Source of the DNA: Odontesthes bonariensis
Taxonomy: Eukaryota; Chordata; Actinopteri; Atheriniformes; Atherinopsidae
NCBI RefSeq assembly: GCF_027942865.1
Contig: NC_134516.1
Location: 17,411,822 to 17,475,821, forward strand
Length of the DNA stretch: 64,000 nt
Reading direction: 5' to 3'
The notes under the pieces were generated by a model. That model saw only the letters and a list, made by a program, of their open reading frames with translations, had not been told where the DNA came from and did no database searches. Positions 1 through 64,000 of the stretch are shown here, one piece after another (within the stretch, counting starts at the first letter, position 1; each line of letters begins with the position of its first letter). The position numbers and the translations under genes were made by a program.

Positions 1-263
1 TGGTTGATCCAACACTCCGGACGGTCAAACTGGAAACATGCAGCAGACGTCCAGCAGCAGCCAATCTCCATCAGTCTAATGATTTGGCTACTCCGGTTAG
101 CACCAATACCAACCTATCAGAGAAGAGAGAAAGGAAAGCGTCACTACAACACAAAAAAAAAAACTTACATTTTGGTGTAGATGTAGATGAAAAGCCGGCT
201 GCCCTTCCAGTTAAATTTTCTGCTGAGCCAATAAGTGCTTCCGAAGCGCTCAAACTTTTCTAA
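1..263 (+). CDS. C-terminal end of an unidentified gene (partial)
   Basis: Frame 3 is open from the window edge for 86 codons to a TAA at 261-263. The encoded segment is hydrophilic, with a basic stretch (EKRERKASLQHKKKN) and an ending ...SASEALKLF. Its composition looks more like real protein than chance translation, and there is no internal Met that must be the start, so it is probably a last exon entering from the left. No splice acceptor was identified with certainty. I do not recognise the family and propose no function. A chance open frame remains possible. Confidence 0.35.
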   Translation, partial: VDPTLRTVKLETCSRRPAAANLHQSNDLATPVSTNTNLSEKRERKASLQHKKKNLHFGVDVDEKPAALPVKFSAEPISASEALKLF

Positions 264-329
264 TAGTTCTTATATTGGCTATAATTGGTTCTATATGAAC
301 GAATTGGATTATTTTTATGAATAATTACG

Positions 330-455
330 ATTAAAATTAATTGAATTCCAATCGGCTTGAATTGGACTTTATTATCTAAGTGCCTTGAGATGATATTTGT
401 TGTATTTGGCGCTATATAAATAAAAATGAATTGAATTGAATTGAATTATAAGTAT
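330..455 (+). mobile_element. 3' end of a LINE (or LINE-derived SINE) with a (GAATT)n tail
   Basis: The text 'AAGTGCCTTGAGATGA...TTTGGCGCTATATAAATAAA' is followed by GAATT repeats. The same sequence in reverse orientation lies at about 40,236-40,426, which shows that it is a dispersed family. The short tandem tail after an AT-rich 3' end is typical of L2/CR1-type LINE 3' ends and of SINEs that use their machinery. The 5' boundary is uncertain. Confidence 0.7.
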
Positions 456-2461
456 TGGAAGCAGCTTCCGTGCAAGAATTACAGCCAACTGTAGTTTATA
501 GTCCTTCCTCAGAAGAGGAGCTTTGCTTTGCATGAGGTGAAAATTAAACAAATGGACGGTGGCTGGTTGAATGATGAGCACATCACCGGTACCCACCACT
601 ATGACAAAAAAAAAAAAAAAAAAAGCCAATAAACTATGTTGCTTTTCTCTTAAGCCTTATCCCAATTAAACCTTTCTTTTAGGGATGTAGCAGTGGTCAT
701 CTAGTCCTGCAACTGCTGCCATTGCTGGCTGTGTGATCTCCAAAAGAAAAACTCAAAACAGCAGAGATGCGCCATTGGGAGGAACTAGGACTTAACTGCA
801 GGTTTAAATACTGAAGCGATCTCAGTTGGAATAAACAAGTTTTAGAATACCCGAGAGCCATTTAGCAGCAAGTTAAACATGTATGACACCTGAGCCGTTA
901 CTCAAGAAAACACAGGATTTTTCAACAGGAACAGAAGACAAACGTTAGGCTTTTTACAGTCAACCTATACTTTTTTTTTTTCCCCCATTGTGGTCAATTC
1001 AAATACATTTACAAGATTCTTAAAAGTTAAAAAGCTGTGGCCATTGCGATCCAGGACCATCGACTGCAAAAGGCTGTGAAGCAACCAGGCAATAAATTAC
1101 TAAGTCCGGCACAAAGTTGTTGTTTTGTTTTTTTTTAAACTGGGGTTCTCGAAGACTTGAAGCAGAGTGAAAACCGCCTTCACTGGAGAAATGGAATCCT
1201 TTATTTGTTCAGGAATAGGTTTCTTTCTTTTTGTTTTTGGAGGTATCCGATTGGTCGTCGGTGTTGCTTCTGCTAATAAATGATTGCAACTTTTCTTTGT
1301 TTTTGGGGAGTAACCTGAATTCCTTGAGCCTGGAGCAAAAGTGTCCGATGTAATCACAGCTCGGGCCTAAAGCATCGAGTCGACTACACCACTACCAATA
1401 GAAGGGGTAAAATTGCCCGGAGGCAAGGAGGTTGGTGTAGTGTTTGGGGGGGGGGGGGTGCGTGCATGTTCACGCCCTTGTGTGTGTTGGCAGAGGTCTC
1501 AAAGGTCCTTTGAAGCAGGATGGCTGCACATGTGAGTGTGTGTGTGTGAGCAATAAAAAGGGAGGGGGGTCTCAAGATGAGACGGCCAGACAGCGCAGCC
1601 TTAGGACAAATTGCCCCCCAAAAAAGTCGGTCACTGCACAGCGCACGCACACTTGAGCTTTGTGATGGAAAAGCAAAGCAAATGAGAAGGGGGTGGGGGG
1701 CTGAGCGTGTGTGTCATGGGGAGTAGCTGCCACTCCTGTGGGGGTTCGTGCAACACCATTCTCCCAGGGCATCTCATCTGTCTCGGGAGGGGCATTCATG
1801 TGAGTGTCCTAGGCCATTGTCCCTGAAATGAGTTGGCCTGATGCGGGGTGACAGAACTGGGGAGACATGCCCCAGAGCCCAACGTAAAGAAATAATGAAG
1901 ACAGAAAGCACTGTGATGGTGGAAAATTACACCAAAAGCATCAATTGACATCCAGTCACCGGGTAACAATCAGTTATCATGACACTGGCAGCCAAAATGC
2001 CTGTCAAAGAAAAAAAAATAAATGTATTACAGGCCACAAACTCCATGACATACCCAACAACGGAATTCTATTTTTTTAAATATTTCCTGAACCCCCCCAA
2101 AAACAAAAAAAAACTACACTCTAAAACACCCGTAATGTGTTCCTTTGGTGTCGCTTTAACAGCTCCAACAGCTTCTTACGCCCCCATTCACAAAAAAAAA
2201 AAAAGAAAAAGGAAGAAGAAGAAAAAAAAAAAAGATTGACGCATGCAGAGAATTACCACCGCCCATCCCGAACCATTCACACACACACTCCAACACACAC
2301 TTACGCAGGCCTGGACCTTCATTTCACCCACATTTCTCGCCATGACCAGGTCCAAAAAGCCAGAGAAGTGTTGGCATGGTCCACGTTACGTTAAAGCCTC
2401 AGGCTCGGCTTTGCTCTATAAATAGCTCAGCAACAATCGGCATAATAAACATCGCCCAGTC
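456..2461. other. Non-coding stretch, no gene recognised
   Basis: The stretch holds homopolymers (A run near 606-624, G run near 1446-1458) and short CA/TG tracts near 1535-1550. Several short open frames exist on both strands. The minus frame at 1572-1799 starts plausibly but ends in unconvincing sequence, and none has a splice context or recognisable domain. It could be the 3' UTR of a minus-strand gene, but nothing shows this. Confidence 0.4.
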
Positions 2462-2463
2462 CA

Positions 2464-2508
2464 TTCCCCCCCTCCCCTCCCCTCCCCTTCCCTCCCCTCC
2501 TCCCTTGT
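2464..2508. repeat. C-rich tract (G-rich on the minus strand)
   Basis: This is an almost pure pyrimidine run of CCCCTCCC units. The minus strand carries at least five runs of three or more G separated by one or two A, which fits the usual G-quadruplex pattern. It lies just left of a CpG-rich block. Confidence 0.6.
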
Positions 2509-2589
2509 TGCCTTCACACTTCCCGCCCGCAATAGTGCAATAAACCGCATGGAAATCCGTAGCCGAATTGTTTCAAGATATGAAATCAT

Positions 2590-2860
2590 TCCTACCGCGT
2601 TCACATACGATTCGGGCTCAACGGCAGCCGCCCGAATATGAGCTGGAAAGCGAAAGCAAAGAGGAGCGGCGTGGAAACTTCAGCCGGACATTGTTTTGAT
2701 GAATCCTTGCCCGTGCATCGCATCCCTGCCTGAATATCAACATCAAAGCGGCGCTGCTCGGCTACACGTTCATCCCGCGCGGCCGCGCACACACCAGCAG
2801 CTCACCTACACGCGCCAGGAGGAGGCTCGTCGTCCCAACATGTGTCCCGCGGGGGCTTCT
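2590..2860. promoter_or_regulatory. CpG-rich block, possible promoter or 5' exon
   Basis: CpG density rises sharply here compared with its flanks (for example CGCGCGGCCGCGC around 2776-2788). In fish such a block often marks a promoter. No TATA box, splice donor or recognisable coding start ties it to a gene, so direction and target are unknown. Confidence 0.3.
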
Positions 2861-3690
2861 CATTTCTCTTCCATGTGAGACTCTGGGGTTTTCCTCAGTG
2901 CAGGGGGGGTGGGGGGGGACGACAAAAACTCATCTCCTGACAGATTCCGCCATACTGGATTTTTGTTACAGCCCCAGCGTCACACGGAGCGCCCCTGCAT
3001 TTACCAGAGGCGGGGTCAGCCGGATGAAAATGTGATCATCTACTCGCATACGGCGGGATATGTGTGTTCTTATAGGTGAAACGTTGGGATTATAGCTGTG
3101 TCACTGATCGGGGAAGACGTCTCTGGGCGTGGCCTCTATTGTAATATTCCAGCTCGCAGTTCCTCGGAGTCTGAGCGAGACATTTACTTTGTTTTTACAA
3201 CTTTATCCTGTGCGCACTGTAAAATATATAAAACATTTCTAATCCTTCTTATATTGCCTCTGGCTGCTTTTGACATCTTTTTTTTTTTTTTTTCCATGTC
3301 TGTTTTGAACTCATTACATAAGTATTGCTGTATCATGGTTGCGCAGATAAGTGTGTAACCATATTATTATATTATGAGTGTGTCTGTGCTGCAGAGGAAT
3401 AGTCTTCTTATAAGCTACTTTCTGGCCTTTTTTTGTCCAATTGTGATGAAAACAGTTTCTACAACAGTTTTGACAGCTGAGGTAACCTAAGAAGTAGGGT
3501 GCCAAGTAAAAATTCAAACACAATGCGACGATTTGCACACAAAAACTCGACATATCAAAAGTTGAAACTATCAATTTAGAATGTTCCTTCGAAACAAGCG
3601 CTCATTTTGTGATTTAATGCCAGCAGGGCACCAGTTTAAAAGAAAAGTTTGGACGGGGCAACAAAAGACGAAAAGTTGTGTGATGCTGAA
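2861..3690. other. Non-coding stretch, nothing recognised
   Basis: The sequence is AT-rich with a T15 run near 3280-3294. No open frame here has coding character. Confidence 0.4.
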
Positions 3691-3880
3691 AAGGCAAGGC
3701 AAGGCAAGGCAATTTTATTTATAGAGCACAATTCATACACAGGGCAATTCAAAGGGCTTTACAGCTACATAAAATCACAAGAAGGCAATAAAACCATTAA
3801 AAAGGAATAAAAAAAATAAAAGAAAGAAATTAAAATAATCATTAAGTAATTAAAAAGTGAAGCGTGCAGATAAAATACTT

Positions 3881-6617
3881 TCAGGTGTCATATGCACAGC
3901 TAAATAGAACTGTTTTCAGCCTGGATTTAAACAGTGTCAGAGTTGAGGCCTGTTTCACATCTTCTGGAAGACTGTTCCAGATTTTAGGAGCATAAAACAG
4001 AAACGCAGCCTCACCTTGTTTAGTCCTGACTCTGGGCCCCAGCAGGAGACCCCTCCCTGAGGTTCTCAGAGCCCGAGTTGGTTCATATGGCTCTAACATG
4101 TCAGAGATGTACTTTGGCGCTTGACCATGAAGAGACTTGTACACAAGCAGAGCTGTTTTAAAGTCTATTCTCTGAGCGACAGGAAGCCAGTGCAGAGACC
4201 TGAGCACTGGACTAATATGGTCGTATTTCCTGGTTCTGGTCAGGACTCGAGCAGCAGCGTTCTGGATGTACTGCAGCTGTCTTATAGCCCGTTTAGAGAG
4301 CCCAGTGAGCAGGCCGTTACAGCAGTCTAACCTGCTGGAGACAAACGCATGGATCGGTCTCTCTAAGTCTGGTTTAGACACTATTCCTTTGATTCTGGCA
4401 ATGTTTTTTAGATGGTAAAAAGCTGCTGATGTTACAGATTTAATGTGGCTGTTAAAGTTCAGGTCTGAGTCCAATATTACCCCGAGATTTCTAACTTGAT
4501 AGTTAGGTTTTAGAGAGAGAGTCTCAAGGTGACTGATAACACTTTCTCTTTGTTTCTGTGGGCCACAGACAATGATTTCAGTTTTGTCTGAGTTTAGCTG
4601 GAGGAAATTGTTTGGCATCCACACACTGATCTGTTTGATGCAGCGACACAGTGTATCTACAGGCCCGTGTTCTCCTGCCGTCAGTGACACGTAGATCTGA
4701 GTGTCATCTGCATAGTTGTGGTAGGACACATTATAGCTGCGTATTAGCTGGCCTAGTGGAAGCATGTACAGATTGAACGATACGGGTCCCAGGATTGACC
4801 CCTGGGGAACCCCACAGGTCATAGCCATTTGGTCTGAGACACAGTTACCAATTTCAACAAAATATTTCCTGTCCTCCAGATAGGACTTGAACCAGTTTAA
4901 AGCACGACCAGAGATTCCCACCCAGTCTTCTAACCTCTGTAATAAGATCGCATGGTCAACTGTGTCAAAGGCAGCACTCAGGTCCAGCAGAACTAAGACT
5001 GTGACTCTACTTGCATCTGTGTTCAGGCGGATGTCATTTGTCACCTTGATCAGAGCTGTCTCAGTGCTGTGGTGGGGCCTAAAGCCTGATTGGAAAGTAT
5101 CAAAAGCATTGTTAGACAGGAGAAAGTCACTAAGCTGTTGGTATACAACTTTTTCTAGGACTTTGCCTAAGAATGGCAGGTTTGATATGGGCCGGTAGTT
5201 GTTCAGTACTGTGGCATCAAGATTGCTCTTCTTAAGAAGAGGCTTAATGACAGCAGTTTTTAAGGCCTTTGGAAATGTTCCAGTCTGGAGTGAGATGTTG
5301 ACTAGATGAGCAAGTTGTGGTAACAAACTGCTCAGCACAGACTTTAGGAATCTAGTGGGCAACTCATCAAGGCAGCACGTTGATGAACTCAGACTGCAGA
5401 TGGTCTCTTCGACTGTTTTGTCAGTAACAGATGTGAAATGTGTCAGCTCTAGGTGTCTAGCTGGCTGCAGAGTAGTTATTTGTGTTGTGGAAATTATTGC
5501 ATTTTTAATGCCTTGAACTTTGTCATTAAAGAATATTGCAAACTCATTACACTTGGATGTAGAAATGAGTTCTAAAGGCAGTGAAACTGGAGGGTTTGTT
5601 AATCTGTTTACTGTAGCAAACAGGACACGAGAGTTGTTACTGCAGTTTTTGATGATTTCAGAAAAATAACTCTCCCTCGTTCTACGCAAAGTCTGGTTGA
5701 ACACACATAGCTTTTCTTTGTAAGTCTCATAATGAACCTGGAGCTTTGACTTGCGCCATTTCCGTTCGGCTCTCCGGCACTCCCTTTTCTGTGCCCTGAC
5801 CGACTCTTCTTTCCTCCATGGCGCCCTTTGCCTACTTTTAACCATTCTAACCTTGACAGGAGCAATGGTATCCAAAACATTTAAGAGACTTGATGTGTAA
5901 GAGTTCAACAGATCATCAACATCAGAACACAGGGTGTTCTCAAACCTAATCATTTCCATAAACTGTGTCCCTGTTCTGTCATTTATGAGTCTTCCCCGAA
6001 CAACTGCAGACCCAGCTGGTGTTTTGGGTAAAGTAGACAGGTCGAAGAAAACACAGAAGTGATCAGATAAAGCAACATCAACGACATTCACGTTTGAAAT
6101 AACAACACCCCTTGAAATGAGCACATCTAGAGTGTGCCCTCGACTGCTCGACTGCTGTTACATATCGCAATAGTGACTGCTGTGGGTGGGCTCAGTCACA
6201 TGCTGAGTTAGACCAAACATTTCAAGGACAGCAGTGAGCTCTTTAGCTTCCTTGTTATGCGCTACGTCCACATGCACATTCAAGTCCCCTGTTATGACTA
6301 AACAGTCAAAAGCAGTGCACACAATTGAAAGTAGTTCAGTAAAATCATTAATAAAACAATTCTGTGGTGGTTTATAAATGGTGATATAAAGTATGGAAGA
6401 TTGTTTTATCTCCATTTTGAATGACACATACTCAAATGATGAAAAAAAAACCAAATGACAACGTGTGGGTGGGTATATTGTCAGTGAACATGGCACAAAC
6501 ACCCCCACCCCTCTGGTTTTCTCGTGTTTCAGACACAAAATTGAAGTGAGGTGGACTAGACTCAATCAGGACTGCATTTTCTGTGTTTTTGTCGAGCCAC
6601 GTCTCAGTTAAAAACAT
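3881..6617 (-). pseudogene. LINE endonuclease-reverse transcriptase ORF, broken twice
   Basis: The endonuclease begins in the frame starting at 6617 (motif FLTETWLD). It shifts frame at a T9 homopolymer on the minus strand (A9 at about 6441-6449) and continues from about 6565 (motif VITGDLNVHVD). At 6158 a stop codon lies inside a 33-bp insertion. The same frame then continues through 6124 to a stop at 3881. The RT carries catalytic motif A (LLDLSAAFDTVDH), GVPQGSILGP and YADD, so its active site is intact. The C-terminus has the usual L2-type segment LHWLPVAQRIDFK. Family logic says this ORF would support target-primed reverse transcription, but this copy cannot make a full protein. Confidence 0.85.
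6147..6180 (+). repeat. 34-bp exact direct repeat, copy 1 (inside the LINE)
   Basis: The segment starting CTCGACTGCTGTTACATATC is identical to 8525-8558. Most of it is extra sequence compared with the intact LINE reading frame. See the finding on templated insertion. Confidence 0.9.
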
Positions 6618-8524
6618 AAAATCAAGATTGTGAGAGGAAATAAAACTATTAAAAACATACCAACACCTGGTTGTTCGTCTGATAACTAATTATCTTAACT
6701 GGCAACAGCTTTGTTAAGGTATGAAAAGAGCTTTCTAGAAAGGCTGCATCATTCAGTAGTGAAGACTGAGTGGGTTGCCCTAGTTTATGAAAGAAATTCA
6801 TGTTTGATACGTGGTGTGATGCTGTATTTCTCAGTGTAAGATTCCAAAGAGTCAAAGGGACTTCATCATATGATACATAATATCATTTAGAGATTCAGAG
6901 AAGCCAAAGAAATATCTGGACACAGGGGCCAGTAAATAATGTGTGTTATCTCTTGGGTCAGATCATGAGGTGGACTGCACATCACTGCATTGTAAAACTC
7001 CATATTGTGAAGAAAAAACAAACATTCTGCCACCTTCTCTGAGCCTCAGCTCATTTAAATTGGACTGACGTGAAGTGGAATACCATCCTGCAGTGTGAGA
7101 ACATTTGGAATTTCTTTTTTTTGGCTAAAAAACAAAGAGATCATCGCCGCCGAAGCCATAAGGGCACGTGGCATTGGCAAGAAACACATCTGTGAAGGCA
7201 CGATGTGGAGTTTTTCAGCTGTTATTCAGACGTCTTATTCAGGGAACACCTTGTTGATTTCGGCGGGACAATATCAAACATAAGTGCTGCTCCATAACTC
7301 CGTAGTAAAGCAGTCCGGGTGTTAAACTGTCTTGCCTGCGGTCCAGACCTGTCTCCTCACATCCTGCATCAAGCAAGAACAGAATCCTCTCTTTCCCAAA
7401 CACTCACGCAGTGCGGTTAAAAGAAGAGGAGATGCAACACAAAGGTAAAAACAAAATGGTTTCATCACATTGTAATTACCTATAACGGAGGCCAATTTTC
7501 TGGCTGAGATCTATTCCACCATTTCTGACTTTCCCTTCATTACTCACCACTTTCCGTAACCAGCAGTGGCAAAATGAAGCAAACACTTTCATCCAATTCT
7601 TGCTCATTGCGACATGAAACGCCCTCCTCTCTGCCAGCTCTAATGCAATATGCCTTTATTTCCATTACTTTATATTTGATTTTGCATCTCAGCAGCCACC
7701 CACAGTAAAATCTGCAACACACCGCCTGCTTCAGCTGACTCGATTACTGTAATATGCTAACCAGTTCCTTTACAGGCTACATCTGCAGGCGGAGACGGTG
7801 TTATTATTCACCAAGTGCAGGTAGACTACGCAGCGCTGCTGTGAGTTACGTCTGCTCTCATGCCCCCAAGGGGCTTCCTTGACGGCTCACTGAAGTTTAC
7901 CGAGAAATTTTGGAACCATTTGATTATGGGCCTGAACGGCTGAGGCGTGACTCACCGAAGAGCAGAAGTGACTGGAAGGTGTTTGAAATTCATCACTGCT
8001 GACGTTTGTGCCAGGTTGTCCTTCAGAGAGGAGAAGAAAAACACAGACGAATAGAATTACACTGTTACAACAAGATTTTATCAACTCCTATTTTTGTAAA
8101 AGGCCGAGGGGGAATATTACTTTCAAAGGCTCAACACTCATCCAGCAGCATTCTAATATCCTTAGACTTGTCAAGGTAAATATCATTCTCTTACTGTGAA
8201 TGAGATAATATTTTCACACTGATGTTTGAGCCTGTTTACTTGCATGAATCCCAGGGTTCTGCAGGGTTTGAGGGAATAACTCGCTACCCTACAACAGCCC
8301 ACTTCCATTGGCATGCATGTCCTCTTCCTATTTTGCACTTCTGCCAACTTCTCCTCTCAGTAAGTGCTGTCTTGTGGCCTTAAGATGATGTCTGGTCTTA
8401 ATCAGAACTGGATGGTTTAATATGGAATTTTCAGCTGACTTTCCTGGTAGAGAGTCATCAGCTCTTGGGCCGTTTCCCTCAGCTCCACTCCATCCTTGGC
8501 AAATCATTCTGGCTGTAGCTTGGG

Positions 8525-8558
8525 CTCGACTGCTGTTACATATCGCAATAGTGACTGC
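8525..8558 (+). repeat. 34-bp exact direct repeat, copy 2 (probable donor)
   Basis: Identical to 6147-6180 in the same orientation. It lies in unique-looking sequence, and its flanks do not match the LINE. Confidence 0.9.
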
Positions 8559-9054
8559 CTTAACGACGGTCTTGCAACTGAGCGGCTCCTCGGGATGTGG
8601 TCAGTGTTCGAGGGGTCTTAAGGTGTCTCTAATAATTAGACTATTACTATCATAAGATTCTTACTATGATAGCAACCAGCTATTTATCTAACTGCTCAAA
8701 TTGTTGCCTTTTAGAATGATATATAGAGACATTTGCCATTATTTCATGCGTTCTTTGTTAGTTTTCATGTGTTACAGCTGACGTGATGTTTAGAATTTAA
8801 AATCAACTGATCATTTCAGGCCATTTCTTTTCCCACGTTAGCCACTCGAGTCAGCTGTAACGCAATCTTTTGTTTTATGTCGTGCCATGATTATTAGATC
8901 ATTATACATGGTTACGTAGGGTTGTTTCATTATCCTTTCACCTCTTCACTTCACCTCCTCCTAAAGGGAGCACAGGGGTCAGGGTCCATCAGCAATTCCT
9001 CATTCCGCTCAAGAGCATCTCAGCAGGGGCAGGTGTCTAATTGCTTCGACACTG

Positions 9055-9102
9055 CCCCCCCCCCCCCCCCTCCCCCCCCCTCCGCACACACACACCCCCC
9101 CC
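9055..9102. repeat. C-homopolymer and CA tract
   Basis: Runs of 16 and 9 C separated by single T are followed by (CA)n and another C8 run. This is low-complexity sequence, likely to be length-variable and prone to assembly error. Confidence 0.9.
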
Positions 9103-10743
9103 TATCAACATTTTCATCGCTGCCACAAGACCTTCTTTTATCATTTCTAACCCAGCCCTGGCTTTGTGTTGCTCCATTACAACTGGCATTTATTTATTGA
9201 GGTCGCTCCTCCTTCAGAGTACAGGGGATGCCCGTTGGGACAGCCGTATCCATAGCAACAGAGGATTATACTGTAATTTGTGGATGAGCTGCGAGCTTCG
9301 GTTACGTAAGGCCGCGGGTCTTGGAGGCATCTCTGATGTTGTGCTTGAGTAAGCTCTTTGGGGCCGTATCCTCGGGCCTGTATGACTGAGGACCTTCCTG
9401 CTCTGTCTGTGCATGTTTACAAGTTTTCCAATTAAAGAAGGAATTTCAACATGGTTTTGGTTAAAGTTCGCAAAGGCCACCCGCGGAACAAATCGGGCTT
9501 TTAAAAATTTCACCCCTCTCCAAAAAAAACACAAAAAATACAACTGCAACGAATGAACCTTATTTGAATTTGGTTTTTTTTTCTACATTGACAAATAAAA
9601 CCCTCACAAGTTCAAATAGAGCAGAAGAGTAAAAAGCCACGCCGGTACAAATGGGCTGTATTGTCACACGCTTCACAAAAAGCACAGAGTTTCTAACTCT
9701 GCTGTCAGGGAACAGAAACTGCTCGTGGACATCTGCATCTGTATTGTTTGTGCATTAGCTTCTGCTGACGCAGACATGCATTAAACACTCAAATGTGCGT
9801 ATATGTGCGAGTGTGCGAGTGCATCCAGAGCAATGATGTCAAAGCAGGGATTAGATTGGCTTATATTGCCCTGAGCAGCGCATTTGCAATTCAGTGAGCA
9901 CACTCGGGTTGCCAAATCGCTGATTGTGTTAGTTTAACTATTTTGCATCCAGGGAAGAAACCATCACCTCCTCCACACTTTGGGGTTACATCAAGTGTGT
10001 TTCTTCTTATTTGGAGCATGGGGCCTTACAAGCCATCCCCCACTGAAAAAACCTTACATGGTTAAGGGTAAAAACATGTCTCTTGAGTAATGATGTTCCA
10101 AAAATACATCCCGTTTCTGGCCAGCGGCCGGGAGAGGAGCAGCAGTCGGGGCTGGAAAGTCAACAGGCGAGTGTGTAGGGCCTGCACAGACCTCCTCTCT
10201 GCTACCACAGGAGACACATCACACACAGGCTGTGGACCAGACCACTTGCAGTACACACACAACTGGCTGTTAGTGGTTTGTGAAGGGAAGCCGTCATCTC
10301 ACCCGACATGGACCCACATGAGCCAGATGCAGCGCGCAAACAAAGCCTACAGACCTCAGCGTCATAAAGAAGCTTTGCTTTGGCAGCGAGGGAAGAAAAC
10401 ACTTGTGAGCGTCTCACATTGGATTTTACAGCACCTGATGGGGCTTCACAATACCGGCTTCTAACACGTACCGACGGGTATGAGGCACTTTTGTGTACGT
10501 TAGGTCGCTTATATGTAAATATGAGACATAAAATTTTTCCAAGGTGCCCTGAAACAGGGGTGTTTAAAATAGAAAAGAGAGTCAAAGCAGCCATAAAGAG
10601 TTCTTGTTAAAAAAAGCAGCACAGTCGAGGCTTCTTACAGTCGAGCCAGTTAGTCTAAAACTTTCCATCAAAGCCAAGCTGAGCTGCATGGAGTAATTAC
10701 CTCTCACATAGCAACAGCTCCCAGGCCTTATTACTGATACTGC

Positions 10744-10744
<1 letters not shown>

Positions 10745-10774
<30 letters not shown>
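10745..10774. repeat. (TG)15 microsatellite
   Basis: An uninterrupted TG dinucleotide run, a likely polymorphic marker. Confidence 0.95.
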
Positions 10775-10776
<2 letters not shown>

Positions 10777-13700
10777 AGGTGCACATTCAACGCTGATTGT
10801 AGATGAATATGCCTCCATGTCCTGGTCAGGCAGAGTGTGTGTGTTTCCATGCCTATAAAGAAACAGGAGCCCAAAGTCTCCTGCTTTTTCAGACATAAAC
10901 CAGCTCGCTGGGGTGATAAACGGAGATATGTTGTTATGACGGGTCTCTGCTGTCCCGATGACGGCAGAGAGAAGCCCACACAGTGTGCTGTTCTAGATAG
11001 TCCGGGTAAAAATAGGCACATTTAATAGACATATCCAGACTGGAGAGCACTTGGAACTAGAAGCAAGCCCTGGCCGAGGTATCAATCCTTTCAGCTTTAA
11101 CTTTGGGCTAAAATGTTTCAAGTTGACTTGCAAGCACATTTTTTACGGCTGCAGATCAGGCTAAAGGCTAAAGTCATAAAGTGAGCAAACTATAACTTTA
11201 GTTTAGTGGTACAAGAAGTGTAGTAACCTAAATGTTTTGCTTTTACATGAAAATATAAACCATGATCTGTTAGATTTGAGCAGTCATTCCGAGGAAAAAT
11301 ATCTCCATGTGACTCATGTCATCATTGGTGAATGTAAACTCTTCTAAATCAGCCTTTCAAAAAGATACCAGGGCTAAAAACATCACATATAGTGTATGAA
11401 ACTAAATGAAATCCACATTTAATACAAAAATGGGTCCAAGGGATGATAGGAAGAAAATGACTGTACCTCACAACAATTGAAAGCAAAACTGACTACAAAA
11501 ATAAAAGGAAAGAAAGTCTAAAAATAAAAAAAAAACATATCATCAGAAGGGCGTCAACACCTTTCTACGGGGTAAAAGTCCTGTGTTTGAACTCTCCCAC
11601 CTCCCCCTGCTTGGGGCTTTTTCTGACTCTTTTCTGACTTCTGAAAGAAGATGATTAACAGTCACATGACTCTGGCTTATACAGCAGAAAACACCAATAA
11701 ATGTAGGCGTCTCGCAGTTTCTGAGTCTTTACTGTAAGACACGTTTTCTGTTGTTGCATGTTCTTATTCGACAGCGGGTTTCCTCATAGTAACGAAAACA
11801 AGCAAGAGTTTCCCTCTCGGCTCATGATTGATGTTTCAGTGAATGTCCCGGGAGCTCAGGAGACTCAATCACATGTTCTCTGAGGTCAGACGGCAACTCC
11901 TGACCAGACTGTGAATACGGTCTGCAATTCTGACTGGATTAAGTCTGCAAATTCAAATCCAACTTTTTTTAATTGTATTGTCAGCCTTTTTATTTGTGAG
12001 ACACGCTGCCGCAAGAAGCTGCTTAGCCAGAAAGAATTTCCTAAGTCTGGGTTTTAATTGAAACTGTGAGTGTCTCATGATAGTCTAACTAGTGTCTCAA
12101 AGGCTTGTTGGGGGGGGGGGTTAGAAACTACTTGCCATGCTGGAGTATGAAAATTGGTTCATTTGATTATATGGAAAAATATCGGCTTTAGAATTTGTAT
12201 CATCCCTCAAAAATCCCCTGACATGAAAGTGAATTTATCCAAAGATGTGATTCGTGTTCACAAATCAATCTGACAATGTTGAAGGATTTTAAATCATGCA
12301 CACGGCAGCTGAAAGGAGTTCTTTGCTTCCCCCCCACCAGCCAGAAGAAAAATGCAGAAACTGATGACATAAAGTGGCTGTAAGGAGCTAATGTCATCTA
12401 ACTTTCCAGCGTGAAGTTTCAGCAGCCTCTTCCAGCCTTTGTCATAACCGAGCAGAGAGTTTATAAATCTCTTGCCCGCTGCAGATTTAAAATGTCTAAA
12501 TAACGTACACCATGATATTTCCACCTCTCGCCACATCATGAGGTGCTTGTGTTTTTCCAGGGAAGGCTTGAAATGCAGGGGCCTGGGCAGGCTGTAAAAC
12601 TTATTTGGACACGCAGTCTGTGAGTCCTGCCAGCAGCATATAGCAAGAGGCATATAACTCTAACCAAAAGACCTGAAGTAGACAAACTGTGTTAAGTGTT
12701 CATAAAATATCTCAGGCTGGGGAACATTTGATGGAGGGATTAAGGCAGAGTGAACAGCTCCTTTTAAAATGGAGAGCAGCCCTGCTGCTAATGATGTTTT
12801 CCCCGTGGTTTTACTGCCTATACCTACATGTTAAGAGTGTGGGCTCTCAGATTTGTGGTTCTTGTTTTAATCTACGGACGAAAAGTTTTTCAGATCATTC
12901 CCAGTGCACACAGAGATCGGAGTTCAGCCTCTGCAGACAAGCAGCTTTCCACAGATTTATTGGGTATTTAATGCCTTGCTACACAACAAGTGTGGAGTTG
13001 GATCCCTGCAAGAGGATCTGGACTTCTTTTTTTTTTTCTTTCTTAATTCACTTCAGATTTCTACTCATAATCATGCTAAGCTCCCTTTTCAAAACCCCAC
13101 TTTTATCCCCTGCTTACTAAAACATCTCTAAACAGCGTCCACTGACTGCCCAGCTTCTCAAATTCAGACGCAAGCAGCCACACAGTTACACAACAATGAA
13201 ATAAACCTGTCTGTACCTAAGAGGTAACTTTAATTGAACTTCATATTCTGTCTTCTTGTTAATAAATAATTAAAATTGATAGTTTTCTTCAGTTTGAACT
13301 TTTACCTATGGGTTGTGTAGTACTTTGAAAGAAATTAATACATCAGAATGATATTGAATGTACAACTTGTCAATAAAACCAGCCGCGCATTATATACTGA
13401 GTTTGAAATCCCACAATACTTTGGTTTTGAGGGAACAAATTAAAGGAAGTGATTTCAAGCATCAGACTAAAAAGCTGAGCAGAGTTTTGATGGAGGTGAG
13501 AATGAATCCAATTCAGATTGTAAGAACGAGTACACTGCAGAATCCCTCTGACTTTGCTGCAGCATTTTAAGTGAGCAAGCAGCCAAAGTTCTGCCTATGC
13601 AAAGGCTTTTGCCTTCATGGTACCTTCAGAATAATAATTTTTTTTAAAATGGGAAGAACAGTACAGAATCTCCACAATACTGCTGATGCTTATGAAAATA

Positions 13701-14409
13701 TATAGATGATGGACAGTAAGCTGACAGTGAACCGTTTTTCTCATACAAATACAATGTAAGAGAGTTGAAATATAAAACAAATGAGGAAGCAACTACACAC
13801 AGGTAAATATTTGGTACTTACTAATTATTGTTGTAGTTATTATCATAATCGTTGTTGTTGTCGAAGTTGTTGTTGCCGGAGTTGTTGTTTCATTTCTTCA
13901 TTTTGTCACCAGCGCCATCTCCTGGATTCAAGAGAAAATAACGTTCAAAGTTGTGGGACTGTTGGTGCGAGATTGCATCAGCTGTGGGGACAGATCCAGC
14001 CCACTGGATCCTCATAGCCAATCCTCTAGTTCAACCTAATTCTAAGAGCCAATCAGAGCAGAGCTATGTACACCCTTTGTCCCACTCTACGATCCAATTT
14101 ATTGAGGAAATGAAAGGCTCGCTTGCGCGATTCCCTGTGTTTCGTCATCAATATGCGTCCGTCTCTCAGTCGCTGGAAGCAACATGTGAAGAAATCATGG
14201 GGAGCAATCATTTCTGACATTCAGCTGTCGCATTTCTAACTTCATTTAACACTGAAAGCGACGTTTATAAGCAGTTTGACTTTTGACTCCGAAAACGAGG
14301 TGACCTAAAAGTCAAGTTAGCCAACTTAGCTTTCACTCGTACCGTTGCTTCTTGGTTGTTTCGCGAGTTATTTTGTTTTTTTTTTTAGTCTGTTACTGTC
14401 CATAACAGT

Positions 14410-17400
14410 ATGGATAACACGGAGGAAAGTGCCATAGAGCTCCACGGAGATGAGGAAATCATTGACGTTATTGACCTAAACGACATGGAGCCTGGTCCAG
14501 GTAGTGAGAAAAATGATTATACTCGTTTACCTTTTTTAAGCATTCCTGTTACAGCCACTGTGTGAATGGAAGGATGTATATAGTGATCTGAATCCGGTTT
14601 AAAGCATCATCAGTACTAGTAGTTTTGGAGGGTGTTTTACTTATGGAAAGGTTTCGTCCGTGTTAGATGATTTGGCGGATGACTTGGAGGACGTTGACTT
14701 TGACGACCCTGGGAACGCAGAGTATGATGATGAAGGCTGGGAGACGGAGGACGAGATGGAGGCTGAACAAGACGACAGCGAGCTCACCTTCTCCAAACAC
14801 ACGGGTAAATCCCTCCCGCATGCTTGTTTATGCAGCAGCTGTCTGGCTTTTACACAGTGGAAACATCTGTTACTGATCCCCTGTCCAGGCTCGGTGTTCT
14901 GTGTGAGTTTGGACCCTGTGACAAACAGCCTCGCTGTGACGGGAGGGGAGGATGATAAGGCCTATGTTTGGAGGGTGAGCGACGGAGAGGTTCTGTTGGA
15001 GTGCACAGGTGAGTGTCAAAGGCAAACAGATGGCTGCGTTCACGTCAGCTGTGGTTGGATCTGTTTTGTTTTTTTAATTTAATCTCTGCAGTGAAACACC
15101 ATAACTGCAAGCAATCTGATCCCAGTTAGTGGGAGTGAATCTGTGTCCCTATTCCCATATTATGGGAATGCAGAGGGAGGGGGGGGGTTGTAATAGCATC
15201 ATTTTATTGGCCAAATTAACCACAGTACAGTGTCTAATCAGTGGCATCTTTTCAGGGTATAATCTAGCAAACATTTTACACACTATGGATTCTAACCTCA
15301 ACTACAACACAGTCCGTTTGATTAGAGCTCAGTGCTGAATGAACAGCTCATGTTGTGGGTTCTCAGTAAAGGAATAGCCCACTGTAACGTCCAAACTTCC
15401 TGACCTGCTCGCTTCTTAGTGTTTTTTTTCTTTGCTTTTTTTTCTATGTCTAACCCCGATTTACTCCTTAAAGCTGCAGTCGGCAGGTTTTCAAAATTGC
15501 GAGTCTAAAGTCGGAAAATTCGAACTGATACAACTTTCAGGTCCCTCCCCCAACCTCTACCAAGCTCCGAATCGCCCCCCAAACCCCTCCCCCTCTGTGG
15601 ACGAGGTTGTGCACGTGAGTTCACACCAGTGTGCGCGCACACAAGCTGGGGCAGACTCACGCTCACCAGCGTGTGCACAAGCTGTGATTGACAGGTAGGA
15701 TTCCTCCACCCTAACTTGATTGGTTAAAAACAGCCGGGCGCGCTCGGTTTTTGCAAGCATGATTACAGGCTTCAGAGGGAGCTACAGATTTCGTTATTTT
15801 TCCTAAACAGCCTATTTAATATTCTACTCCCAGAATCCCATGACAGTTCAAACTAATATGACTAAAAAAAAGTTGCCGACCGCAGCTTTAAACTTCACAA
15901 ATCTGTAAGTGGAAGCAAAAGACAGCCTGACTTAAAAAAAAAAAAAAAAAAGAAAATAACCAAAATAACCAAAATTGTTAAAGGTAGAGATGCATGGATT
16001 GGAGATGAATTCCTAGATGTTGGTCATTTGTGTCGTTACACTTTAACTTTCCCAGCCTCCTTATTTAGACTTTTACTAATCTCTCAAATTTCCAAACAGC
16101 CCTAAGGTGTTTGCACACGTGGACTGCTGTCCTGGAAGTTTCCATAAAAATGTTCTGTAGAGAACACAAATGTCAAAGACGTTCCCTCCAGACTACTTGC
16201 AGACATCTGCCAGCTTGCTCCCTCGTAAAACCCCTGGAAGATCACTGAGTGACACACACTGTGTGAACAGAACAGAACATGACTTTACTTTACCTTCCAC
16301 TTGCTCTTTGCTGGAACAGTCATCCAGGAGCCGTAAACAAAACTGTGATTTTCCACAGCGTGCTTCCTGCATAATTTCCTGCATTCTTTGCACTCCACTT
16401 TGACATCCCTCCCTCGTTTTTCCAGGTGTGAGTGCACATCTGCAGCTAGGAAAGTCAAACGTGGACAAAGTCCAGACCAAATTGTCTGCACATTCTCCAG
16501 AAAGTCTTCAGTGTTAAACTGCTCTGTGTTGTTGTTTCAAATCAGGAATAAAAAGGGGAAAACAATTGTCAGCTTATATTTCAAGACTATTTCACCAGTG
16601 GCTGTGAGAATTTGATGAAATTAGCTGTGTTAACATTAAAAAGTTCCTTGTGTCATAGCAATGCCAGTTAAAGATTTACATAGGCACAAAACGATGAAAG
16701 GCTCAGCTTTATTCCATTTCAGCTTTATTGCGTGTGTAAACTGTTCTGTATGTTGACAGTGAGCAGAATAAATTAAGTAAGCTATAGCAAATCACGCACA
16801 AGCCTGCGTTCTTTAAAAGCTGTGATAAACTGAGTCTCTACAGAGCAAAACCAGCGTTTTATCTGGTGCGTTTAACACTACCTACATCTGTGTGACACTG
16901 AAACGACTTACAAAGCTACACACAATCTACAATCTACATTGTTTTTTTTTCTCCTGTCTCCACAGGCCACAAAGACTCTGTGACGTGTGCCAAGTTCAGC
17001 CACGACTCCTCTCTGGTGGCTTCTGGTGACATGAGTGGCTTGATTAAAGTCTGGAAAGTAGAAACCAAGGAGGAGATCTGGTCCTTCGAAGTGGGAGATC
17101 TGGAGGTAGAGGCTTCAGAACAGAGAATTCGGAGTCGAATCTTAAAAATGCCGCATCAGGTGCCGTTGGTGTGTGTTTAGTTTGCGCATCTGCAAGCCCT
17201 TGAGTGCAGCCTTTTATTTGGGCTGGAGGAATTTATAAGGAAACAGGAGACGATGACGTCTCGGGCTGAGAATTCGTGGTCTCGTGGAGGAAGGGAATGA
17301 TCGCAGGTGCTCCTGAGTCACCCTGTAGCGGAGCACACAGCCCAGAATATTTAGGAAATCTGCTCATAGGCCAGATGTTCAAAAAAAGTGGAAGTGAAAG

Positions 17401-20400
17401 GGAGGAAAATCTTCCACGTGTTTTCTGTGTTAAGCCGCTGTAGGTTAACAGTTTGTGGGTTTCTTTCTTCCTCAGTGGCTGGAGTGGCATCCTTGTGCTC
17501 CGGTGCTGCTGGCAGGAACAAACGACGGCAATGTGTGGATGTGGAAGATCCCCGGAGGAGACTGCAGAACATTCCAGAGCTCTGCGTGTCAGGCCACTAA
17601 CGGCAAAGTCCTCCCTGATGGTGAGAGACGGGAGAAACGGGACTTCTCATGTCGGAGTGATTTAAAGTGCAGAAAAGCCACAGATTAATTCAGTTTGTCA
17701 CGGGTGAACACACACGTTATCTAATACTATCCGAACTGATGTGGAACGATAGATGGGAGTCTGGGCTCTATGGGGAGGGATGAGTGATTTAGTAATATCG
17801 GAGTAAAACGACACGGCCTTCACCAGTTTGCCATTTTGCTGCTCGTGCTTGTTTTCGCCCATTCATCCTTGATTTGAAGTTCTCTGAGCTTTGGGAAAGA
17901 GATCGTGTACAGTGCTACAAATAGAAATGTTCCCGTGTTTTCTTCAGGTAAACGGGCTGTGGTCGGTTATGATGACGGAACGGTGCGCGTGTGGGACTTG
18001 AAGCACGGAAATGCCATACACGTCATTAAAGGTAAACTGGCACAGTTCTTGACCATTAAAGTCAATGATTACAGAATTCAATCCTCGAATGCACGGCAAT
18101 CGCATACAAAGACAAATAAGCATGTATTTGGAGTGAGTAGTTAAAGAAGCATGAAAAGCCCTGAATTTAAAACACTTGATCAAAGCATTGTTTGAAGTTT
18201 TAATGCCAGGTTGTCCTTTGATAGGTCAGGATGGCCACCAGGGGGCGCTGACCTGCCTGGCATGCAACAAGGACGGCTCTCTGGTGCTGACGGGTTCAGT
18301 GGATGGCTGTGCCAAACTTATCAACACTGTCACGGGCAAGGTTGGCACCATGATTACACCGTGTAATAGAGATGAACGAGGAAGAGTTGTTTAACAGCTT
18401 CTGATGTCCGTCCTCTTGTGTGAAGGTGGTCGGGGTATTCTCGGTGGAGGGAGGCAAAGCAAAAGGATCGAAAGACGAGGAAGAATCCAACTCTGTCGAG
18501 ACCGTGGGATTCTGCAACATGTAAGTTCAAATTCATTGGGAACGTCACCAAGTGTCTGAGATAAAGTATCAAAGAAAAAGCTTTAGAGGGAATTCTGCCC
18601 ATGCTGGCTTCAGTGACTTAAAGGTGCCATGGCATGAAAATAAATGGAGGCTTTTTTATATTTTTATAGGCTTTAGTGGTCCCCTAATACTGTATCTGAG
18701 TTTTATTCCCCAAAATTCTGCCGTGCAGAATTACAGCCAGTCCCAAAAATGAGCTTTCCTTAGGATCCTCAGAATGAGCTGTTTAGTGGGGGTGTGGCCT
18801 TACTTACGCCCGTGGTACCTTGCCCAAATGTTTTGTGAATCGCTATGGCACGTAGATGGCGCGGTAGCCCTATGCCGTCAAACTAGCAAAACCTGTTGAT
18901 ATGAGCTTACTTTGACAATATGACGAACTAGTTACTGAACAACTTTCCTAACACAGTCAAACATCAAGCAAGTGCTACACAAGACACAGCAAAAAAGGCG
19001 TGCGTGAAGGGGAAAGCAGGAGTGAGGATTTTGACATTCTCATCTGATTGCTCTGGTTTGCAAAGATGCACGTAGCGCTAGCGCTGGAACCATGAATGAA
19101 GCATTATCCTGATGAAATGCACTGAATTTGCAGATTCATTCTTCTTCAGGAAGCTTGAGTCGGGGGTTTTGGTCTAAAATGAGCGAGCTAACCATCTCAT
19201 GGGCATGCAAACACCTCCAACAGCCCAGTTGACAGAGATAAGAGCTTGCAGATGCTATTAGCTGCATAGCTAACTGTTAGCTAACGTTAGCTGCTAACGA
19301 TACAAACCCTTTGTTGTGGTAACAAGCTATGTAACTATACTGTACATACAGGAAAGCAACACAATAATAGAGCATTAAATGACTTACTCGGGAATGAGAT
19401 CCTTCCCCAAGTGAGGGGCGAATGGAACAGGAGATTGACAGACGGATCGGTGCGGTGTCTGCAGTGATGCGGGCTCTGCACCGGCCCGTCATGGTGAGAA
19501 AGGAGCTGAGCCAGAAGGCGAAGCTCTCGATTTACCGGTCAATCTATGTTCCAACCCTCACCTATGGTCATGAGCTGTGGGTAGTGACCGAGAGAACGAG
19601 ATTGCGAATACAAGCGGCCGAAATGAGTTTCCTCCGCAGGGTGTCTGGGCTCTCCCTTATTGGGCTCGGTATTGGCCCAAGTTCTGGAAACATTCGTCTG
19701 TGAAATGTTTGGCGCACACACAAATCTCTTCGGTTCTGTCGTCACTTTCCCAGAAAAAACAAAACCTGTCTACTGGCTCTTTAGAGGTTCTGATGCAGGA
19801 GCTCTAAACAGATTTTTTACATCCATGTACAGCGCAATGAGCTGGCCAAAGAGCTGTGGGCGGGGAAAGGCAGTTTTGGCATAGCCATATATGGGCTCTG
19901 GGTGGAAACAACCTCCACGTCATAAGTGGCACCCACGTCATAAGAGGCAGCTTTCCCGATCAGGCCATCTGCATGGTCACATTTCCAAAGGCGGAGAATA
20001 ATTTCCATTGCATGGTTTAAGTCTATCGTCATTTTTAGCCACTGGGGGGCCGCAGGCAGGCTAGAGGAACTCATATTAATGTTAAACAACCTTAAAGAGT
20101 GAAAATTTCATGCCATGTCTCCTTTAAATGTTTCCTCTCTGTTATCCTTCCCAGCCTGCCTCTCATAGCCGTGGCTTACTTGGACGGGACTCTGGCCATA
20201 TATGACCTCTCAACACAGGTTCTGAGACACAGGTGCCAGCATGAGGTAAAAAAAACAGAAGGAACCTGGACAGCTTGGGAGTGCTTGTGTTTTGTGTTCA
20301 CTTGTCCATATTGTAGCACCCAGCAGCCACCTCCTGTGGAACGAAAGGAGGTCTAATTGTGTTAATGTTGTCCAGTTAGGAAATACATTTTTTTTTAAAT

Positions 20401-21149
20401 AGTTTTTGACAGTTTGCCAAACTTATTATCAACTGTGACAAATTCCAAAAAACTAAATTCAACTGAAAATTGTGTGATTCATTCCTTTATTCCCTCCTGT
20501 TCAGTATGTTGGCCTCGTTTAAAAAAAAAAAAAAAAAAAAAAAAAGTGTCCAACTGTCGTCATATGCCGTCCTCTCTGTTTTCTTCCAGGCTGGCATCGT
20601 TCACCTGCAGTGGGAGGACTCTTCTTCTGTGGTGTCCACCTGCAGTTTAGATGGAGCGCTGCGTCTGTGGGACGCTCGATCGGGCAACATGTTGTCCGAG
20701 TACCGCGGCCACACTGCAGAGGTCCTCGACTTCACCGTCAACAGGTATGACTGCAGAAAGATTGTGTGCGTTCACATCTAAAGCTTTGCTTGCAAACTCC
20801 CTTATGTATCGCACAAGCTGCTGTCAGCCGGAAGTGTAACTACACATTTTTATTGCTCAATGTGCATGCTAAAGCTGAACCCCCCCCTATTTCATCATAG
20901 ACTACATGATATCTTTATAGCCTCTCAGGCCTGTTACATAACCATCTAGTTAGATTATCTAACGACAGATTTATTGTGAACCTACTTGACTTCTGAAGCA
21001 GAGCTAAACTAAACATTCACTCCCTTACTATTGCCGCCCTGATCTCATCTCAGCTGTCCTCGTCTCTCCCCAGGGAGGCGACTCTCGCAGTAACCGCCTC
21101 AGGAGACAATCAGGCAAAAGTCTTCTGCCTCCAAAGACCCGATCGGTAA
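14410..21149 (+). CDS. aamp: Angio-associated migratory cell protein (AAMP), 11 coding exons
   Basis: A WD40-repeat protein linked to cell migration and also reported in ribosome biogenesis. Exons: 14410-14500, 14667-14804, 14889-15008, 16966-17105, 17476-17620, 17948-18031, 18225-18340, 18426-18520, 20155-20245, 20590-20744, 21074-21149. All introns are GT-AG, the phases are consistent, and the sum is 1,251 nt (416 aa; human AAMP is about 434 aa). Recognisable stretches are FHGDEEII-like near the start ([13 protein letters not shown]), an acidic Asp/Glu-rich N-terminal region, [69 protein letters not shown] and [14 protein letters not shown]. The protein ends [17 protein letters not shown]. 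Introns 3 and 8 carry transposons, and intron 9 holds an A25 run (20521-20545). The start is the first ATG in frame with the conserved N-terminus. Confidence 0.95.
15468..15891. mobile_element. 424-bp MITE with TTAA ends in aamp intron 3
   Basis: The left end TTAAAGCTGCAGTCGGCAGG and the right end (reverse complement TTAAAGCTGCGGTCGGCAAC) are imperfect terminal inverted repeats. TTAA at both outer edges fits the target site of piggyBac- or Kolobok-type transposases. No transposase is encoded, so it must have been moved in trans. Confidence 0.8.
18618..20127. mobile_element. 1.5-kb TTAA-flanked non-autonomous element in aamp intron 8
   Basis: The left end is TTAAAGGTGCCATGGCATGA. The right end reads TTAAAGGAGACATGGCATGA on the other strand. 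The element makes up 1,510 of the 1,634 nt of the intron. Inner sequence such as CCCCTAATACTGTATCTGAG near 18681-18700 is typical of a MITE family I recognise as widespread in fish. It contains a nested RTE fragment at about 19388-19665. Confidence 0.8.
19388..19665 (+). mobile_element. RTE/Rex3-like LINE fragment nested in the TTAA element
   Basis: The frame from 19422 encodes [20 protein letters not shown]...[20 protein letters not shown]...[14 protein letters not shown], the C-terminal part of an RTE-clade (Rex3-type) reverse transcriptase. Both ends are truncated and no 3' tail is present. It is non-functional. Confidence 0.75.
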
Positions 21150-21709
21150 AAGAAAGGCCGAGGACAGATTGAAGAGGAGAGGAAATTCATCAGGGGAGAC
21201 AGACATTTGTTAATCGGACTTTTCGTTCACTCCAATTGAAGAGCAATTTTTTTTTTTTTTTTTTTTTTTTCTTTCTCCACAGGATTTGAAAATATTTCTC
21301 TTGTGCGATCTTGACATCTAATTTGAGCTGCTTTTTCTGTGTCATTCGTGGTTTACCGGTTTAAGCCGACCGCAAGCACCCCTCAAAAAAAAATCCCTTT
21401 TAAACAAAAATGTTCCCGACTATTTTGGTCTAAGTACTCTCCAGTTCAGAAATCTGAGAGACTAAACATTCAACATTAAGTGAAATTCAAAGACTGGTGC
21501 CCCTTGATGTTCAGTCCTCCAAATGATTGTAGAGATGAAACGATAAAAGGGAAGTGCTTTTTCTGTAATTAGAAGTTATGATTTACAGAATGTCAGTGCT
21601 TTCCCTCCGAGTGCGTGTGCGGTCTTCTCTCAGAAACCAACTTTCTATGTAAACATTTGTGTAAATAGACGAAAAAAAGAATGGATAATATACTCTCTTC
21701 TGGGTAACA

Positions 21710-21715
21710 ATTAAA
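21710..21715 (+). other. Probable polyadenylation signal of aamp (ATTAAA)
   Basis: ATTAAA lies about 560 nt after the aamp stop. A T24 run at about 21247-21270 lies within the presumed 3' UTR. Confidence 0.5.
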
Positions 21716-24700
21716 ATTCATTTATGGTAAAGGGCATGTCGTGTGTCATGCTTCCTCCTCCTCAGTTTGTATTTGTCCAGCTATTTTCGTCTGTGTTTAT
21801 CTTTTATGAACTAAAGCGGCGTTATGAAGCAGCAAAAGGTCAAAAGGGTCCTGCTGCGGGTCATGGTGACATACTTGCAAAAAGGTACGGTATCTGGTTT
21901 AAAAAATCTTTGATGTCAAGTGGTCTCTCAGCTTGTTTAGACTGACGCTGATTCACTTTGAGCTGAAACCTGTTTCATCTCTTTTATCAGACATGAGTAT
22001 TTGCAGGGGGTGAGTCACAGATCCTGCAAAAGCACAATCCACACTAGGAAAAATTGCAACTAGATTTTGGAAAGCCCCTGTAACACATTTAACTTTTTAT
22101 GCAGCGTCTGTTTGTCCACCTGCCCTGAAACGGTGGGACGGTAACGTTTCTCTTTGCCTGTGGTTTTGTACCAGGAAGTGTTCGGGGAATTAGATTTAGC
22201 ATGTTTATCCCATCAAATATTTGTGCAATTTCACATTTGTGATGTATCACATCGTGTTTAATGTGAGCATGTTGCAGTTTGCCAAAAGGAAAATGTGAAA
22301 TATCTGGATTTTTTTTGGTTTTCTGCACGTTATAGTTCCCTGTAATGCAAAACGAGCAAGTACGGATTTTAAAGGTCAGATGTAGGCATACAAAAACTTT
22401 TGTAACCAATAACATCTGTTTTCTGGGGGGTTTTTCTGTCCCCTCGTAAATAAAATCCACGGGGGAAATCTTTTGTTTGCATAAACAAGATAAACAATTC
22501 CAAGAGGATCACCTCAGGCTATGTGAAAATCTGTCTGCGAGTTGACTTGTTTTTTTAAAAAGGGAATGCGGAGTGAAGCATTAGAGATGGTTTACAGCCC
22601 TAACACACATTTCCTACAGTCAGGAAATATATGAACTTATCACCTGCTTTGATGCCTGTTAAATAAGATGTATGCGACCTTAAATGTTTGTACTAGTGTG
22701 TAACTGAAGAGCCTATAAAACACACAGCAACTTACTTTTTTGTTTGGCCTGTCGTGGACACGGCAGCAATGACTCACTCCTGTGTATACTGTGCAGCCAA
22801 GTGAACAGTCACTTGTAATAATGGATATTGAATTCAGTGGTGAGAACACAACTGGAATTGGTTACTTTCACAATGATGAAGACCAGACTGGGCTCAACAT
22901 ATACAACCGAAATGAATGATTCACTCAAAGTGCTTCAGTGGACATCGGGTAAAAAGCATTTCAAATATTGCGTTTCAAGGGCAAAGCTTTATTTGGATCT
23001 ATAAACTGTGACGCTCTTTTTTTTTTTGTGTGTCTGGCCTCTGGTCTTCTCCTCTCTTGGCTATCCGGTGGAAAAACAACTGTCGGGTATCCTGCACCCA
23101 AGTGGTCCTTCCTTCTGCCTCCGTATACAAATTCATTGTGTGAACCTGAATGTGTCCACACATAACTCACCCAGACGGTCAGTAAAACGCTTGCACGCAC
23201 AAACATGTTTGCGTACTTCTAAGTATCCGCAGAGTGGACATTGTTTAGCTCAACAAGGGGTGAAATTTCAGGTTAAAATAGAGCAATGCAAGGTCAACCT
23301 TATTCTATAAAATGTGCTCCAGAATACTCTGACAGCATGAAACTATGGAAAAGTTGCAGCTGTTAGTGACGACAGGATATTTCCTTCATCCGTTTCTCCT
23401 CTGAGGTCTCTCTCCCCTTCAGAATCACTTTGAGAAAAATTATTTAATGACATCACTGGACCGTATTTTAATTAAAAACTTGCCTTCCACAATAACATTC
23501 TTACAGTTTTCACAGTTGCCCGTTCAAACCTGCTGTAATTTGTGTAGAAGTCCAAAACCAGAAAGTGTTTATTCTATGAACAAATAAAGACATGGTTCTG
23601 TTATATTCAGACCCCTTTCAGCATACTAAAACTTTTTTACCAGATGGTAATCTTGGGTTTCAGACAGATGCTACACTTTGACGATGAAATAGAGTGAAAA
23701 AAATACCCCAACGAGTTAAAAAACAACAACTTTTGAATAAAATGACTCGAATAAAAGAAAATAAGTTACAAAAATTTTATTTAAAAAAAACTAAGATGGG
23801 AATTAATTGTCAATGATTATTGGAGGAGCCGAGCCGACCCAATCGCAGACAATGAAGAGAACCTCTCTCAGAGAGGTGTGACTGGCAGATGGTCTAGTAA
23901 GTTTATTAGATAAAACGCAGAGAAATTTCAAGGAAAACAAACTGGGAACCTACAGGAAAGCTTACTCAAAAGCCAGAAACAATGATCCAACAAGGAATAA
24001 GTAAAACCAAGGGGTAAACACACTGAGGGTGTGACGAGGGAATCAAAAACAGGTGACTGCTAATCAGTAATGACAACCAGGTGTGACGCAGTGAAGGAAG
24101 TACGACTCAACAGAATACTTATGAAAGAGGAAGCAACTAAAGACCAAGGAGTAAAAACCAGAGCAAATGAAAATTCAAAGCACATGGATTATGACATTAG
24201 TTGGGCTATCAAGTCACATATAGTGAAATTGCTGAGCAATTTTTTGTCGACTCAGTTTTTTCCACTCACTGGCTATCAAAACATGAAATAAAAAAAGATT
24301 ATGAATAAGTTGTCAAAGAGACAAATAGGCTATCATTTAAGATTAATTAGTGGAAAGGAGTTGAAATGCAAAGTGACGGTGAAATTAAGCTCAACTTTGA
24401 AGCGAAGAAGACATTTTTATTAGGTCTCGACCGCTTATAGAAGATTATTGATGGTAATCAGTCCACTGCCGATCCCATATCGAGTAAACGTATCTAAAAG
24501 TATGATGAAGTGGTGACTTGTCTGTGCTGTAGCATGGCTCTCATCATGTATCTGTTAGGATGACAGTATATAAAGCTAAAAAGCCTGATGTAAATATTTA
24601 ATACTTGCTGGAAAAATGGTCCCAAATATGATAATATCAACCATATAACCTTATTTGATAACAGCTAAAGTCTTGGTGAAAGTCTTCCGAAAAAAATGTT

Positions 24701-27700
24701 GTTGGGTCTAAGAAAAAAGAAAAAAGCGTGGAAATTCTTTGCCAACCAGGCTTAATCCATCTTCTTACATTACATTTTTCCGTTGTATAAAAAATAAGGC
24801 AGATTATATTGATGCGTATGGCCTGGTTTTACTTGGAAAGACAAGATGCTCCATCTCCTCCTTTGGAAGATGTTGTGCTTTCATGTCCAGGCTGTCCTCC
24901 CTGTGTAGTGTCTTCTCAGAAGCTCTCAGGCTCAGGAACGTTTCTGTTTGAAACCATTATCTGACGGATGCTTTTTCATCTCTACCAGAACCAGGTCTGC
25001 TCCAAACTATTGAGGAAGGAGGCCTCCGTGTTTGGCTAAAATTCAGCTCGCTGTTGGTCTTCCATCCAATGCTGTGTTTAAACACGAGATGTGTGTGACA
25101 GCTGTTATGAATTCAGTCGTATACTGTTGTATCTGTATGTGTACTTATATGTTTCGTGAATTCCTGGGTCAAATAAAAAGAAGCAAATACATGCTATGAT
25201 GAAATCAAATCTATTTAAATGTCTGGACTTCATTTGTAAACTTTAGTGTTTTGAACAACCAGTTAAAATTATGGGAGATATGAAGTGCTCAAAGTGATGA
25301 GAGAGATAATCTCTTTCATGCTAACTGAACGTTAGCTTACTGCTAGTTTCTGTGACTAAGCTGTAAGACCTTGTAAAAACTTGTCTTTTCTTTTCTGCTT
25401 GAGTATTAAATCAGCAAATAATATCTAATCTATTAATTGATAATCCCAAGACGGGGTGGCAGGTTTTATTTTTCAAACAGAGACGACACAACTGTTTACC
25501 CTGTCAGTTATTAATGCTAAATGCCTCCAGCTAATCCACAGAGACAAGAGTGCTGTCAACCTTCTCATCCAATTAAAAAGAAGAATAACAGCCATTTCAG
25601 CAATGTTTCAAGTTCTGATGAATAAGTACAGTCTTTCCATCTCAAACTACCTGTGATTGATAGAGTGTATTTGTTCAATGTGAAGGGTAGGAGTGACAAA
25701 AACTAAATAATAAGAATTTAAGGTGAGAACAGTTAACAGGTTAAAAAATGAGGCAGTTAAAATGGATGTAAACTGGAGAAAAAGTGATGCTTTTATCAAG
25801 TATTAAGATAAAATCTAATTTAGGTCGGATTTTTTTGATATAATGAAAACAACTGATCATTCATAACATCCAAATGACATTTTTCACCTATGGTAAGCAA
25901 TTCATTTGTCACTTCCAGCTTTTAAAAAAAAAAAACAGCATTGTGGCTGAGGATGTGCATGGATAAAGTTAGTAAAGTTAGAGATCGAAGAATTGATGGA
26001 GTTTGTTACATTTATTTGTTTATCCTTGTCATGTCCAGCATCATGGCAAGCAGAATAGTAATCTGAATACCGGGTGGTGCCAGACACATTTGCTTTGCAA
26101 AGTGAGGCTTTATGAATATAAAGCACCCCTTGATGCCCAAGTACTGCTTCTTTAGTTCTATTTATTAAAATACTTTATACATATCAATGCCGAACCTGAT
26201 AGGGAAGACAATGGAAGAGGGAGAGCAAAGAAAAAGAAATGGAAACGAGACAAATAAGATAAGAATTTATAGAGTTTATGGTCACATTGGAACAAAATGT
26301 TCTGAGAGCTGCAGTTTTTGCCTTATGGATGAGAAAGTGCATGTCCCATTGACAGCCATCTTGGTTGTTTATTTAATTGGCCCGGGTCTGAGGGGAAATC
26401 TGTTTGGATGAAGGGATGCCAGAGAATATGAAGCCTGAGCTCTCTCAGTTTTCTCTGGTTCTCCTGAATGATGTCTGGGCTTGACTGACATCCTCTGACG
26501 CTTTCAACAGTGCATGGGATGTTGACAATGCAGCTGTGGATGTGATCCACATGATAGTTTGTTGATTTTGTAGTCAATGAGATGATGCCCTTTTGATAAA
26601 CCTTTGTGCAGTTTTTCTCCCCCGCTATGGTCATAACCCACTTATGGGAACTCCATGTGCTTATTTCTTAAGTCACCTACTGCGCATTTAGTTAAAAATC
26701 ATGAATTACTGGGATGAGTGTTGCAGAGGCTTTGGAGGAGCATCATTAGGGTCACTAGGAAGGGTTTGGAGACCACCACATACTACGCCTGTTGATGTTA
26801 ACCTGGTGTGTTCTTGTTATTTTCAGCCGCTGATAACAGCTTTCTGTCCTCTCAATCCATTCATGGATTTGAATCCAGAGCTATGGTGAATAATATCTGC
26901 ATGGGATAATTAGATGCAAAAGAATACAAAAAAATATGATTGAGTTGGTCAAGGGTTAGTGTACGCTGTCCTGATTCCTGGCAAACCCCTTCAGGAAAAG
27001 ACAGGAAAAGACAGGATGACTGCTGCCTCCTCCTCCTTTAGAGTGCACTTCCCCTTTAAACTATCTGAGAGGAACAGCCTTTGGTCCTTGTTTTGTCTCT
27101 ATCTGAGTTTGTGGTGCGGTTTGTAAAAGCAGATGTGGTCAATTTTACTGAAATGGGTTGTAACAGATAAAGAGGAGGCTCCTGTAGTTAATGTTGAACC
27201 TTGGTGCTGGTCTCGCTCTGGACATGATCTACCGGCTTGACTCTGATAAGAGACTGCATTTCATTGAAATTTTGTCTCACAAATGATACACGGCTGGACC
27301 ATTCATCACGAAAAGGTAAATATCCTATTTCATCTTTTGCAAACAGTCTTCAAGCGTTTCTGATGATATTGTTTGTGTCATGCGTTAGACACACTATGCA
27401 TTGCTTCAAATATTTGTGGTTTGAAACAACTATCATATTTGATTATGTTTGGGTACTTTTTTTTTTTTCTGTCAGAGAAATTTTCTTTAAAAAAGATTGA
27501 AGTCGATCCCTCCTCATTACATTGTTTTGAACCAGTAAAGTTTGCTTGTATTGACCCCTGTGAGACCCTCTAAAAACACACGCGAAACCGTCAATTTGAC
27601 GCCATTAAGCTTGGAAATTACATCATTCCTGTTGCCACATAAACGCTTGCAACATCCAGGAGTTACAATGTTTAATTTCCGTGTAAATATCACAAATAAT

Positions 27701-28242
27701 CTTTGTACGTGTTGCATGTTCCCAGCAGTTACAGAAATACGTATTTAAATGAATTTAAATGAATTAAATGATTACGGCCATAGAAATAAAACTATGTGTG
27801 AGATACAGGTGTTCTTTAAAGTTTTAAGAGTCTGTGTGCATCTTCTCACTACAAATTGATCAACTATTCACACTCAGAATCTGTATGATTTCCTATGAAA
27901 TATGGGGAGTGTAACTTCATAATACCAGCTAATGAATTACTAAATGAGAGTAGCCTCCTGACTATCGATGCATATGTTTATTTGCTGTTGGCAAGCAAAG
28001 AGGAAATGTTTCCTTCAGTCGTGAAGAGACAACAAAGGGGAACAATGTCAGTTATAGTTGTGGGGTTTTATAGCTGCTTTTATGTGACTTTACATGAGAC
28101 AGTAAGTCTGTCTGCTCGGCAGACTTAGCAGCTATACAAAGGCACCACAGATAAAACGGGGTGAATAGAAATAGTGCATGCGGTGTAAATGTTCTGCTTG
28201 AGCTGACTCTTTAGCCGCATGGTCATTTTAAGTGGTTCTATT
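21716..28242. other. Intergenic stretch between aamp and gpbar1
   Basis: AT-rich sequence with many short chance open frames and no recognisable exon. A suspected degraded repeat lies at about 23826-24110. Nothing else is supported. Confidence 0.5.
23826..24110. repeat. Suspected degraded interspersed repeat
   Basis: The style of the text around 23900-24070 (AACAGGTGAC, CTAATCAGTAATGACAACCAGGTG) resembles non-autonomous DNA-transposon remnants common in fish. No inverted ends or second copy were found in the window. Confidence 0.25.
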
Positions 28243-28340
28243 TAAGTCAAGTCAAGTCAAGTCAAAGTTTATTTATAATGCACTTTTAAAACAACAATAG
28301 CAGCTGACCAAAGTGCTAACAGGAAGGCCTAAAATAAAAA
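28243..28340 (-). mobile_element. LINE/SINE 3' tail with (TCAAG)n repeat
   Basis: Four to five TCAAG units are followed by AAAGTTTATTTATAATGCAC, which is the minus-strand form of a LINE 3' end. It has the same architecture as the LINE end at 3691 but a different tail unit, so it is a different family. The 5' extent is unclear. Confidence 0.6.
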
Positions 28341-28824
28341 GTAAAAAAAAGGATATTAATATTTAAAGGATATCAACAGCTAGTTCACGTTAAAGACAAA
28401 TATCCCTTTGAAGCAACTTGCAACGTGAGGCTTTAAAAGCTTTAATCAAAGTGTATCACATGAAATGCAGTTAGTTAATTCAGCATCTGCCCTTGCAGAG
28501 TTTATGAGGTGCATCATTACTGATTCAATCTCTTCCTGTTTGGTTTCACAAGAAAGTGACTCCGCACCACTTTCTGTGACATTTTCTCCTGAATCTCATT
28601 TTGCATCGCCGCTTAATTTGGCTCCTTTTCCTGCAAGCCTCTGTGTGTCTCTTTGAAAAAGAAAAGTTAACGAACCACAAGTTCCTGAAACACGTTTACA
28701 AAAGAGATCTCTGTTGATCTGATAAAAAGTGCTCACAAATCCAGATGATGGGGTTTTTTTGTGGCTGCTGATGCTGTTTGTTCTCCCCTGTAGGGCAGCT
28801 GCACCTTCATAGAACTGGCTCCAC

Positions 28825-29877
28825 ATGAAAAAGAAGCATCAGACTTCACGCACGATGGACCACAAGGACTCTCACGCTCTGCTATCTCAGGAGCAGCTCA
28901 TTTATGCCATCACCGTGCCGCTGTCAACGTCCATCATCCTGGCCAACCTCGTCATCATCTTGGGCATCTCCTGTAACCGCCAACTCCACAACACGCCCAA
29001 CTACTTCTTCCTCAGCCTGCTAGTGGCTGACATGTGCACGGGCGTGGCGCTGCCCTTCATCCCGTTCATGGCTCTCAACCGGCAGTTGAGTTTTAGCTCC
29101 TGTCTGGTGGCTCACGTATTCCCAAATTTCCTCTTCTTGGCATTTTTGTTTAACCTGGCAATGGTGCACTACGAACGCTACATTTGCATTGCGGACCCTC
29201 TGCGTTACAATAACCTGTGGATGCATCGCAGTTTTCCTTTAGCCTTGATTGTAGTGTGGACGCCACCACTTTTGTATGCATCTCTTCCAGCCTTTGGCTG
29301 GAACAATTGGACAGGGCCAGACTGGAACAGCTGTTGCGAAAGTACCAAGAGCTTCTTGCAACTTTCAAACTGTTCAATAAATGGGAGCACCTGCTGCTCC
29401 TACAGACGGGTGTTCCCCAACGCTTTCATCTACTTGGAGGTGTATGGAATCGTTTTACCTGTTATTATCATCATCGCTGGCATGACTGGCCGTGTTTTGT
29501 GCATCACCCGAGGTCAGCTGAAGCACATCTGCCGCCTCCACCGCGCGGTGGAGCGAGGAAGTCGGGCCTCAGACCAGGAGCAAAGGCTGAACCTGCGGTA
29601 CACTCGATGCGTGGTGGCGGTGTCGCTGACCTTTCTGGCCTGCTGGGTCCCTTACCTCATTTACATGCACGTCTCCACAGCGTTCTTAATCAGTGACACC
29701 AAGTGGAGCATCACCACCATCATCGTGATGTCCTGCACTGGTATCGGAAGCATGGCTGTGGTGCCGCTGGTGCTCGGCCTGGCCAACAGGCAGTACACAG
29801 AGCCCGCATACAAACTTCTCCGGAAACTCAGAGACAGGTGGAGAAGGACACGGGAATCAGAGGAGACTGGATTGTGA
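28825..29877 (+). CDS. gpbar1: G protein-coupled bile acid receptor 1 (TGR5-like), single coding exon
   Basis: A 350-aa class A GPCR. Family members sense bile acids at the cell surface and signal through Gs and cAMP. Seven hydrophobic segments are visible: about residues 26-48, 60-82, 93-118, 138-160, 200-224, 268-292 and 300-320. TM3 ends in ERY rather than DRY, as in the mammalian receptor. The hallmark stretch LPAFGWNNWTGPDWNSC in loop 2, followed by YLEVYGIVLP in TM5 and LGLANRQYTEP after TM7, supports gpbar1 over other lipid GPCRs. Possible N-glycosylation sites are NWT, NCS and NGS in loop 2. The start could be Met1 or Met11 (MDHKDS). A plausible splice acceptor (CCCCTGTAG, ending at 28793) lies just upstream, which suggests a separate 5' UTR exon. 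Position downstream of aamp in the same orientation agrees with the human block. Confidence 0.9.
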   Translation: MKKKHQTSRTMDHKDSHALLSQEQLIYAITVPLSTSIILANLVIILGISCNRQLHNTPNYFFLSLLVADMCTGVALPFIPFMALNRQLSFSSCLVAHVFPNFLFLAFLFNLAMVHYERYICIADPLRYNNLWMHRSFPLALIVVWTPPLLYASLPAFGWNNWTGPDWNSCCESTKSFLQLSNCSINGSTCCSYRRVFPNAFIYLEVYGIVLPVIIIIAGMTGRVLCITRGQLKHICRLHRAVERGSRASDQEQRLNLRYTRCVVAVSLTFLACWVPYLIYMHVSTAFLISDTKWSITTIIVMSCTGIGSMAVVPLVLGLANRQYTEPAYKLLRKLRDRWRRTRESEETGL

Positions 29878-32513
29878 AAGAATGGTCTATAATCTAAATA
29901 TTTATTAAGTATATGGAGGTATCACGGGAAACACTTTTTTAATTCAGATTCTAGCGGCTTCTTAAATGCTGAGAAATATTTATTTATAACAGCTGTTGTC
30001 TTCCACAAATTGTCTTTTAAATTGAGGTTTTAAACCTGTTTGTGCTTAACTTATTGTCATTATAAAAGACAATAAGGCATGTTTTCAAGCTTGGATCAAA
30101 GAGACAAGGTTGAGTAGTGCCACCAGAGGGTGGAGGTAGAGGCACCTATAAACATGGCTGGGATAAACAAAGTTGAGGGTGCACAAATTACAAACTCATA
30201 CTAAAAACCTAACATGAAAGATACATAACCAGTTCTCTGAACCATATTTATCAAATTTTTTTAAGTGTGCATGTATCGTATGATTATTATTTCGTGTCAG
30301 TTCGACCATTGTTCTTTACTTTACAGAAACAGTTGTCATTGGAATGTTTGCTTGCTTAAAACTTGGTGTATCTCCATCTCCAACGTTTATGTGCATCAGC
30401 TCATTTTGGAAGAGGCAAAGACCATCTCAAGTAGGTTTAATCAAAATTTAGAACAGTTCTTTCACATTTTGTTGTTTCATTTGGCTTTTTTGAAGCGATA
30501 CTTCCATATCCTCATAAAAACATTTATGCAATTAGAGGGTTTTCAGCCACGGCATCATAGTTCAACACACAGTAACACAAAACCACTTTACAAAAGAAAA
30601 ATCTTTCGTAATTTCATGGTTGGGTTTATGTAATTTAACCAGGTAAATCTGCCAACATCCCATCAATGAACAGCATTTTCACACTTCGCGCACACTTGGA
30701 TTAATTACTGATTCTAAGTCCCTGCAAGAACAAACCAACCAGGGAATCGGTTTTGGGAGGAGTCTCATCTGTAACCTCACAGGATAGAGAACATGTTCAG
30801 TTGGCAGGTGCTAAAGAAATATCAGTCACTGCACATTAATCATTGTTCTCCACAATCAATTGCTTTCCACAAATGAGCAGCTCTGCCAAATGTAAATCAA
30901 GCAGTAATCAGTTGCAGAAATAATATCTTTAAAAATAAATATTTTTCTGGTGGTCTGAAGATTCAACACATTTGCCAGCAACCCTGTGGCGAATTACGCA
31001 CTCTGTAACTTTGAGCCAAAAGCCGATGTCAGCTTTGCTCAGCAAGTGTAATCCAAATGTATCCACATTGTACATCCTATAAATAGATGTCAAAGACAAA
31101 AAATGATATCCTCATCTGTCATTGTGCTGCCTGCTCAGAACATCACTTTAACAGGCTGCAGATTGTTTTTGCTCGTCAACCTCCCCACCTTGCATGCAAT
31201 GTTTACTCCTACTTCCTTCGCTGGTGTTTATCTATATTCTGGTATGCAAGCTACAGAGGGGAGAGGGCCAGAGGGAGAGCCCGCAACACGATTAGCCCCC
31301 TAAATAAGAGCATGCAGGGGAGACAGAGAAGGTGAAAAATGGGTTTGCATAAACAAGTTGGATATGAAAGTCAACAAAGTTACGAGTTTCTATTTTTCTG
31401 AAAAATTGTAATAAAATGTTTCCAGTTTTAAATTTGATAAAAGTAGTCCTTGCAGTCCTCCAATCCTTGTCTTTAAGGACTATAAGTTTTATGTCCTGTA
31501 AAGCCCATTCAGTGGAAATTAGCTTTGTGTTTGAGGCCTGATTAAACACAGACTATGTTGTGCAAGATAAACCAATAAAGATGAAGTGGGTTTTAAATGT
31601 GTGCCTCTTGTATGGGGGTGGAAACAAGACAGCACACAGGCAGAGACAAGCTCAGGATGATAATCATGTTTAATCGCATTAAAGAGCGAACAAGGTCTGA
31701 ACAATTGGGACATTAGGAGAGCTGGGGTCAGGAGATGTCTGTCTTGCCATGTTCTCGTACGTTTTCCACATCGGAATATCACGCACATGTGTATTTGTCA
31801 AGAAGACGGAGGAGAACCGGGAGAAGGGGAGGAGGGAACAGGATGAGATTGTGCGCAATCATTTCTAAAATGTCATCCATGACTGTATGTGTGTGTGTGT
31901 TTGTGTGAGAAAAAAAGAAAGTAAGAGAGCAGCTTCATTAGTCATTTGGAATTTTTTTCATTGCCAGTAAACCTTGTAATCTAATTTCTTGGTATTCATT
32001 TGGCGGACATGAGGTAAAAAGTTTCACAGACACGCACGCGCCTGCGACAAAAAGCTTCTTCTCTACAAGCATTATCTTTGTATACTTTCAACAGAACAGA
32101 AACACTCCTTTAACTGCAAGCTGAAACCCCACGAGGTCCTTGTTTTAGGATCCTTCTCTTGGCTGGTTTTCAGTTTGACAAAGACACAATCCCGTTCAAG
32201 ACATTAATGTTTGAGGGAAACATCAGCAAGGAACATGAGAGAAGACAGCGAAACACCAGAAGGCTGTAAACTAAGGTAGGAAAAAAAAAAACAAAGCTCA
32301 AAGTAAACTGAATCGATCAATCAAAGATTTGAAGAAAACATTCAAAACTGCCACAAAGCTGCTGTTGGACGTTCACTCTACCAGAAGGCACACACAACAA
32401 AAAGAGTATGACTGTTATCTCAAACCTACTTGGGACACTCAAATAATTTAATTTAAATAATTTTGATTAAATATTTCACATTTTACAGGTATATATTCCA
32501 ATGACGCAGTCAA
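29878..32513. other. Intergenic stretch between gpbar1 and the type II filament gene
   Basis: It contains AT-rich sequence, a short TG run near 31887-31907 and several chance open frames. An ATTAAA on the minus strand at 32447-32452 could serve the type II filament gene. No gene was recognised. Confidence 0.45.
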
Positions 32514-35500
32514 TCAGTCACTGTAATGGGAGCTTTCGGACACGACTCGGCCGGATTCCACCTCCACCCGGATCAGCAGGCGCTTCTTGGAGAAGGGGAA
32601 GGCTGGAGGGGTAATAGTGGTGTCTGGTGATATGCTGGTTGCAGGGACATTGTTGGGCTGTGCAGCTTGTGTCTTCTCTGGCGGGGGAACGTCTGCATGC
32701 AAGCAAGGACTTGGATTGGTTGGTTTGTTTTTAGAAATCTGAGCAAAAGAGATGTTTGACTTTAGTGGAGCACAAAACATCAATGAAGCCTGAGAATGCT
32801 AATGCGTGATCAAATGGATACTTTGTGTTATATCCATTTATTTTTAGGTCCTACAAATATTTATACACAAGCTTCGCGGAAGCGTCGGACGGCTTACATA
32901 TATAAAGATATATATTTTATTAATCTATTTGGCAGTTTCATTGAACTTTTGGTGTCTTGTGTCCTTTAGCTGAAGTTCTTGATTTTGACTTTTAAGCCAC
33001 TGAATTTTCATCCTCAAACTAAGTATTAGAATTGGATACATCATTCCTTGAGCCGTTGGTTTTCATAACGTTATTGAGGCTTTATTCGTGTAGACGTTGA
33101 AAAAAAAAAAACAATCATACTTTCTGAGTGGTTTCCAACTTAAGGCTCAGAAATCCCACAAGAGGGCGCAAGGGTTCAAGAAAATGATTAGAAATAACAG
33201 AAAAACTATCAATTATCTTCACTTCTTCAAAGTTGCAACCCCATAAAACTATGCGTGTCAGCAAAACAACACAGAAATATCAGGTACATATGTCAAATTT
33301 AATCTAGGTTTTTCAGAACTGTTCATTAAAGAAGCTGTAGTAAAAGGCTCTCACCTGTTTTGCGCATGAAGTAGTTCATTCTTCAAAGAGACAGAATAGA
33401 GACAGTGAGTGCGAGCATTTAAACATGTTAATCTTACACATTGATGTGCTCTCACTCCCCTTATTTATGCCGTTACAAACCTCTGCTCCTCGCCCTCCAG
33501 CAGCTTGCGATAGGTGGCGATCTCGATGTCCAGGGCCAGCTTGAGGTTCAGCAGCTCCTGGTGTTCACGAATCTGCTGGGCCAAGTCCTGCCTGTTCTGT
33601 CTTAAGGCCTCCTTCAGGTGGGTGATGTGCTCTCGGTATTTTTTGAGGTTTTCTTCGCTGTCTTGTCGAACCTCATCGATGTCCCTCTTCAGAGAGTCAT
33701 CCTGAAGAGGTGAACAGAGATAGAGGATCAGCAGCTGGTAGGATAGTTGGTATGGGTGCAGATGCCTAAATTCGGTGTGTTTCGGCTTGAAGCTCACCTT
33801 TCTCTTCAAGTTTTCCAGATCTGCTTTGAGCCTCTGGATGTGACGCACGGTGTCGGAGATGTCCCTTCTTATGTCCCGCACGTCTTGTTCACGCTGTCCA
33901 GCAGTTAAGACCATGATATCCACCTGAGTGGAAGAGTAAATCGAATTATAACATTTATCTAAGATTGACAGACAGATAGAAATAAAATAAAAATAAAAAA
34001 TTTAAAAATTTAAAAAATATATTTTTGAATAAATACAAAAATTAAAAAAAAATTAAATTAAATTTAATTTCTTTTTAAATTTAAAAAATATAAAAAAAAT
34101 TTAAAAAAAAGAATAATAATTTTTAAAATTAAAAAAAAAAGGATTGACAGACCTCTTTTTTTTTTTTTTTTTTTTTTTTAAATCTATCACTCACCTTTCT
34201 TTGGTTCCACTGCTCCGCTTCTTCTCTGGTGCGGTTGGCCATGTTGGCATACTGAACCTTGATGGTCTTGACGATCTCTTCCATGTCCAGGGACCGTGTG
34301 CCGGTGTCGCGGAGGGTCACCGTCTGATTCTGGACCTGCGACTCCAGCTCCTTGATCTCCTGCAGGGGGCAGACACGAGGAGAATTGCAGGTTGGAAATA
34401 ATTCTTTGTTTCCGTAGCCTTCTCTCAAGCTAAATCTCTGTATGTCATTACCTCATCGTAGCCGACCCTGAGGAAGTCCATCTTTCCCATTAGGTCCTCC
34501 AGTTCCAGGGCCAGCTCCACAGTTGCCAAGTGTCCTTCATCCACCGCCTGTTGTCCAAATTTTACACACACGTATGAATGCGAGTACTGAGATTAAAGTG
34601 ACAACTTTTTTACTTTGTTTCTTAAAGCCTTGATAAAAACAAGCAGCATAGGCAGTCTCCAGTACCTTTTTGGTGACGACAAAGTCGTTCTCCAGCTCCA
34701 ATTTTTTCTTCAACACATCCTCGTAACTGCAACCAGTTACATATAAAGGGTTGGGAAATGAAGTTTTTGACATATGTAACATTTGGACTTGTCTGGTTGT
34801 TTAAAGCTGAGACAAACAGATATTAAAGAAGCAGAACATGGAATAAATGTAGCTTTTGTATGTGACCTGCTGACCTCTTCCTGGTGTCTTCAACCTCCTG
34901 CTGGTTCTTTTGCAGCTCATCTTTCAGTTTCTCTTGGTCTTGGAGTAAGGTGTCGATCTGCTGCTGCAGCTCATTGCCCACCTGCTTCACGATGTCGTCC
35001 ACCTTTGCACCGTAGTCCTCCTGCTGCTTGAGGATGTTGAGTTTCGTGTTGAGCTTCTTTTTCTCGTTCTCCAGGTTTTTCACCTTTAACGGAGACAAAC
35101 TTGAGGCGTTGAATAGAAATACAAGAGGGAATTTTGCGCCAAAACTTTTGCTGCCGTGCCTTTTTGTCTCATTTGTCGGGGAAAGGAATGTACACACTGA
35201 GGTAAAAATGTGTAATGTGTGGAAAATAGTGTGTTATACTCAAAAATCAACCGCGCAGCTTGACTTTGAGGCCTTGGTCGTGGTTTATTGTTAACCCTTT
35301 CAGGCATCAGGTTAAAAGTTCTCTAATTGTTCCACAAGGTGGCGTCCTAGATTTACCTTCAGCAACCTGGAGCAAGTACAGATAAGCTCACTTTCCATGG
35401 CCTCAGGTAAAAGAAAATTTTAACAGGGCTCTTGAAAATTGGTTTTACAGTCATTGTATTGTTCAAAAGATTTGCACTGTGATTTTGCACTGTTTCAAAA

Positions 35501-35974
35501 GAGCTAAAAGCAGCACTAAATCTGTGCTTAATTTATGCAAAAGATGCGCAAACATATTCAATCTTTCATATTTTTTTTATAATTTTCTTATAATTAATAA
35601 TGTTGATCAAATATTATACAACTGTGGCTACTAAAATAGAGAAATAAAAAAACCTAATCTAAAAAGAATAATTTAAAAAGCAATAGAATAATGATTTTTG
35701 AAGTGTTTTTGTCTTTAATGTGATTTGAATTAATTTAAACATACATTAATTGCTGCTTCATTCGTTTTTTCAAGCAATTTGCCATATGATATAGTATATA
35801 AAGTTATTTACAAACCTTGTCAATCAACTGGACGAACTTGTTATTGAGCCCAACCATATCCTCCTTCTCCTTGGATTTACCCGACGAGTCGATGGCTTTG
35901 GGCGGTTGGCTTTTAATTGGTCCCCCGCTGCCGGGGTTGTACGTCTGGCTGCTGTAATCTTTTGGTTTAGACAT
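32514..35974 (-). CDS. Type II keratin-like intermediate filament protein, thread-keratin-alpha candidate (9 exons)
   Basis: Coding exons, 5' to 3' on the minus strand: 35974-35816, 35083-34875, 34726-34666, 34547-34452, 34359-34195, 33923-33798, 33701-33481, 33380-33355, 32692-32514. Sizes 209, 61, 96, 165, 126 and 221 nt for exons 2-7 are the classic type II keratin pattern. Total 1,242 nt, 413 aa. The head is short (about 37 residues) and lacks the Gly/Ser loops of epidermal keratins. The rod starts EDMVGLNNKFVQLIDKVKNLE and ends with a canonical helix termination motif (LALDIEIATYRKLLEGEE). The tail is about 70 residues, Pro/Thr-rich. It should pair with the type I protein encoded in the opposite direction. 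Identity as the teleost counterpart of hagfish thread keratin alpha is inference. A divergent krt8-type keratin is the main alternative. Confidence 0.85.
33965..34180. repeat. AT-only low-complexity block in intron 5 of the type II gene
   Basis: The block is almost entirely A and T with scattered AAATT and AAAAATT units, ending in a T24-type run just before exon 5. It is probably expanded simple sequence. Confidence 0.8.
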
Positions 35975-36359
35975 AGTGAAGCCTGTTAACCGGAGCTGAA
36001 GTCTATCTGAACAGGTGAGAGGCGAAGAAGACACCTAGCCCCATGGGACACCTGCTTTTTATGGTGGACGGTACCACCCATCACCTCCCCAAAACTGTGC
36101 GCGCGCCCAATCAGAAGGGGACAAGTACGATGATATGGAGAGAAAATTGAAAAGGTCAACATGAAATACTTGAATTTCAGCTCGGTACCTGTTTGACCAG
36201 GAGTGGGGCTTGGATCCAAGAGCCAATGCCATCACTGGGGCGGATGTGAGCGCAAACAGCGGGTATAAAACTCACCTGTATCCTTTGCATCCATCTGGTG
36301 ACTTTCGAACCTGAACAAACGCTCTGTGCCACCGTCAGCTCTCTCAACCAGCAGCAAAA
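35975..36359. promoter_or_regulatory. Shared bidirectional promoter region of the filament gene pair
   Basis: Only 385 bp separate the two start codons. TATAAAA at 36264-36270 faces the plus gene and lies 90 bp before its ATG. CATAAAAAG, read on the minus strand at 36055-36063, faces the minus gene and lies about 80 bp before its ATG. The two putative core promoters are about 200 bp apart, with CpG-containing sequence between them (GCGCGCGCCCAATCAG near 36099-36114, which includes a CCAAT box). This arrangement suggests joint regulation. Confidence 0.7.
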
Positions 36360-39300
36360 ATGCCAACAAACAGCAGCGCCAGCATGTTTGGTGGAGCCGG
36401 GGGAAGGGGCTCCAGGGTGTCCGTGGCAAGCCTGGAGGGGCTGCGTAACGTGCTCCGCAATGAGACTGAAAGAGATTCCGCCCCGGTGACGCAGGCGGCC
36501 CCTTTGCGCACCGCGTCTCCGGCGCCTGCCGCTCCTGCCGCCGTCCCCGCGGACGACAAGCAGACCATGCGCGGCCTGAATGATCGGCTGTCCGGATACC
36601 TGGACAAAGTGAAGCAGCTGCAGGAGGAAAACCAAGATCTGGAGAAACAGATCGATGACATCTTAGCCAAGAGGAAAGCACCCGAGGGTCGCGACTGGGA
36701 TAAAATCCAGGAACCCCTGAACGAGCTCAAGAACCGGGTGAGTTCTAAAAGAAAATAATCTCTTTGTTTTTTCTTTTTTTTTTTGCATTCAAGTGTTTGT
36801 GGTTTTCTTACGTGATTTTCTATTCATCTTCTCAGATGAAAGACATCACCACAGACAACGCAAAGCTGCTGCTTATGAATGACAACACCAAGCTGGCCAA
36901 TGAAGACTTCAAGAACAAGTGAGTATCCTGCCACAGCAAAACATTTCTGGTGAGTTTATGGATCACTGTTGGGTCCCCCCCTCCTGTCTGCAGGCTTGGC
37001 GATGAGATAAAGGGAAAGAAGGAGCTTGAAAAAGACGTGGAGAATCTGAAGAAGATCAACGAGGACATCAAACTGGGCCAAGATCAGATGCAGAAAGAGA
37101 TCGATCTGGTGAAGGATGAGCTGGCTCGCCTCAAGCAGGAACACCAGGATGTGAGGCTGGAGACCAACACTTCCCAAGTTTGCACACTTGTACTTCAAAT
37201 TAGAGGCAAGCATATAAGTGTGGTTTATTGCAGGAGGTGGACGATCTGCGTGAGAAGATCAAGAACTCCGAAGTGAAGGTGGAGATGGAGCCCCAGAACT
37301 CCAACCTGCATGAGATTGTCAACAACATTCGCGTGCAGTATGACAAAGTGGCCCAGAATAACCTGAGGGAGACGGAGGATTGGTACAAGAGCAAGGTAGT
37401 ATCTGAACGCCACTTTTTTATCTCGATCTACACTCCTGCGTCCATCTCACTGCCTCCATCATGTCCGCCCTCCCACCTCCCATAGTTTGATAACATCAAG
37501 GTGGAGGAAGCCCAAAACGTTGAGGCCTTGCAGTCTGGGAAGTCGGAGCTCAAGGAGCTGCTGAAGCAGAAGAAGATTCTGGAAATTCAGATTCAGACAG
37601 AGCTCAGCAAGGTAACCGCAAACAAACACACACACACACAGGCTTTTTCAAACATAAACCGTCAACATTTTTCATGTGTTTCACAAAAGCGCTTCTTCTG
37701 GACATGGACAAATACTTTGCTTTAAGATATCAGCACGATAACACCGCCTGCAGGGCTGTTTGTCTCCCGGTCGTCTTCACAGGCATTCCTGACTTGTCTG
37801 TCATTACACTGTAAAACCGCTTATTAAAACCACAAAAAAAAAAAACAACACATCCTCGAGCCATCTGGATGCGCTGTTGCAAAGCAAAACAAACTATCAG
37901 CATGAGGCATTCTTGATAAGTCCCAGTGATTTCTGTGCTTTGATGTCGCGCTTCTTCTGGTTTACTCCCCAAAGACGAAACAAAGTCCAAAGTCAGTTTT
38001 CTGTCTCGCCGTCAGATCCGCGCTCGGGAGGACTCTCTGAGGAACACCAAAGCAGAGTACGGGCAACAGCTGGGCCCGCTCAGCCAAGTGATAGCTGACC
38101 TGCAAGCAGAGCTGAAGGAGGTGAGGTCGCAGGTGGAGCTGCAGTTGGAGACCAACAAGAACCTGCTGTGTGTCAAGATGAAGCTGGAGCAGGAAATCAA
38201 CAGCTACCAGGAGCTGATCCACGGCATATGTGCTGATGCTGACAGGTGAGGATGCTCTGAGGTCAGTTCCCCAGAGGGCTGTCAACTCCTATATACTTGA
38301 AAACATCCATAGTGTCTTTATGTGTAAATTTTAATGTGTGTAGCGTTTTTTTTTTTTAGGATCTTAGATCTTCTATAATTTGCAAGTCTGCTTTTATGAT
38401 ATGCTCCTGAAAGTGTTTAAAGGAATGGCATTACAAGAGCCGGTGCGTTATTTATGCTTTTCTTCCCTGACAGCTTGGAGTTTGCTTTAGAGGATGTACT
38501 GCACAGTGGTAAGTTCTGAATCTGGCTTGAATAAGACACCGGATCCAATAACAACAAACCTGACCACTTGATTGAAGTTTACCTGAAGTTTACCTTGAAC
38601 CTGTTACCTTGAAGCTTTAATCAGTTTTAATCAGCTTTAATCCAAGCAAGCTTGGCCGGTTACTGATTGATAATGTTATCGGTTTAATCTGATTGGCTCC
38701 TATCCAAAGAAAGCAAACAAGCAAAAAGATGACTAAATAAAACAATGACTGTTTAAAGGTGTAAGCAGTATGACTGATGAGATGGAGAGATTAATTAACC
38801 AGACACAGGCCCCAAATGTCCAAGGGTTTCGTATGGAGTTTGGTCTTGTGCCAAGTGATAGGATTTGTAACACAAAAGAGGCGTGAACGAAGAGCTGCGC
38901 GATGACGGGCCATGAACCGGCCACACAGAGAGACAACATGGCAGCGAGGAGGTGCATAATGTCCAAAACGAGACACACGGCGACACAAATGAACACAAAG
39001 ATCCACCAAAAGATCCATATGAGACGCAAATTGAGACAAAAAAAACGGATCAAAATGAGAGTCCCCAAAAATGGAGCAAAAAAAAAAAAAAAAAAAAGAG
39101 ACAAAGAATTACTAAATGTACACATAGACAATCAAATGAGGCACAGAACAAAAAAAGATAATTATAATTATAGAAAAATATCCGAAGGCGCACATTTGGA
39201 GACACAAAACAACCGTAAATTGTATTGTGTTGATATGTGGTTACTTTGTGTGGTTTTTTTTTCCAAGTCTTTGCCCAGAGGTGTTGTTTCATAATCCATC

Positions 39301-40052
39301 CATGTCTGATGATGTTATTTACACCTTACAGTTGTTGGAGCTGAGTGCAGAGTTGAACACAAAACCCTCTCCGTATGCCATTTTTGGTTAAAGGAGTAGT
39401 TTTGGGAAGTCCGCTTATTGACTTTCTTTCTTAGGGTTGGAAGAGAGGATGGATGAATAAGCTCATTTCCGAAATGTCAAAACTGTTCCTTTACAGCTAA
39501 TCACGTCACTAAACTGCTTTAAGTCGCCGTCACCCTGTAACTGCATGTAATCACAACCTAATTTTAACACTCGTGGAAATAAAAAAAAAAAACGTCATAG
39601 AATTTTTTCAGATGTGAATCAAGCTCAAAAAGACGGATCTTTTATCGGCTCTGGCGGAATCAAACAGTGCTTACGAGAAAGCCGAAGCTCATTTAGAAAC
39701 GTGTAAAAACAAATATATAATAATCTGTTTCATCTTTGTGTTTACAGATCAGCAAAAGCCTGAGGACAATCAGGAGGTGGTGAAAGAGGAAGCAGCACTG
39801 AAGGCAGAAAGCGCTCCCTCTAACAAATCAGCTCCCTCCAAGACTCCCGAGGAGGCCCCTGCTGAGGAGGAGCAGGAGGCGGCTGCAGCCAACAAGGAGG
39901 CTGCTCCAGTCAGCAAAAAGTCAGCTAAAAAGAAAAAAAGAAAAACGTCCAAAGCGAAGAAGGATTCATCCTCTTCTTCTTCTTCCTCCTCCTCTTCATC
40001 TGAGTCAGAGAAGGAAGACAAAAAGCCCAAAAATGAGGGCGAAGAAGCTTGA
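36360..40052 (+). CDS. Type I keratin-like intermediate filament protein, thread-keratin-gamma candidate (8 exons)
   Basis: Coding exons: 36360-36737, 36836-36918, 36994-37150, 37234-37395, 37486-37611, 38016-38245, 38474-38508, 39748-40052. Sizes 83, 157, 162 and 126 nt for exons 2-5 are the classic type I keratin pattern. Total 1,476 nt, 491 aa. The head is Ala/Pro-rich. The rod begins MRGLNDRLSGYLDKVKQLQEEN, a good type I helix start. Its end (MKLEQEINSYQELIHG, about residues 360-375) departs from the usual EIATYRRLLEGE motif. The tail, about 110 residues, is unusual: Ala/Glu-rich, then a Lys cluster (KKSAKKKKRKTSKAKK), then a run of 12 Ser, then acidic residues. It is presumably the heterodimer partner of the divergent type II gene. 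The thread keratin gamma assignment is inference. Confidence 0.85.
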
Positions 40053-40162
40053 TCGTTGCGAGCATTATTCTGCTCCCTGTTCTCTTCTGTCACTCAGCAA
40101 AGTATCCCACAAAATCTACTGTAAACTTACTGTGGTGACGGTGTATTTTTCTCTGTCAGCGA

Positions 40163-40168
40163 AATAAA
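40163..40168 (+). other. Polyadenylation signal of the type I filament gene (AATAAA)
   Basis: AATAAA lies 111 nt after the stop codon, in the expected place. Confidence 0.75.
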
Positions 40169-40210
40169 CCCATTCAGTTTCAAAAAGCAATCTGGAGTCA
40201 CTCTTGATTT

Positions 40211-40484
40211 GAACATGCAGCATCCATTTACACACCATTCAATTCAATTCAATTCAGTTTTATTTATAGAGCGCCAAATTACAACAAATGTCATCTCAAG
40301 GCACTTCAATAACACAGTCCAATTGAAGCCAATTGGGGTTCAATTCATTGTAATCATAATCCAATCAAATCCTATTCCTTAGATTCAGAATGAATCCAAT
40401 TCACACAGAACGCTTTTATAGTCAGTAGTAGACTTCCTCAGCGCATCAGTTACATGGAAATATGAGTTCACACATAAAGCAGAT
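40211..40484 (+). repeat. Direct repeat copy A (86 bp, split by a LINE tail)
   Basis: Segments 40211-40235 and 40427-40484 match 41124-41148 and 41152-41209 exactly or nearly so. In copy A they are separated by a LINE tail that is missing from copy B. Confidence 0.85.
40236..40426 (-). mobile_element. LINE/SINE 3' tail with (GAATT)n, reverse orientation
   Basis: (ATTCA)n is followed by GTTTTATTTATAGAGCGCCA, the reverse of the family seen at 330-455. Comparison with copy B at 41124-41209 shows the insertion site directly, between CACAC and AGTAG. Confidence 0.8.
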
Positions 40485-41116
40485 TCTACTGAACGATACA
40501 CTGATCACAAGTCTTAGGAGGATGGTGCCATAAGTAGGTGTTTTCAGTTTGTTTTCCCTTTGCATATACATCGCAAAGAGACGATATACAGAAAAATGCT
40601 TTGTTCTCTGTCTTAATATGCCTGTAGCAAAAAGGATCAGATATTTTCAAAGCGCATCTACTCAGAGCCGTCCATGCTGACTTCCTGCTGACTGGGGAGG
40701 GTAAAACAATAAGCAAAACATCCAACAACCACTTCAGTTATCTGATGTGTGATCAGAGGTTTGAACAGAGACTAACCACATGCCACATTGATATGAGGAG
40801 CCAATTAAAGGATCACTGAGGGTGGCCGAGCAAGTAATCCTAAAGCAGAACCTTTGTTTAAACTCACTAGTGGCTGGTCTCTTCACCAAGGAACAGGTGA
40901 AACAGATAGTGGAACGTACCATTACAAGGGAGGACCTCTGTGGTCTGTCATTACAGTCAATTTCAGTTTCTCAGATTCCTTCTTAATTTTCACTTAGCTG
41001 TGGCGGACCATCCCAAAGTTATGACAGCAGCCACGGCATCTCGTGAGGTCAACAAACTCCGTCTCCATGCCAAAAAAAATGACACTTAAAACTATTGGCC
41101 GATTGATAGAAAATAC
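40478..41116 (+). repeat. Unclassified interspersed repeat, copy 1
   Basis: Segment 40661-41116 is about 98% identical by eye to 46733-47187. Both copies also share the preceding AGCAGATTCTA(C/T)TGAA, but copy 1 has 167 extra bases at 40494-40660. Both carry short open frames on each strand. The plus strand, joined across a frame change, reads like an old coding exon ([15 protein letters not shown]... and [18 protein letters not shown]). The family was not recognised. Confidence 0.8.
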
Positions 41117-41123
41117 CTTGACT

Positions 41124-41209
41124 GAACATGCAGCATCCATTTACACACGGGAGTAGACTTCCTCAGCGCATCAGTTACATGGAAATATGAGTTCACACAT
41201 AAAGCAGAT
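41124..41209 (+). repeat. Direct repeat copy B (86 bp, uninterrupted)
   Basis: The uninterrupted form of copy A. Together A and B flank the unclassified repeat copy 1. Confidence 0.85.
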
Positions 41210-41429
41210 GCTTTTTAATGTGTAGTTATACGAAGGCATAACTAGTATTGTTAATAAGTTTACACTGGATGCAGAAACCTCTTTGAATTGGCACATCGTT
41301 GGTAGTTTTACGAAACCAAATAGGGGCCAAATTGAGCTGCATGCAGGTTTCAAGAGTTTGAGATTTCATACGAAGGAAAAAAGAATAACAATAACAAGGA
41401 TTCATTAATACCGATCCAAATAGTATATA

Positions 41430-43065
41430 CAGTGCATTCGGAAAGTATTCAGACCCCCTTCAATTTTTCACTATTTGTTATGTTGCAGCCTTATGTTAAA
41501 ATCATTTAAATTAATTTTTTTCCCCGTCAATCTACACTCAGCACCCTATAACGACAGCACAAACACAGAATCATAGAAATTTTTGCAAATTTATTAAAAA
41601 AGAAAAACTGAAATATCACAAGAACTTAAGTATTCAGACCCTTTGCTCAGTACTTAGTAGAGGCACCTTTTTGAGCCAGTACAGCCATGAGTCTTCTCGG
41701 GAATGATGTCACAAGTTTTTCACACCTGGATGTGGGGATTTTCTGCCACTCTTCCTTGCAGATCCTCTCCAGCTCTGTCAGGTTGGATGGGGAACGTTGG
41801 TGGACAGCCATTTTTAGGTCCCTCCAGAGATGTTCAATTGGGTTTAAGTCAGGGCTCTGGCTGGGCCATTTAAGGACATTCACTGACTTGTTCCTAAGCC
41901 ACTCCTGCGTTAATTTGGCTGTGTGCTTTGGATCATTGTCATGTTGGAAGGTGAACCTTCGGCCCAGTCTGAGGTCTTGAGCACTCTGGACAAGGTTTTC
42001 ATCCAGGATATCTCGGTACTTTGCAGCGTTCATCTTTCCTTGAATCACAACCAGTCGCCCCGTCCCTGCAGCTGAAAAACACCCCACAGCATGATGCTGC
42101 CACCACCATGCTTCACTGTTGGGATGGTATTGGGTAGGTGATGAGCAGTGCCTGGTTTCCTCCACACATACCGTTTAGAATTAAGACCAAATAGTTCAAT
42201 CTTGGTCTCATCAGACCAGAGAATCTTCTTACTCACAGTCAGGGAGTCCTTTTGGTGTTTTTTTGCAAACTCCATCGGGCTTTCATGTGTCTTGCAGAGG
42301 AGAGGCTTCCGTCTGGCCACTCTGCCATATAGCCCAGATTGATGGAGGGCTGCAGTGATGGTTGTCTTTCTGCAACTTTCTCCCATATCCACACAGGATC
42401 TCTGGAGCTCAGCCAGAGTCGTCTTTGGGTTCTTGGTTACCTCTCGCACCAAGGCTCTTTCCCCCCCCGACTGCTCAGTTTGGCCGGACGGCCAGCTCTA
42501 GGAAGAGTCCTGGTTGTCTGAAACTTCTTCCATTTGAGAATTATTGAGGCCACAGTGCTCTTAGGAACATTAAGTGCAGCCTGAATTCTTTTGTAGCCTT
42601 GGCCAGATCTGTGCCTTGCCACATTTTTGTCTCGGAGCTCTTCTGGCAGTTCCTTTGACCTCATGGCTCTCATTTTACTCTGATATGCACTGTGAGCTGT
42701 AAGGCCTTATATCGACAGGTGTGTGCCTTTCCAAATCATGTCCAATCAATTTAAGTCAGCACAGATGGACTCTAATGAAGGTGTAGAACCATCTCAAAGG
42801 TGATCAAAAGAAATGGACAGCACCTGAGTTAAATACGTGAGTGTCACAGCAAAGGGTCTGAATACTTATGTTCACATGATATTTCAGTTTTTCTTTGTTA
42901 ATTAATTTGCAATTTTTTTTTAAATTCTGAGCTTGTGCTGTCGTTATAGGGTGCAGAGTGTAGATTGATGGGGAAAAAAAATAATTTAAATGATTTTAAC
43001 TTAACGGTGCAACATAACAAATGGTGAAAAATTGAAGGGGGTCTGAATACTTTCCGAATGCACTG
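41430..43065 (-). mobile_element. Tc1/mariner transposon, complete ends, broken transposase
   Basis: The outer ends CAGTGCATTCGGAAAGTATT and its reverse complement at 43046-43065 are flanked by TA on both sides (41428-41429 and 43066-43067). Each terminal repeat is about 200 bp and holds a second inner copy of the TATTCAGACCC motif (about 41631-41642 and 42853-42870). This is the IR/DR structure of Sleeping-Beauty-like Tc1 elements. The total length of 1,636 bp is normal for the family. Confidence 0.95.
41647..42673 (-). pseudogene. Tc1 transposase with two frameshifts
   Basis: The N-terminus starts at 42673 with a paired-type helix-turn-helix region (HRSGQGYKRIQAALNVPKST). The frame changes at the C8 run at about 42460-42467, and again in a G run at about 42087-42092 (MLWG then CFSAAGTG). 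All three DD34E catalytic residues are still visible in their separate frames: WSDET, HDNDPKHTA and NPIEHLW. Both lesions are single-base changes in homopolymers, so this copy died recently or contains sequencing errors. Confidence 0.9.
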
Positions 43066-43712
43066 TAGATCCAAAAAAGTATATGAACAGGAAAACGGGA
43101 TCTTACTTTTTCCACTGTGCTTATTCTAACAGTATCACAACATTAAAGCATATAAGAGCCTGAGAATCCAACTACAAACTGCTAATATATAGATTGATAA
43201 ATATAGATTGAAAGAAACAAAGAGTGTTTTTTTAAAGAGTGATTTATTTTTCAAATGACAATGGTACAGATGACATGAAAGCACAGAGGGTGGGGGGGGG
43301 GGGACTGAAATAATCCAATGCATGGATATTGCATGGTGAGGGCTGAGGGGCAAGCAAGAGTACCAAATGGAGTAAAATATCGTATCAAAAATTTCATTCA
43401 TTTTGTTCATATATATATTTATATAGGACTAATAATTCTCTTCAACTATGCAAAGCAAGGAATGCCCTTTTTTCCATTTATCTTGAGCCTTGGCTTTCCC
43501 TATGTAGAGCCGACGTTATTTTACTCATCCGAAAAAAGAAAAAAAAAAAGAAAAGAAAAGAAAAATAAAGGAAAGGCTGGACACATTTTTTGGGAGGCTG
43601 GGCGGGGCATTTAAAGGCGTCCTGGAGTCCTGTCCGATGTGGCGTTGAGTCTCGTTGTGGCGCACTTGGGCGTGCCCACAGGGGGTTTGGATTTCTCAAG
43701 TGGAGGCCGGCC
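43066..43712. other. arpc2 3' UTR and flank
   Basis: Contains an AATAAA on the minus strand at 43243-43248, 465 nt past the arpc2 stop, and a G12 run near 43292-43303. No gene was seen. Confidence 0.5.
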
Positions 43713-46700
43713 TCAGCGGGAGAAGGTCTTCCCGCTGAAAATCCCACAAAAAAAAAACATGTCGTAAGTTTAGAGCATCCATGTGGCAATAACTCAGCTA
43801 CAAGCAGTATGCAGTTAACTTGGCATGGCATTAAGACCAAAAACAGAGGTGCAGAGGGCGCATGGCTCTGAGAAAAAAGAAAAAACGCGTTTCTCTGTCT
43901 CAAATGTGAAAATTCTATATCCCGTATAGATCAGCTGCGCGGATTTGTACGAAGTTTTGCTCACAAGCTCTACAGTACACCAACATGGCCCACATTTCTA
44001 ACAGATCGTATCTACTTTGTCGTCGAATCAGTCGCACATACGACTTCTTGACAATCACATTTCTAATCATCAAAATATTTGACAATGCACATCAAACCAG
44101 ATTTTTTTTTCTTCCCCTTTCTGAATTTTTTTAACATTTTTCTAAAAACAAAACAAAAACAAACAAAAACAACAAATGCACCAATAGTGCGTGTGGGACG
44201 TTGTTTTCTCAACTTGTGAGAAAGGGTTTGGCATGGGCCTCATGCAACAACCGTTCGTACAAACAGATTTGTTCTTAGGTCGTCGAATGAGCGCATTCAC
44301 CAATCTTTTCGTATTTTACGTTTTCTTTCAGGTACGAACAGAATTTACGAGCGATCCAGAGCTGTCGTAGGAGTTTCGTAAAACAGTCCGCTGTTATTCA
44401 AATCAAGTTTGCTTGACTAATGGATTGTATATTTAATTACTTTGAAGAAAACATAAATAAATATACATTATACCTCATAATTATGTTGACATTATTCTGT
44501 TTGACTTAAATTATGCACTAATTGAAGGTTCATTTGACTGTATATAACAAGGTCAATGGGAAGCGTAACCAGGCGGCTGACTTTCTACTTTTGGATGCCT
44601 TAGCGCATGTGTGCTCCGAGAACGTGTAGACAGACGAATGGCTGACATCGCGATTTAGATCACCAAGGACTGTGCTGCTACAAATATGCAGCTTGCTAGA
44701 GCCACAACTCCAGAGAAAAACACGCCGATCAAACCCAATTCCACCACACGTCCAGGTCCTCACCACCCTTGGATTTTTGGCCACGGGAACCTTTCAGAGG
44801 GAGATTGGAGACAGATCGGGGTGTCCCAGTCCTCTGTGAGTCGTGCGCTCCCCTTGGTCATCAAATCTCTCATCAGTTTATCACCCATGGTACATCAAAT
44901 TCCCATACACCGCTGTCCAACAAGTACAAATTAAGAGGGACTTTCATGCCGTGGCTGGACTGCCAAACATAATTGGAGCACGAGACACATATACGCATCA
45001 AAGCACCCGTGCCATTGTGGAGCGCACTGAGCTGAAGGCCAGGTGGGTGTGTCTCCATACAGCGGGGGGCAAACTGCTCTATAGCCCAGAGAAGGCATGC
45101 CAGATTTGCACAATGTTGCCATGAACGAGGGTCTCCACCTGAACCAGCCCAGAAGGTGTGGTGCCAGAAGACCCCCCTCATGGACCACCCCATCAAAGAG
45201 CCATCATGATGAGGCAACAATTGATTGCACGGCTTTAGTTGCCGTCATCGAGCGCCTGGCCATGGCGAGACCTTTTTTTTTTTTAAAGCCATTTTCATAT
45301 CAAACCATTTATTCTTTTATTTCGGTGACACGGAATTAACAGCACTTGTAATTGCTTCCCATTTCTTCGGTTTAGCAGGTCCTGTAATTCCACTGGTGAC
45401 ACTGCTAAAAATGACAGATTTTCCTTTTTGGATCTCTGAAAGCAGAACTTCAGTCTCAGAGCCCCTAAAGTTGTTCTTTTTGCACCTTGATGCCGTTTTC
45501 ATGACTCAACACTCAACACTTCCTGACACAGGAGAGAGGAAGCACAGCCTTCTATGGTATTATTTTGGGCTTGGAGTATGCAAATTTATTATCCTCGCGC
45601 ACATGCACTTAAATACGCACGGGTGGGATTCATCATTTACGCAGGTCGTTTACACACTTTTTCCCAAGTTAAGAGCGTTTTTTTTAATCTGACGTGGCGT
45701 GTTCGTACGAGACCTTCGTACGAAAAAAGTGAGAGAAATTTAGATTAAAAATATGAAAATCTTTTTGCATGAGGCCCATTGTCTCCCATGAGGTGTGGTT
45801 ATTTACAACCTGCTGTCATAACGTTTCAAAATAGTCTCAGGATGCTATTGCTTTAACTATTCCTTTAAACATGACAAAACCAGATGCTGCAACCTGCATT
45901 TCTCAGTAAGTGAGAAACATGATGTTCGAGTTGTGCATTCTTCGCAGACAGCGACTTCTACGGATTCCATTTTTGACTGACATCGAATTTTCATTTTATA
46001 AACCACACAAGTTGTTTTGAATGCACAGGGGTTACTTTGAAAGGTTTGTCCTTCTTCAAAAGGTGGCGGTTGATGCGGTTCTCCGGTTATTCCAGTTACA
46101 CATTACCCACAGAATAAAGGCTCTCTGCGCTCCTAAAGTACACATTTAGCAATTCTTGATACCCCTAACCCTTTTAGAGGGTTTAGTAAAGATGGGTGTT
46201 GTAAAAGTTCCATTCTGACTTATCTTAAACACGGCGAGGTGCAGGCAAACATGGCAACACGCCTCAAAAACACACACATTCAGCGCTCGGGATAGATAAG
46301 ACGAGAAATACTTTTGTGTTATAAGGAATAGAAAGAAAAACAGAGATAATGTATCACGAGACTGAACCTGGGAGACTGTGTAACTTCTTTAAAGAGACAT
46401 TATTCAGGATTCATGCACATCACCGTAAGTCTACATATAAGAATGGGACAAAGTAATGGGTGTACAGGAAAGGAAAGAGTAATGTCATCGTTTTCTTTGA
46501 TTTTAAGAGCAATATTGCTTCATTTCCTTCTCCCTTCTTTTTCCATTCAGACTTTGCTGTGCGGACTGTGGGGAGCGGAGGATACTCACGAAATGGTCTT
46601 CATCTCCTTCTTCTCTGCATCGGGTCGAGCACGGTTCAGCACCTTGAGGAAATCCGATGTCTTGGCCCTCATGCGCGTGTGAATGTAGGCCTGCGTAAGA

Positions 46701-49700
46701 CATGGCATGGTCGATTAGCAGATTCTATTGAACTCAGAGCCGTCCATGCTGACTTCCTGCTGACTGGGGAGGGTAAAACAATAAGCAAAACATCTAACAA
46801 CCACTTCAGTTATCTGATGTGTGATCAGAGGTTTGAACAGACACTAACCACATGCCACATTGATATGAGGAGCTAATTAAAGGATCACTGAGGGTGGCCG
46901 AGCAAGTAATCCTAAAGCAGAACCTTTGTTTAAACTCACTAGTGGCTGGTCTCTTCACCAAGGAACAGGTGAAACAGATAGTGGAACATACCATTACAAC
47001 GGAGGACCTCTGTGGTCTGTCATTAGAGTCAATTTCAGTTTCTCAGATTCCTTCTTAATTTTCACTTAGCTGTGGCGGACCATCCCAAAGTTATGACAGC
47101 AGCCACGGCATCTCGTGAGGTCAACAAACTCCGTCTCCATGCCAAAAAAATGACACTTAAAACTATTGGCCGATTGATAGAAAATAAATTCAGGTAAAAA
47201 AATACAACTGGATCAGCAACTTAGAGGTAAGACATACAAAACAATATCTAATTCAGTATCTCAAAGTCCTTATTTAAACTTTTTATTCTATTATTATTAT
47301 TCTAGGGTATTTTAGAGAAAGTTATTCAGATATTAAGCCTTGGTAGAAGCAAACTCACCTTTGAGCACTTTATGTGGTAGTGCAGGTAGTCCCTGAAGGT
47401 GTGGATGAGGTTGATGGTGTTGTCTCTGGCATTGGCATTGGTGTGTCGAGGGAACAGGACTGAAAAATGTCAAACACAGAGCATATACATAAAATTGCTA
47501 AATAAGTTGTGTTATCATAAGCGGGTTGGGTCGGGGGGGGGGTGTATGCCAACTGCATTGCACTGACCGAAGGTGATGTATCCAATGTTGTCCCCAACAG
47601 CGGCGTCTGTGTCCTTCAGCTCCAGAGGAGGCTCCCTGTGGCTGAAGAGCACCTGGGGAGCTGTGTGGCTGGCCCTTCGACCCTCTTTGAACTCCTACAC
47701 GCAGAAAGAAGCTTGGATTAGTCAATAGCAAACTGTAATCATATAAATTATTATAGCAAATGATTAATTATAGCAGTAACTTACAGTACATAGTACTTTA
47801 CAAGCACCAATTCCTTACAAAAGCTAATAACAACCAAGGAAATATATCTAATGTACAATACATTCATTAATTAATCAATTTATTGATTTACAAAAAAAAA
47901 AAAAAAAAAGTGACTTTCCCCCATTACAATCATTAGCATAATAGCTACTTAGCTTACTTGTGTTAGCCACCTAGCTAACATGGATTACGGTAACTTGGCT
48001 AACTAACCAACGAACTACATTAAGCATGCATCTGAGTGCTCAGCAAGGTCTCAATCATCGGGATACCTGCATTCCTGGGCGTAACCTTGGGCATTCTTAC
48101 GGTATTCACAACCTAGTCACAGATTTAAACACTGCATCTTTTCAAAGATGCTCGGAGTGCTTCAAAGCAGCCTTGCCTCAATCCTGAATGATGACAGGGC
48201 TGCGAGCGCATTTGACCTCCCTCACCTGCATGAAGACTTTGCCGATGATGACGTCATCATCATCTTTGAACACTGTGCTGAACACCACGGTCACTCTGTC
48301 TTTCTTGGCCTCTACGTACCTGTTGTGGCAAAAAAATAAATAAATAACCCTTTTGAGTTTAACGCCTTCAAAGAAATGAGGATTACCAAATAGTGCTTAC
48401 AATGCAGTCAAAGTCCCTTGTAACTTCTTGAGAATCTCTAAAGGTTTCTTAGAATGCTATATCAGTATATTCATCAGTAAAATAAAAGGACCTTGACTAT
48501 TTGAAACCAATCTAACATCACGTGACTTCCTTTGACATTTGAAACTTAAAAGTTTGAAGCCTGACGCACATCGACTCATCGTCTCTGTAGTGGACAACAG
48601 CCCTCGACTCGCCCTCTTTGCCTTCCTCCTGGAACTTGAAGTACTTCTCAAACACCGAGGCGAAGCAGTTCCTCTTGAGCATCCCCGCCTGGTGGACAAT
48701 CTCGGCTTTATTGGCTGGTAGAGCGTCCAGGTCGTAGAGGAGGGACACGTTGTAGCCTAAAAGGAAACCGGTCAGAAACCAGCAACGTTTTTATTGAATG
48801 GTGGTCACAACTTTCAATTTCTTCACTCTGACTGATACATTCATTCATACCCGACATCAAAGATGACAATCTACATAAAAAGAATTTAAAAAAAGAAGCT
48901 ATTAGTCATTTCTAGAAGGAGATCGGTAACATTGTGAGAACTTACCGGACTCTGGTGAAACCAGGAAAATCCCATAGATCCTCTTGAGCAGCTGTAATTA
49001 AAAATAAGACCGTTAGATCACAGCTCTCTCAGTGTGGTTTCTAAAAGTAGCACGTCACAGAAAAGCCACAACACGCGGGCAATAGAAAAAAGAAACAAGA
49101 ATATGAGCTTAAAAGTCAAATCTTATTAGAGAAAACACCATCTAATTATTCTAGTTGAGGTTTTTCTGATCTCTTTGATTTTCACAATGCTCGACACTTG
49201 GCTGATTTCACAGCCGGTGTGAATTTGAAGCAAGAGACTTACAGAAATGTCAACAATTATAAGAGCTTTGGGGCAGGTTTACAAACTCGGAATTCTGTGG
49301 AGGTAATTGAAGGGGGGGGCTTCGTCTCTAATAGATACCTGTCAGTCTGGGGCGAGCCGAGGTGCACTGCTGCAATATGCAAATCGGACTCAGGTATGAA
49401 AATAATACACCGTGCTTTTTAAACTGGGCATTCTTTTAGGGGGGAAAATATGTGACCAAACCGTCAATTTGGCAAAACAACTCCCGAAAGACTTCCGAGG
49501 GGTAGAATAAGTGAATGTGCCACTGTTGAGCCATTCACTTATCCCTCTGCTCTTGAACTTAATGGAACGAGGAGGGAGGTGGTTGGATGGCAGCCAGTCC
49601 ATCAACACACAGTGTCTGCTGCTCGCAGTCAGCACTTCCGCGCCTGGGGTGAGTCACACAAACTCACTTCCTGTTTCTGCCAGAAGCCTCAGCAGCTGCT

Positions 49701-52622
49701 TTCTTCCTTAAATGGCCACAGAGCGCTTGCAGTGTAACGGTGTGTGTGCTGAGTGCAATGATGACCTTTTCCGTCTTAAATCATCCGGGATTGACGGCAA
49801 ACTGCAGTGTACATCAGTCACTACGGCATTTTTTCCTACTGACAATGTTTGCATAGTAGTAGCTGTGTAAGATTGCAGTTCCCAGGTGCAATGTAGGTGA
49901 ACTCGAAAGTACACAATGCACCAACCGTTTACCTCTGTGAGGTGCACGAGCGGTTTATTTTGACACAAAAGGAACAGCTTATCAGGCACCTTTAAGGCAT
50001 TTCAATTCGAGTTTAAAAACCAGAACCATTTTGGTCACTCGACACACTAAAACCATCACGTGAGACGCTTCTTGCTGGGCTTGGCGAGGCTTCTGTATTT
50101 TAAGAACTACAAATAAATCCACCACGAAAACACTTTCCATACCGACTGCGTCGCCTCCTCCTATGTTTTACCTCGTCAGCTCCATGCTCCTGCAGCTCCT
50201 TGTAGAACTTCAGGGAGATGCTAACCATCACTTTGGTCTTGTCCCCATTGGGGTTGGAGATGTGGTACAAGACGCCATCGAAATCTGCAGGAGTAAGGAA
50301 CAGTATTAGTGCCTGCCAGGTGACAAATAAAGCTCCTGAGCCTTTTTCACCTAGCATCTTGGCACACTGACACGTTACCGGCTACAGGTTGGCAGCGTAA
50401 CTGGAAAGTAATGACCAGATTTTGAGGCTTAAAACAATTAAAAACACACAGAAAGTGCGCTTTATCTAAATTTGGTTGTCCGTTGGAGGCCTTTAATCGA
50501 TCGATGCAAAGTTATACGTGCCAGATGATATTATGATGACGATATATATCTAAACTGCAGACAGGAACACCCTGATGATGTAGCTGCCCCGCTTCAGATG
50601 CTATCAGAATATTCAAAGTCTATCTAAACCTAGAGCTTAGCTAAGCTAAAATAAAATGAAAAAAAAACTATTTTTATTGATCCCTTAAAAGGAAATGATG
50701 AACTAAACTCTGAAACCGTGCAGTGCAGTCAGAACACAGAAGAGCTGCGAGACAGTTCTCACCTGCAAAGGTCACATCGACGGCCTCTGGTTTGGTTCTG
50801 TGGAGAGAAATCAAAATGAGGAAACGGACGTAATTTGCCATGGACCAACAATCGGCATGTGAGTGACGCAATACAGATAAGCCCCGCATTCATTGTGCTC
50901 TGTTGAACAAAAATCTGCTAAATTAATCGTTTCACTCTTAAGTAAAGAGGCAAAAGATTTCTAAATCAGGGATTTAAATGTAATGCTGACATGAGGGCTT
51001 AAATCAGACACGAAATGCTTGTCGATGATGTCATAAAAATACATGTCGTCGGTAATTTAATAGTATTCTTACAGTCAATTTCGGTCAGTCTTAGCCTAAG
51101 ATTAATACTATCAAAGGCATCATTGCGGCATTTTTTCCCCCGTCATATCTGGCCAAATTCTGATGCTTATACGGCTTAAAACTGAAACATGCCCGCAGTG
51201 TTGCTATTGCCATGACGATAACAAGAGAGGAAAGCTATATTAGATTTATATGATATCACTGAATATGGTAAGTGCCTCGTGATAAACGTTTGCTGCCACA
51301 GCAGAGGGAGGAGTATAAGGTGGAAAATTACTTGTAAAGCAGAGATGGAAATAGGACACTGCTATCAGTTTCGTTCGGCTGTTTTTATAAAGCTGGATGG
51401 AGAGGATTCCAAGGATGATGCTTAATCATCGTGGTCAGAAGAAATTATTAGGCTACAATCAGGGGATAAAGGAGTAAGTGTGACAGGACCAATAAAGATT
51501 CCTTTTATTTTGGAGGATTTGCCGCATATGTTTTCAAGCTTTTATCCACTAAAATGAATCTTTTTAGTCAAAGGCTTCAAATTCTATAGTGCTCAAAGAG
51601 GGCTTTTCTACTTTAGCCAAAGCGCCATATAAGGAATGTGCTGAAGTAAATGTGCACTTCTAAGGTGGATGCTGCAGCTACTTGTTCGAGCTGCATACTG
51701 TTTATGGCCAAAGCAGCAGCTGCTCCTGATGCAGACTTGACTCAGCTTGACTACAGGAATGCGGAAGCAAGAAAGAGCTATGGTTATTTGACATGTAGTC
51801 GCTAAATGGTTGCGTTGTACGGTGGGAAACCACATTTAAAAAAAAAAGACCTTTATAAAAGGTGAAAACGCCTGCTTTGTACGAAATTGTCAGAGTTAGT
51901 TGGTTCCCTGTAGTTTAGTGAGTAATGACGTGAGGAAGGAACATCAGACATGTTGACAAACTTGGTTCAAAATGTGTCACCGGCGGTGGACCGAGGCTTA
52001 ATTGCATTACTAGAGTAGGTGGAATTTCTTTAGTAGAGCCATTAGCGGATGTTTGTAATTCCATTTCCCAAAACCAGTGTGGTCTCTCTTAATTACACAC
52101 GAACGAAATAGCTGCCAACGCTGGCTGGATTGCGGTCGGCTAGCTATTTTACTGCCCAGACGATATATTTTTAGAAACTCTACTCTTAAGTTATATGGCC
52201 AGCTGTAGCAAATTTACCAAAACATTGAATTTTTTTTTAAACTTGCACGTAACGCAGGAGAAGCACCAGAGGGGTACGTTTCAATGAGATTACAATATCT
52301 GACATGGCACGGCCAGAGCAGACACACCCCAGCTTGAGGCAAAGCAGCCACAAAGGACCAAGCAGCCAATTCAACGTGAAAACTGAAACGTATTTATATC
52401 CATTAGGAGTATAAAGCGGCAAAGTCCCGTGCTTTGAGCGTTTATCAGCCGCAATTTTGAACCCGGCAGTCCTCTCCAGTAAATGCTAAAGGGGAAGCTA
52501 GCTGGCTGACGTTAGCAGTGCTAGCCAGGTGTAACAATGATCTCTCACCCGTTGGACGCGCCGTCGAACTTGAGCGTCAGCGTCTCTTCTATGATGCGGT
52601 TATTGATTTCTAACAGGATCAT
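43713..52622 (-). CDS. arpc2: Actin-related protein 2/3 complex subunit 2 (ARPC2, p34), 10 coding exons
   Basis: Core subunit of the Arp2/3 complex, which nucleates branched actin. ARPC2 forms the central scaffold with ARPC4. Coding exons, 5' to 3' on the minus strand: 52622-52549, 50797-50763, 50284-50172, 48991-48946, 48756-48570, 48319-48226, 47694-47568, 47459-47359, 46690-46590, 43734-43713. The sum is 900 nt, 299 aa (human 300 aa). All introns are GT-AG and in phase. Recognisable stretches are [106 protein letters not shown] and [31 protein letters not shown]. The last coding exon has only 22 nt (SGKTFSR and stop) and lies 2.86 kb from the previous one. Intron 8 holds a repeat and intron 9 a Harbinger relic. 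Confidence 0.95.
44234..45779. mobile_element. PIF/Harbinger relic in the last arpc2 intron
   Basis: The inverted ends are ATGGGCCTCATGCAACAA (left) and ATGGGCCTCATGCAAAAA (right, reverse strand). The GGGCCTCATGCA end is of the kind seen in fish Harbinger elements. Remains of a Harbinger transposase lie inside. No clear 3-bp target duplication remains. Confidence 0.8.
44686..45187 (+). pseudogene. Harbinger transposase remnant, frameshifted and internally deleted
   Basis: Three frames carry consecutive pieces: [18 protein letters not shown] (from 44686), [22 protein letters not shown] (from 44843) and [17 protein letters not shown], then NEGLHLNQP (from 45097). The central catalytic part between GARDTYTH and [11 protein letters not shown] is missing, roughly 100 residues in intact relatives. 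It cannot be active. Confidence 0.8.
46717..47187 (+). repeat. Unclassified interspersed repeat, copy 2, in arpc2 intron 8
   Basis: Closely matches 40661-41116, with about seven substitutions and one A-run change over 455 bp, and lacks the 167-bp segment present in copy 1. It begins 27 bp upstream of arpc2 exon 9 in plus coordinates. Confidence 0.85.
47889..47909. repeat. A-homopolymer in arpc2 intron 6
   Basis: A simple A run of about 19. It has no other visible function. Confidence 0.8.
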
Positions 52623-54019
52623 CGCAGCGGACGCCGGTGTCGAGGAAGAGGGGGAAAGAGTGGTGCTATTTGGTGGGATTAACCTCTTTGTGTCAAATAC
52701 TGCAAAAAAAAAATTCCTCCTTTGACAGACCAAACCGCTTCCGTCGAAGCTTCTTCCGCCCGCAGCTTCCGCGTACTCTCCAATCAGGACCCTATTTTTT
52801 TTTTTTGGGTGGCTGAAATGTTGCCTGTAAAAGGTTCATAACGACAATATTTTTGATGAGAGCAGATAGAACAGAAAGAAACTGGCATTTCATTGACTTA
52901 ATTACGGTTATCTTTTTGGACATTCATCAAAGCAGAACTTTAGTTTTGTAATATCCATACGTACAGCTTATGTAAAGCTGAGAAAATAAGACAAAAAAAG
53001 ATGAGGTTATTTCATACCTGGTCCCAAGCAGTTCCATCCATTATCACCCCTATATTGATATATTGCATCTTTACACTCTGTATTATTTCCCCGAAATATT
53101 ATTGTACTGTATTACTGTATTATTTTTTTGTCTGAAATTGTGTAGTGAAATCCCTACAACCGATGACGAACAGGAAACAACACACTTTTCAAACGTTTTT
53201 TTAGCACTTGACTTTATTATGTAAAAAAACTAATTGTAAATTTCTTCCCGTACACAATAAATTTATCAAGCTCTTAAGTCTCTGATGTATCCAGCAAAAC
53301 GTCACATGTGGAAGTATACCAAAGCAAAAAATTATAAATCAAACTACGTCTGAATTTCCTGGAACCATCTCAACAGTCTACATGTTTTCTTTTTTGTTTC
53401 CTTCTTCTTCATCTTTTAAAATTGTTATCACGTGTTTCGGGATTTTGATGATTCCCTTTCTGTCACACTGCTGGTGCTCTGGCCCTCTTCTGCCACTCGA
53501 CTGTTTTCTCAAGCAAACAAAGATTCATTGTGATGTCTTAAGTTTAAGGCAACAAATATAATACAAATAAATATCGAGGAATTTACAGCCTACATCACCA
53601 GTATTTGCTTGTCAAGCCTATTTGGTAACCTTTGGTTTCTTCTTTCTTGTGGGTTTGTCTGTTTTTTAAATTTTATTTCTCTATTAACTTGTGTTTAATT
53701 TTTTTTTTTAACCTGCTTGCTTTGTGAAAACTTTTTATTCATTAATCTGGATTTTGTCTTCCAATGTCGAACTTTCTTTTGGTCTAAGTAAAGTTATTAA
53801 ATTTTGTAGACCTCAGTCAGTTTAATGAAAATTAATTGAGGGCTTATGTCTATAAATCGTAGGATCATGCTTGTAAATTAAAACGGCCTGACCATGTCTC
53901 TGTGTATGTTGTTATTGATAAAGCTAACTTATTAATACATGTATTATATAAATATATGTTCTTTTTTTGTTTTGTTTTGGCACTCTGGTGATTCTCAAGT
54001 AGCAAAGTGAATAGATTTC
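52623..54019. other. arpc2 upstream region, no gene
   Basis: The first 150 bp or so are CpG- and CTTCCG-containing (CTTCCGTCGAAG, CTTCTTCCGCCCGC), which is in keeping with an ETS-driven TATA-less promoter for arpc2. The rest is AT-rich and empty as far as I can see. Confidence 0.45.
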
Positions 54020-54548
54020 TTAAAGGGACATTATGTAATTTCTTCACCCATCTAGTGGTGCAATTTTATTTTGCAAAGTCGAATGAATTTGCTCTCTAGC
54101 GCCTCACGTTTTCAAATGTGCGTTGCAACTTCTTGAACTACGGCAAGCGGAATGTGTCAAGATTCAAGAAGCTATAGCTTCAGACTCAAGGTCCATACAA
54201 ACAAAAAGACATCAAGACGCACAGTACAAAGGATTACATAACACACATACAACAACACTATAAATACAGATGACAGATAACATGTCAGATAACATAAGTT
54301 GACATTGCCTTTGGTGTGAAAACAATGTTCCGGGAGTTACCGGAAGTGACGTCGACGCAGCGTTAGCATTAGCAGCGGTAAATAAACTCCCGGTAAACTT
54401 ACAAACTTTCTAATGCCTCGTTTTGTGAGTTAAGAGCCTATGTGTACTACGGCAGAAGTTTGGAAACAATCAATGCATTATTAGTGGGATCATTTACGAG
54501 ATAAAATCTATTTAGCATTAGCGGCTGTAATAAGCCATTTGACGGAAA

Positions 54549-54760
54549 TGACGTCACAATGACTTCATTTCCGCTTGCAGGCCTGGCGGTGAAATCGCGA
54601 TTCGAAGTGCTTTATGTCCCTCTCGGCACTTCGTCGTTTTTCATAGACCGGAAGAACATGGCAGCCTCCATAGAGCTTACCCGCTCTATGTAGATACAGA
54701 CAAGTAAAGGCTCTAGCATGGTTGCTGCGTCCGCTCGCGCGAGCGGTGTTGATGACGTCA
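54549..54760. promoter_or_regulatory. CRE palindromes TGACGTCA within the transposon
   Basis: Perfect 8-bp CREB/ATF sites lie at 54549-54556 and 54753-54760, with a third at 55333-55340. A one-mismatch form (TGACGTCG) is at 54347-54354. They are seen directly in the sequence. Use as enhancers is not shown. Confidence 0.6.
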
Positions 54761-54979
54761 CGAATTCGTGCCCGCCATAGGACCCTATATAGTGGCGCAA
54801 GTCGTTGCGCGCCAGTAGTTGCAATTTTCTCCGTCACAGAGGTGGCGCTGCTACGTGAAGGTTACCTCTACTCTACAACCACGAAAGTGGAGAAGAAAAC
54901 AATGCCGCTGTCAAGAGCAGGAATACTGTAATTAATGATACTGCTGCAGTTTTCGGATCATTTTAATTTTTTAATTCAG

Positions 54980-55228
54980 TTAAAAGAGGTGAAGGTTTGA
55001 AGCCCCCGGCATCAACAGAGTCTCTGCCCTCTTCTTTGCCTTCACGTATCTGTCCCGTAGCTTCTTCCACACATTCTTACAGAACTCTCCCTCTTTCCCC
55101 AAAGTTCTGCCCATCTCTGTGCAGCAGTTTTGGGAGTTTACGTGCTCCCTGTGCTGTTTCACTGCAGTTTCGTACAGTTGCCTGTACAAACGCACCTCCT
55201 CACTGAGCCTGGTCTCACATCGGTCCAT
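54980..55228 (-). CDS. MADF (Myb/SANT-like) domain protein of the transposon
   Basis: From the first ATG (55228), about 82 residues. The MADF pattern is visible: RLYRQLYE...CCTEMGRTLGKEGEFCKNVWKKLRDRYVKAKKR, with the typical W-K-x-L-R-D-R-Y core. MADF proteins of this kind accompany transposases in several DNA transposon groups and bind DNA. The frame is also open upstream to 55255 without another ATG. It may be the 5' part of a longer ORF lost by deletion. Confidence 0.6.
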   Translation of the reverse strand: MDRCETRLSEEVRLYRQLYETAVKQHREHVNSQNCCTEMGRTLGKEGEFCKNVWKKLRDRYVKAKKRAETLLMPGASNLHLF

Positions 55229-55516
55229 CCGGTTCGTTGTGCTCGGCGCCGCCAAGTAACAAAAATCGACTGGTGCACGACAACGCGCTGCGCCGTCTTT
55301 TCAAGGGAAGCGCCATGCCTGAAACGTCATTTTGACGTCACGGTGCGACACCGCCGTGACAGACGCGGCAACCATGCTACCGCCTTTATTCTTCACTCAG
55401 GAGGATAAGTGAGATTTTTGACAGAGATCATTTTACACCATTGAGGACTAACTTATGAATGAATATGTTGATTTGAGCTAATAAATGACTTAATTTATTA
55501 CATAGTGTCCCTTTAA

Positions 55517-58500
55517 GAAGAATCTGCCTGTGATTTCCAGGGAATAAATTGCAGACATTCTTTTCTCTTGTCACGATAACACCAAAAATGTCTTTGGAAA
55601 AAAGCTGATCTTGACATCAGTATTTTCAGCATTCCTCTGTTCGTGTCTGTTTGCTTCTTCTCTCTTTGCCTTGGACCGCAAGCACAGAGCATCTCAGATC
55701 AAACGTTTTCCTCGTTAGGGAACAATCGCTAAGCAACAATCCAAAGCACGACTGGGCAGTTATTAGAACTGGTGCATCTGGATCTAATTGCTGCTTGTTG
55801 AAACGATTGCTTAAAAGGAAATGGCACAAATCAACTGTACAAAAAAACAAAGTTGTGTAACAGCTGAGGGGACTAGATGCTGATCTTGATCGTAAGAGTA
55901 CACTCGCAGTGTGACAGAAATGAGTGGAATTTTATCTGTTTGTGTTCGAAACATTTATCACTGGAGCCACTTTAGTTTAAGAAAAGTTTAAAAAAAAAAA
56001 AAAAAAATGTTACTGTTTGCTTCCGCCAGATCCCCACACACTTACTGAGATTTTCCTTTTTTGAGGCACACACACAGTGTCAACCAGTGTGTTGGACGAT
56101 GGCATTCAACTTTTTCTTTTTGCATGATTTTATCTTTTGTTGTAAATGGCTGCCATGTGTACATTAGATTAGAGGACATGTCACTCAGTTCCTGCTTAGC
56201 TTGTAAAAAAGCTTTTAGTGCCACAAACAAAATTCCAGCCTGAAATTAAAGCGTCCTCACGGTATCTGTAGGTGCACCAACCGAAATACAGACCTTTTAT
56301 ACATCTTTTCCAAATGACTCACTCAACAGAAACTATTTGATCATTGCAGTGCACAAAGTGCCTCTTTTCTTTTGCGAATTCAGGTGTAGTTGTTATTTGA
56401 ATATATATATAACCACTAACTATAACCACTAACTGGACCAGTTGGCAGGACCAAGGGCAGGAGTTGTGATTGGGCTTTATTTCAACAAGGTCACATGTCT
56501 GTCAGCTCAATATTTTTAATCAAAATAGTGTGATTAGTGTTTTTTGGGCACAGAATTATACATTGCTTTCATTCATGTTTGATTAGTCAAATGTAATGAG
56601 GATCAAATCGCAGTCTTCTTCTGCAAAAGCGAAATATTTTCATTTTGATGCCATTAATCTTGTTTTCTTCATGTGTTTTTTTTTCTTCTAAAAAACAATG
56701 TGAAATCATTCATTTCACTGATTTAAAAAAAAGTCGACAAAACAATGCATGGCTTGAGCTCAGCTGGCGGTGGATTTTGTGAATCAGACTCGAATGAATT
56801 AAGAAGTGCCAGCTTTCCAAAATCTGACCTTGTTGACTTGAGAAAAAAAATGTACATGAAGTTTACATAAAAGTTGTGTTTGTGTCAAGTGAATGTAGAA
56901 ATATGAAAATGTTATAAAAAAACCTTTTTATAACGTAAGATTCATTGTGATGTTCACTGTTTTATATATAAGAGGAATGTACCTTTGCAGGTCACATACA
57001 TTCGAACTTATCCATGAAATCCTTTCAGAGTATGAAATATAAGAAAAATACTTTTCCTGAATGTTTGTGAGAAACATTGCGAGTACGCTTCTTCAACAGT
57101 GAAACTCATCAAAAGTGCAATAAATAAAACAGTCTGGATGCTGATATGCTGCAAGTATGAAGAAAATTTAGAGTAAAACAACAATAACAAAGTAAGAAAT
57201 ATGAGATTATGTGCACAGTGCAACAACATCATCAAGGAATGAAGATAAGGATCTGCCAGTTCCATGGCAAATGTTTTCTCTGGAATTGCATGAGAAGGAA
57301 TCCAGACATCAATCAAGCTTTTCCAAAGAAGGAGAGTGTGTCTGCGGCGATGTGTGTGTCAGATTACCTACTGTTGTTTGCATGTTTTGTAAAATAAAAA
57401 ATGAATATATATATAGATGAATACAGCTTTGGAAATAATATTTACTCTATTCCCCTATTTCAGACTCTATTTTCTGATGTTTTCATAGACCCGTTTGGGA
57501 GTTAAATGTGTTTGCAAAGGAGAAATATACAGCTTTCTTTCCTTGAATAATCCTGCAGGAACATGTTCGTAAAAAATGACAAAATTCAAGAAAGCAAAGC
57601 AAATATGTTCGCGTTTCATTCTTCATTTCTAGCGATCTATGAAGGTTTTAACCCTTTTGCACACAGACACACACTGTTGAGCCAAGCAGGGTTTGCCAAC
57701 TTAACCAGAAACTACAAACTGGCCATTCTTGTTGGGGGACTGTCCTCCTTCGTGTTGCTCATGGCAACGTGAGCATTAAATTACAGGTACAGGTAAAGAA
57801 GGACGGCACCGTGAGTTGATTATGATTATTATGGTGCATGTTACCTCTCAAAACCGGCCTGATGTACAGAAAGATAAGTTGTAAGAAGATGCTTTCGTGT
57901 CTGACGATACATTTGCTTAAAGCGCAAGACAATGAGGAGGAGGAGAAGCTCTGTCAGGGAGGCAGCCTGTCCCCTTTCATTACAGACATGTAGTTTACAT
58001 TTTTCCCTTCATGCTCACTGATGTTTGTCTCGACATGTGACGCGCCCCCTGCCAAGGAATTCTCATAACAGAAATAACAGAAATACTGCAACTTTGAACT
58101 CTCGTTGTACATACTGTACACGCGGGTTGGTTTTTGATTCTGTGTGAGGAAAAAAACAAACAAAAAAACAGCAGAATAAAACAAGATTTTTGCAACCTTA
58201 ATGCGAAAGAACATTTCAGCATTTCCCTTCCAGAAAATGTCCCAGTTGACATCATAACTGGTGGATTTATGAAACAACTTACGGGCACACGGCTGATTGC
58301 CCAAAGAGCTCCTGCAACAGAGCCACTTTGTAAAGACAGTCAGAGATGAACGAATGACTGAAATTCAAATCAGTAGTTTTGAACAAAGCGATGACGGTGA
58401 ATTGCTTTTTTCCTTTGTCCTGGATGAATTCATTTCAATGCAGATGTGATATGTTAGTCTCAAATTCTCTTAGACTAACTTGCTCAATGACCAAAGAAAA

Positions 58501-59569
58501 ATGTCCTCCGCCTTTGCATATCTGAGGGCCAAACAAAATCAACTGGATTTGTTTGACATTTTTTAGGAGACAGTTCTAACCAAACTGTCGCTCATAGGAT
58601 TTGGCTTGTCTGTATTTAGCAACCGACAATCATTCATTTCATTGTCAACTGTGTTTTGCAAAATGTTTTTCATTATTTTGAGAGGAAAGACATGATGTGC
58701 AGTGACGTACTGTAGCCTACAGTACAGGGGAAGGAAGCGGGTCATTGGGTCATCTGTGTGAGAAAAAAAAAAAAACCCATGCTGTATCATCTTTAAAGAC
58801 GTTCTCCTTTGGCATTGGCTCATTTGGGTGCCTGTTGTCTCTGAAGGTTTCGGTCAAGCCACTGCAGCAGGTGAGTGTTTGTAGCTGTTTATCCTTTTCA
58901 GGGTGGAAAATTACAGTCAATGATAGCTTGAACAAAACGGACAAAAATGGTGTGATTTAATTGAAAATCAAAGGCGAGAAATGACTCTTTACTTAAATAA
59001 AAGCAATCCACTTTGCTGTAACTGTGATGTAGTTCAGTGGGTCATGATGGCTAATGCTGACTGATGTTATTTAAGCAGATGTTTCCGGTTGTTATAGTTG
59101 TAGATTAAAAGGTTCTATTTTTTATTTTAGTTCGTGGAACTACTAGAATGGATTTAACTGAACTTTTTTTTTCTCTTTCTTTAAATTGCTGTCGCACCTC
59201 TCTGACTTAAATGCTCCGTTTAAACTAGTGTCTTTAAGACCTCCTTTACTGAAAGACAAAGCCCAGTCTGCTGTGATTGGCCATCTGTTTGGTTCATCGA
59301 GCTAGATGAGTTAGTTACAATATGATGTCATAAAGAAAGCCGGAGAATAGCCACTGGGTACAACACATAGCAGAAGAATTCAAAAAGCATAATGTTGCCC
59401 CTTTAAAACTGCACAAAGTACATGAAATGATAAGAAAAAAGCTATCTTTTTTTTCATGAGCACTTTCTGTTGTTCTTTCTTCTTTTAACAGTCATTTGGC
59501 CCAAGTTGTGCGGCCTTTTTCATTGCGGTGATGTTGCAATAAGTCTCGGTCTGTTTTCCATCCACAGCC
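55517..59569. other. Intergenic stretch before the CXC receptor
   Basis: No recognisable exon. Homopolymers occur near 55989-56007 and 58769-58781. CATAATGTTGCCCCTTTAAA at 59389-59408 resembles one end of a TTAA element, but no partner was found. A 5' UTR exon of the receptor probably lies here. Confidence 0.45.
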
Positions 59570-60625
59570 ATGTCCATCACTTTTACCTTCGGTGAGGACT
59601 ACTTTGACCAGAATGACACGGTCACACTCTTTGTGAATCCTGAGACACTTTCATGTGAGAGAAACCTGCTGGAACCCACAGCAGGTCTGACCCTGTGTTT
59701 CATCCTCATAGCCATCTCTTTACTGGCGGTCCCGGGAAATTTGCTGGTGGGGTGGGTGATCAGCACCAGCAGACAGGCTTTGACTCCATCAGATGTCTAC
59801 TTGTTTCACCTTACAATAGCGGATGGATTGATGGCTCTAACGCTCCCGTTCTTCGCAGTAGCACATGTTCGGGGATGGATCTTTGGAGACTTCATGTGCA
59901 AGCTCCTCAACCTCATCATCGATGCAAACTTCTACACCAGCATCATCTTCCTGGCCTGCATTAGCATCGACCGTTATCTTGTGATTGTGCACGCCAATGA
60001 GAAACTCGGGACTCGCCAAAAGATGTGCACCAGGCTCCTCTGTGCAGCAGTTTGGGCCCTCGGTTGGGCTGTCGCTCTACCTGCACTTTTTAATGATGCC
60101 ATCAAGCTGAAACATTCAGATATGCTGATTTGCACTGAAAGCTTTGACATCGGTAGCGCCTTGGTTTGGAGGGTCGCCACTCGAGGGTTCCGCCACATCT
60201 TTGGCTTTGTGGTCCCTCTGACTGTCATGATAGCCTGCTACAGCATTACCATCGGAAGACTGCTGCGCACTCGTGGTTTCCAGAAACACCGGGCCATGCG
60301 GGTCATTATAGTTGTGGTGATCGCATTTCTCCTGTGCTGGACGCCCTACCATATAACCATGGTGGTCGACACGCTGATCAGGGCCAAACTGATAACGCCT
60401 GACTGCGCTGCGAGGAGGACAGTGAGCTTAGCTCTGGACGTAACCAATGGCCTGGCTCTGACCCACAGCTGCATCAACCCATTCCTCTACGCATTTGTGG
60501 GAGAGAAGTTCAGGAGAAAAATGACACATCTTCTTCAGAGGAAACTCAGACGGGAGAGAATGTCAGGGTCAAAGTTCAGCAGGTCAACATCTCAGACCTC
60601 AGAGGGAACTGGAGCTGTTCTCTGA
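59570..60625 (+). CDS. cxcr1/cxcr2-like: CXC chemokine receptor 1/2-like (IL-8 receptor type)
   Basis: A 351-aa class A GPCR encoded by one exon. A splice acceptor (TCCACAG) ends 2 nt before the ATG, so a 5' UTR exon is expected upstream. The N-terminus is acidic with Tyr (FGEDYFDQND), as in chemokine receptors where sulfated Tyr bind ligand. Cysteines for the two chemokine receptor disulfides are present (Cys29, MCKLL in TM3 start, LICTES in loop 2, TPDCAARR in loop 3). TM3 ends DRYLVIVHA, TM6 has CWTPYH, and TM7 has HSCINPFLYAFVGEKFRRKM. The Ser/Thr-rich tail suits arrestin-type regulation. Together with its place next to arpc2, this supports the CXCR1/CXCR2 group. Which of the two cannot be told without phylogeny. 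In mammals these receptors recruit neutrophils. Confidence 0.9.
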   Translation: MSITFTFGEDYFDQNDTVTLFVNPETLSCERNLLEPTAGLTLCFILIAISLLAVPGNLLVGWVISTSRQALTPSDVYLFHLTIADGLMALTLPFFAVAHVRGWIFGDFMCKLLNLIIDANFYTSIIFLACISIDRYLVIVHANEKLGTRQKMCTRLLCAAVWALGWAVALPALFNDAIKLKHSDMLICTESFDIGSALVWRVATRGFRHIFGFVVPLTVMIACYSITIGRLLRTRGFQKHRAMRVIIVVVIAFLLCWTPYHITMVVDTLIRAKLITPDCAARRTVSLALDVTNGLALTHSCINPFLYAFVGEKFRRKMTHLLQRKLRRERMSGSKFSRSTSQTSEGTGAVL

Positions 60626-60980
60626 ACACTTGGTGGACTTATTTTCAACATACAGCAGGGAGGCATTTTAGCACCAGCAACACATCTAGTGTGTTATAAA
60701 GAATGGAAATAAGCAAACATTGTTTTGTCAGTGTTTCCTCTTAATTCATTTTACTTACAGATGTTCTGTTTATGGATTAAGTGGTACACTGCTGCCATCT
60801 ATTGGTCTCACTTTGGTGATACCTTTCCAGCCTCTGATTATGCCAACTCCATGTTCCTTATTCCTCATTTATCAGTGTTTTAGAAGATTATGTACATGAT
60901 GTATAGACCCCCTAGTAAATGAACAGCTTTTTTTTTTTATGTATTTATATTCCCTAAAGTTTAAATATTGCAGTGTTTTC

Positions 60981-60986
60981 AATAAA
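60981..60986 (+). other. Polyadenylation signal of the CXC receptor gene (AATAAA)
   Basis: AATAAA lies 356 nt after the stop codon. Confidence 0.65.
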
Positions 60987-62782
60987 GATGTTATGTCTGA
61001 GAATCGCATTTCAGTGGGTCAAGATATTATTAACAACACCTTAAGAGGACAAACTTACTTTGACTTAGAACCAGATGCATAAATGGCATTTACAATGGGT
61101 CAAATCACACCAGCCTTAGAAAACATAGTGGTAAAAACATCCAGAGGTGTACTGGGTTAAGTTTTTGATGCAATCAAAATGTAGTTAATTAATCTTTGAC
61201 TGTGTAAATGTAAACAATATGATTTATGATTATTTTTGCAAATATAATCTTGATTGAATATGGTTGGGCAACATAATTTCTATAATCTTATAATCTAGTT
61301 GGTTTATATGTAATCCCTGAATGCTTAACCCTCATTTTGAATTAATTATGTTATGTTCATATTACTTTTTTATGGATACATTGCCATATCATTATTGTTA
61401 TTATAATTAAAGGAGGCCTTGTAATCGTCATCGTAGTAGTGGTGTTAATATCAGTGCCAGAGAATACTACCAACACTGTACAATCACAAACATGACATTG
61501 TTTGTCCAGCAGGGGGCGAACGATAAGGCACAAGGAATAACACTTACACACGGCGTACTTAATAAAAACAAGAACTGGGTAATCTATTTTTTTCCACGTG
61601 CCATTATGGTTAACATATCTTACTGTGAAAAACAACTGTCAAAAAAATCTCTATCAACGCGCTTTAATCTGCCCAGGGTCTGTCAGTTAATTAGAAAGAC
61701 AGGCAACCATGCACGTGCACCCTCAAATCTACGGTGAATTTGGCTTCACTAATTAATAAAAGACGCCCCATTTTTGACTGCATGAAGCTGCGTCATTCGG
61801 TTAAAACTTACACAGGGAGAATATTAAAACCCCACAAAGAAAGACTGTAGTCGAGATTGGAACCGATAAACTTCACACTGTCAGGATAAAAAATGGTATT
61901 ATCTAAAATTTAATTGAAGGTTTTGTAATCTGTCGTAAGACTTCAACTCCCAGAAGTCAATGCGACTGGAAGACTACTGTTCATGAGTCTTGCACTGCAG
62001 CCTGTCTTGAAGCACACGAGGTACAGTATGCAATGTACTAATTTCTTTATGTTCTTTAAAATTACTAACACATGGACTATGTTTTATTATTGTTGAGCCA
62101 ACTAGGAGCCGTGTAACAGACTTTAAGTGACTTCATTTAAGCTCCGTTTTATCATTTGTGTCAACAAAAGATACAAAAGTACTCTTTTTATTGTGTACAT
62201 CGTTAGCCTGCCATGCAGACTGTTAGCTGTTTCTTAGTGATTTTAATATACTATTTGCATTGAAAAGATAGACCTGGTCTGGGTCGTTGTTACACATAAA
62301 CAACCTAACGTCAGGTTTAGCACATTAGCAGCTAACGGGGGCTCAGTGTGTGCGCGTGTGTGTGTCTGAGGTTGTGTGTGAGACCCTAACATGCTAACAC
62401 ACTACTGCCCGGTTTGTGTAACTTATTTTCAGTGCCCTCGCAACTTCTGTGACCTAAATACCGACCGGCTTTAAGCTATTTCGCTGTTTTGTCTTATTTT
62501 TACATCATACTTTCTAATGATGCTAAAACTCTGTTTGAACCAGTTTTTTTTCTTTCTTTTTGGAAATTGTAGAAATAAGAGAAAACTATGTGAAAGAGGT
62601 CTGTCCCTCCAGTCTTTCTTATGAATTTTGTGCTACACAATCTGATGGACATGTTTGAAAGCAGCTGTTAAATGAGATGGAAAAGATAAAAGATTCCGAC
62701 AAAACAACAAAAGTCAATCGGGTTCAGAAGTTGGTGTCACATCTTTAATTCGACACAAAAGGCTGAAGAAAATGTTGTTTCT

Positions 62783-62810
62783 GTTTGTTTGTTTGTTTGT
62801 TTGTTTGTTT
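62783..62810. repeat. (GTTT)7 microsatellite
   Basis: Seven uninterrupted GTTT units. Confidence 0.95.
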
Positions 62811-63341
62811 TCTATAGAAAATGTGCTGGCCTGATTTTCATTTCTATATTTTCTTGTGGCAAATTTTTTACCATATCGATACATATTGACAAACACGGCA
62901 GTCGCATCATGTTTTTGTCCCTGTGTCCACACTTACAGCGTCAGAATAGCCTGACTAACAGACGCATTGTGATCGTTTCAGGTTCACAATGACCCAGGAC
63001 TCAGCTGCTGGATAGCCTGCTGTCAGACAATGTCACACGGTGGAATGGAGCAAAGGTCAACATTTTCTTTTACATGTCTATGAGAGCATGTAGCGTTTAA
63101 ACTACCTTTTTCATCACTCTGTAAAAATGGTCCATTTGGTCCTGTTCAGTCCTCGCTGACTCAGGAGAAAGAGAAGAGTGGAAAGGAAGGCATCGAGTGA
63201 GTGAGGCGTTTTACATTTTTCCTTTTTAATGCCAAGTGGAAAGTCGGAAGTTTCTCGAGTCCAAACAAACCGCCACATGGTGATCTGACACAAGAGGAGT
63301 CGCACTCTGCCTCACAGAGTGACCACGTACCAGTTGCCGCA

Positions 63342-63641
63342 ATGGAGCATGACACATCAGAGAGTGGAAACAGATCGGTGGGGAGCAAAGAGATGGATCT
63401 GAAAGTACCTCCCTGTGAAAACTCTGAGAGACATGAAGATGGGGATGCAGAGATGGCTGTCTCTGCTCCGGATACACAGTCCCCCTCTGAGGATCCCCCT
63501 AAGGACCCCAGGGAGGACAAAAAGTGGAAGTGGGCCGTGATATTCTTGTGTTTTTACGGGTTTATGGGGTCAATAAGGCCCGGGGAACCATTCATTACTC
63601 CATATCTTCTGAGCTCCACGAAGAACTTCACCAGGGAGCAG
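63342..63641 (+). CDS. slc19a1: Reduced folate carrier SLC19A1, first coding exon (partial gene)
   Basis: Encodes 100 residues of a 12-TM folate/organic anion exchanger of the plasma membrane. A hydrophilic, acidic N-terminal region of about 60 residues leads into TM1 (WKWAVIFLCFYGFMGSIRPGEPFITPYLL), then KNFTREQ and a GT donor at 63642. LCFYGFM..IRPGE.FITPYLL...KNFTREQ matches SLC19A1 better than the thiamine carriers SLC19A2 and SLC19A3. I chose the ATG at 63342. An in-frame upstream ATG at 63201 would add 47 residues, but a possible acceptor (TGCCTCACAG, ending 63317) lies between them. The N-terminal extension is longer than in mammals. The rest of the gene is beyond the right edge. Confidence 0.85.
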
Positions 63642-64000
63642 GTTAGTGACATCCTCACGTGTCTTTTTTTTTTTTTTGTATTTCTAAAAGGACACATTTG
63701 GAATATGTTGATTCAAGACTAAGCAAATGTGCAGAGTTAAAGTTAAGGTAAAACAGTACAGAAAGTTAACCTCTAAAACTCTTTAACAAGTTGAGCATTT
63801 AATGCACAGAGGAATCAATGAGTTCCCTGTGGGGAGTTTAGTGTTCCATCTTACTCTGGTCAAAGTTCACATTCCTCCAAAGTGTGTCAGCGTAATAGGT
63901 TTGTGTAAGTGGACTGTGGTTTGCAGAGACAGGGTCACTGTTTTGTTTGCGGCTCTTTTTATTTACCACAATCGCAGGAAAATGGCTCCACTCTGGCTTT
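63642..64000. other. Start of an slc19a1 intron
   Basis: Follows the GT donor. A T14 run lies at about 63666-63679. No second exon is seen before the window ends. Confidence 0.6.

Follow-up and report, generated by a model that had tools for sequence, protein, structure and literature searches.

Relatives of the thread keratins (TK) have been reported in teleosts since 2006. In an abstract of that year, Schaffeld and Schultess are said to have given TK alpha a type II gene structure, and TK gamma genes reportedly have a type III structure. K8 and K18 lie in divergent orientation in tetrapods. The hagfish slime thread alpha and gamma families are described, in the available part of one account (PMC10005773), as sisters of the type II and type I keratins.

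The accessible sections of a zebrafish survey (PMC6778804) name three outlying intermediate filament (IF) genes, TK alpha (si:dkey-183i3.5), TK gamma (zgc:136930) and krt222. According to these sections, no accepted type II gene is as close to si:dkey-183i3.5 as the accepted genes are to each other, and the domain details of si:dkey-183i3.5 differ from those of accepted keratins; similar remarks are made for zgc:136930 and krt222. Another zebrafish survey, in its available portion, counts 17 genes of type I, 3 of type II and one uncharacterised, alongside 24 non-keratin IF genes; it places the human keratin clusters at 12q13.13 and 17q21.2 and KRT18 in the type II cluster (PMC8733776).

The window analysed here, a stretch of 64,000 nucleotides from Odontesthes bonariensis (contig NC_134516.1), holds a complementary type II and type I keratin-type pair with intact reading frames, arranged head to head. 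Exon models made on the window sequence resolved positions 32514-40052 into two complete IF genes, flanked and separated by the following features.

32514..35974, minus strand: keratin-like IF gene of type II, candidate for TK alpha (exon model, Pfam, tree)
36360..40052, plus strand: keratin-like IF gene of type I, candidate for TK gamma or for some other divergent type I (exon model, Pfam, tree)
35975..36359, no strand: putative bidirectional promoter, 385 bp between the start codons (motif scan; function inferred only)
32447..32452, minus strand: ATTAAA, candidate poly(A) signal 61 bp past the stop of the type II gene
40163..40168, plus strand: AATAAA, candidate poly(A) signal 111 bp past the stop of the type I gene

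The first-pass annotation had described two complete filament genes diverging from a 385-bp common region. Its exon sizes and end coordinates (the last bases of both stop codons) proved exact, and the recomputed distance from ATG to ATG was again 385 bp. When both window proteins were compared with the window by tblastn at E <= 0.01, only these two genes were found, plus three weak cross-hits between them.

The pair is sited between GPBAR1 and ARPC2, and these and a further receptor gene were located as follows.

28813..29874, plus strand: GPBAR1 (bile acid receptor) open frame, stop to stop (7tm_1, 4.2e-25)
48521..52835, minus strand: ARPC2, outer limits of the pieces of a partial model (Pfam, match and by eye)
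59543..60622, plus strand: CXCR1/CXCR2-type chemokine receptor open frame, stop to stop (7tm_1, 5.6e-60)

The best solved-structure match of the first frame was G-protein coupled bile acid receptor 1 (9.9e-49), and the chemokine receptor frame matched CXCR2 (1.2e-73) and CXCR1 (2.7e-72). Within ARPC2, positions 48521-48790 matched P34-Arc in Pfam (3.2e-14) and ARPC2 itself (1.6e-33); two more stretches, 50103-50381 and 52548-52835, are presumably ARPC2 pieces, judged by eye against the ARPC2 protein, and the latter had no Pfam match. Three pieces of AAMP were scanned with Pfam, one scoring above the WD40 cut-off, one below it and one without a match; this last piece resembled WD-repeat proteins of solved structure weakly (best 1.7e-4). 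As Pfam supported one of the three pieces, the AAMP assignment rests on the translation read by eye. The available text of one study reports that the AAMP/ARPC2/CXCR1/2 neighbourhood is conserved across coelacanth, zebrafish, lizard and human (PMC4052464), and the pair lies in this neighbourhood. Its setting is thus the counterpart of human chromosome 2, whereas the human keratin clusters are on 12q13.13 and 17q21.2. The portions of the literature that our search covered held no account of two divergent genes, one of each type, on a short common promoter in this block, and the available parts of PMC7867084 and PMC12729654 held nothing on teleost thread keratins.

The type II gene consists of nine exons (159, 209, 61, 96, 165, 126, 221, 26 and 179 bp) with an open frame of 413 aa and GT and AG at all eight introns. 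It contains the series 209-61-96-165-126-221, which the first-pass annotation had used to recognise a type II gene. The encoded protein (winII) matched the Pfam Filament domain at residues 35-346 (E 1.7e-70), leaving 34 aa ahead of the match, and has no Cys. Its tail terminates in LLIRVEVESGRVVSESSHYSD, which aligns with the tail ends of vimentin and of K8. The keratin type II head domain (H1) was absent from the Pfam matches of winII up to E 0.001, and we therefore regard winII as a type II relative and not an ordinary type II keratin. One match of winII that fell below its Pfam cut-off was to TACC_C, another coiled coil. Patterns of the type II protein matched no DNA in viral contigs; among prokaryote genomes such a pattern hit 36 stretches, none of which encodes a relative (0/36).

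Eight exons (378, 83, 157, 162, 126, 230, 35 and 305 bp) make up the type I gene, which has an open frame of 491 aa and GT and AG at 7/7 introns. The exons 83-157-162-126 are present without the 61/96 intron, the pattern by which the first-pass annotation had typed this gene. The protein (winI) matched Filament at residues 66-372 (E 3.3e-63) and has a tail rich in Lys, Glu and Ser. Its helix ends in the unusual SYQELIHG, the canonical form (TYRRLLEG in K14) not being found, and its coil 2B contains Gly-Pro; judged from the sequence, these two features could make assembly altered or weak. KRT222, which has a shortened rod, was provisionally set aside as an identity for winI, whose rod is full. 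The lens proteins filensin and phakinin were also considered and provisionally set aside.

Four rod introns of the two genes coincide in both alignment column and phase (columns 91, 144, 199 and 241). Of the type-specific introns, the type II gene has those at columns 21 and 112; the type I gene has one at column 64 and lacks the column-112 intron. A tree of ten rows was made that included K1, K5, K8, K10, K14, K18, vimentin and GFAP, the K8 and K18 sequences having been entered by hand. In this tree winII grouped with the type II keratins K1+K5+K8 at 100/99, and winI with the type I keratins K10+K14+K18 at 100/100. The tree and the exon models thus bear out the complementary types named in the first-pass annotation. 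A type III filament (desmin/vimentin relative) was ruled out by the tree and by exon structure, and grouping with vimentin+GFAP was rejected (p-AU 0.0103 for winII and 0.00023 for winI).

Both proteins had also been described as divergent from ordinary keratins, which their low identity to the sampled keratins confirmed. Across coil 2B, winII was 49% identical to K5, 47% to K8 (hand-entered) and 43% to K1, with K8 and K5 sharing 78%; winI was 38% identical to K14, 33% to K10 and 25% to K18 (hand-entered), with K14 and K10 sharing 61%. Placement within each type was loose in the ten-row tree, where winI joined K14 at 63% bootstrap and K14+K10 at 83%, instead of falling beyond the ordinary type I keratins, and winII joined K1+K5 at only 51%. 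Placements inside and outside the K8/K18 or epidermal clades gave p-AU values of 0.114-0.592, so that the tree favours neither. The groupings of winII with K8 (p-AU 0.361) and of winI with K18 (p-AU 0.114), both with the hand-entered K8/K18 sequences, were not rejected, as would be expected if the pair were a fast-evolving duplicate of K8/K18, or of epidermal keratins, relocated here. K8/K18 is likewise a type II/type I pair, and the tail ends of winII and K8 align. However, winII is further from K8 in coil 2B than K8 is from K5, no keratin II head domain was found in winII, and the setting between GPBAR1 and ARPC2 also argues against such a duplicate, an origin that we consider improbable.

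The region between the two start codons was scanned for promoter motifs. On the plus strand, TATAAAA occurs at 36264-36270, ~90 bp upstream of the type I ATG; on the minus strand, CATAAAA, a weak and approximate TATA-like match, occurs at 36057-36063, ~83 bp upstream of the type II ATG. CCAAT is present at 36107 and 36223, and GGGCGG at 36238. The opposed TATA boxes of the first-pass annotation are therefore half right, the plus-strand element being as described and the minus-strand element only TATA-like. A TATA-like element 120 bp or less from each of the two ATGs arose in 2/5000 first-order resamples, a figure that serves as a rough guide and not as a probability because the motif was chosen after inspection of the sequence. 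The approximate minus-strand match is what two unrelated neighbours might show, close by chance, uncoupled in expression and each with the partner of its chain elsewhere. Against this stand the complementary types, the head-to-head arrangement at 385 bp and the divergence of both genes, and such a coincidence appears very improbable.

We favour, with moderate confidence, a functional divergent type II/type I pair on a bidirectional promoter, most probably teleost TK alpha/gamma, relatives of the proteins of hagfish slime threads. The two would be functional epithelial IF genes, one of each type, transcribed apart. Their products would most likely form obligate heterodimers and then 10-nm filaments in a skin-type epithelium, and the 385-bp region may act as a single bidirectional promoter that keeps both chains in step. 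We infer the heterodimer partnership, the bidirectional promoter, the co-expression and the thread keratin orthology alike. In the available part of a study of infected larvae (PMC6980646), zebrafish TK alpha and TK gamma adjoin in the gene list of the legend to a heat map (pheatmap) of the top 50 changed genes; this adjacency, taken from the legend, fits joint regulation.

As the zebrafish outliers named in the accessible sections of PMC6778804 are TK alpha, TK gamma and krt222, the window pair is by elimination probably TK alpha/gamma; the argument rests on one paper, because the other zebrafish survey, in its available portion, counts differently (PMC8733776). The two members are on unequal footing: the type II gene is likely TK alpha, and the identity of the type I gene with TK gamma is uncertain, so that we keep it as a candidate and not as an assigned member. 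The type II gene has the type II structure reportedly found in TK alpha, whereas the type I gene has type I exons and not the type III-like structure reported for TK gamma. The TK alpha/gamma reading of the first-pass annotation stands as the best fit by elimination and is in conflict with the reported structure for its gamma half. Type I exon structure throughout winI, together with its weak lean toward K14/K10 in the tree, would suit a co-expressed couple made up of TK alpha as the type II gene and a divergent type I keratin other than TK gamma. The low identity of winI to the sampled type I keratins speaks against this alternative, as does the zebrafish survey, whose accessible sections, beyond TK alpha, name TK gamma and krt222 and no other outlier (PMC6778804); we regard it as possible, though unlikely.

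Thread keratin relatives in fish are already known, and the find is in that respect mostly ordinary; its unusual part is the arrangement and the chromosomal setting. If the pair is TK alpha and TK gamma, the common promoter offers a simple reason for their joint regulation, and the locus provides a synteny handle by which both genes could be followed through gar, shark, amphibians and amniotes, as well as a way to test the age of a coupled keratin pair. In human, the desmin and HOXD genes lie at 2q31-2q35. A bolder proposal, which we put forward as a doubtful conjecture, is that the pair is an ancient extra type II/type I couple of the desmin/HOXD block, cleanly lost between ARPC2 and GPBAR1 in amniotes, with K8/K18 by HOXC as its sister copy. 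Were it true, K8/K18 beside HOXC and the window pair beside HOXD would be copies from the genome duplications of early vertebrates, the head-to-head, co-regulated keratin couple would predate those duplications, and hagfish slime threads would be built from one copy of it.

Among known systems, K8/K18 resembles the window pair as a type II/type I couple in divergent orientation in tetrapods, but differs in its chromosomal setting and in that winII lacks the keratin II head; rod identity of the hand-entered K8 and K18 to winII and winI is 45% and 32% over 313 columns. The alpha and gamma proteins of hagfish slime threads are likened to the pair by the partial family description, and they differ in that thread cells are, according to the available part of the same account, not known from teleost or amphibian epidermis (PMC10005773). 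Teleost TK alpha (zebrafish si:dkey-183i3.5, krtt2c21), likened by partial descriptions, shares with winII a type II-like character and a wide distance from the ordinary type II keratins; its domain details depart from theirs, as do those of winII, in which no keratin II head was found. Teleost TK gamma (zebrafish zgc:136930), although its reported type III exon structure differs from the type I structure of the window gene, resembles winI, by partial description, as an outlying IF gene.

The gene content of the window suggests that the host is a teleost. Both intermediate filament (IF) genes were rebuilt by hand from the sequence. The coordinates, exon sizes and spacing proposed for the pair by the first-pass annotation agreed exactly with the rebuilt models:

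32514-35974, minus strand: type II gene, exons of 159, 209, 61, 96, 165, 126, 221, 26 and 179 bp, 413-residue product
35975-36359: 385 bp between the two start codons
36360-40052, plus strand: type I gene, exons of 378, 83, 157, 162, 126, 230, 35 and 305 bp, 491-residue product

Both frames are uninterrupted, with GT/AG at 8/8 introns of the type II gene and 7/7 of the type I gene, and candidate poly(A) signals lie 61 bp and 111 bp 3' of the respective stops. The opposed TATA boxes described earlier were borne out on the plus strand (a good TATAAAA) but not on the minus strand (a looser CATAAAA). The type II gene carries an A/T-rich repeat tract in its fifth intron (33995-34138).

The Pfam Filament domain spanned the whole rod of each protein (type II, residues 35-346, 1.7e-70; type I, residues 66-372, 3.3e-63). 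At E <= 0.001, the type II protein matched 24 distinct sequences among solved structures, led by vimentin (8.9e-39) and K5 coil 2B (2.3e-29), and the type I protein matched 14, led by vimentin (7.1e-30) and K14 coil 2B (1.9e-19); this order does not signify a closer tie to vimentin, because the keratin entries are pieces much shorter than the vimentin chain. In the rod alignment, the two genes share four introns of identical column and phase (columns 91, 144, 199 and 241); the introns at columns 21 and 112 were specific to the type II gene, and that at column 64 to the type I gene. This contrast is the one known to separate type II from type I genes, and the agreement is not chance.

A 10-row tree comprised the window rods (winII and winI), vimentin, GFAP, K1, K5, K10 and K14 pieces, and K8 and K18. 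Here and in the identity comparison the K8 and K18 sequences were entered by hand; the other tree references came from search matches. winII grouped with the type II keratins K1, K5 and K8 (100/99), and winI with the type I keratins K10, K14 and K18 (100/100). Joining winII or winI to vimentin and GFAP was rejected (p-AU 0.0103 and 0.00023, respectively). Constraining K1, K5 and K8 together without winII gave a p-AU of 0.592 and a log-likelihood 0.23 above the free tree, and joining winII to K8 gave 0.361; the free tree united winII with K1 and K5 at 51/11. For winI, p-AU was 0.137 with K10, K14 and K18 together without it and 0.114 when joined to K18; the free tree supported winI with K14 at 63/68 and with K14 and K10 at 83/88. 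Both window rods had long branches (1.1 and 1.36). The tree places them neither firmly within nor firmly outside the ordinary keratin clades. Since within-type placement is loose, the firm grouping in those clades that would speak against a thread keratin (TK) pair was neither obtained nor excluded. Coil 2B of winII was 49% identical to K5, 47% to K8, 43% to K1 and 34% to vimentin (for scale, K8-K5 78%, K8-K1 66%); that of winI was 38% identical to K14, 33% to K10, 29% to vimentin and 25% to K18 (K14-K10 61%, K14-K18 46%).

Just 34 residues precede the rod of the type II protein, which lacks cysteine and whose Pfam matches include no keratin II head domain. Its whole-protein pI is 5.61 (type I, 5.16), and the chain is therefore not basic. 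The type I protein has a proline near the start of coil 1B (P119), a Gly-Pro within coil 2B (P323; 38073-38078, plus strand), a helix end reading SYQELIHG versus TYRRLLEG in K14 (38202-38225, plus strand), and a Lys/Glu/Ser-rich tail. The keratin sites of the Gly-Pro and the helix-end motif are usually very conserved, and together these two features may mark altered assembly.

The pair has the following neighbours:

Upstream, at about 14.6-20.8 kb in the window: WD-repeat exons, read by eye as AAMP
Upstream: GPBAR1 frame (9.9e-49)
Downstream, minus strand: ARPC2 (1.6e-33 for one exon)
Downstream: CXCR1/2 frame (1.2e-73)
Downstream: reduced folate carrier-type gene, start only (3.9e-17)

Among three AAMP-like pieces, one scored above the Pfam WD40 cut-off, one below, and one had no match. 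The human 2q35 order is presumably CXCR2-CXCR1-ARPC2-GPBAR1-AAMP, with no IF gene between ARPC2 and GPBAR1; the window pair would therefore occupy exactly that gap. As excerpted, PMC4052464 places AAMP and ARPC2 near CXCR1/CXCR2 in both zebrafish and coelacanth and describes blocks that are conserved in lizard and on human chromosome 2; the word keratin does not occur in its main text, nor GPBAR1 in its search listing. Human keratin clusters are given at 12q13.13 and 17q21.2 (excerpt of PMC8733776).

Mobile elements and repeats were also present in the window:

3884-6157, minus strand: long open frame with RVT_1 (3.2e-36), probably a LINE
19398-19700, plus strand, within the AAMP-like region: open frame resembling a non-LTR retrotransposon C-terminal stretch, by eye
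40213-40480 and 41122-41200, 3' of the type I gene: two copies of a dispersed repeat sharing the words GAACATGCAGCATCCATTTACACAC and CTTCCTCAGCGCATCAGTTACATGGAAATATGAGTTCACACAT, by eye
41650-42497, minus strand, downstream of the type I gene: transposase pieces, Tc1/mariner-like by eye (41650-42174, DDE_3 2.6e-15; 42048-42497, by eye)

Excerpts of a zebrafish survey name si:dkey-183i3.5 as TK alpha and zgc:136930 as TK gamma, and describe the accepted keratins as closer to each other than to these two, with krt222 a third such outlier (PMC6778804). Another count, likewise excerpted, lists 17 type I, 3 type II, 1 uncharacterised and 24 non-keratin zebrafish IF genes (PMC8733776) and differs from that of PMC6778804. 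In the portions of the expression studies consulted, TK alpha and TK gamma are adjacent in a heat map legend of the top 50 changed genes in infected zebrafish larvae (PMC6980646); zgc:136930 was lowered after UVB (PMC7341518) and is tabulated among cornea genes examined in pax6b mutants (PMC4334901); and si:dkey-183i3.5 was lowered along with krt4 and krt97 in stressed fish telencephalon (PMC6361922). According to an excerpted account, the hagfish alpha family is sister to the type II keratins and the gamma family to the type I keratins, and orthologs of these families in lamprey and zebrafish are skin-specific; it adds that thread cells are not known in teleost or amphibian epidermis (PMC10005773).

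With TK alpha, TK gamma and krt222 as the zebrafish outliers, elimination would make a distant type II-like teleost gene TK alpha and assign a distant type I-like gene with a full rod to TK gamma, presuming an IF set like that of zebrafish in this fish. The minus-strand gene is thus likely TK alpha, as assigned from the published zebrafish descriptions, and the plus-strand gene is no more than a candidate for TK gamma, its exon structure counting against it. Our best reading is a genuine heteropolymer pair, in which we infer both co-regulation and partnership. Schaffeld and Schultess reportedly found in 2006 that the structure of TK alpha genes is type II and that of TK gamma genes type III. 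The plus-strand gene, in contrast, is plainly of type I exon structure; if the reported structures hold, either it is something other than TK gamma or the structure of TK gamma genes varies.
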